Below are positions 1 through 64,000 of a DNA stretch of 64,000 nucleotides, in pieces. The notes beneath the pieces are model-generated. The model was given only the letters and a program-made list of their open reading frames with translations. It did not search any database and was not told the origin of the DNA. The DNA comes from Kutzneria buriramensis (GTDB taxonomy: Bacteria > Actinomycetota > Actinomycetes > Mycobacteriales > Pseudonocardiaceae): assembly GCF_003387475.1 (NCBI RefSeq), contig NZ_QUNO01000002.1, positions 248,001 to 312,000 of the forward strand, in the 5' to 3' direction. The translations under genes were made by a program, and so were the position numbers. Each line of letters starts with the position of its first letter. Position 1 is the first letter of the stretch.

Positions 1-2
1 CC

Positions 3-386
3 GGCGTGACCAACGTGAAGGTCAGCCGCGGCAGCAGGTTCGTCATCCTGGACGCCGGCATCAACACCTTCGGCGGCATGTCCGGGCTCGGCCGGCTGCT
101 GCCCGTGCAGGTCGGCACCGACGCCGAGACCACCCAGACGGTGAGCCTGGTCGGCCCGCTGTGCACCCCCGGCGACACGTTCGGCCGCGCGGTCAAGGTC
201 CCCGACCTGGCCCCCGGCGACGTGGTCCGGATCCCCAACGTCGGCGCCTACGGCCCGACCGCGAGCCTGCTGATGTTCCTCGGCCGCCCCTCGCCCACCG
301 AGGTCGTGGTGCGCGGCGACGAGATCGTGTCCGTTTCCCGGCTGGACCACAGCCGTGTGTACTCCAACCAGGCGGTGGCCCGATGA
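3..386 (+). CDS. PLP-dependent (fold type III) amino acid decarboxylase, C-terminal part (5' truncated by window)
   Basis: The reading frame is open from the window edge, so only about 127 C-terminal residues are visible. The stretch GAYGPTASLLMFLGR, with the acidic V-E-V segment that follows, is typical of the C-terminal beta domain of the ornithine/diaminopimelate decarboxylase family, in which a conserved Tyr near the end contacts PLP. The LCTPGDTF segment matches the 'C-x-x-D' region of these enzymes. The stop overlaps the mutase S start (ATGA), so the two are translationally coupled. In vicenistatin-type clusters the equivalent enzyme (VinO type) decarboxylates 3-methylaspartate carried on an ACP to 3-aminoisobutyrate. 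The mutase downstream makes that role the best inference. The catalytic Lys lies outside the window. Confidence 0.72.
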   Translation, partial: GVTNVKVSRGSRFVILDAGINTFGGMSGLGRLLPVQVGTDAETTQTVSLVGPLCTPGDTFGRAVKVPDLAPGDVVRIPNVGAYGPTASLLMFLGRPSPTEVVVRGDEIVSVSRLDHSRVYSNQAVAR

Positions 387-874
387 GCATCCAGATCTTC
401 GACGACAACAGCACGGTCACCGCCAGCCGCGGCACCGTCGTGGTCAGCGGCGTCGCCTCCGACGCCCACACCTGGAACCTGGTCTTCCTGCAGCTGATGA
501 TCGAGGAGCTCGGCTACGACGTGGTCAACCTTGGCCCGTGCGTGCCCGCCGAGCTGCTGGTGGCCGAGTGCGAGCAGCACCAGCCGGCGCTGGTGGTCAT
601 CTCATCCGTCAACGGGCACGGCTACCAGGACGGCATGCGCCTGATCGACGCCGTCCGCAGCAGCCCGGAACTCGTCGCCACGCCGGTCGTGATCGGCGGC
701 AAGCTCGGCGTGGCCGGGGAACTCGACGAGGGTAGCGCGGCCCGGCTGGTGTCGGCAGGGTTCGACGCGGTATTCGAGGACGGCGCCAAGACGATCGTCC
801 CGTTCTACGACTTCATGGCAGCTCTGCCCTCGGCGGCGACCCCGCTACCGGCCCGGACCAGGGTGGCGGTGTGA
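383..874 (+). CDS. Methylaspartate (glutamate) mutase, S/sigma subunit, B12-binding
   Basis: A 163-residue cobalamin-binding subunit that with the next gene converts L-glutamate to (2S,3S)-3-methylaspartate. The B12-binding Rossmann-like fold is visible: SDAHTWN near residue 32 holds the Asp and His of the D-x-H-x-x-G motif, ISSVNGHG provides the S-x-L-type turn and VIGGKLG the later glycine pair. The final Gly of the D-x-H-x-x-G motif is Asn here. The start is the ATG that overlaps the upstream stop; the longer upstream extension in frame is an unrelated Arg/Pro-rich shadow. The stop overlaps the E subunit start (GTGA). Sitting with the decarboxylase and the PKS, it most likely makes the methylaspartate starter precursor rather than serving glutamate fermentation. 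Confidence 0.85.
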   Translation: MSIQIFDDNSTVTASRGTVVVSGVASDAHTWNLVFLQLMIEELGYDVVNLGPCVPAELLVAECEQHQPALVVISSVNGHGYQDGMRLIDAVRSSPELVATPVVIGGKLGVAGELDEGSAARLVSAGFDAVFEDGAKTIVPFYDFMAALPSAATPLPARTRVAV

Positions 875-2187
875 ACGCCTGCCTGCCCACCTCGACGACC
901 GGCTCCGGCGACAAGAACCCCGTGGACTTCGGGGAGTTCGTCCGGGCGCGCGGCGGCCGCGGCTCGATCGTGGCCCAGCCGAGGATGGGGTTCAGCGACC
1001 CGAGCCGCATGCGAGAGGGGCTCATCGCCACCAAGAACGCCGACGCCACCACGGTCGGCACGCTCACCCTGGACAGCTACACCCGCGTCGGCGACCACGA
1101 GGCCGCGGACACCGCGCTGCGGGAGGGCCTGGCGCTCAACGGTTACCCGATCGTCAACCATTCCACCGAGACCACGAACTGGGTGCTGGACGGCGTCCGC
1201 GACGACGAGTTCCCGGTGCAGGTGCGGCACGGTTCGGCCACGCCGCTCAACATCTTCGCCTCCATGGTCAAGCTCAACCTGAACGCCACCGAGGGCGGCC
1301 CGGTCTCCTACTGCCTGCCCTACGGCCGTGTGCCGCTTCAGGACTCGGTGCGCAACTGGTCGCAGTGCTGCGAGATGTTCACCCAGCTCCAGGACCGTGG
1401 CATCGAGCCGCACCTGGAGACGTTCGGCGGCTGCATGATGGGGCAGCTGTGCCCGCCGAGCATGCTGGTCGCGATCAGCGTGCTGGAGGCCCTGTTCTTC
1501 TGCCACCACGGCCTGCGCAGCGTGTCCGTGAGCTACGCCCAGCAGACCAACCTGGACCAGGACATCGAGGCGGTGCAGGCGCTTCGCGCGCTGTGCGCCG
1601 AGTTGTTGCCGACCGTCAACTGGCATGTGGTGATCTACACGTACATGGGCATGTACCCGGTGACCGACCACGGGTGCGAACGCCTGCTGTCGACCGCCGC
1701 CGAGCTGGCGGTGGCCACCGGGTCGGAGCGCGTGATCGTCAAGACCGTCGCCGAGTCGCGGCGCATCCCCACCATCGCGGAGAACGTGCAGGCGCTGGAG
1801 CACGCGCACACCAGCACGCGGGTCGTCCGTCCGGGCGTCGGCGGTTCCACGGAACTGGCGAATTCCCAGACGTACCAGGAGGCCCGGGCACTGGTGCACG
1901 CCGTGTTGAACCTGCACAACGACCTCGGACAGGCTCTGCTGCTGGCATTCAAGCAGGGATATCTGGATGTTCCCTACTGCCTGCACCCGGACAATGCGGG
2001 GAGGAGCCGCAGCTACATCGACGGCGACGGGTGGCTCCGATGGGGTGAGGTCGGATCGCTTCCGTTGGGGCACCTGGTGGCCGGCGGACGGTCCCGGCGC
2101 ATCACTTCTAGCGGTTTGCTGGACGACCTGTCATACGTTCGACGGAAATACGACGAGGAGCCGTCGGCGCTCGCGGTAGGCGTCTGA
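871..2187 (+). CDS. Methylaspartate (glutamate) mutase, E/epsilon subunit
   Basis: A 438-residue catalytic TIM-barrel subunit of coenzyme-B12-dependent glutamate mutase. Recognisable family segments are the N-terminal [30 protein letters not shown], the barrel segment [13 protein letters not shown] and the terminal [11 protein letters not shown]. Length is slightly below the approximately 480 residues of clostridial MutE, which is usual for secondary-metabolism homologues. GTG start overlaps the stop of the S subunit. Only 37 nt separate its stop from the start of the PKS gene, so precursor supply and assembly line are probably one transcript. It carries out the radical rearrangement of the glutamate carbon skeleton; the product would feed the decarboxylase at the window's left edge. 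Confidence 0.88.
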
Positions 2188-2224
2188 CGGCCGGTCGAGA
2201 CGAAGCGGTGTGGAGAGTGGGCAG

Positions 2225-18121
<15,897 letters not shown>

Positions 18122-18135
18122 CCGGGAGAACGGAC

Positions 18136-21100
18136 GTGGACGCACAACTCGAGAAGGTCGTCACCGCGCTGCGCAAGTCCATGCTGGACAACGAGAAGCT
18201 GCGCCAGCAGAACGCCAGGCTCGTGGCGGAGGCCAGCGAGCCGATCGCCATCGTCGGCATGGCCTGCCGATACCCCGGTGGGGTGTCGACGCCGGAGCAG
18301 CTGTGGGACCTCGTCGTCGAGGGCCGCGACGCGGTGTCGGCGTTCCCCGCCGACCGCGGCTGGGACCTGGACGGCCTGTACGACCCGGAGCCCGGCACGC
18401 CCGACAAGTCCTACACCCGCGAGGGCGGATTCCTTTACGACGCCGCCGATTTCGACGCCGACTTCTTCGGCGTCAGCCCGCGCGACGCGATCGCCATCGA
18501 CCCGCAGCAGCGGGTGCTGCTGGAGGTCGCGTGGGAGGCGATCGAGCGCGCGGGCATCGACCCGGCGTCGCTGAAGGGCAGCCGCACCGGCGTCTTCACC
18601 GGCCTGATGTACCACGACTACGGCCTCGGCTCGTCCGACGGCTGCCTCGTGTGCGGACGTCTGGCGTACACGCTGGGCCTGGAGGGGCCGGCCGTCACGG
18701 TCGACACCGCCTGCTCGTCGTCGCTCGTCGCCATCCACTCGGCCATGCAGGCGTTGCGCGGCAAGGAATGCAACCTGGCGCTGGCCGGCGGCATCACCGT
18801 GATGTCCAACGCCGACATGTTCGTCTACTTCTCCGGCCAGCGCGGCGCGGCGCCCGACGGCCGGTGCAAGTCCTTCGCCGCGTCGGCCGACGGCGTCGGC
18901 TGCTCCGAGGGCGCCGGCCTGATCCTGCTGGAGCGGCTGTCCGACGCGCAGCGCAACGGGCACCCGGTGCTGGCCGTCGTGCGGTCCAGCGGCGTCAACC
19001 AGGACGGGGCGTCCAGCGGCCTGACGGCGCCGAACGGCCCGTCGCAGCAGCGGTTGATCCGCCAGGTGCTGGCCGCCGGCGACCTCAAGGTGTCCGATGT
19101 GGACGTCATCGAGGCGCACGGCACCGGCACCAAGCTCGGCGACCCGATCGAGGCGCAGGCCGTGCTGGCCACCTACGGCCAGGACCGGTCCGAGCCGCTG
19201 TACCTCGGTTCGATCAAGTCCAACCTCGGCCACACCCAGGCCGCCGCCGGCGTCGCCGGCGTGATCAAGATGGTCAAGGCCATCGAGCACGGTCTGCTGC
19301 CCAAGTCCCTGTACGCCGACGAGCCGACGCCGCAGGTCGACTGGACCGCCGGCAACGTGTCGCTGCTGGCCGAGGCCCGCCCGTGGCCGTCGGTGGACCG
19401 CCCCCGCCGCGCCGGCGTCTCGTCGTTCGGCCTCGGCGGCACCAACGCTCACGTGATCATCGAGCAGGCCCCCGTCGAGGAGCCGGCGGAACGTGTTGTC
19501 ACCGAGCGGGTCCTGCCGTGGATCGTCACCGGCAAGACCCCGGAGGCGCTGGCGGCGAACGCCGCCGCACTGTCCGCCGTGGACGGAACGGCCGCCGACA
19601 TCGCCTTCACCCTGGCCACCGCCCGAACCCCGTTCGAGCACCGCGCGGTGGCGGTCGACCGTGCGGGCCTGGCGTCGATCGCCGAAGGCACCAACCACGT
19701 CGTGGCCCGCACCCAGGGCCTGGTGGCCTTCCTGTTCACCGGTCAGGGTTCGCAGCGCCTCGGCATGGGCCGCGAGCTCTACGACACCTTCCCCGCTTAC
19801 AAGGAAGCCTGGGACCAGGCCATCACACCTGAGGCCGCGGCCGTTGTGTGGGGCCCCGACCAGGAGGCCCTGAACCAGACCGGCAACGCCCAACCCGCTC
19901 TCTTCGCGCACGAGGTCGCGCTGTATCGGCTGGTCGAGTCCTGGGGTGTGCGGCCGGACTTCCTGGCCGGCCACTCCGTCGGCGAGATCGCGGCGGCGCA
20001 TGTCGCCGGCGTGCTTTCCCTCGAAGATGCCCGGAAGCTGGTGGCCGCCCGCGGCAAGCTGATGCAGGCCCTGCCGGCCGGCGGCGCGATGGTTGCCATC
20101 CAGGCCACCGAGGACGAGATCACGCTGGTCGACGGCGTCGGCATCGCTGCGGTCAACGGCCCGCAGTCGGTGGTGATCTCCGGCGACGAGGCCGCCGTCC
20201 TCGCCATCAAGGCGGACTTCGAGGCTCGCGGCCGCAAGGCCACGCGCCTGAGCGTCTCGCACGCGTTCCACTCGCCGCTGATGGAGCCGATGCTGGACGA
20301 CTTCCGTTCGGTGGTCGGCGGCCTGACCTTCGCCGCGCCGAGGATCCCGGCGGTGATCACGTCCGCCGGCGGCGGGCAGTGGACCGACCCGGAGTACTGG
20401 GTGAACCACGTGCGGGAGGCGGTCCGGTTCCTGGACGCCATCCGCACGCTGGAGTCCAAGGGCGTCGCCAAGTTCGTCGAGATCGGCCCCGACGGCGTGC
20501 TGGCCGGCATGGGCGCGGGGTGCGCGACCAACGAGAACAGCGTGTTCATCGCCTTGCAGCGCAAGGACAAGCCGCAGGAGCACGAGCTGGTCGCCGGCTT
20601 GGCCAAGGCGTTCGCCAACGGCGTCGCGGTGGACTGGAAGGAGTTCTTCGCCGGCCTCGACGTGCGGCGGGTCGACCTGCCCACCTACGCCTTCCAGCGC
20701 CAGCGTTTCTGGTCGGATCTCCAGGCCGGCACCCGCACGGTCAAGGCCTTCGGCAACACCGACCACCCGCTGATCAACGCGGTCGTCGAGCTGCCGGACA
20801 CCGGCGGCGTCGTGCTCACCGGCCGGCTGGCCGTCGACACGGACCCGTGGCTGGCCGACCACGACATCCTGGGCAGCATCCTGTTCCCCGGCACGGGTTT
20901 CGTGGAGCTCGTCGGCGACGCGGGCCGGCACGTCGGCTGCGACACCATCGAGGAGCTCACGCTGGCCGCGCCGCTGATCCTGCCCGAACGCGGTGGGGTC
21001 GAGGTGCAGGTGGTCGTCGGGGCCGACGACAACGGCCGCCGCTCGGTCGGCGCCTACTCGCGGATCGACGACGGCGACTGGATTCGGCACGCCACCGGCA

Positions 21101-23379
21101 TCCTGACCGCCGCGACCGATGCCCCGGACTTCGATCTGACCGCGTGGCCGCCGGCCGACGCGACACCGTTGGAAATGGATGGTGCATACGATCTACTGCA
21201 CGCCCGCGGTTACGGCTACGGCCCGACCTTCCAGGGCCTGAAGGCCGCGTGGCGGCGTGGCGACGACGTGTTCGCCGAGGTCGCGCTGCCCGAGGGCACC
21301 GAGGCGGCCCGGTTCGGCCTGCACCCGGCGCTGCTCGACGCGGCCATGCACGCCGACCTCGTCGACGACAGCGGCGAGGGGGCCACGCTGCTGCCGTTCT
21401 CCTGGAACGGAGTCACGCTGCACGCCACCGGGGCATCCGCGCTGCGGGTGTGGATCCGACAGGTCCGCGGCGACGAGGTGTCGTCGATGCGGATCGCCGA
21501 CCAGGCCGGGCAGCCGGTGCTGACCGTGGCGGAGCTGGTCTCGCGGCCGGTGTCCGCCGAACAGCTCGGCGCCGGCCCGGACGACCTGTACGGCATCGAG
21601 TGGGTTCCGCTGCCGGCCACCGGCCAGCTGGGGTCCGCCGCCGTGATCGGACGGGACCTGGGGCTGGGCAAGGCCGTCCCGACCCTCGCCGACATCGACG
21701 TCGTGCCGGATCTGGTCGTGACGGTGGTGCCGGAGGTGCCGCAGGACCCGGCCGGCGTGCGCGCGGCCGCGAAGCACGTGCTGGCCATCGCCCGTGAGTG
21801 GCTGGCCGACGAGCGGTTCGCCCACTCCAAGCTGGCCGTGGTCACCGTGCGCGCCACCGGCGAGGACATCGACCTCGGCCAGGCGCCGGTGTGGGGCCTG
21901 ATCCGGGCCGGCCAGGCCGAGAACCCCGGCCGGTTCGCCCTCGTCGACCTCGACGGAACCAGCGCCTCCGACAACGCGCTGCCGCACGCGCTGGCCGCCG
22001 GTGAGCCGGAGATCGCCGTCCGCGACGGCTCGCTGCTGGTGCCGCGGCTCGCTTCCGTAAGCGCTGTCACATCGGTGCCTTGGGACGCCGACGACACCGT
22101 GCTGATCACCGGCGGCACCGGCGGCCTCGGCGCTCTGGTCGCCAAGCACCTGGTCACCACGCACGGCGTCCGCAACCTCGTGCTGACCAGCCGCCGTGGT
22201 CTCAATGCCCCCGGTGCCGGCGAGTTGCAGACCGAGCTCGCCGAACTGGGCGCGACGGTGGCGATCGAGGCCTGCGATGTCACCGACCGCTCGCAGGTCG
22301 CCGCGCTCGTCGGCGGCATTCCCGGGCTGACCGCCGTGGTGCACGCCGCCGCGGCCGCCGAGAACGCCCTGATCGGCGCGGTCACCGACGAGGCGTTCGA
22401 GTCGACGGTCCGGCCCAAGGCCGACGCCGCCTGGCACCTGCACGAGCTCACCGGCGACCTCAAGGCGTTCGTGCTGTTCTCCTCGGCCGGCGGCATGGTG
22501 CTCGCCGCCGGGCAGGCCAGCTACGCCGCCGGCAACGTGTTCCTCGACGCCCTCGCCCAACACCGGCGGTCCAACGGCCAGCCGGCCGCCTCGCTGGCGT
22601 TCGGGCTCTGGGACTCCGGCGTCGGCCTCGCCTCCGACCTCTCCGAGGCCGACCTCTCCCGGATGGCCCGCCAGGGCCTGCCCGCGCTGCCCATCGCCGA
22701 AGGTCTCGCCCTCTTCGACGCCGGCATCGCCGCCGACCGGGCCGTGGTCGTCCCCATGAAGGTCGACGGTGTCGCCCTCGGCAAGCGCACCGACGAGATC
22801 CCCGCGCTGCTGCGCGGCCTCGTTCGCACACCGGCGCGGGTTGCGACGAAACCCACTGGCGGCCTGAAGAACCGTCTCGCCGGGCTGTCCGCGGCGGACC
22901 AGACCCGCGTCCTGCTGGACCTGGTCCGGGCCCGTGTCGCCGCGGTGCTCGGTCACGCCACCGTCGACGCCATCGCCCCCGACCGCGACTTCCGCGAGCT
23001 CGGCTTCGACTCCCTGTCGGCGGTCGACTTCCGGAACCTGCTCACCACCGAGACCGGCCTCCGCCTGCCCGCCACCCTCGTCTTCGACTACCCGACGCCG
23101 TCGGCCATCGCCGATTTCCTCCGCGAGGAACTCGGCGGGGGCGAGGCGCCGTCGACGCTGTCCGCTTTGGACGGTGAGATCGGCAAGCTGGAGGCGGCCA
23201 TCGCCGCCGCCCTCACCGCCAACCCCGACGACACCGAGCGCTCCCGCATCGCCGCCCGCCTGCGCGCCCTGACGTCCAAGTGGGCCGACGACCAGCAGAG
23301 CGCCGGCGACGACCTCACCTCGGTCAGCGCCACCGACCTCTTCGACATTCTCGACAACGAACTCGACTCCATCGCGTAG
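18136..23379 (+). CDS. Type I modular PKS, single module KS-AT-DH-KR-ACP
   Basis: A 1747-residue one-module extender protein. Residues 1-30 form a heptad-rich N-terminal docking helix ([18 protein letters not shown]). KS follows with Cys193, AT with Ser614 in GHSVGE and the malonyl-type HAFH, DH with His909 in an intact [10 protein letters not shown] and DAAMH as second motif, KR with Tyr1463, ACP Ser1626, and a C-terminal docking tail from about 1670 ending in acidic, helical sequence. No ER and no thioesterase. The KR lacks the LDD-type motif (AAEN at that place), so its stereochemistry cannot be read simply. GTG start has GGGAG 7 nt upstream and lies 14 nt after the previous PKS stop. Docking regions at both ends mean it receives a chain, probably from the preceding PKS, and passes it to a PKS not present in this window. 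Confidence 0.94.
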
Positions 23380-23390
23380 CTCGTCATGCA

Positions 23391-23437
23391 GGGAAGGACG
23401 CCTTACCTGCAGTCAGCGAGGGTAAGGCGTCCTTCCC
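23391..23437. repeat. Long hairpin, copy 1 of a repeat family (arm core GAAGGACGCCTTACC)
   Basis: A perfect 17-bp inverted repeat: GGGAAGGACGCCTTACC (23391-23407) and its complement GGTAAGGCGTCCTTCCC (23421-23437) with a 13-nt loop. It starts 11 nt after the stop of the second PKS gene and precedes the thioesterase, so it can act as a terminator or mRNA-stabilising stem. The same 15-bp core recurs at 49779-49821. Confidence 0.8.
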
Positions 23438-23474
23438 CGCATCAGCCCCGCCACACCGAGAGGATGTACCCGTC

Positions 23475-24227
23475 ATGTCAGGCGATGCCTGGATCCGCCG
23501 CTTCCACCCGGTGTCGGACGCCCCGACGCGGCTGGTCTGCTTCCCGCACGCGGGCGGCTCGGCGACCTTCTACTTCCCGGTCTCCCGGGCGCTGTCCCCG
23601 GCGATCGACGTGATCGCCATCCAGTACCCGGGCCGGCAGGACCGGCGCTCGGAGTCCTGTGTGGACTCCATCGGCGAGCTGGCCGACATCATCGCCGCCC
23701 ACCTGGAGCCGCTGGCCGACAAGCCGATCTCCCTGTTCGGCCACAGCATGGGCGCGATGATCGCGTACGAGGTGGCCCGGCGCATGGAGAAGGGCGGCAC
23801 CGCGCCGCTGACCCTGTTCGCCTCCGGCCGGCGCGCCCCGTCCCGCTACCGGGACGAGCGCATGCACCTGGCCAGCGACGACGGCCTGATCACCGAGCTC
23901 AAGTCGTTGTCCGGCACCGACTCCGCGGTGCTGGGCGACGAGGAGATCCTGCGGATGATCCTGCCGTCCGTCCGCAGCGACTACAAGGCCGTCGAGACCT
24001 ACCAGCACCAGGACGGGCCGCTGCTCAACTGCCCGGTCACCGTGCTCACCGGCGACAACGACCCCATGGTCACCATGGACGAGGCCGAGGCGTGGGCCGA
24101 GCACACCAACGGCCCCTTCGACCTGAAGGTGTACCCCGGCGGCCACTTCTTCATCAACGAGCACGCCGCCGCCGCGATGCGGCTGATCCGCGAGACCGCC
24201 GGAGTTCGGACTCCGCTGGCGGCCTGA
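23475..24227 (+). CDS. Type II thioesterase (alpha/beta hydrolase) of the PKS cluster
   Basis: A 250-residue stand-alone thioesterase that removes aberrant acyl groups from stalled ACPs. Diagnostic features are the N-terminal LVCFPHAGGS (oxyanion region) at about residue 20, the nucleophile elbow GHSMGA near residue 93, the catalytic Asp in LTGDNDPM and the catalytic His in GGHFFI near the C-terminus. Length is typical of RifR/TylO-type TEII proteins. The ATG at 23475 is used; GAGAGG lies 11-12 nt upstream and upstream in-frame sequence is non-coding in character. It lies 95 nt after the second PKS gene, with a strong hairpin between, and is followed by two more hairpins. It is therefore probably the last gene of this cluster arm. 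Confidence 0.92.
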   Translation: MSGDAWIRRFHPVSDAPTRLVCFPHAGGSATFYFPVSRALSPAIDVIAIQYPGRQDRRSESCVDSIGELADIIAAHLEPLADKPISLFGHSMGAMIAYEVARRMEKGGTAPLTLFASGRRAPSRYRDERMHLASDDGLITELKSLSGTDSAVLGDEEILRMILPSVRSDYKAVETYQHQDGPLLNCPVTVLTGDNDPMVTMDEAEAWAEHTNGPFDLKVYPGGHFFINEHAAAAMRLIRETAGVRTPLAA

Positions 24228-24240
24228 CCCACCAAGACGC

Positions 24241-24271
24241 GGCCGGTCCGGGAGAACCTCCCGGACCGGCC
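24241..24271. terminator. Hairpin terminator after the type II thioesterase
   Basis: Perfect 14-bp inverted repeat GGCCGGTCCGGGAG (24241-24254) and CTCCCGGACCGGCC (24258-24271) with a 3-nt AAC loop, 13 nt after the thioesterase stop. No U-tract follows, which is common for actinomycete terminators. Confidence 0.82.
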
Positions 24272-24328
24272 GGAGCAGTACCCGTCCTGTTTCATCCGAC
24301 CAAATCGGCCATCCTGCGCGGGCGAAAG

Positions 24329-24360
24329 CCGCGAACGCCGCCCGAGGGCGGCGTTCGCGG
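24329..24360. terminator. Second very strong hairpin between thioesterase and PqqD-like gene
   Basis: Perfect 15-bp inverted repeat CCGCGAACGCCGCCC (24329-24343) and GGGCGGCGTTCGCGG (24346-24360) around a GA dinucleotide. With the hairpin at 24241 it doubly insulates the PKS arm from the next gene. It lies 34 nt upstream of the PqqD-like start, so a role in that gene's leader is also possible. Confidence 0.7.
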
Positions 24361-24394
24361 CAGGACAGCGAGGTCACCGTAGAACCTGAGTGGG

Positions 24395-24670
24395 GTGCAC
24401 GTGCCTGTGAAACCGACTGCCGGCGTCACCGCCGTGCTGCGTGGCGACGGCCGACTCGAACTGGTGTCGTCGACCACGGGCATCAGAATGCGGTGCGACA
24501 CCGTGGGAACGGCGATGTGGATCGCGCTTCGCCAGCACGGTGGCGACATCGAGACCGCGGCCAGAACGCTGGCCGGGGCGTGGCAGACCGATGCCACCAA
24601 CATCCGAGCCGACCTGGACCTGTGGGTCGACGAGCTGTGCGACGCCGGACTCGTCGGCGCCACACCGTAG
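24395..24670 (+). CDS. PqqD-family (RRE-like) small protein, stand-alone
   Basis: A 91-residue protein with the PqqD/RiPP-recognition-element pattern: a beta-strand-rich N-terminus, then DTVGTAMWIALRQHGGDIETA and a C-terminal helix DLDLWVDELCDAGLV. PqqD-type domains bind the leader of a peptide precursor and present it to a radical SAM enzyme. No precursor or radical SAM gene adjoins it; the nearest is the mycofactocin set 7.4 kb away, which has its own MftB. The start is uncertain: GTG codons at 24395, 24401 and 24407 are all in frame and only a GGGG at 24392-24395 resembles a binding site. It faces the mycofactocin-type SDR across a bidirectional terminator. Function unknown beyond the fold. 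Confidence 0.75.
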   Translation: MHVPVKPTAGVTAVLRGDGRLELVSSTTGIRMRCDTVGTAMWIALRQHGGDIETAARTLAGAWQTDATNIRADLDLWVDELCDAGLVGATP

Positions 24671-24675
24671 TGGGA

Positions 24676-24708
24676 CGGACCGGGCACTGACCACAAGTGC
24701 CCGGTCCG
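24676..24708. terminator. Bidirectional hairpin terminator between convergent genes
   Basis: Perfect 13-bp inverted repeat CGGACCGGGCACT (24676-24688) and AGTGCCCGGTCCG (24696-24708) with a 7-nt loop. It fills the 48-nt gap between the stops of the PqqD-like gene (plus strand) and the SDR gene (minus strand). Confidence 0.85.
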
Positions 24709-24718
24709 AACTCGGCTG

Positions 24719-25567
24719 TCAGAAACCCAGCTTCACCAACGCGCCGCCGTCCACCTTCAGCTGAAGGCCCGTGACGTAGCGGGACTCGTCCGACACCAGG
24801 TACGTCACCGCGTGCGAGACGTCCGAGGGCTCCACGTAGGGGATCGGCATCGCCTGGAAGGCGACGAAACCCAGCTCCGCGTCCTCGCGGGTGGGCTCCT
24901 CCAGGTCCGGGCGGAAGGTCCTGTACATCGGGGCGCTGTGCAGCATTGCGGTGTTGCAGTTGGTGGGGTGCACCGCGTTCACGCGGGTGCCGCTCTGGGC
25001 CAGCTGGAGCGCCAGCGTGTTGACGTACTCGGCCAGCGTCTGCTTGGAGAAGCTGTAGCCGGCGCCGCCGGGGCCCTCCGGGCCGTTGCCGCCGCGGCCC
25101 GGGATCAGGCCGGCCGCCGAGCCGATGACCACAATGGACGAGCCGTCGGCCAGGTGCGGCAGGGCCGCGTGCACGGTGTTGATGGCGCCGACCAGGTTGA
25201 TGTCCAGGGTGTCGGTGAAGGCCCGCACCGGGCGGCCCTGGCCGATCGGGCTGATGCCGGCGTTGGCCACGACCGAGTCCAGCCGGCCGAGTTCGGCCAC
25301 GCCCTCCGCGATGGCCGTCTTCAGGGCCGCGTAGTCGCGCACGTCCGCCTTGCGGGTGACGATGCGCCGGCCCGTCTTCTCCACCAGGCGGGCCGTCTCC
25401 TCCAGGTCCTCGGCGGTGGCCATCGCGTACTCGGCGATCTCGACGTCCTCGCACAGGTCGATCGCGATGATGTCGGCGCCCTCCTCGGCCAGCCGCACGG
25501 CGTGGCTGCGGCCCTGTCCCCGCGCGGCGCCGGTGATCGCCACGACCTTGTCTGCTACCCGGCCCAT
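24719..25567 (-). CDS. Mycofactocin-coupled SDR family oxidoreductase
   Basis: A 282-residue short-chain dehydrogenase. The N-terminal nucleotide-binding motif TGAARGQGRSHAVRLA and the extended IAIDLCEDVE segment are hallmarks of the actinobacterial subfamily whose NAD(H) is non-exchangeable and which uses mycofactocin as external electron carrier. Catalytic residues are Ser in VVIGSAAG and the Y-x-x-x-K motif in GYSFSKQTL; the C-terminus has VTGLQLKVDGG. The family oxidises or reduces alcohols such as carveol-type substrates; the substrate here is unknown. GGAGG lies 5 nt before the ATG. It stands 6.5 kb from the mycofactocin operon and may use its product. A palindrome sits just upstream (25592-25622). 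Confidence 0.88.
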   Translation of the reverse strand: MGRVADKVVAITGAARGQGRSHAVRLAEEGADIIAIDLCEDVEIAEYAMATAEDLEETARLVEKTGRRIVTRKADVRDYAALKTAIAEGVAELGRLDSVVANAGISPIGQGRPVRAFTDTLDINLVGAINTVHAALPHLADGSSIVVIGSAAGLIPGRGGNGPEGPGGAGYSFSKQTLAEYVNTLALQLAQSGTRVNAVHPTNCNTAMLHSAPMYRTFRPDLEEPTREDAELGFVAFQAMPIPYVEPSDVSHAVTYLVSDESRYVTGLQLKVDGGALVKLGF

Positions 25568-25591
25568 CAGGCCCTCCCACTGGTTTTGTTT

Positions 25592-25622
25592 GTCACAGCC
25601 GAAATCGATTGTCGGCCGTGAC
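25592..25622. promoter_or_regulatory. Palindromic candidate operator upstream of the mycofactocin-type SDR
   Basis: Inverted repeat GTCACAGCCGA (25592-25602) and TCGGCCGTGAC (25612-25622), 10 of 11 matching, around a centre containing ATCGAT. It ends 25 nt from the SDR start codon (minus strand) and lies within the divergent SDR/VOC intergenic region, where a repressor site would be expected. The regulator is unknown. Confidence 0.55.
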
Positions 25623-25638
25623 CCGTACGGGCCGCGAG

Positions 25639-25672
25639 CCCCCTTAGTGAAGCCACCAGTTCCACTAGGGGG
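25639..25672. promoter_or_regulatory. Second inverted repeat in the SDR/VOC intergenic region
   Basis: CCCCCTTAGTG (25639-25649) and CACTAGGGGG (25663-25672) are complementary apart from one extra T in the left arm. The 261-nt region (25568-25828) separates divergent genes and must hold both promoters; beyond these two repeats nothing distinctive is seen. Confidence 0.4.
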
Positions 25673-25828
25673 ATGACACCTGGGGTTGATTCGTGCACAC
25701 GGCGCGTAGTATTCGGTGGTTCCTGTTTACGGGGCAACAACAGGGGTTCTAGGGGTGTGAAAGCGTTCCCAGGGCGGTTACCTTCATCGGTAGGCCCTAT
25801 CTCGCCGTCCCTATCGTGAGGAGCGCTC

Positions 25829-26260
25829 ATGGGTTCCCGGCCACCGATTCTCGTGGACACACTGCACACGCGGCTCCTGGTCAACAAGTACGTCGAATGC
25901 TTCCGCTTCTACAACGCCGTGCTGCCCGAGCTGACCGGCGCCAAGCTGGCCAAGGGCGACGAGCAGTGGCCCTACGCGCGCTTCGACGTCGAGTTCCAGA
26001 AGCCGTACCTGGCCCTGATGAACCGCCAGGTGATGACCCCCGCCGCCGGCGCCGTCGAGTTCTCCCGCGCCGCCGGCGACGCCTCCCTGCTCTGCTTCCG
26101 CGTCGCCGACGTCGACGCCGCCCAGGAGACCTGCCTGGCCGCCGGCGCCACCGTCGTCGTGCCGGCCGCCGACGTCCCCGAGTGGGGCGAGGACACGCGC
26201 ATCGCCCTCCTGCGCGACCCCGACGGCAACCTCATCGAGCTCCAGTCCTCCCCGGACTAA
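25829..26260 (+). CDS. VOC-superfamily (glyoxalase/bleomycin-resistance fold) protein
   Basis: A 143-residue protein with two beta-alpha-beta-beta-beta units. Potential metal ligands are His in LHTRLLV near residue 13 and Glu in the final strand LRDPDGNLIELQSS, which is the usual VOC C-terminal signature. GAGGAG lies 6 nt before the ATG. Family members include glyoxalase I, ring-cleaving dioxygenases, epimerases and antibiotic-binding proteins, so substrate cannot be assigned. It diverges from the mycofactocin-type SDR and ends before a bidirectional terminator shared with the peptidase gene. Confidence 0.75.
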   Translation: MGSRPPILVDTLHTRLLVNKYVECFRFYNAVLPELTGAKLAKGDEQWPYARFDVEFQKPYLALMNRQVMTPAAGAVEFSRAAGDASLLCFRVADVDAAQETCLAAGATVVVPAADVPEWGEDTRIALLRDPDGNLIELQSSPD

Positions 26261-26286
26261 CCCCCTTGCTGGGACGACGTGCACGT

Positions 26287-26333
26287 ACGTGACTGGCTCA
26301 CTTGGCTCTGGCGACCGAGTGAGCCACTCACGT
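26287..26333. terminator. Bidirectional terminator between VOC and peptidase genes
   Basis: Inverted repeat ACGTGACTGGCTCACT (26287-26302) and AGTGAGCCACTCACGT (26318-26333), 15 of 16 matching, 15-nt loop. It lies between the convergent stops at 26260 and 26344. Confidence 0.78.
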
Positions 26334-26343
26334 GCGCAAAGGG

Positions 26344-29300
26344 TCAGCTCACCACGTAGTGGTACGGCACGCGGGCGAGGACCTCGCCGGTGCCGAGCTG
26401 GGGGAGCGCGTTGCCGGCGGTGGTGGTCTTCGACAGCGGCACGGTGACGATGTTCAGGTGCCCGGACACCACCGAGCCGCTGGACGGCGGCGTGAAGGTG
26501 ACGGTGATCGTCGCGGTGCCGCCGACCGGGATCGCCACTGGTGATCCGGGTTCCCGCACGGGGTCACCGGTGCTGGACGTGACGGCGGCGTCGAAGCCAG
26601 CAGTCACCATGGTGGCGGTGAGCTTGGCGTGACCGACCGGTGCCGGGGCAGCGCCGAAGGGACCGAAGGGCTGGACGGCGGTGCCCCACTCGCCGGGCCC
26701 GACGAAGCCGGTCGGTTCCTGAACCACCACCGTCGGATTGGCGGCATGGGGATCGCTGACGAGCTCGAAGCCGGCGGCAGGGCTCTGCGCGAGCAGCTGC
26801 ATCGGCGTGCTCATGGTCGCGGCAAAGGTGATCTTGCTGGTCTCCGGCGGCACCAGGTAGTTCGGCCCGGCGATCGGCGGCACGTCGAACTCGGCGGGCC
26901 CGGAGTCGGGCGTCAGCGCCATCGGCAGCGTCTGCTGGGCAGTGGTCCGCGGATCGATGCCGACGGAAATCGGCTCCACACCGGTGTTGTGCACCGTCAC
27001 GGCCACGGTGGTGGGCTTGCCGGCCGGCAACCTGAGCGGCAACGGATCGGCAGCCACCGACACCTGGTCGAACTGGATACGGCCGGTGAACGGCGTGGTG
27101 GTCGCAGTACCGCTGACCGGCCCCTGCACGACGATCACGTACCGCCAACGGCCGGGAATCGGGTCGGCGACGGTCAACTGGAGCCCGGCGCCCTTGGTGC
27201 TGTTGATGTCGGCGACCTCTCCGTGCGGGTCGACGAGCAGCCCGGCCACGACCCCGCCGCCGGCGGGGAACTGCGTGCTGACGTCGACATCCTTCTTGCC
27301 GACGGGCACGTCGAAGTCGTACGTGAGCGTCTGGCTGGGGGCGTTGGACCGCCCGTTGCCGCCGGTGATCGTGCCGGCGAACGTGTCACGCACGACGCTG
27401 CGCACAACCGCGCCGACGACGGTCCGCTGTCCGCCGGAACCGGAGAAGGCGACGTCGTAGTCGGCGTCGCCGCCGGACGCCGGGGTCGGCATGGTGATCG
27501 CGACCGGCACGGTCTGGCCCGGCGCCAACGTCAGTGTCGACGGCGTCACCCGCCCGTACGGCGCGGTCTGCTCGGTGGTGGTCCGCAGCTGGACGTCGCC
27601 GGTGTAGCCGGCGGCGCTGGCCGGCGAAACGATCACCGCGGTCCACCTGCCGGCGACCGGCGACGGCACGTCGACGCCGGCGAAGTTCGCCGACACGGTG
27701 GCGCTCTGCGGCTGGCTGCTGGTCGCGAACGTGCCGTCGGGAGTGAGCAGGACCAGCACCGCCACGGGTGTGACGGAAGCGCCGTTGACGGTCTTGGCGT
27801 CGCCCTTCCACGCGATGCTCGCGGCCAGCCGCTGCGCGCCCGGCGGCACGTCGAAGGTCACCTTCTTGTACGCGCTGGCGGCGCCGGTGGTGCTCGCGTA
27901 GGTCGGCAAAGCTCGCGCGTCGAACGGGATGGTCTGCGTCTGGTCGCTCTGGGTACGGAAGGTGCGCCCGGCGGCGGAGACGGTGGTGGGCGTCTTGCCG
28001 GTGTTGGTCACGCGCACCAGTGCCGTGTGCGAAGTGCCCGGCGCGCCCTCGAACGTCACCTGGCTGGTGGACAGCGTGAACTGCCCCTGGCCACGGGCGG
28101 CGTCCACGGCCGTCCGCGCGTCGAGGAGCCCGGCCCCCTGCTCGTCACTGGGCATGCCGAGGTCATGCGCGGTGCCGGTGAGCAATTCCTTCACCACCGC
28201 CGGAGTCGGAGTGCGGCCGTGGTGGGAATTGCGGTACGCCTGGATGACCAGCGCGGCGGTGCCGGCCGTGATCGGCGCGGATTCGCTGGTGCCGCCGAAC
28301 AAAAGCAGGTCGGTCGGCTTCGGCGGGGTGTTGAAGTCGGTGCAGCCCGAGAACGCGGGCGCGCAGGCGGCCCAGTCGTCGTTGCCGGGCGCGACGAGGT
28401 CGATCGTGCGGCCGGCCTGGCTGATGCCGGACGAGGAGAACGGCGCGATGCCGTTGTCGAGCCACTTGCCGTTCGTCGACAGCGGCGTCCCGGTCGCCCC
28501 CGCCTGCATGGACGCCTGGAAGTTGGTGCTGGCGCCGACCGCGATCACCTGCGGGTCGGCGGCCAGGTTGGAGATGGTCGACGTGCCGCCGCTGTCGCCG
28601 GTCGCCGTGACCACGGTGACGCCGGCGCGCACGGCCTGGTCGTTGAACGCCCGCACGGCGGAGCGCGCGAGGTTGTCGGGGTAGACGTTCCCGCCGAGGG
28701 ACTCGTTGATCACGTCGACGTGGTCGACGGTCACCGCGTAGTCGATCGCCTGGAGGATCGACGAGTCCGACGTGCCGTCCGGGTTGTCCCAGTTCAGCCC
28801 GACCAGGCTGGCGTCGGGCGCGACGCCGCGCAGCACGATGGTGCAGCCCGCCGGCAGCGGGTGCTTGGCGTTGACGAACTTGGACAGGTCGTGCACGACG
28901 GTGCCCTGCGCCGCGATCATGGACGCGTCGCCGAAGGCCTCGCCCTCGGCCGTGGTCGTCTGCGTGCCGGTGCCGCTGAAGTCCTGGTAGTCGACGAACA
29001 CCGGGGAGCCGTCCGGACGGATGAAGTCCGGGGCGTGCGGGTCCATCTGGTCGCCGATGACGGCGACCTTCACGCCGGCGCCGGTCGCGATGTCGGCGGC
29101 GCTGGGCGTGCCGTCGGCGCTGGCGGCATGGACCGTGGCCAGCGCCTGCGGCTCCAGCAGCGGCTTGGCCGGGTCGGTCGGGCACAGCGCGTTCGGCGGC
29201 TGGAGGTTGGCCGCCTTCGGCTCGGCGGCGCCGCCGCTCGGCTTGCCAGCCGCGGGCTTGGCCACGGCGACCTTGCGGTCGGGCACGACGGTAGCCACCG

Positions 29301-29628
29301 CAGGATCCCGGCTCAGCGCCGCGGCCTGCGCGCCGGTGACCGTCGCGGCGAAGGCGTTGCCGAGCGTGTAGTGCTCGACGTTGCGCGGCGCGGCGCCGGC
29401 GAGCCGCCCCAGCACGGCGTTCTGGGCGTCGTCGGCCTGCTGGCGGCGGCTGCCGGTGTCCTGCGGTGTGGCCGCCGCGGCGAGCTGGTCGGAGAGCACC
29501 ACGATCACCGGCTGCTGGCCGGTGTCGTCCGTGGCCGCGAGGGAACTGCCCGCCGGCGAGGTGGCGAGCAGGCCGCCGACCGTCACCGCCGCCAGCGCCA
29601 AACGCGCGTTTCGAGAGGAAAGCCTCAT
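26344..29628 (-). CDS. Large secreted S8-like serine peptidase with sedolisin-type active-site motifs
   Basis: A 1094-residue exported peptidase. Residues 1-31 are a signal peptide (MRLSSRNARLALAAVTVGGL, Ala-rich h-region). A propeptide follows to about 180, the catalytic domain spans about 185-520, and the long C-terminal half (about 530-1090) looks like beta-sandwich repeats. The nucleophile is Ser448 in FGGTSESAP. The subtilisin Asp position reads VAVIGDQMD (Gly192 where Asp is usual) and no HGTH motif is present. Instead Glu230-x3-Asp234 (GEAFGDAS) and Asp345 in TGDSGG appear in the order of the sedolisin (S53) Glu-Asp-Asp-Ser set. ATG at 29628 chosen because it begins the signal peptide; 30 further in-frame codons upstream are possible but lack sense. 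Probably extracellular proteolysis; substrate unknown. Confidence 0.85.
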   Translation of the reverse strand: MRLSSRNARLALAAVTVGGLLATSPAGSSLAATDDTGQQPVIVVLSDQLAAAATPQDTGSRRQQADDAQNAVLGRLAGAAPRNVEHYTLGNAFAATVTGAQAAALSRDPAVATVVPDRKVAVAKPAAGKPSGGAAEPKAANLQPPNALCPTDPAKPLLEPQALATVHAASADGTPSAADIATGAGVKVAVIGDQMDPHAPDFIRPDGSPVFVDYQDFSGTGTQTTTAEGEAFGDASMIAAQGTVVHDLSKFVNAKHPLPAGCTIVLRGVAPDASLVGLNWDNPDGTSDSSILQAIDYAVTVDHVDVINESLGGNVYPDNLARSAVRAFNDQAVRAGVTVVTATGDSGGTSTISNLAADPQVIAVGASTNFQASMQAGATGTPLSTNGKWLDNGIAPFSSSGISQAGRTIDLVAPGNDDWAACAPAFSGCTDFNTPPKPTDLLLFGGTSESAPITAGTAALVIQAYRNSHHGRTPTPAVVKELLTGTAHDLGMPSDEQGAGLLDARTAVDAARGQGQFTLSTSQVTFEGAPGTSHTALVRVTNTGKTPTTVSAAGRTFRTQSDQTQTIPFDARALPTYASTTGAASAYKKVTFDVPPGAQRLAASIAWKGDAKTVNGASVTPVAVLVLLTPDGTFATSSQPQSATVSANFAGVDVPSPVAGRWTAVIVSPASAAGYTGDVQLRTTTEQTAPYGRVTPSTLTLAPGQTVPVAITMPTPASGGDADYDVAFSGSGGQRTVVGAVVRSVVRDTFAGTITGGNGRSNAPSQTLTYDFDVPVGKKDVDVSTQFPAGGGVVAGLLVDPHGEVADINSTKGAGLQLTVADPIPGRWRYVIVVQGPVSGTATTTPFTGRIQFDQVSVAADPLPLRLPAGKPTTVAVTVHNTGVEPISVGIDPRTTAQQTLPMALTPDSGPAEFDVPPIAGPNYLVPPETSKITFAATMSTPMQLLAQSPAAGFELVSDPHAANPTVVVQEPTGFVGPGEWGTAVQPFGPFGAAPAPVGHAKLTATMVTAGFDAAVTSSTGDPVREPGSPVAIPVGGTATITVTFTPPSSGSVVSGHLNIVTVPLSKTTTAGNALPQLGTGEVLARVPYHYVVS

Positions 29629-29824
29629 GCGTGCACCGTCTCCGTGCGTCGAAATGAGCGTTCGCTGTCCAGATTCGCAAATCAATGCGTATCGGGTCGA
29701 TCGCTGCACGCATATCACCCGGCGGGCGGAAGATCCGACCCTGCCGAGTGAAGAGGCAGTGTCCGCGATTCGTTCTCTCGGATATCGTCCCCGTTCCGGT
29801 CGTCGGCGACCGCTATTCCGGCGC

Positions 29825-29859
29825 GACGAAACCGCCCCGCGGGCGCGGGGCGGCTCGTC
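29825..29859 (-). terminator. Terminator of the P450-ferredoxin operon
   Basis: Nested inverted repeats: outer GACGA (29825-29829) with TCGTC (29855-29859), inner CCGCCCCGC (29832-29840) with GCGGGGCGG (29845-29853) and a GGGC loop. It overlaps the ferredoxin stop codon. The remaining gap to the peptidase start (29629-29824) should hold that gene's promoter; no clear box was identified. Confidence 0.72.
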
Positions 29860-30055
29860 AGTCGTTCTCTATCGTCAATGCGAACACGGGGCAACTCGCG
29901 GCGACGTCCTCGATCGCCTTCCGGCGCTCCTCGCCGGGCCGTTCCACCAGCACCAGCACCCGGCCGTCGTCCTCGTCCTGGTCGAAGATGTCCGGCAGCG
30001 TGAACGCGCACGCGCCGGAGCCGACGCAGCGCTCCCGGTCGTGGCGGATCCTCAC
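29858..30055 (-). CDS. 3Fe-4S-type ferredoxin, partner of the adjacent P450
   Basis: A 65-residue ferredoxin. It has C-x5-C (CVGSGAC) near residue 11 and a single later Cys before Pro (SCPVF), the three-ligand pattern of actinomycete [3Fe-4S] or variant ferredoxins that deliver electrons to cytochromes P450. The GTG start overlaps the P450 stop (GTGA read on the minus strand), so the two proteins are co-translated. No ferredoxin reductase gene is next to it. The acidic stretch DQDEDDGR is typical of these proteins. Confidence 0.88.
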   Translation of the reverse strand: MRIRHDRERCVGSGACAFTLPDIFDQDEDDGRVLVLVERPGEERRKAIEDVAASCPVFALTIEND

Positions 30056-31281
30056 CAGGTCACCGGCAGCGAGTACAGGCCGTAGATCAGCTGGTCGTGC
30101 TTGAACTCCAGCTCCTCGACCGGCGCGGCCAGCCGCAGTTCGGGGATCCGGCGGAACAGCGTGCTGAACACGCAGTCCAGCTCGACCCGGACCAGGTTGG
30201 CGCCCGGGCACTGGTGGTTGCCGTGGCCGAAGGCCAGGTGCCCCTTGGCGTCCCGGTGGATGTCGAGCTCGTCCGGGTTCGCGAAGAACCGGTCGTCCCG
30301 GTTGGCCGAGCCGTTCAGCGCGATGATGCCCTCGCCCGCGCGGATCAGCACGCCGCCGATCTCCACGTCCTTGGTGGCCACCCGGGCCGTGGCCGAGTCG
30401 GAGATGCTCAGGTAGCGCAGCAGCTCCTCGATCGCCCTCGGCATCAGCGACGGGTCGGCCTTGACCTGGGCCAGCTGCTCGGGGTTCTGCAGCAGCGCGA
30501 CCGTGCCCAGCCCGATGATGTTGGCGGTGGTGTCGAAGCCGCCGAACAGCAGCATCCGGGCCAGCGCCACGATGTCGTTGTGCTCCAGCTCCTGGGTCAC
30601 CTTGTTCTTGATGATCACTCGGCTGAGCACGTCGTCGCCGGGGGTCTCGGTCTTCTGCGCGACCAGGCCCTGGAGGTGCATCTCCATCTCGTACTGGGCG
30701 GCGCCCATCTCCTCCGGGCTGATGTCCCGGTTGACCATCTGCTCGGCGTAGTGGCGGAAGAAGCCGACGTTGTCCGGGGCGACGCCGATCAGGTCGCAGA
30801 ACACCAGCGACGGCACCGGAACCGCGAGCTCCTGGATCAGGTCGACCGGGCCGCCCTTGGCCAGCATCGCGGTGATGTGCTCGTCGGTGACCTCCTGGAT
30901 GCGCGGCCGCAGGGCCTGCATGCGCCGCGCCGTCAGCTCCGGGATCAGCGCGCGGCGGCGCACGGTGTGGTCCGGCGGGTCCATCGCGACCAGCGGCAGC
31001 TCCAGCGACTCCAGGACCTCCGGCGGCAGCGGCACCTGCAGCGGGTAGCCGGGCAGCTTCCAGTTGGAGCTCATGTCCGGGCTGCCCAGCACCTGCCGCA
31101 CCTGCTCGTGCTGGGTGACGACCCAGACCTGCTTGCCGGACACGCGAAGCGTCACCCTGCTGACCGACTGCTCCTCCCGCAGCCTCGCGTACTCCGGGGG
31201 CGGGCTGAGCGGGCACCGGCTGCGGCTGAGCGGAAAGGCCGGCGGCGCCTCGACGGGGGCGGTGGTGACTTCGGCGGTCAT
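30052..31281 (-). CDS. Cytochrome P450 monooxygenase
   Basis: A 409-residue soluble class I P450. The I-helix motif is FGGFDTTAN near residue 245, the K-helix E-x-x-R is in AIEELLRY, and the heme-binding loop is FGHGNHQCPG with the axial Cys at about residue 355. MDPPDHTVRRR is the usual bacterial C-helix heme-propionate contact. GAGAGG lies 8 nt before the ATG. It is transcribed away from the mycofactocin genes with its ferredoxin downstream. It could tailor the macrolactam or belong to the mycofactocin-associated redox set, since P450s often neighbour such loci. The substrate cannot be read from sequence. Confidence 0.94.
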   Translation of the reverse strand: MTAEVTTAPVEAPPAFPLSRSRCPLSPPPEYARLREEQSVSRVTLRVSGKQVWVVTQHEQVRQVLGSPDMSSNWKLPGYPLQVPLPPEVLESLELPLVAMDPPDHTVRRRALIPELTARRMQALRPRIQEVTDEHITAMLAKGGPVDLIQELAVPVPSLVFCDLIGVAPDNVGFFRHYAEQMVNRDISPEEMGAAQYEMEMHLQGLVAQKTETPGDDVLSRVIIKNKVTQELEHNDIVALARMLLFGGFDTTANIIGLGTVALLQNPEQLAQVKADPSLMPRAIEELLRYLSISDSATARVATKDVEIGGVLIRAGEGIIALNGSANRDDRFFANPDELDIHRDAKGHLAFGHGNHQCPGANLVRVELDCVFSTLFRRIPELRLAAPVEELEFKHDQLIYGLYSLPVTW

Positions 31282-31367
31282 GAGTGCTACCTCTCGATCG
31301 GGTGCGAGCGCCTCACGGACGGTCCTCGCCGGTACGGTCGGCCATCGACACCGGGCATTGTCAGCCC

Positions 31368-32003
31368 CTAGGCACCCCTAACCCGGGCCAGCGACGGCAA
31401 AGTGAAGCCTGACGCCAGTTCTCGCAGCGCGATGTCCAGCAGCGCCGGCAGATCCGCGTGCTCGGCGGCGAGCCACTGCTCGTGCGCGGCGATCGCCACT
31501 CCCAGCGCCGCGTACGCGATCGCCTGCGGCACAAGGGAATCCGCCGGCTGGCCCAGGCGTGGCGCGGCGAAATCGGCGATCACCTGCCGCCACTGCACGT
31601 ACCGGAGGGTGGCGTGCGCCTGGAGCGCCGGCACCCGCAGGATGAGCGCCATTCGCTTGCGGTGCCAGGGGATCTCGTCCTCTTCCAGTCGGTTGCAGGC
31701 CACCACGGCCTGCCGGATCGCGTCCATCACCGGCAGGCCCGGCGCGCAGTCGCGCAGCCACCGGCGCAGCCGCTCCAGCTCGCGGTCGAAGCCGCCCCAC
31801 GCGATGTCGTTCTTCGACGGGAAGTACCGGAAGAACGTGCGCCGGCTCATGCCGGCGGCCAGCGCCAGCTGGTCCACCGTGGTCGCCTCGTAGCCGTGCT
31901 CGGTGAACAGGTCCAGCGCCACGTGCTCCAGGTCGAGGTGGGTGGTGACGCGCCGCCGCCCGCCGCGGCCGCAATACTGGGTGTTTCCCCCGACCTCAGC
32001 CAT
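31368..32003 (-). CDS. mftR: MftR, TetR-family regulator of the mycofactocin locus
   Basis: A 211-residue TetR-type repressor. The HTH lies at about residues 25-65 with ALDLFTEHGYEATTVDQLA and the recognition region AAGMSRRTFFRYFPSKND. The C-terminal helical domain has the FDRELERLRRWL segment typical of MftR proteins. It diverges from mftA across 86 nt and its stop lies 86 nt from the P450 start. ATG 32003 is preceded by GGAAG at suitable spacing; a longer in-frame start at 32072 would run into the mftA promoter. In mycobacteria MftR represses the mft genes and is relieved by acyl-CoAs; the same control is inferred here. Confidence 0.88.
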   Translation of the reverse strand: MAEVGGNTQYCGRGGRRRVTTHLDLEHVALDLFTEHGYEATTVDQLALAAGMSRRTFFRYFPSKNDIAWGGFDRELERLRRWLRDCAPGLPVMDAIRQAVVACNRLEEDEIPWHRKRMALILRVPALQAHATLRYVQWRQVIADFAAPRLGQPADSLVPQAIAYAALGVAIAAHEQWLAAEHADLPALLDIALRELASGFTLPSLARVRGA

Positions 32004-32089
32004 GCTGTCTTCCAATCGGCACCGGGTGTCATTAGCTTCGTTGCTGTCGCCCCTGTCAGAGCGTCGCCCCAAACCCTCTGGAGTCTGTC
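32004..32089. promoter_or_regulatory. mftR-mftA divergent promoter region
   Basis: The 86-nt gap between the mftR start (minus strand) and the mftA start must hold both promoters and the MftR site. A GGAG at 32080-32083 is the mftA ribosome binding site, 6 nt from its ATG. No long palindrome was found by eye. Confidence 0.5.
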
Positions 32090-32185
32090 ATGGCGAACGA
32101 CGCGGAAAAGCCCACTACTTCTGATGACGTGGACGAGCTCCTGGTCGAGGAGGTCTCCATCGACGGCATGTGCGGCGTGTACTGA
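32090..32185 (+). CDS. mftA: MftA, mycofactocin precursor peptide
   Basis: A 31-residue ribosomal precursor. The C-terminus IDGMCGVY is the invariant end of mycofactocin precursors: the last Val-Tyr pair is converted by MftC (oxidative decarboxylation and cyclisation of Tyr with Val) and then released by MftE. The N-terminal leader is acidic (DDVDELLVEE) and is bound by MftB. GGAG at 32080-32083 sets the ATG. The gene is too short for ordinary ORF calling; it was found by reading the mftR-mftB gap. It lies 4 nt upstream of mftB, so it heads the operon. Confidence 0.97.
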   Translation: MANDAEKPTTSDDVDELLVEEVSIDGMCGVY

Positions 32186-32189
32186 GCCG

Positions 32190-32459
32190 ATGATCGACCC
32201 GACCCGACCGTACCGCCGGGCGCCCCAGGTGGCGCTGCGGCCCGAGCCGTTCGGCGCCCTGGTCTACCACTTCGGCACCCGGCGGCTGTCCTTCCTCAAG
32301 ACCCGGCAGCTGGCCGAAGTCGTCGCCACGCTCGAGGACAACGCCGACGTCGACTCCACTTTGGACTCCGTGGGGGTGGCGCCGGACCAGCGCGCCGCCT
32401 ACCTGCGCGCGCTGGCCGGCCTGGCCGACGCGGGCACGATTCAACCGCGGGAGCGCTAG
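32190..32459 (+). CDS. mftB: MftB, mycofactocin precursor-binding chaperone (PqqD-like)
   Basis: An 89-residue RRE-fold protein. YRRAPQVALRPEPFGALVYH and the following FLKTRQLAEVVATLED match MftB-type PqqD-like chaperones, which hold the MftA leader for MftC. The ATG is 4 nt after the mftA stop; a far longer in-frame extension upstream runs through mftR sequence and was rejected. Its stop is directly followed by the mftC ATG (no gap). Confidence 0.93.
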   Translation: MIDPTRPYRRAPQVALRPEPFGALVYHFGTRRLSFLKTRQLAEVVATLEDNADVDSTLDSVGVAPDQRAAYLRALAGLADAGTIQPRER

Positions 32460-33620
32460 ATGAAGCTGGTCGACCACTTCGAGACGGGTCTCGACGCGCC
32501 GATCTGCCTGACGTGGGAGCTCACCTACGCCTGCAATCTCGCCTGCGTGCACTGCCTTTCCTCCTCCGGCCGCCGCGACCCGCGCGAGCTGGACACCGCC
32601 CAGTGCCGTGCGGTGATCGACGAATTGCAGCGCATGCAGGTGTTCTACGTGAACATCGGCGGCGGCGAACCCACCGTGCGATCGGACTTCTGGGAGCTCG
32701 TGGAGTACGCCACCGACCACCAGGTCGGCGTGAAGTTCTCCACCAACGGCGTCCGCCTGTCGCCGGAGCGGGCGCAGTGGTTGGCCGGCAGCGACTACGT
32801 GGACGTGCAGATCTCGCTGGACGGGGCGACCGCGGCGGTCAACGACGCCGTGCGCGGGCCCGGCTCGTTCGCCACGGCCATGCGCGCCATGGGGAATCTC
32901 GCCGAGGCGGGCTTCCGCGACTTCAAGATCAGCGTGGTGATGACCCGGCAGAACGTCGACCAGCTCGACGACTTCGCGGCCATCGCCGACTCGTTCGACG
33001 CGCAGCTGCGCATCACGCGCCTGCGGCCGTCGGGGCGTGGCGCCGACGTGTGGGACGAGCTGCACCCGACCGCCGCCCAGCAGCGGCAGCTCTACGACTG
33101 GTTGGTGGCACACGGGGAAGGCGTCCTCACCGGCGACTCCTTCTTCCATCTCAACGCCCTCGGGTCCACCCCGCTGCCGGGGCTGAACCTGTGCGGCGCG
33201 GGCAAGGTGGTGTGCCTGATCGACCCAGTAGGGGACGTGTACGCGTGCCCCTTCGCGATCCACGAGCAGTTCCTCGCCGGCACCGTACGCGCTCCGGGCG
33301 GATTCACGGAGGTGTGGCGGAACTCCCCTCTGTTCGCCGACCTCCGCCGTCCGACGTCGGCGGGGACCTGCTCGTCCTGCCCGTCCTTCGACAGCTGCCG
33401 CGGCGGTTGCATGGCCGCGAAGTTCTTCACCGGCCTGCCGATGGACGGCCCGGACCCCGAATGCGTGCAGGGTCACGGGGAACTGGCGCTGGCCACCGCG
33501 GGCGCTCCGCCCCGGCCGTCGGCCGACCACTCCCGCCGCAAGCCGGTGCCGGTGTCGATCGGCTTCGGCCGACCGGCGGACCGAGCCTGCGACACGAGTC
33601 CCCTGGCGGGTATGCGGTGA
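32460..33620 (+). CDS. mftC: MftC, radical SAM/SPASM mycofactocin maturase
   Basis: A 386-residue radical SAM enzyme. The SAM-cluster motif C-x3-C-x2-C is CNLACVHC (Cys25, 29, 32); NIGGGEPTVR is the GGE motif. The C-terminal SPASM region has clustered Cys in CGAGKVVC, ACPF, CSSCPSFDSC and GGCM for two auxiliary clusters. MftC decarboxylates the C-terminal Tyr of MftA and then forms the Val-Tyr lactam ring. The last 45 residues are proline/arginine-rich and poorly conserved in appearance. The stop overlaps the next gene (GTGA). Confidence 0.96.
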   Translation: MKLVDHFETGLDAPICLTWELTYACNLACVHCLSSSGRRDPRELDTAQCRAVIDELQRMQVFYVNIGGGEPTVRSDFWELVEYATDHQVGVKFSTNGVRLSPERAQWLAGSDYVDVQISLDGATAAVNDAVRGPGSFATAMRAMGNLAEAGFRDFKISVVMTRQNVDQLDDFAAIADSFDAQLRITRLRPSGRGADVWDELHPTAAQQRQLYDWLVAHGEGVLTGDSFFHLNALGSTPLPGLNLCGAGKVVCLIDPVGDVYACPFAIHEQFLAGTVRAPGGFTEVWRNSPLFADLRRPTSAGTCSSCPSFDSCRGGCMAAKFFTGLPMDGPDPECVQGHGELALATAGAPPRPSADHSRRKPVPVSIGFGRPADRACDTSPLAGMR

Positions 33621-35485
33621 GACTGACGACGCCGGTCGTGCTGGCCGGCCGGACCGCGCCCAGCCGCGTGATGTTCGGGCCGCACGAGACGAATCTGGGC
33701 CGCAAGCGGGCGATCTCGCTGCGGCACGTGGCCTACTACGAGCGCCGCGCGGCCGGCGGCGCCGGGATCGTCGTCACCGAGACCGCCAGCGTGGACGACA
33801 GCGACTGGCCGTACGAAAGGGCCCCGCTGGCGGCCGAGTGCCAGCCCGGCTGGGCGTCCGTGGTGACCGCCTGCCGTCCACATGGGACGCTCGTGCTGGC
33901 GTCGCTGGGCCACGCCGGTTCCCAGGGCTCCTCGGCGTATTCGCGGACGGCGCTCTGGGCCCCTTCGCGGGTTCCGGACGTCGCCAGCCGGGAACTCCCG
34001 ATGGAGATGGAGGAGGCGGAGATCGACCGGCTGCTGTCGGGCTTCTCGTACGCCACCGCCATCGCCATGGAGTCCGATGTGGACGGTGTCGAGATCGATG
34101 CCGGCCAGCACAGCCTACTGCGGCAGTTCCTCTCCGGGCTGACCAATCAGCGTGCCGACGAGTACGGCGCCGATCGGGCACTGCTGCTCCGCGAGGCTCT
34201 GAGCGCCGTAAGGGATGTGCTCGGCGCCGACCGCGTCCTCGGCCTCCGGCTCTCCTGCGACGAACTGGCCCCGTGGGCCGGCATCACCCCCGAGCACGCC
34301 GCCGAACTCGCCGCCAAGCTGGCGAAATGCGTCGACTACATCGCGGTGGTGCGGGGTTCGGCGATGTCCACCTCGGCCACCCGCCCCGACCTGCACACCC
34401 CCGCCGGCTTCAACATGGACCTGTGCCGGGACATTCGGTCCGCGGTGGGTGGCGTCGCCGAGGTGATCCTGCAAGGGTCGGTCGTCGACCCGGGGCAGGC
34501 CGAGTGGGCGCTGGAGACCGGCGTCGCCGACCTGGTGGAGATGACCCGCGCGCAGATCGCCGAGCCGAACCTCGTCGCCCTGTACGACGCCGAGCAGCCG
34601 GAGCGGATCCGGCCGTGCCTGCTGTGCAACCAGCGGTGCCGCGTCCGTGATGGCCGCAACGCCGTCGTGAGCTGCGTCGTCGAGCCGGCCAGCGGCCACG
34701 AGACGACGGACCGGCCGCCGGCGCCGACCACCGCCCCGCGCGAGGTGCTCGTCGTCGGCGGCGGTCCGGCAGGGTTGGAGGCGGCGCGGGCGCTCGCCGA
34801 TCGCGGTCACAGCGTCGAGCTGATGGAACGGGACTCGCAGCTCGGCGGCTCGCTGCGGCTGTCGCCGCTGGAGAGCTTCGCCGGCTGGCTGGAGGCGGAG
34901 GTGCGGCGCCTGGGCGTGAAGATCCGCACCGGCGAGGCGGCCACCAGCGCCGACCTGACCGGACGAACCGTGGTGCTGGCAACGGGTTCGGTGCCCGGGC
35001 CACGTTCGTACGACATCGACGGCGGCCAGGTGCTCGATGTGGCCGAGGTACTGCGGGCCGGCCTCGACGACCTGCCGGCCGGCCCGGTGGTGGTCTTCGA
35101 CCCCGTCGGCGACTCCGTCGGCGCACGCATCGCCGAACTGCTGGCGTCGTCGGGTCGTGACACCACCGTCGTCACACGGGACGCCGTCATCGGTACCCAA
35201 CTGGCGGTCACCGGCGACCTCGCCGACGCCAACGCCCGGCTGCACCGCGCCGGTGTGCGACTGGTCAAGCGGTCGACGCTGCTGGCGGTGCGAGACGCCA
35301 GCGTCGTGGTGGAACACGTGCTCACCGGCGAGAAGCAGGAGCTCGCCTGCGGCCTGGTCGTCCACTGTGGACATCGCTTGCCGGATGAGACGCCCGGCCC
35401 GCTGCGGGCCGGCGACTGCGTGGCGCCCCGAACCCTGTACGAGGCCGTGTTGGAGGGCCGGCGCGCGGCCCAGGAGGTCGGCTGA
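33617..35485 (+). CDS. Mycofactocin-system FadH/OYE-family oxidoreductase 1
   Basis: A 622-residue 2,4-dienoyl-CoA-reductase-like flavoprotein. Residues 1-330 form an OYE TIM barrel (FMN). A [4Fe-4S] site follows with Cys in CLLCNQRC and SCVVEP, and residues from about 375 form an FAD/NAD(P)-binding Rossmann domain (VLVVGGGPAGLEAARALADR). The barrel active site is unusual: EIDAGQHSLLRQFLSGLTNQR replaces the canonical H-G-Y-L-L-x-x-F-L-S-P. The GTG start overlaps the mftC stop and the stop overlaps the next ATG. Enzymes of this pair are confined to mycofactocin loci; the substrate is unknown. It may handle a redox step on mycofactocin or an associated enoyl substrate. Confidence 0.9.
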   Translation: MRLTTPVVLAGRTAPSRVMFGPHETNLGRKRAISLRHVAYYERRAAGGAGIVVTETASVDDSDWPYERAPLAAECQPGWASVVTACRPHGTLVLASLGHAGSQGSSAYSRTALWAPSRVPDVASRELPMEMEEAEIDRLLSGFSYATAIAMESDVDGVEIDAGQHSLLRQFLSGLTNQRADEYGADRALLLREALSAVRDVLGADRVLGLRLSCDELAPWAGITPEHAAELAAKLAKCVDYIAVVRGSAMSTSATRPDLHTPAGFNMDLCRDIRSAVGGVAEVILQGSVVDPGQAEWALETGVADLVEMTRAQIAEPNLVALYDAEQPERIRPCLLCNQRCRVRDGRNAVVSCVVEPASGHETTDRPPAPTTAPREVLVVGGGPAGLEAARALADRGHSVELMERDSQLGGSLRLSPLESFAGWLEAEVRRLGVKIRTGEAATSADLTGRTVVLATGSVPGPRSYDIDGGQVLDVAEVLRAGLDDLPAGPVVVFDPVGDSVGARIAELLASSGRDTTVVTRDAVIGTQLAVTGDLADANARLHRAGVRLVKRSTLLAVRDASVVVEHVLTGEKQELACGLVVHCGHRLPDETPGPLRAGDCVAPRTLYEAVLEGRRAAQEVG

Positions 35486-37425
35486 TGGCGTTCCGCTTCC
35501 TGTTCTCGCCGTTCCGGGTCGGCCCGGTGACGCTCGCGAACAGGGTGGTCTTCTCCGCGCACCTCACCAACTACGCCGAGGACGGGCTGCCCAGCGCGCA
35601 GCACGCCGCCTACTACGCCGCGCGCGCCGCCGGCGGCGTCGGGCTGATCATCACCGAGGAGCACTCCACCCACCCGTCGGACTGGCCGTACGAGAAGCTC
35701 ATCCACGGCTTCAACCCGGAGGTGGTCGAGGGCTACCGCCGGATCACCGACGCCGTGCACGCCCACCGCGTGCCGATCTTCGCCCAGCTCAACCACAACG
35801 GCGGCCAGGCCTCCAGCCTGTACTCACGGCTGCCGGTGCTGGCCCCGTCGCCGGTGCCGGACCCGCTGTTCCGCGAGGTGCCCAAGGCCGTCGACGACAA
35901 GGACATCGCCGAGATCGTCGCCGGCTACGCCCTGGTGGCAAGGCACTGCGCCGAGGGCGGCTTCGACGGCGTCGAGCTCCAGTGCTCGCACTCGTCCATC
36001 GTGCGGGGATTCCTTTCGCCGGCGACGAACAAGCGCACCGACCGCTACGGTGGCCCGCTGGGCAACCGCGCCCGGATCCTGCTGGAGATCGTGGCGGCGG
36101 TCCGCGAGGCCATCGGCCCCGGCCGCGCGCTCGGCGTGCGGCTCTGCGGCGACGAGCTCATCGAGGGCGGCATCAAGCTCGACGAGGCCGTCGAGGTGGC
36201 GCGTCTCGTGGAAGCCACCGGCCAGGTCGACTACATCAACACCTCCATCGGCGTCGCCACCTCGACCCTGTTCATGATCGAGGCGTCCATGGCGATCCCG
36301 CCCGGCTACGCCCTGTTCATCGCCAACGCCATGCGGCAGGCCGTCAAACTGCCGGTGATCGGCGTCGGGCGGATCAAGGACCCCGTACAGGCCGAGCGCG
36401 CCCTCGCCGAGGGCCACTGCGACCTGGTCGGCGTCGTCCGCGGCCAGATCGCCGACCCCGAGTTCATGGCCAAGGCCCGTTCCGGGCACGTCAGCGACAT
36501 CCGAACGTGTCTGTCGTGCAACCAGGAATGCGTCGGGCGGATGGGCCTGAACCACACCCTTGGCTGCATCGAGAATCCCCGTGCCGGCAACGAATCCGTG
36601 CCGCTGTCCGCCCCTCGCCGGCGCGGCCGGCGGATCCTCGTCGTCGGCGGGGGCCCCGCCGGCTTGCAGGCCGCCGCCACCGCCGCCCAGCGCGGGCACC
36701 AGGTCACCCTGTTCGAACGCTCCCCGGCAACCGGCGGCCAGGCCGCCCTCGCCGCCACCGTCCCGTCCCGGGCCGAATTCCTTGATCTGCCACGGAATCT
36801 CCTCGCCGAGTGCAAGCGACACGGCGTCGAGGTCCGCACCGGCGTCGACGCCACCGTCGAGGCGTTGCGGGCCGAGAGCCCCGACGTCGTCATCCTTGCC
36901 ACCGGCGCCCGCCCCAAGCCACCGTACTGGGCCGGCGATCTCGCTCAGGTCGTGGACGTTCGTGACGTGCTGGAGGGCCGTGCCGAGCCGGTGGGCGACG
37001 TGCTCGTCATCGACGAACTCGGCTTCCACCAGGCCACTTCCGTCGCCGAACTGCTGGCGGACCGCGGCTGCCGGGTCCGGATCAGCACCCCCGGCATGGT
37101 CGTCGGCCAGGACCTCGGCGTCACCCTGGACATGGAGATGTTCCTGCTCCGGGCCCACCACAAGGGCATCGCCCTGACCACCGACGAGGTCGTCATGGGG
37201 GCGTCCGAGGGCGTCGAGGTGCAGATCCTCCGGCACACCACCGGCGAGATGACCACCTCGAGGTTCGACTGGGTGGTCTGCGCCGTGCACCAGGAGCCCG
37301 AGGACGAGCTGTGGCGGGGGTTGAAGGGCGCGCCGTTCGAGGTGCACCGGGTGGGCGACTGCCTGACCCCGCGCCGAGCCCACGCCGCGGTCATCGAGGG
37401 ACACCGGGTGGGGGTATCGCTGTGA
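35485..37425 (+). CDS. Mycofactocin-system FadH/OYE-family oxidoreductase 2
   Basis: A 646-residue paralogue of the preceding gene with the same three parts: OYE barrel (FLFSPFRVGPVTLANRVVF), iron-sulfur Cys set CLSCNQECVG plus GCIENP, and a dinucleotide-binding domain beginning ILVVGGGPAGLQAAATAA near residue 385. Its barrel keeps LQCSHSSIVRGFLSPATNKR and RYGGPLGNR, closer to canonical FadH than copy 1. ATG overlaps the upstream stop by one base. The two proteins may form a heteromer or act in sequence. Electron transfer through FMN, Fe4S4 and FAD would fit coupling to the ETF proteins encoded next, which is inference. Confidence 0.9.
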   Translation: MAFRFLFSPFRVGPVTLANRVVFSAHLTNYAEDGLPSAQHAAYYAARAAGGVGLIITEEHSTHPSDWPYEKLIHGFNPEVVEGYRRITDAVHAHRVPIFAQLNHNGGQASSLYSRLPVLAPSPVPDPLFREVPKAVDDKDIAEIVAGYALVARHCAEGGFDGVELQCSHSSIVRGFLSPATNKRTDRYGGPLGNRARILLEIVAAVREAIGPGRALGVRLCGDELIEGGIKLDEAVEVARLVEATGQVDYINTSIGVATSTLFMIEASMAIPPGYALFIANAMRQAVKLPVIGVGRIKDPVQAERALAEGHCDLVGVVRGQIADPEFMAKARSGHVSDIRTCLSCNQECVGRMGLNHTLGCIENPRAGNESVPLSAPRRRGRRILVVGGGPAGLQAAATAAQRGHQVTLFERSPATGGQAALAATVPSRAEFLDLPRNLLAECKRHGVEVRTGVDATVEALRAESPDVVILATGARPKPPYWAGDLAQVVDVRDVLEGRAEPVGDVLVIDELGFHQATSVAELLADRGCRVRISTPGMVVGQDLGVTLDMEMFLLRAHHKGIALTTDEVVMGASEGVEVQILRHTTGEMTTSRFDWVVCAVHQEPEDELWRGLKGAPFEVHRVGDCLTPRRAHAAVIEGHRVGVSL

Positions 37426-38339
37426 TCGACACGGATTTCCTTGCCATCGTCGTCGTCCGCGACGGCGAGCTGCCCCTCGGCGCCGACGAGGTCACCGCCG
37501 AGGCCGATGGCTCGGTGCTGGTCGTCGGAACCGACGCGAAGGTGGCTGCCGGGCAGCTGACCGCCGCCCGGACCGCCTGGATCGCCGAGAGCCCGAAGGT
37601 CGCCCCCGCCGCGCTGGCCGCCGCGCTGACTCCGGTCGTGAAAGGTGTACGAACGATCGTGCTTTCTTCTTCCCCGGACGGCCGCGACCTCGCGCCCAGA
37701 CTGGCCTACGCGCTGCGGCGACCCCTCCTGACCGGCGCAAACGCGGTCACGAGGACGAGCGCGGACGTCCTGCGCTGGGGGAGCCAGGCGCTGGTGGAAC
37801 TGACGCCGGACGGCCCGTTCGTGGCGACGTTGCAGCCGGGTGTCCGGGGTGCGGCACCGCTGCCGACTCCGGCCCGGCTCGTCGAGATTGCGCTGACGGG
37901 CGTCGAGGTGAAGGACGCGGTGTCGGTCGAGGTGACGACGCCGAACGCGCAGGAGGCGGACCTCGCGGAGGCGCGCCGGGTGCTCGGGGCCGGCGCGGGG
38001 CTGGTCACCGGGCCGGAGCAGATGGAGCTGCTGGCGAGGGTCGGGGAGCGGCTCGGCGCGTCGACGGGGGCGACGCGTGTGGTCACGGACGCCGGGTGGG
38101 TGGGCCACGAACGGCAGATCGGGACGACGGGTGTGGTGATCGACCCGGACCTGTACGTCGCGTTCGGGATCTCCGGCGCGGCGCAGCACGTGGGCGGCCT
38201 CGGCAGCCCGCGGCACGTGATCAGCGTGAACACCGATCCCTGCTGCCCGATGACGGCCCGGGCCGACCTGGGCATCGTCGCCGACGCCCCGGCGGTGCTG
38301 GCGGAACTCGCACGGCGGCTGGAGGAGAGAGATGCCTGA
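37422..38339 (+). CDS. Mycofactocin-associated electron transfer flavoprotein, alpha subunit
   Basis: A 305-residue ETF-alpha. The C-terminal FAD domain is clear: VTDAGWVGHERQIGTTG, then DLYVAFGISGAAQHVGG and SVNTDPCCPM, matching the R-Q-I-G-x-T-G and G-I-S-G-A-x-Q-H signatures. The N-terminal half is divergent from housekeeping FixB/EtfA. GTG start overlaps the OYE2 stop (GTGA) and the end overlaps the FixC-like gene by 8 nt. Its beta partner is encoded two genes downstream rather than next to it, an interleaved order with the FixC/FixX-type genes. Confidence 0.9.
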   Translation: MIDTDFLAIVVVRDGELPLGADEVTAEADGSVLVVGTDAKVAAGQLTAARTAWIAESPKVAPAALAAALTPVVKGVRTIVLSSSPDGRDLAPRLAYALRRPLLTGANAVTRTSADVLRWGSQALVELTPDGPFVATLQPGVRGAAPLPTPARLVEIALTGVEVKDAVSVEVTTPNAQEADLAEARRVLGAGAGLVTGPEQMELLARVGERLGASTGATRVVTDAGWVGHERQIGTTGVVIDPDLYVAFGISGAAQHVGGLGSPRHVISVNTDPCCPMTARADLGIVADAPAVLAELARRLEERDA

Positions 38340-39687
38340 GCACGCAGGCCCGGGCACGACGTCGACGGTCGTCGCCGCGACGCCGCAGCGCGCGGTGGAC
38401 GTGGTGGTGGTCGGCGCGGGACCGGCCGGCTCGGCGGCGGCGCTGGAAGTGGCCCGTGCCGGGCATTCGGTGGTGCTGCTGGAACGCGGCCCGTATCCCG
38501 GCTCGAAGAACGTCTACGGCGGCGTGGTGTACGGCCGGGTGCTGGACGAGCTGGTGCCGCGCTGGTGGGAGCAGATGCCGGTGCAGCGCTGGGTGACCCG
38601 CCGCAGCACCATGATCATGACGCCGACGCAGGCGCTCACCGTGGACTTCCGCACGCAGGCGTGGGCCGGCCCGCCGTACAACGGGGCCACCGCGCACCGC
38701 TCCGACCTCGATGGCTGGCTCGCCGGCCTCGCCGAGAAGGAAGGCGCGGTCCTCGTTCCTTCGACCGTCGCCACGGGGCTGCTGCGCGACACCGCCGGCG
38801 CGATCGTCGGCGTCCGCACCGACCGTCCGGACGGAGACCTCACCGCCAAGGTCGTGATCGCCTGTGACGGCGTGAACTCCTTCCTGGCCAAGGAAGCCGG
38901 CATGTTCGCCGGCAAGCCCACCGGGCACGTCACCCTCGGCGTCAAGGAGACCCTGCGGCTGCCACGCAGCGTCATCGACGAGCGGTTCGGCGTCGCCGGC
39001 CAGGACGGCGTCGACATCGAGATCCTCGGCTGCACCAGGGGAATCCCCGGCGGCGGCTTCGTCTACACCAACCTCGACTCGCTCAGCGTCGGCGTTGTCG
39101 TCGATCCGCACGGCCTGGCCGGCAAGCGGTTGCGGCCCGAGGAGCTGGTCGCCGACCTCAAGCGGCACCCGGCTATAGAACCGTTGGTACGGGGCGGCGA
39201 GCTGCTGGAGTACTCCGCGCACCTCATCCCCGAGGGCGGCTACGACACCATGCCCGAACTTGTCGGCGACGGCTTCCTGGTCGCCGGCGACGCCGCGGCC
39301 ATGTGCCTGGCGGCCGGAATTTGGCTGGAGGGCGTCAACTTCGCCCTCGGGGCCGGCATGTACGCCGGCCGCGCCGCGGTCGACGCCCTGAAGGTCGGCG
39401 ACACCTCCAAGACGGGCCTCGCCTCATACCGGCGCATGCTGGACGAGTCGTTCGTGCTGGCCGACCACCGAAAGCTGCGCCGGGTGCCCGGACTCGTGCT
39501 GGGGCAACGGATGCAGGAGAGCTACCCGGCGATGCTGTGCGATCTCGCGCAGGGGCTGTTCCACGTGGACAACCCGCAACCGAAACCAGGGCTGCTCAAG
39601 CTGGTTCGCCGTACGTTGAAGCGCCACGGCATTCGCACGCGGGACGTGGTGTCCGACGCGCTGACCGGAGTGAGGTCGTTCGGATGA
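38332..39687 (+). CDS. FixC-like FAD oxidoreductase (ETF:quinone oxidoreductase-type)
   Basis: A 451-residue flavoprotein. It has the N-terminal GAGPAGSAAALEVARAG dinucleotide motif after about 25 extra residues, a second FAD contact at FLVAGDAAAMCLA near residue 320, and the quinone-side sequence LEGVNFALGAGMYAG. FixC and ETF-QO proteins accept electrons from ETF and pass them to the quinone pool at the membrane, usually with a FixX-type ferredoxin encoded next door, as here. GGAGGAGAGAG precedes the ATG. The stop overlaps the ferredoxin start (ATGA). Confidence 0.92.
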   Translation: MPEHAGPGTTSTVVAATPQRAVDVVVVGAGPAGSAAALEVARAGHSVVLLERGPYPGSKNVYGGVVYGRVLDELVPRWWEQMPVQRWVTRRSTMIMTPTQALTVDFRTQAWAGPPYNGATAHRSDLDGWLAGLAEKEGAVLVPSTVATGLLRDTAGAIVGVRTDRPDGDLTAKVVIACDGVNSFLAKEAGMFAGKPTGHVTLGVKETLRLPRSVIDERFGVAGQDGVDIEILGCTRGIPGGGFVYTNLDSLSVGVVVDPHGLAGKRLRPEELVADLKRHPAIEPLVRGGELLEYSAHLIPEGGYDTMPELVGDGFLVAGDAAAMCLAAGIWLEGVNFALGAGMYAGRAAVDALKVGDTSKTGLASYRRMLDESFVLADHRKLRRVPGLVLGQRMQESYPAMLCDLAQGLFHVDNPQPKPGLLKLVRRTLKRHGIRTRDVVSDALTGVRSFG

Positions 39688-39974
39688 CCTACGACCAGCC
39701 CGCGTTCGACGATCACATGTCCACTGTGGACTTCGAGGTCGCGCGGCGGCCGCACATCACCGTGAACAACGAGGTGTGCCGGTCGTGCCGGACGACCGAC
39801 TGTGTGTACGCGTGCCCGGCGAAGCTGTTCGTGCCGACCTCCGACGGCGGCATCCTGTTCAACTACGAGCAGTGCTTCGAATGCGGCACGTGCTACCAGG
39901 TCTGCTCGGGGCAGGGCGCCCTGAGCTGGACCTATCCCGACGGCGGCCACGGGGTCGCCTTCCGGAAGGGGTGA
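39684..39974 (+). CDS. FixX-like ferredoxin
   Basis: A 96-residue ferredoxin-like protein. Two Cys groups are present, CRSCRTTDCVYACP and CFECGTCYQVC, the pattern of FixX and of the C-terminal Fe4S4 domain of ETF:quinone oxidoreductase. Together with the FixC-like protein it makes a two-chain equivalent of mitochondrial ETF-QO. ATG overlaps the upstream stop. TYPDGGHGVAFRKG is a typical FixX tail. Confidence 0.93.
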   Translation: MTYDQPAFDDHMSTVDFEVARRPHITVNNEVCRSCRTTDCVYACPAKLFVPTSDGGILFNYEQCFECGTCYQVCSGQGALSWTYPDGGHGVAFRKG

Positions 39975-39979
39975 TCGGC

Positions 39980-40828
39980 GTGCTGGTTGTCGCCGCGTTG
40001 ACCTGGCCCGGCCCGCGCGTCGCGGTCGACCAGCTGACGGGCACGGTGCGGACCGAGGAGGGCCGTCCGGGTGCGAGCGCGGCGGGGCTGGCGGCGCTGG
40101 AACACGTGTTCCGGCTGGCGGAGTCTCTGGGCGGCCGGGCGCTGGCCGTGACGATCGGGCCGCCGCAGGCGGACGAGATGCTGCGCGAGGCGCTGGCGGC
40201 CGGGGCGCTGCACGTGCTCCGCGTCGAGGCGGACCCGGCGGATGACGAGGCGGCGGCCCGAGCGCTGCTGTCGGCGGTCGCCGAACACCACGGCCCTCCC
40301 GATGTCGTGGTGTTCGGCGACGACTCCGGCGCGGTCCCCGGCTACCTCGCCGCGCTCACCGACGCGGCGCAGGCGTTGGGGCTGCTGGAACTCACGGCCG
40401 ACGGAGGCGTCCTCGGTGGACTGCGGCGGCTGGACAAGGGCCGCCGCGAACGGTTGGAGATCCCGTTGCCGGCGGTGTGCTCGGTGGAGCCGGTGCTGCG
40501 GCCCCGGCGCGCCGGCCTGCCGGCGATGTTGGCCGCTCGTAACACGAAAATCCCCGTCGTGCGGCCAGACGTTCCGCAGCATCGATTTCCCTCGGGGCCG
40601 GTGAAGGCCACAGCGCCCAGGGCATACCGGCCGCGCGCCAGAATTGTTCCGATACCGGCCGCCGATCGCGCCATAGACCGCATAGTTGCACTGACGAACG
40701 GGTTGGGGGCGAACGCGCTGGCCACCGGCGGCTCCGCGACCGTGGTCACGCCGCCCGACGCGGCGGCCGCGGCCGACCTGGTGATCGAGTACCTGACCGA
40801 GCACGGCTATCTGGGGGACACGACATGA
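39980..40828 (+). CDS. Mycofactocin-associated electron transfer flavoprotein, beta subunit
   Basis: A 282-residue ETF-beta-like protein. The overall pattern is ETF beta, with an alternating alpha/beta N-terminus, then LPAVCSVEPVLRPRRAGLPAM, the equivalent of the conserved L-P-A-x-x-x-x-x-x-x-x-x-x-R-Y-P segment. It is divergent: the R-Y-P is R-A-G here. The C-terminal tail after about residue 200 is longer than usual. GTG 39980 is preferred because GGAAGG lies 10 nt upstream; GTG 39971, overlapping the ferredoxin stop, is the alternative and would match the overlap style of the operon. It pairs with ETF alpha to shuttle electrons from dehydrogenases to the FixCX-like proteins. Confidence 0.83.
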   Translation: MLVVAALTWPGPRVAVDQLTGTVRTEEGRPGASAAGLAALEHVFRLAESLGGRALAVTIGPPQADEMLREALAAGALHVLRVEADPADDEAAARALLSAVAEHHGPPDVVVFGDDSGAVPGYLAALTDAAQALGLLELTADGGVLGGLRRLDKGRRERLEIPLPAVCSVEPVLRPRRAGLPAMLAARNTKIPVVRPDVPQHRFPSGPVKATAPRAYRPRARIVPIPAADRAIDRIVALTNGLGANALATGGSATVVTPPDAAAAADLVIEYLTEHGYLGDTT

Positions 40829-41610
40829 CGCCACGAGTCGCGATCGTCACGGGCGCGGCCCGTGGCATCGGCGCGGCCGTCGTGCGCCGATTGGCCGGCG
40901 ACGGCTGGCGGGTCGTGGCGGTGGACATCTGCGAGGACATCCCCGGCCTCGGCTACTCGTTGGCATCCAAGGAAGAACTGCTCACGCTGGCCCGCCGGTT
41001 CCCGGACGAGGTGCGCGAGGTCGTCGCCGATGTGCGCGACAACCGCGCACTCCAGGACGCGGCCGAGCTGGCGTACACGGAGTTCGGCGGGCTGGACGCG
41101 GCCGTCGCGGCGGCGGCGGTGATCGCCGGCGGACGTCCGCTGTGGGAGTCCGGCGACGACGAATGGCGGCTGCAACTGGACATCGGCGTCCTCGGCGTGG
41201 CGAACCTGGCCCGCGCGGCGATCCCCGTGATGCTCCGAGAACAGCAGCCCCGCTCCGGCCGGTTCGTCGCGCTCGCCTCGGCCGCCGGCCACCGCGGCCT
41301 CTGGCACGCCGCCGGCTACAACGCGACCAAGCACGGGGTCGTCGGCCTGATCCGGGGCCTGGCGCACGACCTTCGCGGCACCGGCGTCACCGCGACCGCG
41401 GTGTCCCCGGGCAGCACCCGAACCGATCTGCTCGACGCCAGCGCCGCCCTCTACGACCTGGCCGACGTCGAGGAATTCAGCCGCTACCACCTCACCGAGC
41501 GGCTGCTGCGGCCCGAGGAGGTGGCCGACGTCGTGTGCTGGCTGTGCGGTAGGGAGGCGTCCGCCATCACCGGCACCGTCGTGCACGCCGACGGGGGGTT
41601 CACCGCATGA
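40825..41610 (+). CDS. Mycofactocin-coupled SDR family oxidoreductase (second subfamily)
   Basis: A 261-residue SDR with TGAARGIGAAVVRRLAGD at the N-terminus, VVAVDICEDIPGL after it, catalytic Ser in VALASAAGHR, Y-x-x-x-K in GYNATKHGVVG and the tail VVHADGGFTA. The unusual insertion DICEDIPGLGYSLASKEELLTL is characteristic of a mycofactocin-linked SDR subgroup distinct from that at 24719. It is translationally coupled on both sides (ATGA overlaps). Placement between ETF beta and mftF argues that it supplies or accepts electrons through mycofactocin. Confidence 0.88.
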   Translation: MTPRVAIVTGAARGIGAAVVRRLAGDGWRVVAVDICEDIPGLGYSLASKEELLTLARRFPDEVREVVADVRDNRALQDAAELAYTEFGGLDAAVAAAAVIAGGRPLWESGDDEWRLQLDIGVLGVANLARAAIPVMLREQQPRSGRFVALASAAGHRGLWHAAGYNATKHGVVGLIRGLAHDLRGTGVTATAVSPGSTRTDLLDASAALYDLADVEEFSRYHLTERLLRPEEVADVVCWLCGREASAITGTVVHADGGFTA

Positions 41611-42968
41611 TCCCTTTGCGCGTCACCCCGGATCCCGGCGCGCGCCGCATCGGCAACCTGATCCTGGGCGGTTCGCCGTACGTCGTGCTCAGGCTCTCCG
41701 CCAAGGCGGTGTCCCGAGTGGACGCCTGGCTGGCCGGCGAGCCGGTCGCCCCCGACGACGCCAAGCTGGCAGATCTGCTGGTGCGTAAGGGAATTCTACA
41801 CCCCAAACGCGAGATCACCAGCCTCACCGCGCAGGATGTGACCGTAGTCGTGCCGGTGCGCGACCACGCCGATGATCTCGCCCGCCTGCTGCCGGCGTTG
41901 TCCGAGGTCGCGAAGGTGCTGGTGATCGACGACGGATCGGCCGAGCCGATTCGAGCGGCGACCGTCCGACACCACAAGGCCAAGGGCCCGGCCGCCGCGC
42001 GCAACGCCGGCTGGCGGCTCGCCGGCACCGAGCTCGTCGCCTTCCTGGACGCGGACGTGCGGCCCGAACCTGGCTGGCTGGCCACGATCCTGCCGCACTT
42101 CGAGGACCCGAGCGTCGTCGCCGTCGCGCCGCGCGTGGCCAGCACGCCGGGTCCGTCCGTGCTCGACCGCTACGAAGAACTCCGCTCGCCGCTGGACCTG
42201 GGCGCCGCCGAGGCGCCGGTCCGGCCCGGCAGCCGAGTCAGTTACGTCCCGTCGGCCGCGCTGGTCGTCCGCTTCAACGCGCTCCTGGAGCACGACGGTT
42301 TCGACGAGGACATGCGCTTCGGCGAGGACGTCGACCTGGTCTGGCGCTTCCACGAGGCGGGCGCGCAGATCCGTTACGAGCCAACCGCAATTGTTCATCA
42401 TCGCCCCCGTGAGACGTGGTCGGCCTGGGTGCGGCAGCGATTCGGGTACGGCACTTCCGCCGCCCCGCTGGCGCTCCGCCATGGCAGAGCTGTTGCTCCG
42501 GTGAAGATCTCGATGTGGAGCGCCCTGGCGTGGGCGCTCGTCGCCGCCGGGCGGCCGGTGCTGGCTGGAGCCGTCGCCGGCACCACCGCGTCGTTGCTGC
42601 CACGCAAACTGAGTGACGTCGGTGTGCCGGCGACGGAGTCGGTGCAGCTCGCGGTCCGCGGCCATGTCGGCGCGGGGCGGCTGCTGGGCGATGCCGTGGT
42701 GCGCTCGTGGTGGCCGGTGGCCATCCCGGTGCTGGCGTCGACCCGTTGGGGCCGTTGGGTTCTGCTGGCGGCGTTCGCCCGCCACGTCGAGGAGTGGTAC
42801 ACCCGGGGGGCCAAGGTCGGCCTGCCCGGCTGGCTCGCCGCCCGGATCCTCGACGACCTCGCGTACGGGGCGGGCGTCTGGTGGGGCGCGGTCAAGCACC
42901 GCACCGTCAGGCCGTTGCTGCCGGACCTGTCCGACTGGCCCGGCCGGGACGGGGTCGGCCGCACGTGA
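41607..42968 (+). CDS. mftF: MftF, mycofactocin glycosyltransferase
   Basis: A 453-residue GT2-family protein. The first about 70 residues look PqqD-like, as in other MftF proteins. The GT-A domain then shows VTVVVPVRDHADD, VLVIDDGSAE, the DxD in AFLDADVRPEPGW and FGEDVDLVWRFHEAG (E-D acid pair). The C-terminal third has hydrophobic stretches that may contact the membrane (PVKISMWSALAWALVAAG). MftF adds beta-1,4-glucose chains to mycofactocin, making oligoglycosylated carriers. Coupled starts and stops on both sides. Confidence 0.94.
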   Translation: MIPLRVTPDPGARRIGNLILGGSPYVVLRLSAKAVSRVDAWLAGEPVAPDDAKLADLLVRKGILHPKREITSLTAQDVTVVVPVRDHADDLARLLPALSEVAKVLVIDDGSAEPIRAATVRHHKAKGPAAARNAGWRLAGTELVAFLDADVRPEPGWLATILPHFEDPSVVAVAPRVASTPGPSVLDRYEELRSPLDLGAAEAPVRPGSRVSYVPSAALVVRFNALLEHDGFDEDMRFGEDVDLVWRFHEAGAQIRYEPTAIVHHRPRETWSAWVRQRFGYGTSAAPLALRHGRAVAPVKISMWSALAWALVAAGRPVLAGAVAGTTASLLPRKLSDVGVPATESVQLAVRGHVGAGRLLGDAVVRSWWPVAIPVLASTRWGRWVLLAAFARHVEEWYTRGAKVGLPGWLAARILDDLAYGAGVWWGAVKHRTVRPLLPDLSDWPGRDGVGRT

Positions 42969-43648
42969 ACCGCCTGATCGACATGACCTGGCCGGAGGTC
43001 GAGGCCGTCGCCGCGGCCAGCGTGCTGGCCGTTCCGGTCGGCTCGACCGAGCAGCACGGCCCGCACCTGCCGTTCACCGTGGACACCGAGATCGCCGCCG
43101 CGCTGTGCGGCCGGCTGGCGAAGGCCCGCGACCGGGTGGTCGTGGCTCCCGCCTTCTCGTACGGCTCCAGTGGTGAACATGCTGCATTCCCGGGCTCGCT
43201 GTCGATCGGTCTCGACGCCGTCGAGACCCTGCTGGTGGAACTGGTTCGCTCCGCCGACGCGTTCGCCGGCGTCCTGCTGGTCAACGGGCACGGCGGCAAC
43301 GCCGCCGCGGTGTCCCGCGCTGTGCAGCGGCTCAACCACGAGGGTCGTCGCGTCACCTGCTGGTCGCCGACCGGGTCCGCTGTGGACAGTCACGCCGGCC
43401 GCACCGAGACGTCGGTGATGTTGGCGCTGCGCCCCGAATCCGTCCGGCTCGACCGGGCCGAGCCCGGGGACCGCCGGCCGCTGCGGGAGATCATGCCGCT
43501 GCTGGTCCGCTCTGGAGTTGTTTCCGTCAGTGCCAACGGTGTTCTCGGTGATCCGACCGGCGCCTCCGGCGGAGAAGGCCGGCGCGTCCTGGAGCATTGG
43601 ACGGCCGGCCTGCTCTCGGCGTACGACACATGGACACCAGTCTCGTGA
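42965..43648 (+). CDS. mftE: MftE, creatininase-family mycofactocin peptidase
   Basis: A 227-residue creatininase-fold metallopeptidase. Metal ligands appear in VGSTEQHGPHLP, an Asp in FTVDTEIA and NGHGGNAAAV; later Glu in HAGRTETS. It releases the modified C-terminal dipeptide (AHDP) from MftA after MftC has acted. GTG start overlaps the mftF stop. It is the last gene of the operon and ends 5 nt from the stop of the convergent MFS gene, with no room for a separate terminator. Confidence 0.94.
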   Translation: MNRLIDMTWPEVEAVAAASVLAVPVGSTEQHGPHLPFTVDTEIAAALCGRLAKARDRVVVAPAFSYGSSGEHAAFPGSLSIGLDAVETLLVELVRSADAFAGVLLVNGHGGNAAAVSRAVQRLNHEGRRVTCWSPTGSAVDSHAGRTETSVMLALRPESVRLDRAEPGDRRPLREIMPLLVRSGVVSVSANGVLGDPTGASGGEGRRVLEHWTAGLLSAYDTWTPVS

Positions 43649-43653
43649 CCGCG

Positions 43654-45240
43654 TCAGACCGCGGCCGGCTCCCGCACCTCCTTGTCCTCGTCGGAGACGG
43701 TGGGCTGCGGCGGCGTGGGCTTGATCCGCCGCAGCAGGGCGATGGTGAAGATCGCGGTGAGCAGCGCGACCGCGCCGCCGGCCAGCGAGGCGGTGTGCAC
43801 CGCGCCGGTGAAGGCCTCGCGGGCCACGTCGAGCAGCGCGTTGCCCTGCGCCGCCGGCAGTTGCTGCGCCACCTCGGACGCGCCGGCGACGGTCTGCCGG
43901 GCCGCGTTCAGCGCGGCGGCCGGCACGTTGTGCGGGGCGTCGGCGTCGAAGTTCGAGCTGTAGGCGAGGGCGCCGATGGAGCCCAGGACCGCGATGCCCA
44001 GCGCGCCACCGAGTTCCTGCCCGGTCTGCACGAGAGCGCCGGCGGAACCGGCGTGCTCGGCGGGCGCCGCGCCGACGACCATGTCGGTGATGCAGGTCAG
44101 GGCCACCGCCACGCCCAGGCCGACGCCGATCGTCCCGGCGACCACCAGGAACATGTTCCGGTCCGTGCCGACCTGCGTCATGATCAGGAAGCCGACCGTG
44201 CCGACCAGGAAGCCGGCGGCGATGATGTAGGCCGGGCGGACGGTGCGGGCCACGACCGTCACGAACGGCACGGCGATGGTCACCACGACCGGCGACACCA
44301 GCGTCCAGAGCGCCGCCTCCAGCGGGCTCATGTGCAGCACCTCCATCAGGTACTGCGTGGTGAAGATGCCCGAGCCGATCATGCAGAAGAAGCAGGCCAG
44401 CGCCACGCTCAGGGACGCGCCGAAGTCGCGGTTGCGGAACAGCGCCGGGTTGATCATCGGGTGGGACAGCGACTTCTGCCGCCGCACGAACACGTAGCCG
44501 AGCACGATGCCGGCGACGATGGCCACGCCGGGCAGGGCGCTCAGGCCGTTGACGGTGATCTCCTTGAGACCCCAGATGATCGACAGCACGCCGCCCAGCG
44601 ACAGCACCGCCGAGGCGATGTCGAACTTGCCGGCCTCGGCCTTGGGCAGCCGGTACTCCGGGATCAGCACCGGGCACAGCGCCAGCAGCACGATGATCGC
44701 CGGCACGTTGATCAGGAACACCGAGCCCCACGAGAAGTTGTTCAGCAGCAGGCCGCCGACGACCGGGCCGAGGCCGGCCCCCGCGGACAGCGCGGTGGAC
44801 CACACGGCGATCGCGGACCGGCGCTGCTTCTCGTCCTGGAACATGTTGCGCACCAGGGCGAGCGTGGACGGCATCAGGGTGGCGCCGCCGATGCCCTGCA
44901 CGGCGCGGGCGACGATCAGCATCGTCGGGTCGGTGGAGAAGGCGGCGGCGACCGAGGCGGCGCCGAAGATCGCGGAACCGATCATCAGGAGTCGGCGGCG
45001 GCCGATGCGGTCGCCGACGTTGCCCATCGTGATCAGCAGTCCGGCCAGCACGAAGCCGTACATGTCGATCATCCACAGCTGCTGCGTGCCGGTGGGCTGC
45101 AGCGCCGACGCGATGGACGGGATCGCGAAGTACAGCACGGTCATGTCCATCGAGACCAGGAGCAGGGGCAGGGCGAGGACGGCCAGGCCGATCCATTCAC
45201 GGCGTCCTGCCAGGCGAGGGGTTTGCGTGGCGTGTGTCAT
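43654..45240 (-). CDS. MFS drug transporter, DHA2 (14-TMS) family
   Basis: A 528-residue proton-antiporter with about 14 hydrophobic segments. Motif A is GNVGDRIGRRRLL near residue 70 and the antiporter motif C appears as SAGAGLGPVVGG. A loop near the C-terminus (ADAPHNVPAAALNAARQTV) is typical of SmvA/QacA-like pumps. ATG 45240 is used; a longer in-frame start would run through the operator and promoter. It diverges from an SDR gene with a strong palindrome between (45249-45277). It may export the macrolactam or another toxic compound; the location next to the mft operon may be incidental. Confidence 0.93.
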   Translation of the reverse strand: MTHATQTPRLAGRREWIGLAVLALPLLLVSMDMTVLYFAIPSIASALQPTGTQQLWMIDMYGFVLAGLLITMGNVGDRIGRRRLLMIGSAIFGAASVAAAFSTDPTMLIVARAVQGIGGATLMPSTLALVRNMFQDEKQRRSAIAVWSTALSAGAGLGPVVGGLLLNNFSWGSVFLINVPAIIVLLALCPVLIPEYRLPKAEAGKFDIASAVLSLGGVLSIIWGLKEITVNGLSALPGVAIVAGIVLGYVFVRRQKSLSHPMINPALFRNRDFGASLSVALACFFCMIGSGIFTTQYLMEVLHMSPLEAALWTLVSPVVVTIAVPFVTVVARTVRPAYIIAAGFLVGTVGFLIMTQVGTDRNMFLVVAGTIGVGLGVAVALTCITDMVVGAAPAEHAGSAGALVQTGQELGGALGIAVLGSIGALAYSSNFDADAPHNVPAAALNAARQTVAGASEVAQQLPAAQGNALLDVAREAFTGAVHTASLAGGAVALLTAIFTIALLRRIKPTPPQPTVSDEDKEVREPAAV

Positions 45241-45248
45241 GACCAGAA

Positions 45249-45277
45249 CTATACATACGTCTCTGACGTTTGTATAG
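45249..45277. promoter_or_regulatory. Near-perfect 29-bp operator palindrome between MFS and SDR genes
   Basis: CTATACATACGTC (45249-45261) and GACGTTTGTATAG (45265-45277) are inverted repeats with one mismatch around TCT. It starts 9 nt from the MFS start codon, so a bound repressor would block MFS transcription and probably the SDR too. This is the typical form of a TetR-family operator. No dedicated regulator gene adjoins; the TetR at 47811 is 2.5 kb away. Confidence 0.8.
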
Positions 45278-45320
45278 AACGAATGTATGAAATGGGTTCC
45301 GACCTGCAAGGAGTCAGATC

Positions 45321-46148
45321 ATGAGTGCTGCTGGCAAGATCGTCGTTCTCACCGGGGCCAGCGCCGGCATCGGCGCCGCCGCCGCGCGTCAGCTCCACCG
45401 GGACGGCGTCAAGGTCATCCCGGTCGGCCGGAACGCGGCCAAGACCGCGGCCATCGCCGATGAGCTCGGCGAGCCCGGCCTGACCTGCAACTACGCCGAT
45501 CTGTCGGACGTGCGCCGGCTGGCCGACGCGCTGCTGGAGCGCTGCCCGCGCATCGACGTGCTGGCCAACAACGCCGGCGGGCAGTGGGTCAAGCGCGAGC
45601 TGACCAAGGACGGCAACGAGCAGCAGTTCCAGGTCAACTGCCTGGCGCCGTTCCTGCTCACCCGGCTGCTGACCGACCGGCTGCGGGAGAGCAGGGGCCG
45701 TGTGATCAACACGTCCACCATGATGGTGCACAAGCACGGCCACATCGACCTGGACGACCTGGACAGCGAGCACCGCTACAAGTCGCACGAGGTCTACACC
45801 AGCAGCAAGGTCGGCGCCGCCCTGCTGCTGCGGGAGTTCCAGCGCCGCAACCCCGACATCCAGACCGCCGACTACCACCCCGGGATCGTGGCCAGCGAGT
45901 TCGCCCGGGACCAGAAGTTCCAGCAGCTGCTGCTCAAGACGCCGCTGGGCAAGCCGCTCCAGAAGCTGCTCGACACCCCCGAGGTCGCCGCGGCCCGCCT
46001 GGTGTTCCTGTGCGAGACCGAGGACAAGCTCGACGGCGGCTACTACTTCAAGAACGAGCGGACCCAGGAGAACCCGGTCGTGCTGGACGTGGACAACGCC
46101 CGCAAGCTGTGGGACATCGCGTCCCGCCGGATCGGCGTGGAGGTCTGA
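45321..46148 (+). CDS. Short-chain dehydrogenase (retinol-dehydrogenase-like SDR)
   Basis: A 275-residue NAD(P)-dependent SDR. It has TGASAGIGAAAARQL, the NNAG motif in VLANNAGGQW, catalytic Ser in VINTSTMMVH and Y-x-x-x-K in VYTSSKVGA. After YHPGIVASEF it has a longer C-terminal part (FLCETEDKLDGGYYF), as in light-dependent protochlorophyllide/retinol-type SDRs. AAGGAG lies 7 nt before the ATG. It is divergent from and probably co-regulated with the efflux gene through the 45249 palindrome, which suggests modification or detoxification of the same inducer. Substrate unknown. Confidence 0.88.
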   Translation: MSAAGKIVVLTGASAGIGAAAARQLHRDGVKVIPVGRNAAKTAAIADELGEPGLTCNYADLSDVRRLADALLERCPRIDVLANNAGGQWVKRELTKDGNEQQFQVNCLAPFLLTRLLTDRLRESRGRVINTSTMMVHKHGHIDLDDLDSEHRYKSHEVYTSSKVGAALLLREFQRRNPDIQTADYHPGIVASEFARDQKFQQLLLKTPLGKPLQKLLDTPEVAAARLVFLCETEDKLDGGYYFKNERTQENPVVLDVDNARKLWDIASRRIGVEV

Positions 46149-46200
46149 GCGACGTCCACATCAGACACACTTCCGCCTGGCGCACCGCGGCCGACCGTCG

Positions 46201-46480
46201 GCTGCGGTGCGCTGTCTTGTCCTGCCGCTGCGAATGTGGCCTTGGTGGCTGTGGCTGCCATCGGGCGCGCCTTCATTCGGGCGCGTCGCGGTCGATCGCT
46301 GGCTGCGGTGCGCTGTCTTGTCCTGCTGCTATGAATGTGGCCTTGGTGGCTGTGGCTGCCATCGGGCGCGCCTTCATTCGGGCGCGTCGCGGTCGATCGC
46401 TGGCTGCGGTGCGCTGTCTTGTCCTGCCGCCACGAATGCGGCATTCGTGGCCGCTGCCGCCGCCAGGCGCGCCTTCATTT
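46201..46480. repeat. 101-bp tandem repeat, about 2.8 copies, in a 326-nt non-coding gap
   Basis: The unit beginning GCTGCGGTGCGCTGTCTTGT starts at 46201, 46302 and 46403, a spacing of exactly 101 bp. Copies 1 and 2 are almost identical; copy 3 diverges after CCGCCACGAATG and ends near 46480 just before the HxlR stop. Within copy 3, CCACGAATGC (46430-46439) and GCATTCGTGG (46441-46450) form a perfect palindrome; the corresponding place in copies 1-2 (GAATGTGGCCTTGGTGGC) looks like a decayed version. The gap 46149-46474 between the SDR and HxlR stops contains nothing else. Confidence 0.88.
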
Positions 46481-46876
46481 CTGTTCTGCCGCCTCGAAGG
46501 CGTCCCTGGCCGCCATGACCTCCTCGATGTGGGTCTCCGACCAGGCCTTCACCGCCACCAGCACCGGCACCAGGGTCTGGCCGAGCGGCGTCAGCTCGTA
46601 GTCCACGCGCACCGGGACGGTCGGGGTGACCGTGCGGACGAGCAGGCCGTCCCGCTCCAACTTGCGCAGCGTCTGCGTGAGCATCTTCTGGCTGGCGCCG
46701 CGGATCTTCCGCATCAGCTCGCCGTGCCGCATCGGGCCGTCGGCCAGCGCCGACACCGTCAGCGCCGTCCACTTCTCCGCGATCGAGGCCAGCATCTGCC
46801 GCGTGGGGCAGGTCTCGATGAAGGCGTTGTAGACCACCTTCTCGTCGGCCCGGCGCTGCTCGGCCGTCTTCGTCAC
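46475..46876 (-). CDS. HxlR-family winged-helix transcriptional regulator
   Basis: A 133-residue HxlR-type regulator. CPTRQMLASIAEKWTALTV is the family's N-terminal Cys-containing helix and PMRHGELMRKIRGASQKMLT the recognition helix; LTPLGQTLVPVL is the dimerisation helix. Many members sense electrophiles or quinones through that Cys. GTG 46876 is preferred because AAGGGAGG lies 7 nt upstream; GTG 46897 would place the binding site inside the gene. It diverges from the quinone-reductase-like gene and a repeated GTACCTA motif lies between them. Confidence 0.9.
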   Translation of the reverse strand: MTKTAEQRRADEKVVYNAFIETCPTRQMLASIAEKWTALTVSALADGPMRHGELMRKIRGASQKMLTQTLRKLERDGLLVRTVTPTVPVRVDYELTPLGQTLVPVLVAVKAWSETHIEEVMAARDAFEAAEQK

Positions 46877-46900
46877 CGCTCCGCCTCCCTTAGGCACTTT

Positions 46901-46927
46901 TAGGTACCTACTTACGAATCGTACCTA
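46901..46927. promoter_or_regulatory. Candidate HxlR operator: palindrome and repeated GTACCTA
   Basis: TAGGTACCTA (46901-46910) is a perfect 10-bp palindrome; GTACCTA occurs at 46904-46910 and again at 46921-46927, 17 bp apart. It lies between the divergent HxlR and oxidoreductase genes, where HxlR proteins usually bind and autoregulate. Confidence 0.6.
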
Positions 46928-46969
46928 CGCGGCGGCAGGCTCGGAGCACAGTCGAGCGAAGGAGTTGTC

Positions 46970-47821
46970 ATGCGAGTCGTCGAGGTGCAGAGGTTCGGCG
47001 GGCCCGAGGTGCTGGCGCTGGTCGACCGGCCCGATCCGGTGGCCGGCGAGAACGAGGTCCTGGTCCGGGTGCGGGCCAGCACGATCAACCCCGTCGACCG
47101 GGCCGCGCGCGCCGGTCGCTTCCCCCAGCTGACCGCGCCGCTGGTGCTGGGCTGGGACTTCGCCGGCACGGTCGACGGTCGACCGGTGGTGGGCATGGTC
47201 CCGTGGTTCGTGGCCCGACGTGGCACGAATGCGGACTTCGTGGCGGTCCACCGTGACTGGTTCGTGCCCCTGCCCGACGGCGCCGACCCGATCGCCGCCG
47301 CCACCGTGCCGCTGTCCGCCCAGACCGCCAAGCAGGCCCTCGACCTCGCCGGCGTGCAGGCCGGCCAGACGCTGCTGGTCACCGGCGCGGGCGGGGGAGT
47401 GGGCGGCTTCGCCGTGCAGCTGGCCGCGGCCGCCGGCGTGCACGTCGTCGCCATGGCCACGGATGCCGACTACGTCTCGTCTCTCGGTGCGAAGTCCGTG
47501 ATCGGTCGCGGCGATGTGCACGGCGAGTTCGACGCCGTCCTCGACGCCGGCATCGCCGGACCGCAGCTGATCACCGCCGTTCGCGACGGCGGCACGTTCG
47601 TCGGCGTCAACGCGATGGCCAAGCCCGAGCCGGTGCGCGGCATCCGCGTCGACGCCGTGCAGGTCAAGCCCGACCGCGACGACCTCGACGCCCTGATCAC
47701 CGCGTTCGCCGCGGGTCGCCTGCGCACCCGCGTCGCCGGCGAGCTGCCCGCCGAGCAGGCCGTCGAGGCCCACACCCGCGCCGACGCCGGCGTCGCCGGC
47801 AAGTTCGTCCTCACGTTCTGA
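46970..47821 (+). CDS. NADPH:quinone oxidoreductase-like MDR family protein
   Basis: A 283-residue zinc-free medium-chain dehydrogenase/reductase. The N-terminal GroES-like domain has EVLVRVRASTINPVDRAARAG and WDFAGTVDG; the cofactor domain has LLVTGAGGGVGGFAVQLAAA (A-x-x-G-x-x-G). No structural zinc Cys cluster is present. It is about 30-40 residues shorter than usual for the family. AAGGAG lies 5 nt before the ATG. Divergent from an HxlR regulator, so probably induced by quinones or other electrophiles. It is convergent with the TetR gene and the two ends overlap by 11 nt. Confidence 0.9.
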   Translation: MRVVEVQRFGGPEVLALVDRPDPVAGENEVLVRVRASTINPVDRAARAGRFPQLTAPLVLGWDFAGTVDGRPVVGMVPWFVARRGTNADFVAVHRDWFVPLPDGADPIAAATVPLSAQTAKQALDLAGVQAGQTLLVTGAGGGVGGFAVQLAAAAGVHVVAMATDADYVSSLGAKSVIGRGDVHGEFDAVLDAGIAGPQLITAVRDGGTFVGVNAMAKPEPVRGIRVDAVQVKPDRDDLDALITAFAAGRLRTRVAGELPAEQAVEAHTRADAGVAGKFVLTF

Positions 47822-48398
47822 GCAGGTACGTCAATGCCAGCGCCGAGCGGCGGAAGTACTCCTGGTCCACCGTGCCGGGTTCGAGCACCGCTCGGTGGAC
47901 CAGCCCGCCCAGCAGCGCCGCCAGCGCCGGGGCGAGCTGCTCGGCCTGCTCGTCGGTGACGGAGCCGCCGGGATGGGAGCGTCCGACCAGCAGGCCGACC
48001 AGCCGGCTCGACGTCGTCAGCGACATGACGGTCGGGTCCCGCAGCATCAGGCCGGCCAGCTCCAGCTCGAACGCGAACCGCCGGCGGGCATCCGACGCGG
48101 TGGCGACGAGGTGGAAGGCGTCGGCGCAGCCGGTCAGCACCTCGTCCAGCGACAGGCGGGGATCGGACAGCTCGGCGAGCTGGTTGTCCAGCTCGTCGGC
48201 GTACCGGGAGACCACCGCCAGCAGCAGGTTCCGCTTGCTGCCGAAGATGGAGTACACGGCGCCGGTGGTGAGCTCGGCCCGTTCGGCGATGTCGTCCAGC
48301 CGGGCCTGCTGGTAGCCGCGCTCGGCCATCTCCACCAGGGCGGCGTCGATCAGCGCGTCCCGGTTGCGCTGCCGCGACTGCGACCGGGTCAGGCGCAT
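47811..48398 (-). CDS. TetR-family transcriptional regulator
   Basis: A 195-residue regulator with the HTH at residues about 12-58: LIDAALVEMAERGYQQARLD and ERAELTTGAVYSIFGSKRNL. The C-terminal domain has the helix RRFAFELELAGLMLRDP and a GGLVHRAVLEPG turn typical of the group. It overlaps the upstream M14 peptidase gene by 10 nt on the same strand, so the two are co-transcribed from the promoter near 49.7 kb. Ligand and targets are unknown; autoregulation of the pair at the GTAATC repeats (49696) is possible. Confidence 0.9.
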   Translation of the reverse strand: MRLTRSQSRQRNRDALIDAALVEMAERGYQQARLDDIAERAELTTGAVYSIFGSKRNLLLAVVSRYADELDNQLAELSDPRLSLDEVLTGCADAFHLVATASDARRRFAFELELAGLMLRDPTVMSLTTSSRLVGLLVGRSHPGGSVTDEQAEQLAPALAALLGGLVHRAVLEPGTVDQEYFRRSALALTYLLRT

Positions 48399-49681
48399 CG
48401 CTGGCCCACCAGTCTGGACACCACCGCCAGCGCCGCCTCGGTCTGCACGGACACCAGCCGCCGCACCGGATACGGGTCCTGCGACAGGTCGCTCTCGGCG
48501 GCGGCGCACCAGCCGTCGAACAGCTCGTCCAGGCGCCGCTTGACGGCGCGGAAACTCGGCGGCTGGTTGCCGGCCGCGTGCTCGACGGCCAGGTGCCGGC
48601 GCATCATGCCGCTGGCCCGCAGCCGCAGCATGTGCACGACGGTGGCGGCGGCGAACGCCTCGGCCACGGTGGCCTGCCGTTCCGGGGTCCGCTCGGCCAT
48701 CATCTCGTTGACGGCGGCCGACGCCGACGCCGTGGCCAGTTGGTCGACGATCGACTTCCGCATCGGCGACGGCACCACGAGCCGCGGCCGCATCCGCTGG
48801 TACATCTCGGACAACACATCCACATCGTCCCGCAGTTCGGCGGCCGCGTGTCGCAGAGTGTCCCCGTAGGACCCGCCGGCGTCGGACACGTCGTCCGCGC
48901 GGGCGTCCCGCCAGAACGGAACCTCGGTGATCAGCGTGGTCGTGCCGTACCGCTGGGCGTAGTGCGCGCTGGATGCCCCGTGCCGCACCGATTCCGGCGC
49001 CTGTAACAGCGATTGCGCCGACGGCATCAGGTAGACCGCCGGTCCGGCGGTCTCCCAGCCGAGCGTGTCCATCGGCCCGAGCGACAGCGGCACCTCCTGC
49101 TCGGCCGCCACCCGTCCGAGGTCGTCGGCCATGCCGGGCAGGCAGCCGTTGAGGATGAAGTGCACGCCGCCGAAGTCCGCGTTGTGCAAGGAGTACTGGA
49201 AACTGGGCCGCAGCTCGTCGATCACCCGGGCCAGCGCCTGCGTCTCCGGCAGCATGCGGTCGAAGAAGGCCCGCTCGTCGAGCACCGGGAAGGTCCATTC
49301 CGGCTGGTCCTCGCGGGCCGGGCGGTAGAAGTTCTCGTGGTAGCCGCGGATCGTCAGCGGGCCGTCGAACCAGCCCTCGTTCAGGCGGGTGCCGTCCGGG
49401 TCGATGCACGGCACGAAGTGCCAGCTGAGGTCGATGCCCTCGCGTAACTCGGGGTTCGCGGCCACCCGCGCGGCCAGGTCCAGCACGGTGCGCAGGCCGA
49501 TCGGCTCGTTCGGGTGCGGGCAGCCCACCACCAGCGCGTTGCGCGCGCCGTGGCCGACCGACAGCAGCCGGAGCGGCTCGCCCAGCCGCGACGTGCCGAT
49601 GCGCCTCGTCCGACAGATTTCGGGTAGATCGGCGGCCAGCTTCTCGACCTCGGACAGCACCTGGTCGACGGTCGGGATCAC
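48389..49681 (-). CDS. M14-family zinc carboxypeptidase
   Basis: A 430-residue M14 metallopeptidase. Zinc ligands fit H-x-x-E in GCPHPNEPIG near residue 56 and a later His in YSLHNADFGG; the general base Glu is in TLITEVPFW. No signal peptide is visible, so it is probably cytoplasmic. The C-terminal 130 residues are helical with no recognised motif. GTG start is preceded by GGAGG at 6 nt. It is operonic with the TetR gene downstream. Cytoplasmic M14 proteins often trim peptidoglycan or peptide-like metabolites, but no substrate can be assigned. Confidence 0.85.
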   Translation of the reverse strand: MIPTVDQVLSEVEKLAADLPEICRTRRIGTSRLGEPLRLLSVGHGARNALVVGCPHPNEPIGLRTVLDLAARVAANPELREGIDLSWHFVPCIDPDGTRLNEGWFDGPLTIRGYHENFYRPAREDQPEWTFPVLDERAFFDRMLPETQALARVIDELRPSFQYSLHNADFGGVHFILNGCLPGMADDLGRVAAEQEVPLSLGPMDTLGWETAGPAVYLMPSAQSLLQAPESVRHGASSAHYAQRYGTTTLITEVPFWRDARADDVSDAGGSYGDTLRHAAAELRDDVDVLSEMYQRMRPRLVVPSPMRKSIVDQLATASASAAVNEMMAERTPERQATVAEAFAAATVVHMLRLRASGMMRRHLAVEHAAGNQPPSFRAVKRRLDELFDGWCAAAESDLSQDPYPVRRLVSVQTEAALAVVSRLVGQRCA

Positions 49682-49695
49682 GGGCCACCTCCGCA

Positions 49696-49718
49696 GTAAT
49701 CCGACTACTTTCGTAATC
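49696..49718. promoter_or_regulatory. Direct repeats GTAATC upstream of the M14/TetR pair
   Basis: GTAATC at 49696-49701 and 49713-49718, followed by a related GGTTAC at 49720-49725; GTAA-tcagg-TTAC also forms a short palindrome. It begins 14 nt from the M14 start on the minus strand, a plausible TetR-type operator region. Confidence 0.35.
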
Positions 49719-49778
49719 AGGTTACCGATCCGGCGGCGTCTCGTATCCCCTCAGGACGGGGGTAATCCCGAACGCGGC

Positions 49779-49821
49779 GAAGGACGCCTTACCCGCACGT
49801 GACGCGGGTAAGGCGTCCTTC
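49779..49821. repeat. Long hairpin, copy 2 of the GAAGGACGCCTTACC repeat family
   Basis: Perfect 18-bp inverted repeat GAAGGACGCCTTACCCGC (49779-49796) and GCGGGTAAGGCGTCCTTC (49804-49821), 7-nt loop ACGTGAC. The first 15 bases equal the arm core at 23393-23407. It sits 28 nt beyond the DUF574 methyltransferase stop (minus strand) and probably terminates that gene. Confidence 0.85.
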
Positions 49822-49849
49822 CCTGCATGAACAGGGCCCCGCGAACGGG

Positions 49850-50653
49850 TTAGGGCTTGCGGCCGACGCCGGCGTAGACGCCCTCCGGGCCGAGCGGGCG
49901 GGCGCCGGCGTCGGGGCGCCAGTGCGGGGCGCTGACCAGGCCGGGTTCGACCAGGTCGAGGCCGGCGAACATCGGTGCGACCTCCTCGTACGGGCGGAAG
50001 AACATCGGGTCCCGGCTGTGCCTCATCGCCTCCACCACCCCGGCCATGGCCTCGGGCTGGTGGTCGGCGGTGAGGTGGGACAGGGCGATGTAGCTGCCGG
50101 CCGGCAGGGCGTCGCGGTAGGTGGCGACGATCTCGGCCGGGCTCTGCTCGTCCGGCACGAAGTGGAACACCGCCACCAGCAGCAGCCCGATGGGCCGGCT
50201 GAAGTCCAGGAAATCGCGGGTGATCGGGGCATCCAGCACGGCGTCCGGCCTGGTCAGGTCGCTGGCCAGCACGGTGGCATTGGTGTTGCCGGCGAGTATC
50301 AGCTCGCTGTGCGCCACCGCGACCTCGTCGTAGTCGACGTAGAGCACCTTCGCCGTGGGGTCGGCCTGCTGGGCGATCTCGTGCACGTTGCCAGAGGTCG
50401 GAATGCCGGAGCCGAGGTCCAGGAACTGGGTGATGCCCTGTTCCAGCAGGTAGCGGACGGCGCGGCGGAGGAAGGACCGGTTGGAGATGGCGACCTGCCG
50501 GCCGTCGGGCAGCACCGACAGCACCTTCTCGCCGACGGCCCGGTCGGCGGCGAAGTTGTGGGCCCCGCCGAGCAGGTAGTCGTACACCCGGGCGGCGCTG
50601 GGCAGGTCGACGTCGACGTCCTTCGGCACCCACGCGGCCTGGTTGACGGTCAC
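49850..50653 (-). CDS. DUF574-type S-adenosyl-methionine methyltransferase
   Basis: A 267-residue class I methyltransferase of the actinobacterial DUF574 group. The family opening is visible: DLPSAARVYDYLLGGAHNFA, then the SAM-binding motif FLDLGSGIPTSGNVHEIAQ and VLYVDYDEVAVAHS. These proteins are numerous paralogues in filamentous actinomycetes and their substrates are largely unknown. GTG start is used. It ends at a long hairpin. Upstream lies the aryl-CoA ligase gene on the same strand after 62 nt, so read-through is possible, but a role in aromatic breakdown is not evident. Confidence 0.92.
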   Translation of the reverse strand: MTVNQAAWVPKDVDVDLPSAARVYDYLLGGAHNFAADRAVGEKVLSVLPDGRQVAISNRSFLRRAVRYLLEQGITQFLDLGSGIPTSGNVHEIAQQADPTAKVLYVDYDEVAVAHSELILAGNTNATVLASDLTRPDAVLDAPITRDFLDFSRPIGLLLVAVFHFVPDEQSPAEIVATYRDALPAGSYIALSHLTADHQPEAMAGVVEAMRHSRDPMFFRPYEEVAPMFAGLDLVEPGLVSAPHWRPDAGARPLGPEGVYAGVGRKP

Positions 50654-50715
50654 CGGTCACCCCTCACGTCCGTTCGGCCCTGCCGGCAGCGTACCGCCGG
50701 TCCACCCGGGGTCGA

Positions 50716-52329
50716 TCAAAGTCGACCGGATGGAGGCATCGACCGCAGACGGTAGCGCTGCACCTTGCCGGTCGCGGTGCGGGGGAGGGCGTCCAGGAAC
50801 ACCACCTCGCGGGGATATTTGTAGGGTGCAAGAGTCCGTTTGACGAATTGCTGCAACTCGTCCGTGGTCACCTCGCTTCCCGGCAGTGGCACCACGAAGG
50901 CCTTCACGACGGCGCCGCGCTCGGCGTCGGGCGCGCCGATCACGGCGGCCTCCAGCACCTCGGGGTGGTCCAGCAGCGCGGCCTCCACCTCCGGACCGGC
51001 GATGTTGTAGCCGGCGGACACGATCATGTCGTCGCTGCGGGCCTCGAACCAGTAGTAGCCGTCGGCGTCCCGGTGGTAGCTGTCGCCGGTCAGCGTCCAT
51101 CCATTGTGGACGGTGGTGCGCTGCCGCTCGTCGGACAGGTACCGGCAGCCGGTGGGTCCCTTCACGGCCAGCCGCCCGGAGACGCCGTCGGGCACCGGCT
51201 GCCCGTCGTCGTCGAGGATGACGGCGTGGAAGCCGGGCACCACCCGGCCGGTGGCGCCGGGGCGGATCTCCTCGTCGGCGGCGGCGATGTAGATGTGCAG
51301 CATCTCGGTGCCGCCGATGCCGTTGATGATGCGGATCCCGGTCTGCGCGAGGAAGTCCTGCCAGGTGGCGGTCGGCAGGTGCTCGCCGGCGGAGACGCAG
51401 CGGCGCAGTCCTCGTAGGGCGGATGCCTTGCCGCCGGCCAACATCGCGCGGTACGCGGTCGGCGCGGTGAACAGCACGGTGACGTGGTGCTTGGCGACGG
51501 CGTCGGCGAGTTCCAGCGGCGTGGCCCGTTCCAGCAACAGCGTGGAAGCGCCGGCCCGCAACGGGAACAGCACCAGGCCGCCGAGTCCGAAGGTGAAGCC
51601 GATCGGCGGCGAGCCGGCGAAGACGTCGTCCTGCGTCGGCTGCACCAGGTGCCGGGAGAAGGTGTCGGCGCAGATCAGCAGGTCCCGGTGGAAGTGCATG
51701 GTGGCCTTGGGCTTGCCGGTGGTGCCCGAGGTCGGCGCGAGAATGGCCACGTCGTCGGCGGCGGTGGCGACACTGGTGAAGGTGTCGCTTGTGGACGATG
51801 CGAGCGCGGTGAGGTCGTCGGGGCTGGGGCCGCCGTAGCCGATGACCGGGAGCTCCGGCGCGCCGAGGCGCAGCTCCTCCAGGAAGCGGTGATCGCAGAT
51901 GGCCAGATCGGGCCGGGTGAGCTCGATCAGGTCGGCGATCTCCCGGGCCCGCAGCAGCGGCATCGTCGTGACGACCACGCCGCCGGCCTTGAGCACCGCG
52001 AACCAGGCGGCCACCAGCCACGGATTGTTGGGGCCCCGCAACAGAACGCGATTGCCCGGACGCAGTCCGAAGTGGTCGGTGAGCACGTGCGCGGCCCGGT
52101 TGGCGGCCGACAGCAGGTCGCCGTACGTCCACGTGCCGGTCTCGGTGCGCAGGCACGGCCGGTCCGGGCCCAGCCGCCGCACCGTGTCGTCCAGCAGCGA
52201 GTCGGCGCAGTTGAGCCACTCGGGGTAGTGCAGCTCGGGAAGGTCGAACACCAGGTCCGGCCACGCGTCGGCGGGCGGGAGGTGATCCCGGCAGAAGGTG
52301 TCCACGTGCGCTGATCTGGCAGCCCGCAT
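50716..52329 (-). CDS. Aryl-CoA ligase (benzoate/2-aminobenzoate/salicylate-CoA ligase type)
   Basis: A 537-residue ANL-family acyl-CoA synthetase. Motifs: ATP-binding loop SGTTGKPKATMHFHRD near residue 185, GIGGTEMLHIY, the TGD-type LTGDSYHRDADGYYWFEARS, hinge SDDMIVSAGYNI and catalytic Lys in RTATGKVQRYRL. The sequence around LRPGNRVLLRGPNNP and PPIGFTFGLGGLVLFPL is typical of the benzoate/2-aminobenzoate-CoA ligase group. ATG 52329 is used, with GAAGAGG upstream. In context with the fused CoA-ester hydroxylase and gentisate dioxygenase it should activate salicylate or anthranilate as the first committed step. It is the last catabolic gene of the minus-strand arm. Confidence 0.9.
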   Translation of the reverse strand: MRAARSAHVDTFCRDHLPPADAWPDLVFDLPELHYPEWLNCADSLLDDTVRRLGPDRPCLRTETGTWTYGDLLSAANRAAHVLTDHFGLRPGNRVLLRGPNNPWLVAAWFAVLKAGGVVVTTMPLLRAREIADLIELTRPDLAICDHRFLEELRLGAPELPVIGYGGPSPDDLTALASSTSDTFTSVATAADDVAILAPTSGTTGKPKATMHFHRDLLICADTFSRHLVQPTQDDVFAGSPPIGFTFGLGGLVLFPLRAGASTLLLERATPLELADAVAKHHVTVLFTAPTAYRAMLAGGKASALRGLRRCVSAGEHLPTATWQDFLAQTGIRIINGIGGTEMLHIYIAAADEEIRPGATGRVVPGFHAVILDDDGQPVPDGVSGRLAVKGPTGCRYLSDERQRTTVHNGWTLTGDSYHRDADGYYWFEARSDDMIVSAGYNIAGPEVEAALLDHPEVLEAAVIGAPDAERGAVVKAFVVPLPGSEVTTDELQQFVKRTLAPYKYPREVVFLDALPRTATGKVQRYRLRSMPPSGRL

Positions 52330-52385
52330 CGGCAGCACCTCTTCGGTGAGGAGTTGCCACCAGTATGCATCGGTGTTGACGGCAG

Positions 52386-53246
52386 TCAAGAGAACGCGAT
52401 AGCGGAGACGTGCTCCTGTGCCCCGGATTCCAGTCGCTCGCGCATGGTGAAGAACAGGTCGGCGGCGCGCGAGCCGACCCAGTCGGTGGGCAGGAGTTCG
52501 CACGGCAGACCGGGATCCAGGTACGGCAGGCGCCGCCACGACGTCAGCACGCGCACGTAGTCCACGAACGCCTCGCGGTCGTCGCCGGCGCGCTTGCGCC
52601 GCCAGCGCTGCCACACCGGCTCCTGGTCGTCCAGGAAGGCCGTGTACTGCCGCTCCAGCTCGTCGAGATCCCACCACTGCCGCATCTTCGCCGCCACGTC
52701 GGCGAACGACAGGTGGTCGGCGCGGAACAGATCCGCGTAGCCGTCCAGATCCTGCTGCCGCAGCATGGTCGCGGTGGCGTGGTGCAGGTGCGCGGGCGCG
52801 ATCCAGACGCCCGGCGCGGCCGTGCCGAAACCCAGCCGGGTCAGCTGGGTTCGCAGCACGTGCCGCTTGTTGCGCTCCGACTCCGGCACCGAGAACACGG
52901 CCAGCAGCCAGCCCTCGTCCAGCGTCGACCGCTCCCGTCGGAAGATCCGCTCATCCCCCTCGCGCAGCAGCGCCAGGCCCTCCTCGGACAGCGCGTAGCC
53001 GGCCGCGCCGCCGCGCCGCTCGGCGACGAGGATGCCGCGGCGCTTCAGCCGCGAGATCGACGACCGCACCGCCGGCTCGTCGATGTCGAGGTCGGCGAGC
53101 AGCGTGATGAGCGACGCCACCGACAGCCACCCGCCGTCCTCGCGCGCGTACAGGCCGTACACGGTGACGATGAACTGGCGCGGCTGCGCGGACCGCGCGC
53201 CGAATTCACCGTCGGTGAAGGCCTCCCCGGCAGCTGTGATCGCCAT
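52386..53246 (-). CDS. PaaX-family transcriptional regulator
   Basis: A 286-residue PaaX-type regulator. The N-terminal winged helix covers RQFIVTVYGLYAREDGGWL through VRSSISRLKRRGILVAERRG; the central domain has WLLAVFSVPESERNKRHVLR and the C-terminal region LPYLDPGLPCELLPTDWVG, all typical of PaaX. PaaX repressors respond to aryl-CoA thioesters such as phenylacetyl-CoA, so a salicylyl-CoA or related ester made by the adjacent ligase is a likely inducer. It lies between the ligase and the hydrolase genes in the minus-strand operon. The target is probably the divergent promoter at 55.2 kb. Confidence 0.92.
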   Translation of the reverse strand: MAITAAGEAFTDGEFGARSAQPRQFIVTVYGLYAREDGGWLSVASLITLLADLDIDEPAVRSSISRLKRRGILVAERRGGAAGYALSEEGLALLREGDERIFRRERSTLDEGWLLAVFSVPESERNKRHVLRTQLTRLGFGTAAPGVWIAPAHLHHATATMLRQQDLDGYADLFRADHLSFADVAAKMRQWWDLDELERQYTAFLDDQEPVWQRWRRKRAGDDREAFVDYVRVLTSWRRLPYLDPGLPCELLPTDWVGSRAADLFFTMRERLESGAQEHVSAIAFS

Positions 53247-53270
53247 CCCCGAAATCTAGCAGCGGGGAGC

Positions 53271-54089
53271 TCACCGCGCGTCCACAACGGGATTCCGCAG
53301 CGTCCCGATGTGTTGCACGGTGGCCTCCACGACGTCGCCCGGCCGCAGGAACTGCTGCGGCGTGAAGCTCGCGCCGACGCCCGCGGGCGAGCCGGTGGAG
53401 ATCACGTCGCCGGGTTCCAGGGTCATCCCGGCGCTGATGTCCGCGATCAGCTCCGGGATCCGGAACAACATGTAGCGGGTGTTGGACTTCTGCTTCACCT
53501 CGCCGTTGACGCGCAGCGAGAGGTCCAGTTCGTGCGGGTCCCGCACGGCGTCGGCGGTGAGGATCGCCGGCCCGAACGGGGCGTAGGAGTCCTGGCCCTT
53601 GGAGAAGAACCACTGCCCGGAGCGGCGCTGGTCGCGGGCGCTGATGTCGTTCATGATGCTGTACCCGAACACGTGCGACAGCGCGTCCTCGGGCCGCACC
53701 CGGCGCGCGGTGCGCCCGATGACCACCGCCAGCTCGCACTCCCAGTCCAGCTGCTGCGTCAGGTTCCCGTTGTGCTGGATCGGCTCGCCCGGGCCGACGA
53801 CGGCGGTCGCCGGCTTGTCGAACAGCACCGGCCGCTGCGGCAGTTCCTTGTCGGTGTCCAGGGTTCGCGCCGACTCGGCGACGTGCTCGGTGTAGTTCAG
53901 GCCGATACCGACGATCTTGCCGGGCCGCAGCGGGGCGTGCAGCGTCACCGCGGACAGCGGGTGTTTCGCGCCGGTCTCGGCGAGCCCACTGTCGAGAATG
54001 GACTGTGCGGTGGTCTCGAAGACCTCGTTGTCCCGCTGGACGCCGACGCGGCGCGGGCCGCCGTCGATCGAGTACGTGACGAGCAGCAT
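53271..54089 (-). CDS. Fumarylacetoacetate hydrolase-family protein (probable fumarylpyruvate hydrolase)
   Basis: A 272-residue FAH-fold hydrolase. The metal-binding triad is in QQLDWECELAVVIGR (Glu-x-Glu) and a later Asp in SIMNDISARD; the active-site segment KSFDSF-like region reads FSKGQDSYAPFGPAIL. GTGSPAGVG-type sequence appears as ISTGSPAGVG. Downstream of gentisate dioxygenase with a 10-nt gap, it most likely hydrolyses fumarylpyruvate to fumarate and pyruvate, or maleylpyruvate to malate and pyruvate if no isomerase is used. The last strands ATVQHIGTLRNPVV are standard for the family. Confidence 0.9.
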   Translation of the reverse strand: MLLVTYSIDGGPRRVGVQRDNEVFETTAQSILDSGLAETGAKHPLSAVTLHAPLRPGKIVGIGLNYTEHVAESARTLDTDKELPQRPVLFDKPATAVVGPGEPIQHNGNLTQQLDWECELAVVIGRTARRVRPEDALSHVFGYSIMNDISARDQRRSGQWFFSKGQDSYAPFGPAILTADAVRDPHELDLSLRVNGEVKQKSNTRYMLFRIPELIADISAGMTLEPGDVISTGSPAGVGASFTPQQFLRPGDVVEATVQHIGTLRNPVVDAR

Positions 54090-54099
54090 CGGGCAGCCC

Positions 54100-55209
54100 C
54101 TATTCGACGGTCTGGTGGCCGTTGTCGTCCGGGTATGCCTCCTCGCGCCAGAACGCGAGCGAGCGCATCACCGGGAAGTCGTTGTACGAGAACAGAACCG
54201 CGTCGTCGTCGGCGCTGCCGTTGGCGTGCTCGTGCCACGCCCAGGACGGCACGCAGAAGACGTCGCCCTCCTGCCAGTCGTAGCGCCTGCCGGCGATCAC
54301 CGAGTGCCCGCTGCCCTTGGCCACCGTGTACATCACGGAACCCGTGTGGCGGTGGGCCTTCGTGGCCTCGCCGGGCCGCAGCAGCTGGAGGTGCGCGCTC
54401 ATGGTGGGCATCACCGAGCCGCCGGTCAGCGGGTTGCTGTACTCCAGGATGATGCCGTCGTAAGGAGATCCGTCGCTCGCGGCGGCGACGTCCAGCAGCG
54501 CCGGATACGTCCGGTCCCACGGGTAGGCGAACAGCGGCGAGTAGCGCTTGTCCCACGCCTGAAACCCGTACGGGCGGAGCTGGCCGTGACCGTAGGTGAG
54601 CAGCGAGGAGTTCACCACCTCGCCCTGCTTCTGGTACAGGTCCGGGTGCACCTCGTAGAAGCCCGCGTCGTGCGCGTTGACCAGCGGGATGTCCAGGCCG
54701 TCCTGCCAGATGACCGGCTCGTCGGAGCCCTCGTTGCCGTGCTCGTGCCACGTCCAGTTCGGGGTGATCGCGAAGTCCCGCGGCCCGACCTTGAGCTTCT
54801 GCCCGTCCACGACGGTCCACGCGCCCTGGCCCTCGAGGACGAACCGCAGCGCCGCGGCCTGGTGCCGGTGCGCGGTCATCGACTCGCCGGGGCCCATCAC
54901 CTGGAGGCCGCTGTAGAGCAGGCCGACGGAGGCGGAGATGTCCTTGCGGCCCGGGTTGACCAGCATCACCACCCGCCGGCCGGCGTCGTCGCCGCTGACC
55001 AGTCCCAGCGCCTCCAGCACCAGCGGGCGCAGCTCGCGGTAGGACCAGAGCATCGGCACCGACTTCGGCTGCGGGTACCAGGGCTCGATCTCGTTCGCGA
55101 CCGTCCACAGTGCACCGGCGCCGCGGTGGCCGAGTTTCTCGTAGTACGCCTTCAGATCGTCAGTGTCGACCACCCTCGCCCGGCCGAGCACATCGTCGCT
55201 GAGTGTCAT
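54100..55209 (-). CDS. Gentisate 1,2-dioxygenase (bicupin)
   Basis: A 369-residue Fe(II) ring-cleavage enzyme. Cupin 1 has the metal ligands in MTAHRHQAAALRFVLEG and WTWHEHGNEG; cupin 2 in TKAHRHTGSVMYTV and WAWHEHANG. Both halves therefore keep a His set; in characterised gentisate dioxygenases only one site holds catalytic iron. WSYRELRPLVLEALGLV is the family's N-terminal helix. AAGGAG lies 7 nt before ATG 55209. It opens gentisate to maleylpyruvate and heads the minus-strand operon, divergent from the thioesterase/hydroxylase genes. Confidence 0.94.
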   Translation of the reverse strand: MTLSDDVLGRARVVDTDDLKAYYEKLGHRGAGALWTVANEIEPWYPQPKSVPMLWSYRELRPLVLEALGLVSGDDAGRRVVMLVNPGRKDISASVGLLYSGLQVMGPGESMTAHRHQAAALRFVLEGQGAWTVVDGQKLKVGPRDFAITPNWTWHEHGNEGSDEPVIWQDGLDIPLVNAHDAGFYEVHPDLYQKQGEVVNSSLLTYGHGQLRPYGFQAWDKRYSPLFAYPWDRTYPALLDVAAASDGSPYDGIILEYSNPLTGGSVMPTMSAHLQLLRPGEATKAHRHTGSVMYTVAKGSGHSVIAGRRYDWQEGDVFCVPSWAWHEHANGSADDDAVLFSYNDFPVMRSLAFWREEAYPDDNGHQTVE

Positions 55210-55225
55210 GCCGTATCTCCTTGTC

Positions 55226-55253
55226 TTGACGGTCGTCATAGTTGCGCTATAGC
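55226..55253 (+). promoter_or_regulatory. Candidate promoter and palindrome in the divergent gentisate/hydroxylase region
   Basis: TTGACG (55226-55231) and TATAGC (55248-55253) with a 16-nt spacer fit a plus-strand sigma-70-type promoter ahead of the thioesterase at 55277. The -35 box lies in the palindrome TGACG-GT-CGTCA (55227-55238), and ATAG-ttgcg-CTAT follows, so a PaaX-type repressor could block both directions. AAGGAGG at 55265-55271 is the ribosome binding site of the plus-strand gene. Confidence 0.5.
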
Positions 55254-55276
55254 TTGGGGGTGTCAAGGAGGCCGCT

Positions 55277-55663
55277 ATGCCTGAAGTGACGATCGAGCGC
55301 GCGGTGGAGTGGTACGACACCGATGCGGCCGGCCACCAGCACCACTCCGTGATCCTGCGGTGGGCCGAGGCGGCCGAGGCGGAGCTCTGTCGCCGGCACG
55401 GCGTCGCCTGGCTGTTCGGCCGCACGCCCCGGGTCCGGCACGAGGTCGACTACCGGTCGCGGCTCTGGTTCGGCGAGCTGTGCAAGATCCGGTTCTGGGT
55501 GGAGAGCTTCGGCCGCACCTCCCTGACGTTCGCGTTCGAGGTGCACGGCGAGCACGGCCTGGCGGCCACCGGTTCGGTGGTGGTCGTGCACGCCGAACCC
55601 GATCAGGAAAGCGCCTCCCCGTGGCCGCCGGAAGTGGTCGCGGCTTTGGGCGGCGAGTCATGA
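55277..55663 (+). CDS. Hotdog-fold acyl-CoA thioesterase (4-hydroxybenzoyl-CoA thioesterase type)
   Basis: A 128-residue hotdog protein. VEWYDTDAAGHQHHSVILRW is the YbgC/4-hydroxybenzoyl-CoA thioesterase signature with the catalytic Asp (D-T-D-A-A-G-H), followed by the long central helix and VDYRSRLWFGELCKIRFWV. It most likely hydrolyses gentisyl-CoA to gentisate after ring hydroxylation. AAGGAGG lies 5 nt before the ATG. The stop overlaps the hydroxylase start (ATGA), so thioesterase and hydroxylase are made together. Confidence 0.9.
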   Translation: MPEVTIERAVEWYDTDAAGHQHHSVILRWAEAAEAELCRRHGVAWLFGRTPRVRHEVDYRSRLWFGELCKIRFWVESFGRTSLTFAFEVHGEHGLAATGSVVVVHAEPDQESASPWPPEVVAALGGES

Positions 55664-57792
55664 GCCGTTACGCCGTCATCGGCGGCGGGCCCGGCGGACT
55701 GTACTTCGCCGCGCTGGCGAAGAGTCTTGATCCCTCGCGCGAGATCACCGTGTGGGAGCGCAACGCCGCCGACGACACCTTCGGCTTCGGGGTGGTGTTC
55801 TCCGACGAGACGCTGGACGGCATCGCCGCCGCCGACCCGGTGATCTTCGCCGCGATGGAGGCGGAGTTCGCACGTTGGAGCGACATCGACATCCACTACC
55901 GGGGTCGGGTGCAGACCTCCGGCGGCCACGGGTTCGCTGCCCTGTCAAGGATGCGGCTGCTCCAGATCCTCCAGCAACGCTGTATCGAGCTCGGCGTCGA
56001 CGTCCGGTTCTCGGCGGTCGCGCCGACAGCGGCGGAGCTGTCGCCGGACTACGACCTGGTGGTCGCCGCCGACGGCGTGAACTCGCTGACCCGCGCCGTG
56101 CACGCGGGTGTCTTCCAGCCGTCGCTGGACATTCGCAACTGCCGGTACATGTGGCTGGGGACCGACCGGGTGTTCGAGGCCTTCACGTTCATCGTCGCCG
56201 AGACGCAGTTCGGGCCGATGCAGGTGCACGCCTACCCGTTCAGCGACGAGCGCAGCACGTTCATCGTGGAGATGACCGAGCGCACCTGGCGGGCCGCCGA
56301 GCTGACCGACGAGTGCGGGCCGCTGCGGTGCTCCGAGCTGCTGGCCGACCACCTCGGCGGGCACAAGCTGATCACCAACAACTCCAAGTGGCTGCGCTTC
56401 ACCACCGTGCGCAACAGGACCTGGCGGCACGGCAACATCGTGCTGCTCGGCGACGCCGCGCACACCGCCCACTTCTCCATCGGCTCCGGCACCAAGCTGG
56501 CCATGGAGGACGCCCTGGCACTGGCCGCTGACCTGGGCCGCGACAACGACATCCCGTCGGCATTGCTGTCCTATGAGGACGATCGGCGGCCGGTGGTGGA
56601 ATCGACGCAGCGCGCGGCGCAGGCGAGCCTGGAGTGGTTCGAGACGGTCGAGCACGCGGTGGGCAAGGAGCCCGAGCAGTTCGCGTTCAACCTGCTCACC
56701 CGCAGCCGCCGCGTCACGTACGACAACCTGCGCCAGCGCGACCCGTCGTACGTCGCCGGCCTGGACCGGTGGTTCGGTGACGGCAACCCGCCGCTGTTCC
56801 AGCCCTTCCAGCTGGGGAATGTCCGGCTGCGCAACCGGATCGTCAGCGCACCGATCACCCTGGACGCCGCCGTCGACGGCGTGCCCGGCGACGTCGAGTT
56901 CGCGCACCTGGCCGGCAAGGCCCTCGGCGGCTCCGCGCTGGTGCTCACCGGCCGCACGGCCGTCAGCGCCGAGGGGCGTGCGACCCCCGGCGACACCGGG
57001 CTCTACACCGACGAGCAGGTGCGGGCCTGGCGGCGGATCACCGACTTCGTCCACGAGCACACCGGTTCCCTGATCGGAGTGCAGCTAAGCCATGCCTCCC
57101 GCGATCTCGACCTGCCGGCGGATGCTATCGCCGACAGTTTCGCTAGCGCCGCTAGGAACGCCGTCGCCGCTGGCTTCGACGTGATCGAACTCCAGGCCGG
57201 GCACGGGAATCTGCTCTCGGTCCACCTGTCGCCGCTGACCAACACGCGTATCGACCGGGAGTTCCCGCTCCGGGTTCTCGACGCGACGCTCGGCGAGCTG
57301 CCGGTGATCGTGCGGATCTCCGCCGTCGACTGGGCGCCCGGCGGCACCACCATCGAGGACGCCGTCGAGACGGCCGCCGCCTTCGTCGCCGGTGGTGCGG
57401 CGGCGATCGACGTCTCCAGCGGCGAGGTCGTCCCGGGCGAGAAGCCGGCCTACGGCCGCAGCTACCAGACCCCGTTCGCGGAACGGATCCGCGCCGACGT
57501 CGGAGCCCCGACCATCGCCGTCGGCGGCATCTCCTCCCACGACGACGCCAATTCCATCGTGCTCGCCGGCCGCGCCGACCTGATCGCCGTCGGCTACGCG
57601 CAGCTGCACGACCCGTCCTGGCCGCTGCACGCCGCCGCCTCGCTCGGCTACGCCGGCGAGGGCGCGTGCTGGCCCGCCATGCACGCGGCCGGCAGCCGAC
57701 GTCCGCCGTCTGCCGGCCGCGCCCGACCGCAGCTTTCCTTGTTGCCCAACGAGAATGACCAGCTGCACCGCCGTTGGAGGGCCAATGGATGA
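55660..57792 (+). CDS. Fused salicylyl-CoA 5-hydroxylase/oxidoreductase (2-aminobenzoyl-CoA monooxygenase/reductase type)
   Basis: A 710-residue two-domain flavoprotein. Residues 1-380 are a class A FAD monooxygenase: AVIGGGPGGLYFAALAKSL at the N-terminus and GDAAHTAHFSIGSGTKLAMED near residue 265. Residues about 385-690 are an OYE barrel starting LFQPFQLGNVRLRNRIVSAP with LQAGHGNLLSVHLSPLTNTR in the active site. This fusion is known for salicylyl-CoA 5-hydroxylase and for 2-aminobenzoyl-CoA monooxygenase/reductase. Gentisate dioxygenase nearby favours salicylyl-CoA, giving gentisyl-CoA. The OYE half is short (about 320 residues) and its tail is Arg/Pro-rich. It overlaps the nitrilase gene by 8 nt. 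Confidence 0.93.
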   Translation: MSRYAVIGGGPGGLYFAALAKSLDPSREITVWERNAADDTFGFGVVFSDETLDGIAAADPVIFAAMEAEFARWSDIDIHYRGRVQTSGGHGFAALSRMRLLQILQQRCIELGVDVRFSAVAPTAAELSPDYDLVVAADGVNSLTRAVHAGVFQPSLDIRNCRYMWLGTDRVFEAFTFIVAETQFGPMQVHAYPFSDERSTFIVEMTERTWRAAELTDECGPLRCSELLADHLGGHKLITNNSKWLRFTTVRNRTWRHGNIVLLGDAAHTAHFSIGSGTKLAMEDALALAADLGRDNDIPSALLSYEDDRRPVVESTQRAAQASLEWFETVEHAVGKEPEQFAFNLLTRSRRVTYDNLRQRDPSYVAGLDRWFGDGNPPLFQPFQLGNVRLRNRIVSAPITLDAAVDGVPGDVEFAHLAGKALGGSALVLTGRTAVSAEGRATPGDTGLYTDEQVRAWRRITDFVHEHTGSLIGVQLSHASRDLDLPADAIADSFASAARNAVAAGFDVIELQAGHGNLLSVHLSPLTNTRIDREFPLRVLDATLGELPVIVRISAVDWAPGGTTIEDAVETAAAFVAGGAAAIDVSSGEVVPGEKPAYGRSYQTPFAERIRADVGAPTIAVGGISSHDDANSIVLAGRADLIAVGYAQLHDPSWPLHAAASLGYAGEGACWPAMHAAGSRRPPSAGRARPQLSLLPNENDQLHRRWRANG

Positions 57793-58747
57793 CTTCCCGC
57801 GGTTCACCGCCGCCGCCGTGCAGGCCGCGCCCGTCTACCTGGATGCCGCCGCCACCGTCGACAAGGCCGTGGCGCTGATCCACGAGGCCGCCGGCAACGG
57901 CGCGCGGCTGGTGGCGTTCCCCGAGGTCTTCGTGCCGGGCTACCCGTACTGGAACTGGACCATGAACCCGGTCGACGGTTCTCCTTGGTACGAACGGCTT
58001 TACAGGTCGTCCATCGACGTCCCCGGCCCGTACGTGGAGACGCTCTGCGCCGCCGCGGCGGCCACCGGCTGCACCGTTGTCATCGGCGTCAACGAACGCG
58101 GCCCGCACAGCCTCGGCGTGCTGTACAACAGCGTGCTGATCATCGGCCCCGACGGCACGCTGCTGGGCGTGCACCGCAAGCTCGTGCCGACCTGGGCCGA
58201 GAAGCTCACCTGGTCGAACGGCGACGGCAGTTCGCTGCGCGTGCACCAGACCCCGATCGGGCCGCTCGGCGCGCTGGCCTGCGGCGAGAACACCAACACC
58301 CTCGCCCGCTTCACGCTGCTGGCCCAGGGCGAGCTCGTGCACGTCGCCAACTACATCTCGCTGCCGGTCGCGCCGGCCGACTACGACATGTCCGACGCCA
58401 TCGCCATCCGCACCGCCGCGCACTGCTTCGAGGGCAAGCTGTTCTCCATCGTCGCCTGTTCCACCATCACCGAGGAGATGATCGAGATCGCCGCCGGCGA
58501 CAACGCCGTGATCGCCGAGCGGATGCGCCGCAAGCGCAGCGCCCTGTCCGGCGTCTTCGGCCCCGACGGCCGCCCGCTCGTCGACCCGCTGGTCGACGAG
58601 GAGGGAATCGTCTACGCCGAGATCGACCTGGCCCGCTGCATCCAGCCCAAGCAGATGCACGACATCATCGGGCACTACAACCGGTTCGACATCTTCCACC
58701 TCACCGTCGACAACACGCCCCGGGCGCCGGTCACCTTCACCGCCTAG
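57785..58747 (+). CDS. Nitrilase (carbon-nitrogen hydrolase)
   Basis: A 320-residue nitrilase with the Glu-Lys-Cys triad: Glu in LVAFPEVFVPGYPYW near residue 45, Lys in GVHRKLVPTWAEK, Cys in ALACGENTNTLARF. GVNERGP and the W-x-x-G-D-G-S segment WSNGDGSS follow the nitrilase-branch pattern rather than amidase or beta-ureidopropionase. GGAGGG precedes the ATG. Its start lies inside the last 8 nt of the hydroxylase gene, so it is part of the aromatic operon. It may turn an aromatic nitrile into the acid that the ligase activates; the substrate is inference. Confidence 0.92.
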   Translation: MDDFPRFTAAAVQAAPVYLDAAATVDKAVALIHEAAGNGARLVAFPEVFVPGYPYWNWTMNPVDGSPWYERLYRSSIDVPGPYVETLCAAAAATGCTVVIGVNERGPHSLGVLYNSVLIIGPDGTLLGVHRKLVPTWAEKLTWSNGDGSSLRVHQTPIGPLGALACGENTNTLARFTLLAQGELVHVANYISLPVAPADYDMSDAIAIRTAAHCFEGKLFSIVACSTITEEMIEIAAGDNAVIAERMRRKRSALSGVFGPDGRPLVDPLVDEEGIVYAEIDLARCIQPKQMHDIIGHYNRFDIFHLTVDNTPRAPVTFTA

Positions 58748-58757
58748 GGTTGGGCGC

Positions 58758-59681
58758 ATGAGTTCCACATCGATCGGCTCCCTGACCGTCGGCCCGCTCT
58801 GCCTCGGCACGAACGTGTTCGGCCGGGCCGTGGACAACGCCGCCGACGCCGCCCGCATCCTCGACGCCTTCGTCGACGGCGGCGGCGATTTCGTCGACAC
58901 CGCCGACCTGTACGGCAACACGGTGTCCGAGACGTTCATCGGCGAGTGGCTGGCCGGCCGGGGCCGGCGCGACGACGTCGTGGTCGCGACCAAGATCGGC
59001 TGGCCGACCAACGAGGTGCACAAGGGTCTCAAGCCGGACACCATGCGGGCCGCCGTGGACGACTGCCTGCGCCGGCTGCGGTCCGACCGGATCGACCTGC
59101 TCTACACCCATCACGACGACGAGACGGTGACCATCCCGGAGATCGTCGGCACCCTCGACGAGTTCGTCCGGGCGGGCAAGGTGCGGGAGATCGCCGCCTC
59201 CAACCTCTCACCCGAACGGCTGACGGAGTCGCTGGACTTCTCCGCCGCCAACGGCACCGCTCGCTACGTTGCGTTGCAGCCTCACTACAGTCTGATGTCG
59301 CGGGACACGTACGAGGGCCCGCTGGCCGACGTCGCCGAGAAGTTCGACCTGGCCGTCTTCCCGTACTTCTCGCTGGCCATGGGCTTCCTCACCGGCAAGC
59401 ACCGCCCCGGCGTGGAGGCTGACTCGATGCGGTCCGGGGCCGTCGCCGGCTACGTGAACTCGGAGCGGGGCCGGCGGGTGCTCGAGGTCATGGACCAGAT
59501 CGCCGCCGAGACCGGCGCCGACCTCGCCTCCATCGCCCTGGCCTGGCTCAGCTCGCGCCGGCAGGTCGCGGCCCCGATCGCCAGCGCCCGCAAGCTCGAC
59601 CAGCTGCCGGCCCTGCTGGCCGCGGCGAGCCTCCAGCTCACCCCCGCCCAACTGGACGCCCTCACCACCGCCTCCGCGTGA
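58758..59681 (+). CDS. Aldo/keto reductase
   Basis: A 307-residue TIM-barrel NADPH-dependent reductase. Catalytic tetrad: Asp and Tyr in VDTADLYGNTVSE, Lys in VVATKIGW, His in LLYTHHDDE. Cofactor-binding residues occur near IASARKLDQL at the C-terminus. FPYFSLAMGFLTGKHRPG is the usual substrate-loop region. It follows the nitrilase by 10 nt and is probably the last gene of that transcript, ending at paired hairpins. Role in the aromatic pathway is not evident; aldehyde or ketone detoxification is a reasonable guess. Confidence 0.91.
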   Translation: MSSTSIGSLTVGPLCLGTNVFGRAVDNAADAARILDAFVDGGGDFVDTADLYGNTVSETFIGEWLAGRGRRDDVVVATKIGWPTNEVHKGLKPDTMRAAVDDCLRRLRSDRIDLLYTHHDDETVTIPEIVGTLDEFVRAGKVREIAASNLSPERLTESLDFSAANGTARYVALQPHYSLMSRDTYEGPLADVAEKFDLAVFPYFSLAMGFLTGKHRPGVEADSMRSGAVAGYVNSERGRRVLEVMDQIAAETGADLASIALAWLSSRRQVAAPIASARKLDQLPALLAAASLQLTPAQLDALTTASA

Positions 59682-59685
59682 TGCG

Positions 59686-59740
59686 GGGAAGGGGGCTTTC
59701 CTGCATTCAACGCAGGGAAAGCCCCCTTCCCTGCGTTGAA
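59686..59740. terminator. Two overlapping, mutually exclusive hairpins after the aldo/keto reductase
   Basis: Hairpin A pairs GGGAAGGGGGCTTTCC (59686-59701) with GGAAAGCCCCCTTCCC (59716-59731). Hairpin B pairs TTCAACGCAGGGAA (59706-59719) with TTCCCTGCGTTGAA (59727-59740). Both are perfect and share 59716-59719 and 59727-59731, so only one can form at a time. It resembles the GGAAGG-type hairpin family at 23391 and 49779 and lies 5 nt after the stop codon; terminator or attenuator are both possible. Confidence 0.8.
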
Positions 59741-59752
59741 ATCCGTGCCGAT

Positions 59753-59779
59753 TTGACAAACTCCGTTGCTGAAACTGCA
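59753..59779 (+). promoter_or_regulatory. Candidate promoter/operator of the XRE-cupin gene
   Basis: TTGACA at 59753-59758 lies inside the symmetric TTTGACAAA (59752-59760), and TTGC-tgaaact-GCAA (59766-59780) follows. No good ribosome binding site precedes the ATG at 59780, so the mRNA may be leaderless or nearly so. The repeats are suitable for autoregulation by the XRE protein. Confidence 0.4.
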
Positions 59780-60367
59780 ATGGAAGGCATGGACGAGCTG
59801 GAGCAGGTGCTGACCGAGGTGGGCCCCCGGCTGCGGGCCCTGCGCGAGAGCCGCAGCGTCACGCTGGCAGCCCTGTCCAAGGCCACCGGCATCTCGGTCA
59901 GCACCCTGTCCCGGCTGGAGTCCGGCGGCCGCAAACCCAGCCTGGAGCTGCTGCTCCCGCTGGCCAAGGCGCACCAGGTGCCGCTGGACGAGCTGGTCGG
60001 CGCGCCGCCGACGGGGGACCCGCGGGTGCACCTCCAGCCGATGCGCCGCGGCGACGAGACGATCATCCCGCTGAACCGCCAGCCGGGCGGCCTCCGCGCG
60101 TTCAAGCACATCATCCCGGCCAACAGCCGACTCACGCCGGAGCCGAAGACGCACGAGGGCTACGAGTGGATGTACGTGCTGAACGGGCGGCTGCGGCTGG
60201 TCCTCGGCCAGCACGACGTGATTATGAAGACGGGCGAGGTGGCGGAGTTCGACACGCACGTGCCGCACTGGTTCGGCAACGGCGACGACCGCCCGGTGGA
60301 GATCCTCAGCCTGTTCGGCCCCCAGGGCGAGCGGATGCACGTCCGCGCGGCCCCCAAGCAGTCCTAA
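59780..60367 (+). CDS. XRE-family regulator with C-terminal cupin domain
   Basis: A 195-residue two-domain regulator. Residues 10-65 form the HTH (LRALRESRSVTLAALSKATG then SVSTLSRLESGGRKPSLELL). Residues about 115-185 are a small cupin with THEGYEWMYVLNGRLRLVLG and EFDTHVPHWFGN, able to bind a metal or small ligand. ATG 59780 is chosen; an ATG at 59789 is also possible, and longer forms would run through the hairpins. Such regulators often control neighbouring detoxification or transport genes. Its stop overlaps the convergent DUF218 stop. Confidence 0.88.
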   Translation: MEGMDELEQVLTEVGPRLRALRESRSVTLAALSKATGISVSTLSRLESGGRKPSLELLLPLAKAHQVPLDELVGAPPTGDPRVHLQPMRRGDETIIPLNRQPGGLRAFKHIIPANSRLTPEPKTHEGYEWMYVLNGRLRLVLGQHDVIMKTGEVAEFDTHVPHWFGNGDDRPVEILSLFGPQGERMHVRAAPKQS

Positions 60368-60927
60368 CAGGCCGTCTGGAAGGCCAGGGCCTTCACGCTG
60401 GCCGCCCACTGGTACGGGATCTGCCGGAACCAGTACAGCCACGGCAGCGGCGACTCCGCCACGTACACGGTGCCGGGGAAGCACCGGCCGATCCGCAGCC
60501 GCGCGCGCAGGGCGTGGTCGGGCGTGGTGACGATGATGATCGACTTCCAGTGCCGCTGCGCCGCCGTGGCCGCGATGTAGTGCGCCTCGCCGCGCGTGGT
60601 GCCGGGTTTCGGGTTGAAACACAGCACCTCGACGTCGGGCGTCGCCGGCAGGCAGGTGTGCTTGCCGTCCTCCAGTTGGGTCGTCGACTGCACGACCACG
60701 GGCGCCCGCCCCTGATGCACCAGCGCCATCGTGGCGGCGTCGCGGATGCCCGGCCCGGCGAGCTCGATGATGGCGTCGACGTGCGCCGGCAGCGGTGGCA
60801 GGTCGGGCGCCACGAAGATCCGGACCGTCGCCACCCCGAACAGGACGACCGCCAGGACGGCGACGACAGCGAGCTTGCGGCGCATAGCCGCTACATCGTT
60901 CGGTCGCACGGAGACGTTGCCATCCAC
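60364..60927 (-). CDS. DUF218 (SanA/YdcF/ElyC-like) membrane-anchored protein
   Basis: A 187-residue protein with one N-terminal transmembrane segment (KLAVVAVLAVVLFGVATVRI) and an extracytoplasmic DUF218 domain: HVDAIIELAGPG, the acidic EAHYIAATAAQRHW and SIIIVTTPDHALRARL with the R-x-R-x-x-x-C-F ending. Family members are linked to cell-envelope integrity. GTG 60927 has GAGGG 8 nt upstream; ATG 60885 just before the membrane segment is the alternative. It diverges from the UMP-kinase-like gene with only 20 nt between starts, and is convergent with the XRE gene, where the two stop codons overlap. Confidence 0.82.
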   Translation of the reverse strand: MDGNVSVRPNDVAAMRRKLAVVAVLAVVLFGVATVRIFVAPDLPPLPAHVDAIIELAGPGIRDAATMALVHQGRAPVVVQSTTQLEDGKHTCLPATPDVEVLCFNPKPGTTRGEAHYIAATAAQRHWKSIIIVTTPDHALRARLRIGRCFPGTVYVAESPLPWLYWFRQIPYQWAASVKALAFQTAC

Positions 60928-60947
60928 AACGTCTACCCTCGGGGGCC

Positions 60948-61691
60948 GTGCGTCGCATCGTGGTCAAGTTGAGCGGCCGGGCCATCGCCGGCCCGGACGA
61001 GTACGGGTTCAGCGCCGCCGCGCTGGACCACCTGGCGTCCGAAGTGGTCTCCGTGCGCCGGCTGGGTGTCCAGGTGGCGGTCGTGGTCGGCGGCGGCAAC
61101 GTGTTCCGGGGCAACCGGTCCGACGCCTGGGGTATCGACCGGGTGGAGGCCGACAACATCGGCATGCTCGGCACCGTCATCAACAGCCTGCTGCTGCGCG
61201 GCCGCCTGACCGCGCTGGGCGAGCCGGACGTGCGGGTGATGACCGCGGTGCCGATCGACGCCGTCGCCGAGCCGTACATCCGGCTGCGCGCGATGCACCA
61301 TCTGGAGAAAGGGGCGGTGGTCGTGCTGGCCGCCGGGATCGGCCAACCGTTCGTCACCACTGACTACCCCAGCGTGCAGCGGGCCATCGAGGTCGACGCG
61401 GACGCGCTGCTGGTCGCCAAGCACGGCGTCGACGGCGTCTACGACAGCGACCCGCACAAGCACCCCGAGGCGCTGCGGTTCCGCAAGCTGACGTACGCCC
61501 ACGTGCTGGAGCAGGGGCTGGCCGTGATGGACCAGTCCGCGTTCATCCTGGCCCGCGACCACAAGCTGCCGATGCACGTGTTCGACATCGAGCAGAGCGG
61601 CGTGATGGCGGCGATCTGCCGTGGCGAGCGGCGCGGCACCTACATCGGGCCGGACGTGGAACGCTCTGCCCACGCGTTCGATCGGCGGTAG
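60948..61691 (+). CDS. UMP kinase (PyrH)-like amino acid kinase family protein
   Basis: A 247-residue PyrH-type kinase. It has VVKLSGRAIAG at the N-terminus (LSGEA in canonical PyrH), VVVGGGNVFRGN, DNIGMLGTVINSLLLRG and TTDYPSVQRAIEVDADALL followed by KHGVDGVYDSDPHK, all matching the bacterial UMP kinase pattern. The canonical pyrH lies with tsf and frr; here there is none, so this is likely a paralogue. GTG start lacks a strong ribosome binding site. The ligD gene starts 10 nt after its stop, so the two are probably co-transcribed. Activity on UMP or another nucleotide is unproven. Confidence 0.88.
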   Translation: MRRIVVKLSGRAIAGPDEYGFSAAALDHLASEVVSVRRLGVQVAVVVGGGNVFRGNRSDAWGIDRVEADNIGMLGTVINSLLLRGRLTALGEPDVRVMTAVPIDAVAEPYIRLRAMHHLEKGAVVVLAAGIGQPFVTTDYPSVQRAIEVDADALLVAKHGVDGVYDSDPHKHPEALRFRKLTYAHVLEQGLAVMDQSAFILARDHKLPMHVFDIEQSGVMAAICRGERRGTYIGPDVERSAHAFDRR

Positions 61692-61701
61692 CCTGGCCGG
61701 C

Positions 61702-63075
61702 ATGGCCGATCTCGGCGAGTACCGGCGGAAACGGGATGCCCGGCGCACCCCGGAGCCGGTGCCGGCGGAGGGCCCGCTGCCGGTCGGTGACGACGACGTC
61801 TTCGTGGTGCAGGAGCACCACGCCACCCGCCTGCACTACGACGTGCGCTTCGAGCGGGACGGCGTGCTGGTGTCGTGGGCGGTGCCGAAGGGGCTGGTGA
61901 TGAGCCCCGGCGCGGTGCGCCTGGCCGTGCACACCGAGGATCACCCGATGGAGTACGCCGCCTTCGAGGGGGACATCCCCAAGAAGGAGTACGGCGGCGG
62001 CCATGTGTCCATTTGGGACCGTGGCACCTACGAGACGCACAAGTGGACCGACTACGAGATCGACGTCACCTTCCACGGGGAGCGGCTGGACGGCCGCTAT
62101 GTGTTCATCCAGAAGGAGGACAAGGACTGGCTGGTCCGCAAGCGCGGCAAGCGGGTCAACACCTCCACCATGGTCGAGGTCGAGGTCGAGGGCCGGCGGC
62201 TGAAGCTGACCAACCTGGAGAAGGTGCTCTACCCGGACGGCTTCACCAAGGCGCACGTCATCGACTACTACCGCCAGGTCGCGCCGTTCCTGCTGGACCA
62301 CCTGGCCGAGCGGCCGGTCACGTTGAAGCGTTTTCCCGACGGCGTGGACGCGGAGTCGTTCTTCGAGAAGAACGTGTCCCGGCACGCGCCGGAGTGGTTG
62401 CGCACCATGACCCTGCCGACGCCGGGCAGCTCCCGGGGCGCGGAGACGCTGGACTTCGCGATGATCGATGACCTGCCGGGACTGGTGTGGGCGGCCAATC
62501 TCGCCGCCCTGGAGCTGCATATTCCACAGTGGACCGTCGGCCCGCGCGGCGGCGTGCGGGAGCCGGACCTGCTGGTGTTCGACCTGGATCCCGGGCCCGG
62601 CACCACGCTCCTCGAGTGCGCCCGGGCGGCGCTGGACATCCGGGAGATCCTGGCCGAGGACGGGCTCACCGGCTTCCCGAAGACCAGCGGCGCCAAGGGG
62701 ATGCAGCTCTACGTGCCGGTGCGGGTGACGGTCGCCGAGCGAACCTCCGAGTACGCCAGGGAAGTCGCGCAGCGGCTGGCGTCGGAACACTCCGACCGGT
62801 ACGTGGCCGTGATGGCCAAGGCGCGGCGGGCGGAGCGGGTCTTCGTTGACTGGAGCCAGAACAACACCGCCAAGACGACCATCGCGCCGTATTCGCTGCG
62901 GGCCCGCGACCTGCCGACGGTGTCCACGCCCGTCACCTGGCGCGAGGTGGAACGCTGCCGCAAGCCCGACGACCTGGTCTTCACCGCCCCGGATGTGCTG
63001 AAGCGGCTGGACAGGCACGGGGATCTGCTGGCCGAGCTGCACAAGGAGCCCGGCCGCCTGCCTACACGGCGCTGA
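61702..63075 (+). CDS. LigD-type protein: 3'-phosphoesterase plus polymerase/primase domains
   Basis: A 457-residue NHEJ protein with two domains. Residues about 30-150 are the LigD 3'-phosphoesterase (HHATRLHYDVRFERDG, EYAAFEGDIPKKEYGGG). Residues about 170-440 are the archaeo-eukaryotic primase-like polymerase: TNLEKVLYPDGFTKAHVIDYY, the metal Asp pair in LVFDLDPGPG, and TSGAKGMQLYVPV. The ATP-dependent ligase domain is absent, so it must act with a separate ligase; no Ku gene is seen in this window. It fills and trims double-strand-break ends. Its end overlaps the convergent Sir2 gene by 14 nt. Confidence 0.93.
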   Translation: MADLGEYRRKRDARRTPEPVPAEGPLPVGDDDVFVVQEHHATRLHYDVRFERDGVLVSWAVPKGLVMSPGAVRLAVHTEDHPMEYAAFEGDIPKKEYGGGHVSIWDRGTYETHKWTDYEIDVTFHGERLDGRYVFIQKEDKDWLVRKRGKRVNTSTMVEVEVEGRRLKLTNLEKVLYPDGFTKAHVIDYYRQVAPFLLDHLAERPVTLKRFPDGVDAESFFEKNVSRHAPEWLRTMTLPTPGSSRGAETLDFAMIDDLPGLVWAANLAALELHIPQWTVGPRGGVREPDLLVFDLDPGPGTTLLECARAALDIREILAEDGLTGFPKTSGAKGMQLYVPVRVTVAERTSEYAREVAQRLASEHSDRYVAVMAKARRAERVFVDWSQNNTAKTTIAPYSLRARDLPTVSTPVTWREVERCRKPDDLVFTAPDVLKRLDRHGDLLAELHKEPGRLPTRR

Positions 63076-63934
63076 CCAGCTCCGTCAGGGCCTCGCCGAG
63101 CGGGCGGTCGACCCGGACCGTCGCCTCCTTGTCGCCGCGGGTGCGGCCGTGGTTGATGATCAGCACCGGCTTGCCGGCCTTCGCCGCGTGCCGCACGAAG
63201 CGCAGCCCGGACATGACCGTCAGCGAGGAACCCAGCACCAGCAAGGCATCGGAGTCGTCGACGAGCCGGTAACACTGCTCGACCCGGGGCCGCGGCACGT
63301 TCTCGCCGAAGAACACGACGTCCGGCTTGAGCACGCCCCGGTCGCAGTCCGTGCAGTCCACCAGCTCGAAACCGGCCACCACCTGCTCGTCCAGCTCGAC
63401 GTCGCCGTCCGGGTTGATCCTGGTCGCCACGCCGCCGAAGGCGGGATTGGCGGTGTGCAGCCGGACATCCAGCTCGTCGCGGCCGGTCGTGGTGCGGCAG
63501 CCGAGGCAGATCACCCGGTCCAGGCTGCCGTGCAGCTCGATCACGTCCCTCGCGCCGGCCGCCTGGTGCAGGCCGTCGACGTTCTGCGTGATGACGCCCG
63601 TGAGAAAACCGCGTTGCTGCAAGGTGGCGACCGCGCGGTGGCCGTCGTTCGGGGCGGCCCGGGCGATGGTCCGCCAGCCGACGTGACTGCGGGCCCAGTA
63701 TCGGCGCCGGCCGTGCTCGCTGGCGACGAAGTCGTCGTAGGTCATCGGGACGTGCCGCTTGAGGCGGCCGGTGTCGCTGCGGTAGTCGGGGATGCCCGAC
63801 TCGGTGGAGATGCCGGCGCCGCTCAGGACGGCGACCCGACCGCGCCCGACGACGTCCACGACCTCGGCCAGGCTGGTGGTCCGGGGCAGCTCGGCGTCGG
63901 GGTCCGTCCAGGTCAGGGTGGGGCGAGTCCGCAC
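63062..63934 (-). CDS. Sir2-family NAD-dependent protein deacylase
   Basis: A 290-residue sirtuin. NAD-binding and catalytic motifs are GAGISTESGIPDYRS, TQNVDGLHQAAG and the catalytic His in IELHGSLDRV. A four-Cys zinc site is formed by CLGC and CTDC. VVFFGENVP and LGSSLTVMSG complete the NAD pocket. The N-terminus has about 30 residues before the core. It removes acyl groups from lysines, possibly from acyl-CoA synthetases, a frequent sirtuin target in actinomycetes. It is convergent with ligD. Confidence 0.94.
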   Translation of the reverse strand: MRTRPTLTWTDPDAELPRTTSLAEVVDVVGRGRVAVLSGAGISTESGIPDYRSDTGRLKRHVPMTYDDFVASEHGRRRYWARSHVGWRTIARAAPNDGHRAVATLQQRGFLTGVITQNVDGLHQAAGARDVIELHGSLDRVICLGCRTTTGRDELDVRLHTANPAFGGVATRINPDGDVELDEQVVAGFELVDCTDCDRGVLKPDVVFFGENVPRPRVEQCYRLVDDSDALLVLGSSLTVMSGLRFVRHAAKAGKPVLIINHGRTRGDKEATVRVDRPLGEALTELVSAV

Positions 63935-63949
63935 CCACCCAGCTTACGT

Positions 63950-64000
63950 TCAGCGCGCCGGCGGTGTGGTCTGCGTGATCTGGACCAGGAAGTCGGCGTT
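63950..64000 (-). CDS. C-terminal end of an unidentified gene, truncated by the window
   Basis: Read on the minus strand the frame is open from the window end and gives NADFLVQITQTTPPAR followed by TGA at 63950-63952. The stop lies 15 nt upstream of the Sir2 start, so it could be an upstream gene of the same transcript. Too little is present for identification. Confidence 0.35.
   Translation of the reverse strand, partial: NADFLVQITQTTPPAR

Follow-up and report, generated by a model that had tools for sequence, protein, structure and literature searches.

The window analysed here, a stretch of 64,000 nucleotides from the genome of the soil bacterium Kutzneria buriramensis, carries a mycofactocin operon with the gene order mftR-mftA-mftB-mftC-OYE1-OYE2-etfA-fixC-fixX-etfB-SDR-mftF-mftE, in which mftR alone lies on the minus strand (Table 1). 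MftR, MftA, MftB, MftC, OYE_1, OYE_2, mft_etfA, mft_etfB, SDR_subfam_2, MftF and MftE each score above their own curated NCBIfam family threshold, MftC being the sole TIGR03962 match over the cut-off in the whole genome. The combination of MftC, MftB and an MftA ending in IDGMCGVY, with MftE and MftF also present, identifies the operon as one for mycofactocin biosynthesis. Four bases separate mftA from mftB and none separate mftB from mftC; from there to mftE, all nine junctions show overlaps of 1 to 8 bases if etfB starts at GTG 39971 (with GTG 39980, a 5-base gap separates fixX and etfB). The SDR is likely a mycofactocin user. A scan for promoters and terminators gave no signal above chance. 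Contamination as the source of the operon is rejected, since it lies on an 825-kb contig and recurs in two other genomes of the genus, 74 to 94% identical gene by gene; in Kutzneria sp. 744, mftE is split over two frames. With family scores, frames and junctions checked, the original prediction of a set comprising mftR, mftA, mftB, mftC, mftF and mftE, with nearly all junctions overlapping and no mftD encoded among them, was borne out; it had also named the two OYE genes and missed the etfA-fixC-fixX-etfB block between these and the SDR, which is the informative part of the operon.

Table 1. Genes of the mycofactocin operon, with positions in the window and NCBIfam scores
Gene	Position	Strand	Description
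mftR	31371..31949	-	TetR-type regulator, transcribed away from the operon; stop codon 31368-31370; TIGR03968 260 bits (cut-off 225); PF17754 MftR C-terminal domain
mftA	32090..32185	+	31-aa precursor, ending IDGMCGVY; TIGR03969 50 bits (cut-off 25)
mftB	32190..32459	+	peptide chaperone; TIGR03967 110 bits (cut-off 33)
mftC	32460..33620	+	radical SAM maturase; TIGR03962 643 bits (cut-off 265)
OYE1	33617..35485	+	FadH/OYE family oxidoreductase 1; TIGR03996 829 bits (cut-off 628)
OYE2	35485..37425	+	FadH/OYE family oxidoreductase 2, proposed AHDP dehydrogenase; TIGR03997 1004 bits (cut-off 793); cluster Cys342/345/349/361 and His169
mft etfA	37422..38339	+	electron transfer flavoprotein alpha; NF038209 445 bits (cut-off 240); PF00766
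fixC	38332..39687	+	FixC-like ETF:quinone oxidoreductase; best solved relative 7koe_C FixC, 254 bits; NF007542 322 bits (below its cut-off)
fixX	39684..39974	+	FixX-like ferredoxin; NF011993 53 bits (below cut-off); Fer4 domains
mft etfB	39971..40828	+	electron transfer flavoprotein beta; start GTG 39971 or 39980; TIGR04503 250 bits (cut-off 200)
SDR	40825..41610	+	mycofactocin-coupled SDR oxidoreductase (SDR_subfam_2); TIGR04504 390 bits (cut-off 250)
mftF	41607..42968	+	glycosyltransferase; TIGR03965 444 bits (cut-off 280)
mftE	42965..43648	+	peptidase; TIGR03964 272 bits (cut-off 172)

The operon shares with the mycobacterial cluster (mftABCDEF, mftR and mftG) the MftA core IDGMCGVY and MftR, MftB, MftC, MftE and MftF proteins over the family cut-offs. 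Unlike it, it contains OYE1, OYE2, ETF, FixC, FixX and SDR genes, and the genome holds no MftD over the cut-off and no MftG (TIGR03970) match at E 1e-100 (16 of 45 first-look candidates scored). MftD deaminates AHDP to premycofactocin and makes the redox-active group of mycofactocin; actinobacteria with an mft operon and no mftD must therefore make this group otherwise or use a different cofactor. Two alternatives had been put forward at the outset, namely an mftD elsewhere in the genome, which was one half of the stated refuting case, or deamination by another flavoenzyme of the operon. Regarding the former, all 30 candidates of the window's genome were scored and the best TIGR03966 match reaches 220 bits against a cut-off of 470.85, absence meaning here no match over the cut-off, which a very divergent MftD would escape. 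This protein (C10:319107-320201) scores higher as an L-lactate dehydrogenase (322 bits), and a candidate frameshifted mftD at C2:449504-450483, with its pieces in two frames, is likewise lactate-dehydrogenase-like. Moreover, none of the 7 genomes of the genus examined has mftD (3 have mftC), and a search of 80 related loci with a known MftD as query, over stretches that extend at most 10 kb to either side of etfA and are in some cases shorter, gave no match. A recognisable mftD elsewhere in the window's genome is thus rejected. MftD had already been described as not universal among mycofactocin species (PMC3023750).

Across the window's order, mftD was found in 78 of 80 mftC-positive genomes, a sample of the 131 available in which the two largest families are represented by 20 genomes each and the other families by all of their 40. 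Both exceptions carry the ETF module, so that mftD is missing from 2 of the 4 genomes with ETF and present in 76/76 without (Fisher p 0.0019). Among genomes with the ETF module, mftD is absent from 39/50 (27/38 among isolates, as judged from record titles) and retained in the other 11, the search having covered 50 + 23 of 80 ETF loci that are the best of 217 confirmed; with these 11, mftD and the module are not mutually exclusive. Isolates of Prauserella, Amycolatopsis and Saccharopolyspora are among those that combine an intact operon with a missing mftD. The operon belongs to a widespread class of mycofactocin operons usually devoid of MftD, and the complementarity is seen also within the window's family and within Amycolatopsis. 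In a sample of Actinomycetota outside the order, an OYE gene is adjacent in 17/19 genomes lacking mftD versus 1/38 possessing it (p 2e-11), a count in which three mftD-positive loci (L156, L167 and L189) whose OYE1 matches reach 28 to 32% were not scored as having an adjacent OYE; no ETF lies in the neighbourhood of mftC in 10 of these 19. Three repeats (L054, L057 and L068, repeating G250, G102 and G189) were omitted from the trees. On the MftC tree, independent pairs associate mftD with the absence of a local ETF in 6.4 of 11 cases, show the opposite in 0.0 and do not differ in 4.6 (median p 0.031). That OYE genes in general replace MftD is rejected as stated: order members with OYE genes and no ETF have an intact mftD, mostly far from the operon, and 15 of the 17 order genomes with OYE_2 over the cut-off possess mftD. 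What separates the groups among OYE-bearing genomes of the order is the ETF genes together with the active site of OYE2. Regarding the remote mftD genes, a conserved partner was sought among ORFs picked in 12 loci, and only mftD itself recurred in at least 4 (in 10).

The active-site pattern of OYE2 follows the same division. Position 169 is His in 73/73 rows with ETF (71 genomes, L057 and L068 being repeats) and Gln in 10/12 rows with mftD and no ETF, and Cys221 is found in 73/73 versus 1/12 of the same rows. In two histamine dehydrogenases and HisD (3k30, 6de6 and 6l6j, the three aligned) the corresponding residue is likewise a His, whereas FadH has Glu there and NCR has Val; ordinary OYE reductases also have a His at the equivalent position. 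On the OYE2 tree, two groups with Gln169, mftD and no ETF are nested within ETF-bearing clades; contrasts on this tree derive the covariation from few independent events (median p 0.25 to 0.5; mftD versus ETF, p 0.25). The median identity of OYE2 minus that of MftC falls from +1.3 (n 57) with ETF to -12.3 points (n 12) without, a faster change that is only partly specific, as MftE and MftF fall too, by 6 and 8 points.

The four cluster cysteines of OYE2 (342, 345, 349 and 361) are all present in 39/39 aligned rows, with one replacement at 345 in a larger set, and Cys337 of the OYE1 cluster is Cys in only 52/80 rows. OYE2 thus has the four-Cys 4Fe-4S feature of the histamine/trimethylamine dehydrogenase type, which is common to FadH as well. 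It resembles histamine and trimethylamine dehydrogenases and HisD (3k30, 6de6, 2tmd and 6l6j) in its full-length fold (Z 39.8 to 41.5) and cluster Cys, and histamine dehydrogenase and HisD in lacking GxGxxG at the second Rossmann site, a motif that FadH possesses. It differs from these dehydrogenases in its identity of 26 to 28% and in having Leu27 where 3k30 has a Cys, the residue that carries FMN covalently in histamine and trimethylamine dehydrogenases. By sequence, the top two matches are NCR (6qkg, 291 bits) and FadH (1ps9, 262 bits), and the predicted fold, common to both, finds NCR (Z 44.1), TMADH (41.5), FadH (41.4) and histamine dehydrogenase (40.3), the best rows for OYE1 being single-domain OYEs. 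The predicted structures of OYE2 (pLDDT 79) and OYE1 (pLDDT 87) are about as close to amine dehydrogenases as to reductases, and structure was discarded as a discriminator. As for the electron-transfer genes, FixC, FixX and two ETF subunits are encoded together as in FixABCX/EtfABCX (7koe), with FixC and FixX below their NCBIfam cut-offs. FixC gives 254 bits to 7koe_C versus 61 to the ETF:ubiquinone oxidoreductase 2gmh. Unlike in that system, the ETF subunits fall in separate mycofactocin families, EtfA being nearest to 5ol2_A (99 bits, versus 91 to 7koe_B) and EtfB to human ETF (48 bits, versus 38 to 7koe_A).

The second alternative offered at the outset, a flavoenzyme of the operon as the deaminase, gains support from the complementary distribution, the MftC-tree contrasts and the active site of OYE2, all drawn from comparison of genomes. 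We propose, at about an even chance, that OYE2 replaces MftD in the oxidative deamination of AHDP by way of ETF-FixCX, the substrate, the direction of electron flow and the roles of the partners being what we infer. With MftA, MftB, MftC and MftE intact, MftC and MftE would yield AHDP as usual; OYE2 (TIGR03997), an FMN and 4Fe-4S type of enzyme built like histamine/trimethylamine dehydrogenases and dienoyl-CoA reductase, would take a hydride from the amine-bearing carbon and thereby form premycofactocin. Electrons would then pass through its own iron-sulfur cluster to the ETF of the operon, FixC and FixX would hand them to the quinone pool, and OYE1 may be a partner or second subunit. A precedent that counts for this proposal comes from A. 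tumefaciens S33, whose nicotine cluster combines the gene of a histamine-dehydrogenase-like enzyme with etfAB and the gene of an ETF:quinone oxidoreductase; the ETF path is presented there as a prediction for nicotine oxidation in general (PMC5500553). Counting against it are the mftD kept in 11/50 ETF-bearing genomes and in 15/17 order genomes with OYE_2, the 10/19 mftD-less genomes outside the order with no ETF near mftC, the missing flavin Cys, the reductase-like relatives, the occurrence of the equivalent His in ordinary OYE reductases, the few independent OYE2 events and a scarcer mftG. A wider reading, to which we lean somewhat less, takes OYE2, coupled to FixCX and the mycofactocin ETF, for a second, unrelated premycofactocin synthase, an amine dehydrogenase linked to the respiratory chain, which would have repeatedly replaced MftD in Actinomycetota, wiring maturation to the quinone pool, its active site having decayed where MftD was kept or regained.

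The scarcity of mftG leads to the best of the other explanations, which we regard as unlikely but worth weighing: OYE-ETF-FixCX might reoxidise reduced mycofactocin and deliver electrons to the quinone pool, the task of MftG in mycobacteria, mftD having been lost for another reason. As a recycling role predicts, mftG is over the cut-off in 4/41 genomes with ETF versus 16/39 without, and FixC of the operon is nearest to a quinone-reducing FixC. MftG is the link between mycofactocin and respiration, some 25% of genomes with mftC are devoid of it, and what replaces it there is termed an open question (PMC11778925). Among genomes assigned to the window's family, however, mftG is rare regardless of ETF (0/4 with, 2/16 without, no difference), so that the pattern is largely phylogenetic, and a recycling role does not account for the link between a missing mftD and the module in this family and in Amycolatopsis. 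That the module serves both AHDP deamination and mycofactocin reoxidation appears improbable. Both are two-electron oxidations at the same carbon, mftD and mftG are both scarcer with ETF, and the operon has two OYE paralogues; against a dual role, a divergent family (f45) has OYE2 and ETF genes with no OYE1 match. We hold it more improbable still that an unlinked lactate-dehydrogenase-like FMN enzyme took over the MftD step. Paralogues do exist in the window's genome (the 220-bit protein and others), and matches of 332 to 359 bits occur in the mftD-less A. pithecellobii, A. acidicola and S. spinosa, but the former scores higher as L-lactate dehydrogenase, and four members of the genus without mftC still give TIGR03966 matches of 251 to 262 bits. 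Least probable of all is an operon that carries out no deamination and whose product is based on AHDP or differs in some other way. The lack of MftD speaks for this reading, and against it stand MftF, the mycofactocin-coupled SDR (390 bits) and the description of Saccharopolyspora clusters without mftD beside a report of methylated mycofactocin from S. erythraea (PMC11162802).

Finally, the absence of mftD beside an OYE is already in print for Saccharopolyspora, in which 17 mycofactocin-like clusters with a TIGR03997 OYE and no mftD in the cluster are described; the passages on these clusters give the function of the OYE as unknown and report the gene as missing from the cluster, and their MftA ending is identical to that of the window (PMC11162802). 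Between mftC and mftE, the 13 Saccharopolyspora loci examined in this work are arranged as in the window, 6 species having mftD elsewhere and 7 not. The genome-wide search for mftD, the link to ETF and the mechanism come from the present analysis and not from those passages, and we did not find the replacement pattern and its mechanism in the literature. The comparison across genomes suggests that the MftD step falls to another flavin enzyme, one connected to the respiratory chain, and points to a single enzyme with its electron acceptor and to a single residue. It also offers a candidate function for the TIGR03997 OYE family and its paralogue, and backs the point made in PMC11162802 that cluster-detection rules demanding mftD overlook such clusters.

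The mft operon of the window is compact, carries two OYE genes (OYE1 and OYE2, FadH/OYE family oxidoreductases) and contains no mftD, as profile scores and the reading of its junctions confirm for the original prediction, whose description did not include the etfA-fixC-fixX-etfB block also found here. Its mft, OYE, ETF and SDR proteins exceed the curated mycofactocin-family cut-offs, while FixC and FixX score below the cut-offs of their nearest families. mftA and mftB are spaced by 4 bases, mftB abuts mftC and, given a GTG start of etfB at 39971, neighbouring genes overlap by 1 to 8 bases at all nine junctions between mftC and mftE. Regarding the subtilase, cytochrome P450 and MFS transporter genes beside the operon, all on the opposite strand, adjacency does not imply membership.

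Coordinates of the operon, its neighbours and related features in other fetched stretches (L numbers)
Feature	Position	Strand	Remark
mycofactocin operon	31368-43648		mftR divergent, then mftA-mftB-mftC-OYE1-OYE2-etfA-fixC-fixX-etfB-SDR-mftF-mftE (profile scores)
large subtilase	26347-29718	-	
cytochrome P450	30055-31281	-	
MFS transporter	43657-45309	-	
lactate-dehydrogenase-like gene, window's genome	L020:2987-4071		in two overlapping frames: frameshift or assembly error
mftE match, Kutzneria G250	L023:15618-16312		split across two frames; mftE may be broken or mis-sequenced
mycofactocin EtfA, C-terminal part	L030:12889-13257		adjoins OYE2

The possibility that mftD lies elsewhere in the genome was not borne out, the best match to the TIGR03966 profile reaching 220 bits against a cut-off of 470.85 in this 12 Mb assembly (estimated 100% complete, 4.93% contamination). 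Of the genes matched, three paralogues obtain better scores from L-lactate dehydrogenase families. Moreover, MftD exceeded its cut-off in none of the seven Kutzneria genomes searched, three of which possess mftC, with an identical operon layout in all three.

ETF and mftD show a complementary distribution. Within the order, mftC was found in 131 genomes of an even sample of 248, and MftD exceeds its cut-off in 78 of the 80 examined (best matches of 638 to 736 bits per genome), the exceptions being the window's genome and G008. The mycofactocin EtfA family exceeds its cut-off in four of these 80, namely the two genomes lacking mftD as well as G102 and G189, which have it, and mftD is present in all 76 others. 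Local maps of 20 loci showed the full ETF block only in the Kutzneria genomes, G008, G102 and G189. When OYE genes occur without ETF in the order, mftD is usually remote from the mft operon: counted by eye, it is far from mftC (not inside 20 kb on one contig) in 18/20 OYE2 genomes versus 14/58 others (p 2.5e-7), the OYE2 set comprising 22 genomes with matches above 650 bits, 20 of them with mftD, including the ETF-positive G102 and G189. Four genomes of one genus (G010, G021, G030 and G039; family f11, genus g30) carry only the C-terminal part of the mycofactocin EtfA, adjoining OYE2.

In a sample of the phylum, mftC was present in 82/398 genomes, 57 of them outside the order, with MftD in 38 of these and absent from 19. 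Close to mftC, a relative of OYE1 or OYE2 at 40% identity or more was seen in 17/19 genomes without mftD versus 1/38 with it (p 2e-11, or 5.5e-9 without five divergent genomes of family f45); three further mftD-positive loci match OYE1 at 28 to 32%, below this threshold. ETF genes lie near mftC in 9/19 versus 0/38 of the same genomes; since ETF, mftE and mftF can sit as a separate block in other mapped loci, local absence of ETF does not prove genome-wide absence.

When named bacterial genomes were scanned with the EtfA alignment, 217 stretches were confirmed and the best 80 of them retained. Among these 80, a known MftD used as query found no match in any fetched stretch, etfA-fixC-fixX-etfB are in order on a single strand in 73, and the entire run from mftC through OYE1, OYE2, etfA, fixC and fixX to etfB is seen in 49, many others being cut by contig ends. 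Genome-wide searches of 50 of these module genomes found mftD lacking in 39, over cut-off in 10 and, in A. rhizosphaerae, split over two contigs. Going by their record titles, the 50 comprise 38 isolates, of which 27 lack and 11 carry mftD, and 12 metagenome bins, all lacking it; among 23 further module genomes, nearly all metagenome bins by title, one has mftD. Thirteen Saccharopolyspora species share the same operon, six with mftD and seven without. mftD occurs in 2/10 named ETF-positive Amycolatopsis and in all three ETF-negative genomes (G110, G122 and G217) of the g8 group, which is Amycolatopsis provided that G102 is A. sacchari, as suggested by an mftD position matching that in the genome of L057. 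The operon represents a real, conserved and mostly MftD-less class that is more than local. Two loci titled Bifidobacterium breve (L117 and L122) contain mycofactocin-operon genes, and their titles look wrong, the OYE2 of L122 hardly differing from its counterpart in actinobacterium IMCC26207 (L123).

On a quick MftC tree of 124 rows, from a sample enriched for ETF loci by design, minimum changes amount to 19 for mftD and 17 for local ETF. Over 11 independent mftD-differing pairs, ETF absence accompanies mftD in a mean of 6.4 and opposes it in a mean of 0.0 (p with a median of 0.031 and a range of 0.008 to 0.125), and the comparison with OYE gave 4.4 pairs for and 0.3 against (median p 0.125). 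Four ETF-negative, mftD-positive rows with Gln169, namely G213 and the trio G110, G122 and G217, are nested within ETF-positive clades with His169 on a tree of OYE2. The OYE2 of this trio is 69-70% identical to that of the window versus 78-79% for three ETF-positive Amycolatopsis, and MftC 77-78% versus 80-81%, the identities of MftE and MftF being the same in both groups.

OYE1 and OYE2 have the architecture common to FadH, NCR and the histamine and trimethylamine dehydrogenases. The four cluster cysteines of OYE2 are invariant in 39 aligned rows, and OYE1 has Cys at position 337 in 52/80. The GxGxxG motif of the second Rossmann site, present in FadH, is missing from OYE2 as from histamine dehydrogenase and HisD. 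OYE2 residue 169 aligns with His in the histamine dehydrogenases 3k30 and 6de6 and in HisD (6l6j), with Glu in FadH and with Val in NCR. This residue covaries with the module, being His in 73/73 ETF-positive rows (71 genomes) and in the 3/3 mftD-negative rows that show no full ETF match locally (L185 among them has a shorter one), and Gln in 10/12 ETF-negative, mftD-positive rows; Cys221 is kept in 73/73, 3/3 and 1/12, respectively. At the same thresholds, the OYE1 alignment has no position splitting the groups in this way. The active-site covariation is a strong pattern, but, the events being few, a weak test.

AHDP is described as freed by MftE and then deaminated by MftD to premycofactocin (PMC11778925). 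A nicotine cluster combines genes for a methylamine-releasing histamine-dehydrogenase-like enzyme, for etfAB and for an ETF:quinone oxidoreductase, the ETF path being a prediction of the source paper (PMC5500553). For the window's operon, the data themselves establish the gene content, the lack of a recognisable mftD, the complementary distribution and the covariation. By analogy with the nicotine-cluster enzyme, we infer that OYE2 would oxidize AHDP and that its electrons would pass through ETF and FixC-FixX to quinone; any role of OYE1 is likewise conjectural. The strongest rival is that the module recycles reduced mycofactocin, in line with mftG being over cut-off in 4/41 ETF-positive versus 16/39 ETF-negative genomes; mftG is, however, rare in the window's family whether ETF is present or not. 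The operon FixC is nearest to that of 7koe, a bifurcating complex; human ETF is the closest relative of etfB, and for etfA the closest are 5ol2 and 7koe.

A missing mftD beside an OYE is partly known already. TIGR03966 was reported from most, not all, mycofactocin species (Haft 2011, PMC3023750), and BGCFlow 2024 (PMC11162802) describes 17 Saccharopolyspora clusters without mftD and with a TIGR03997 OYE, the family of OYE2, of unknown function, and cites another report for S. erythraea as a methylated-mycofactocin producer. Searches of open-licence literature, which leaves out most subscription journals, turned up no mention of an ETF link, of the complementary distribution or of a replacement mechanism. 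As far as searched, replacement of MftD is a new hypothesis, and one that is directly testable.

The f45 loci (L151, L168, L172, L179 and L185) encode a divergent MftC, 39-43% identical to that of the window. No match was obtained there by tblastn for MftA, MftB, OYE1 or MftE, although the short MftA could escape such a search. OYE2, etfA, fixC, fixX, etfB and an MftF relative are consecutive in these loci, an arrangement that is possibly a distinct variant cofactor system.
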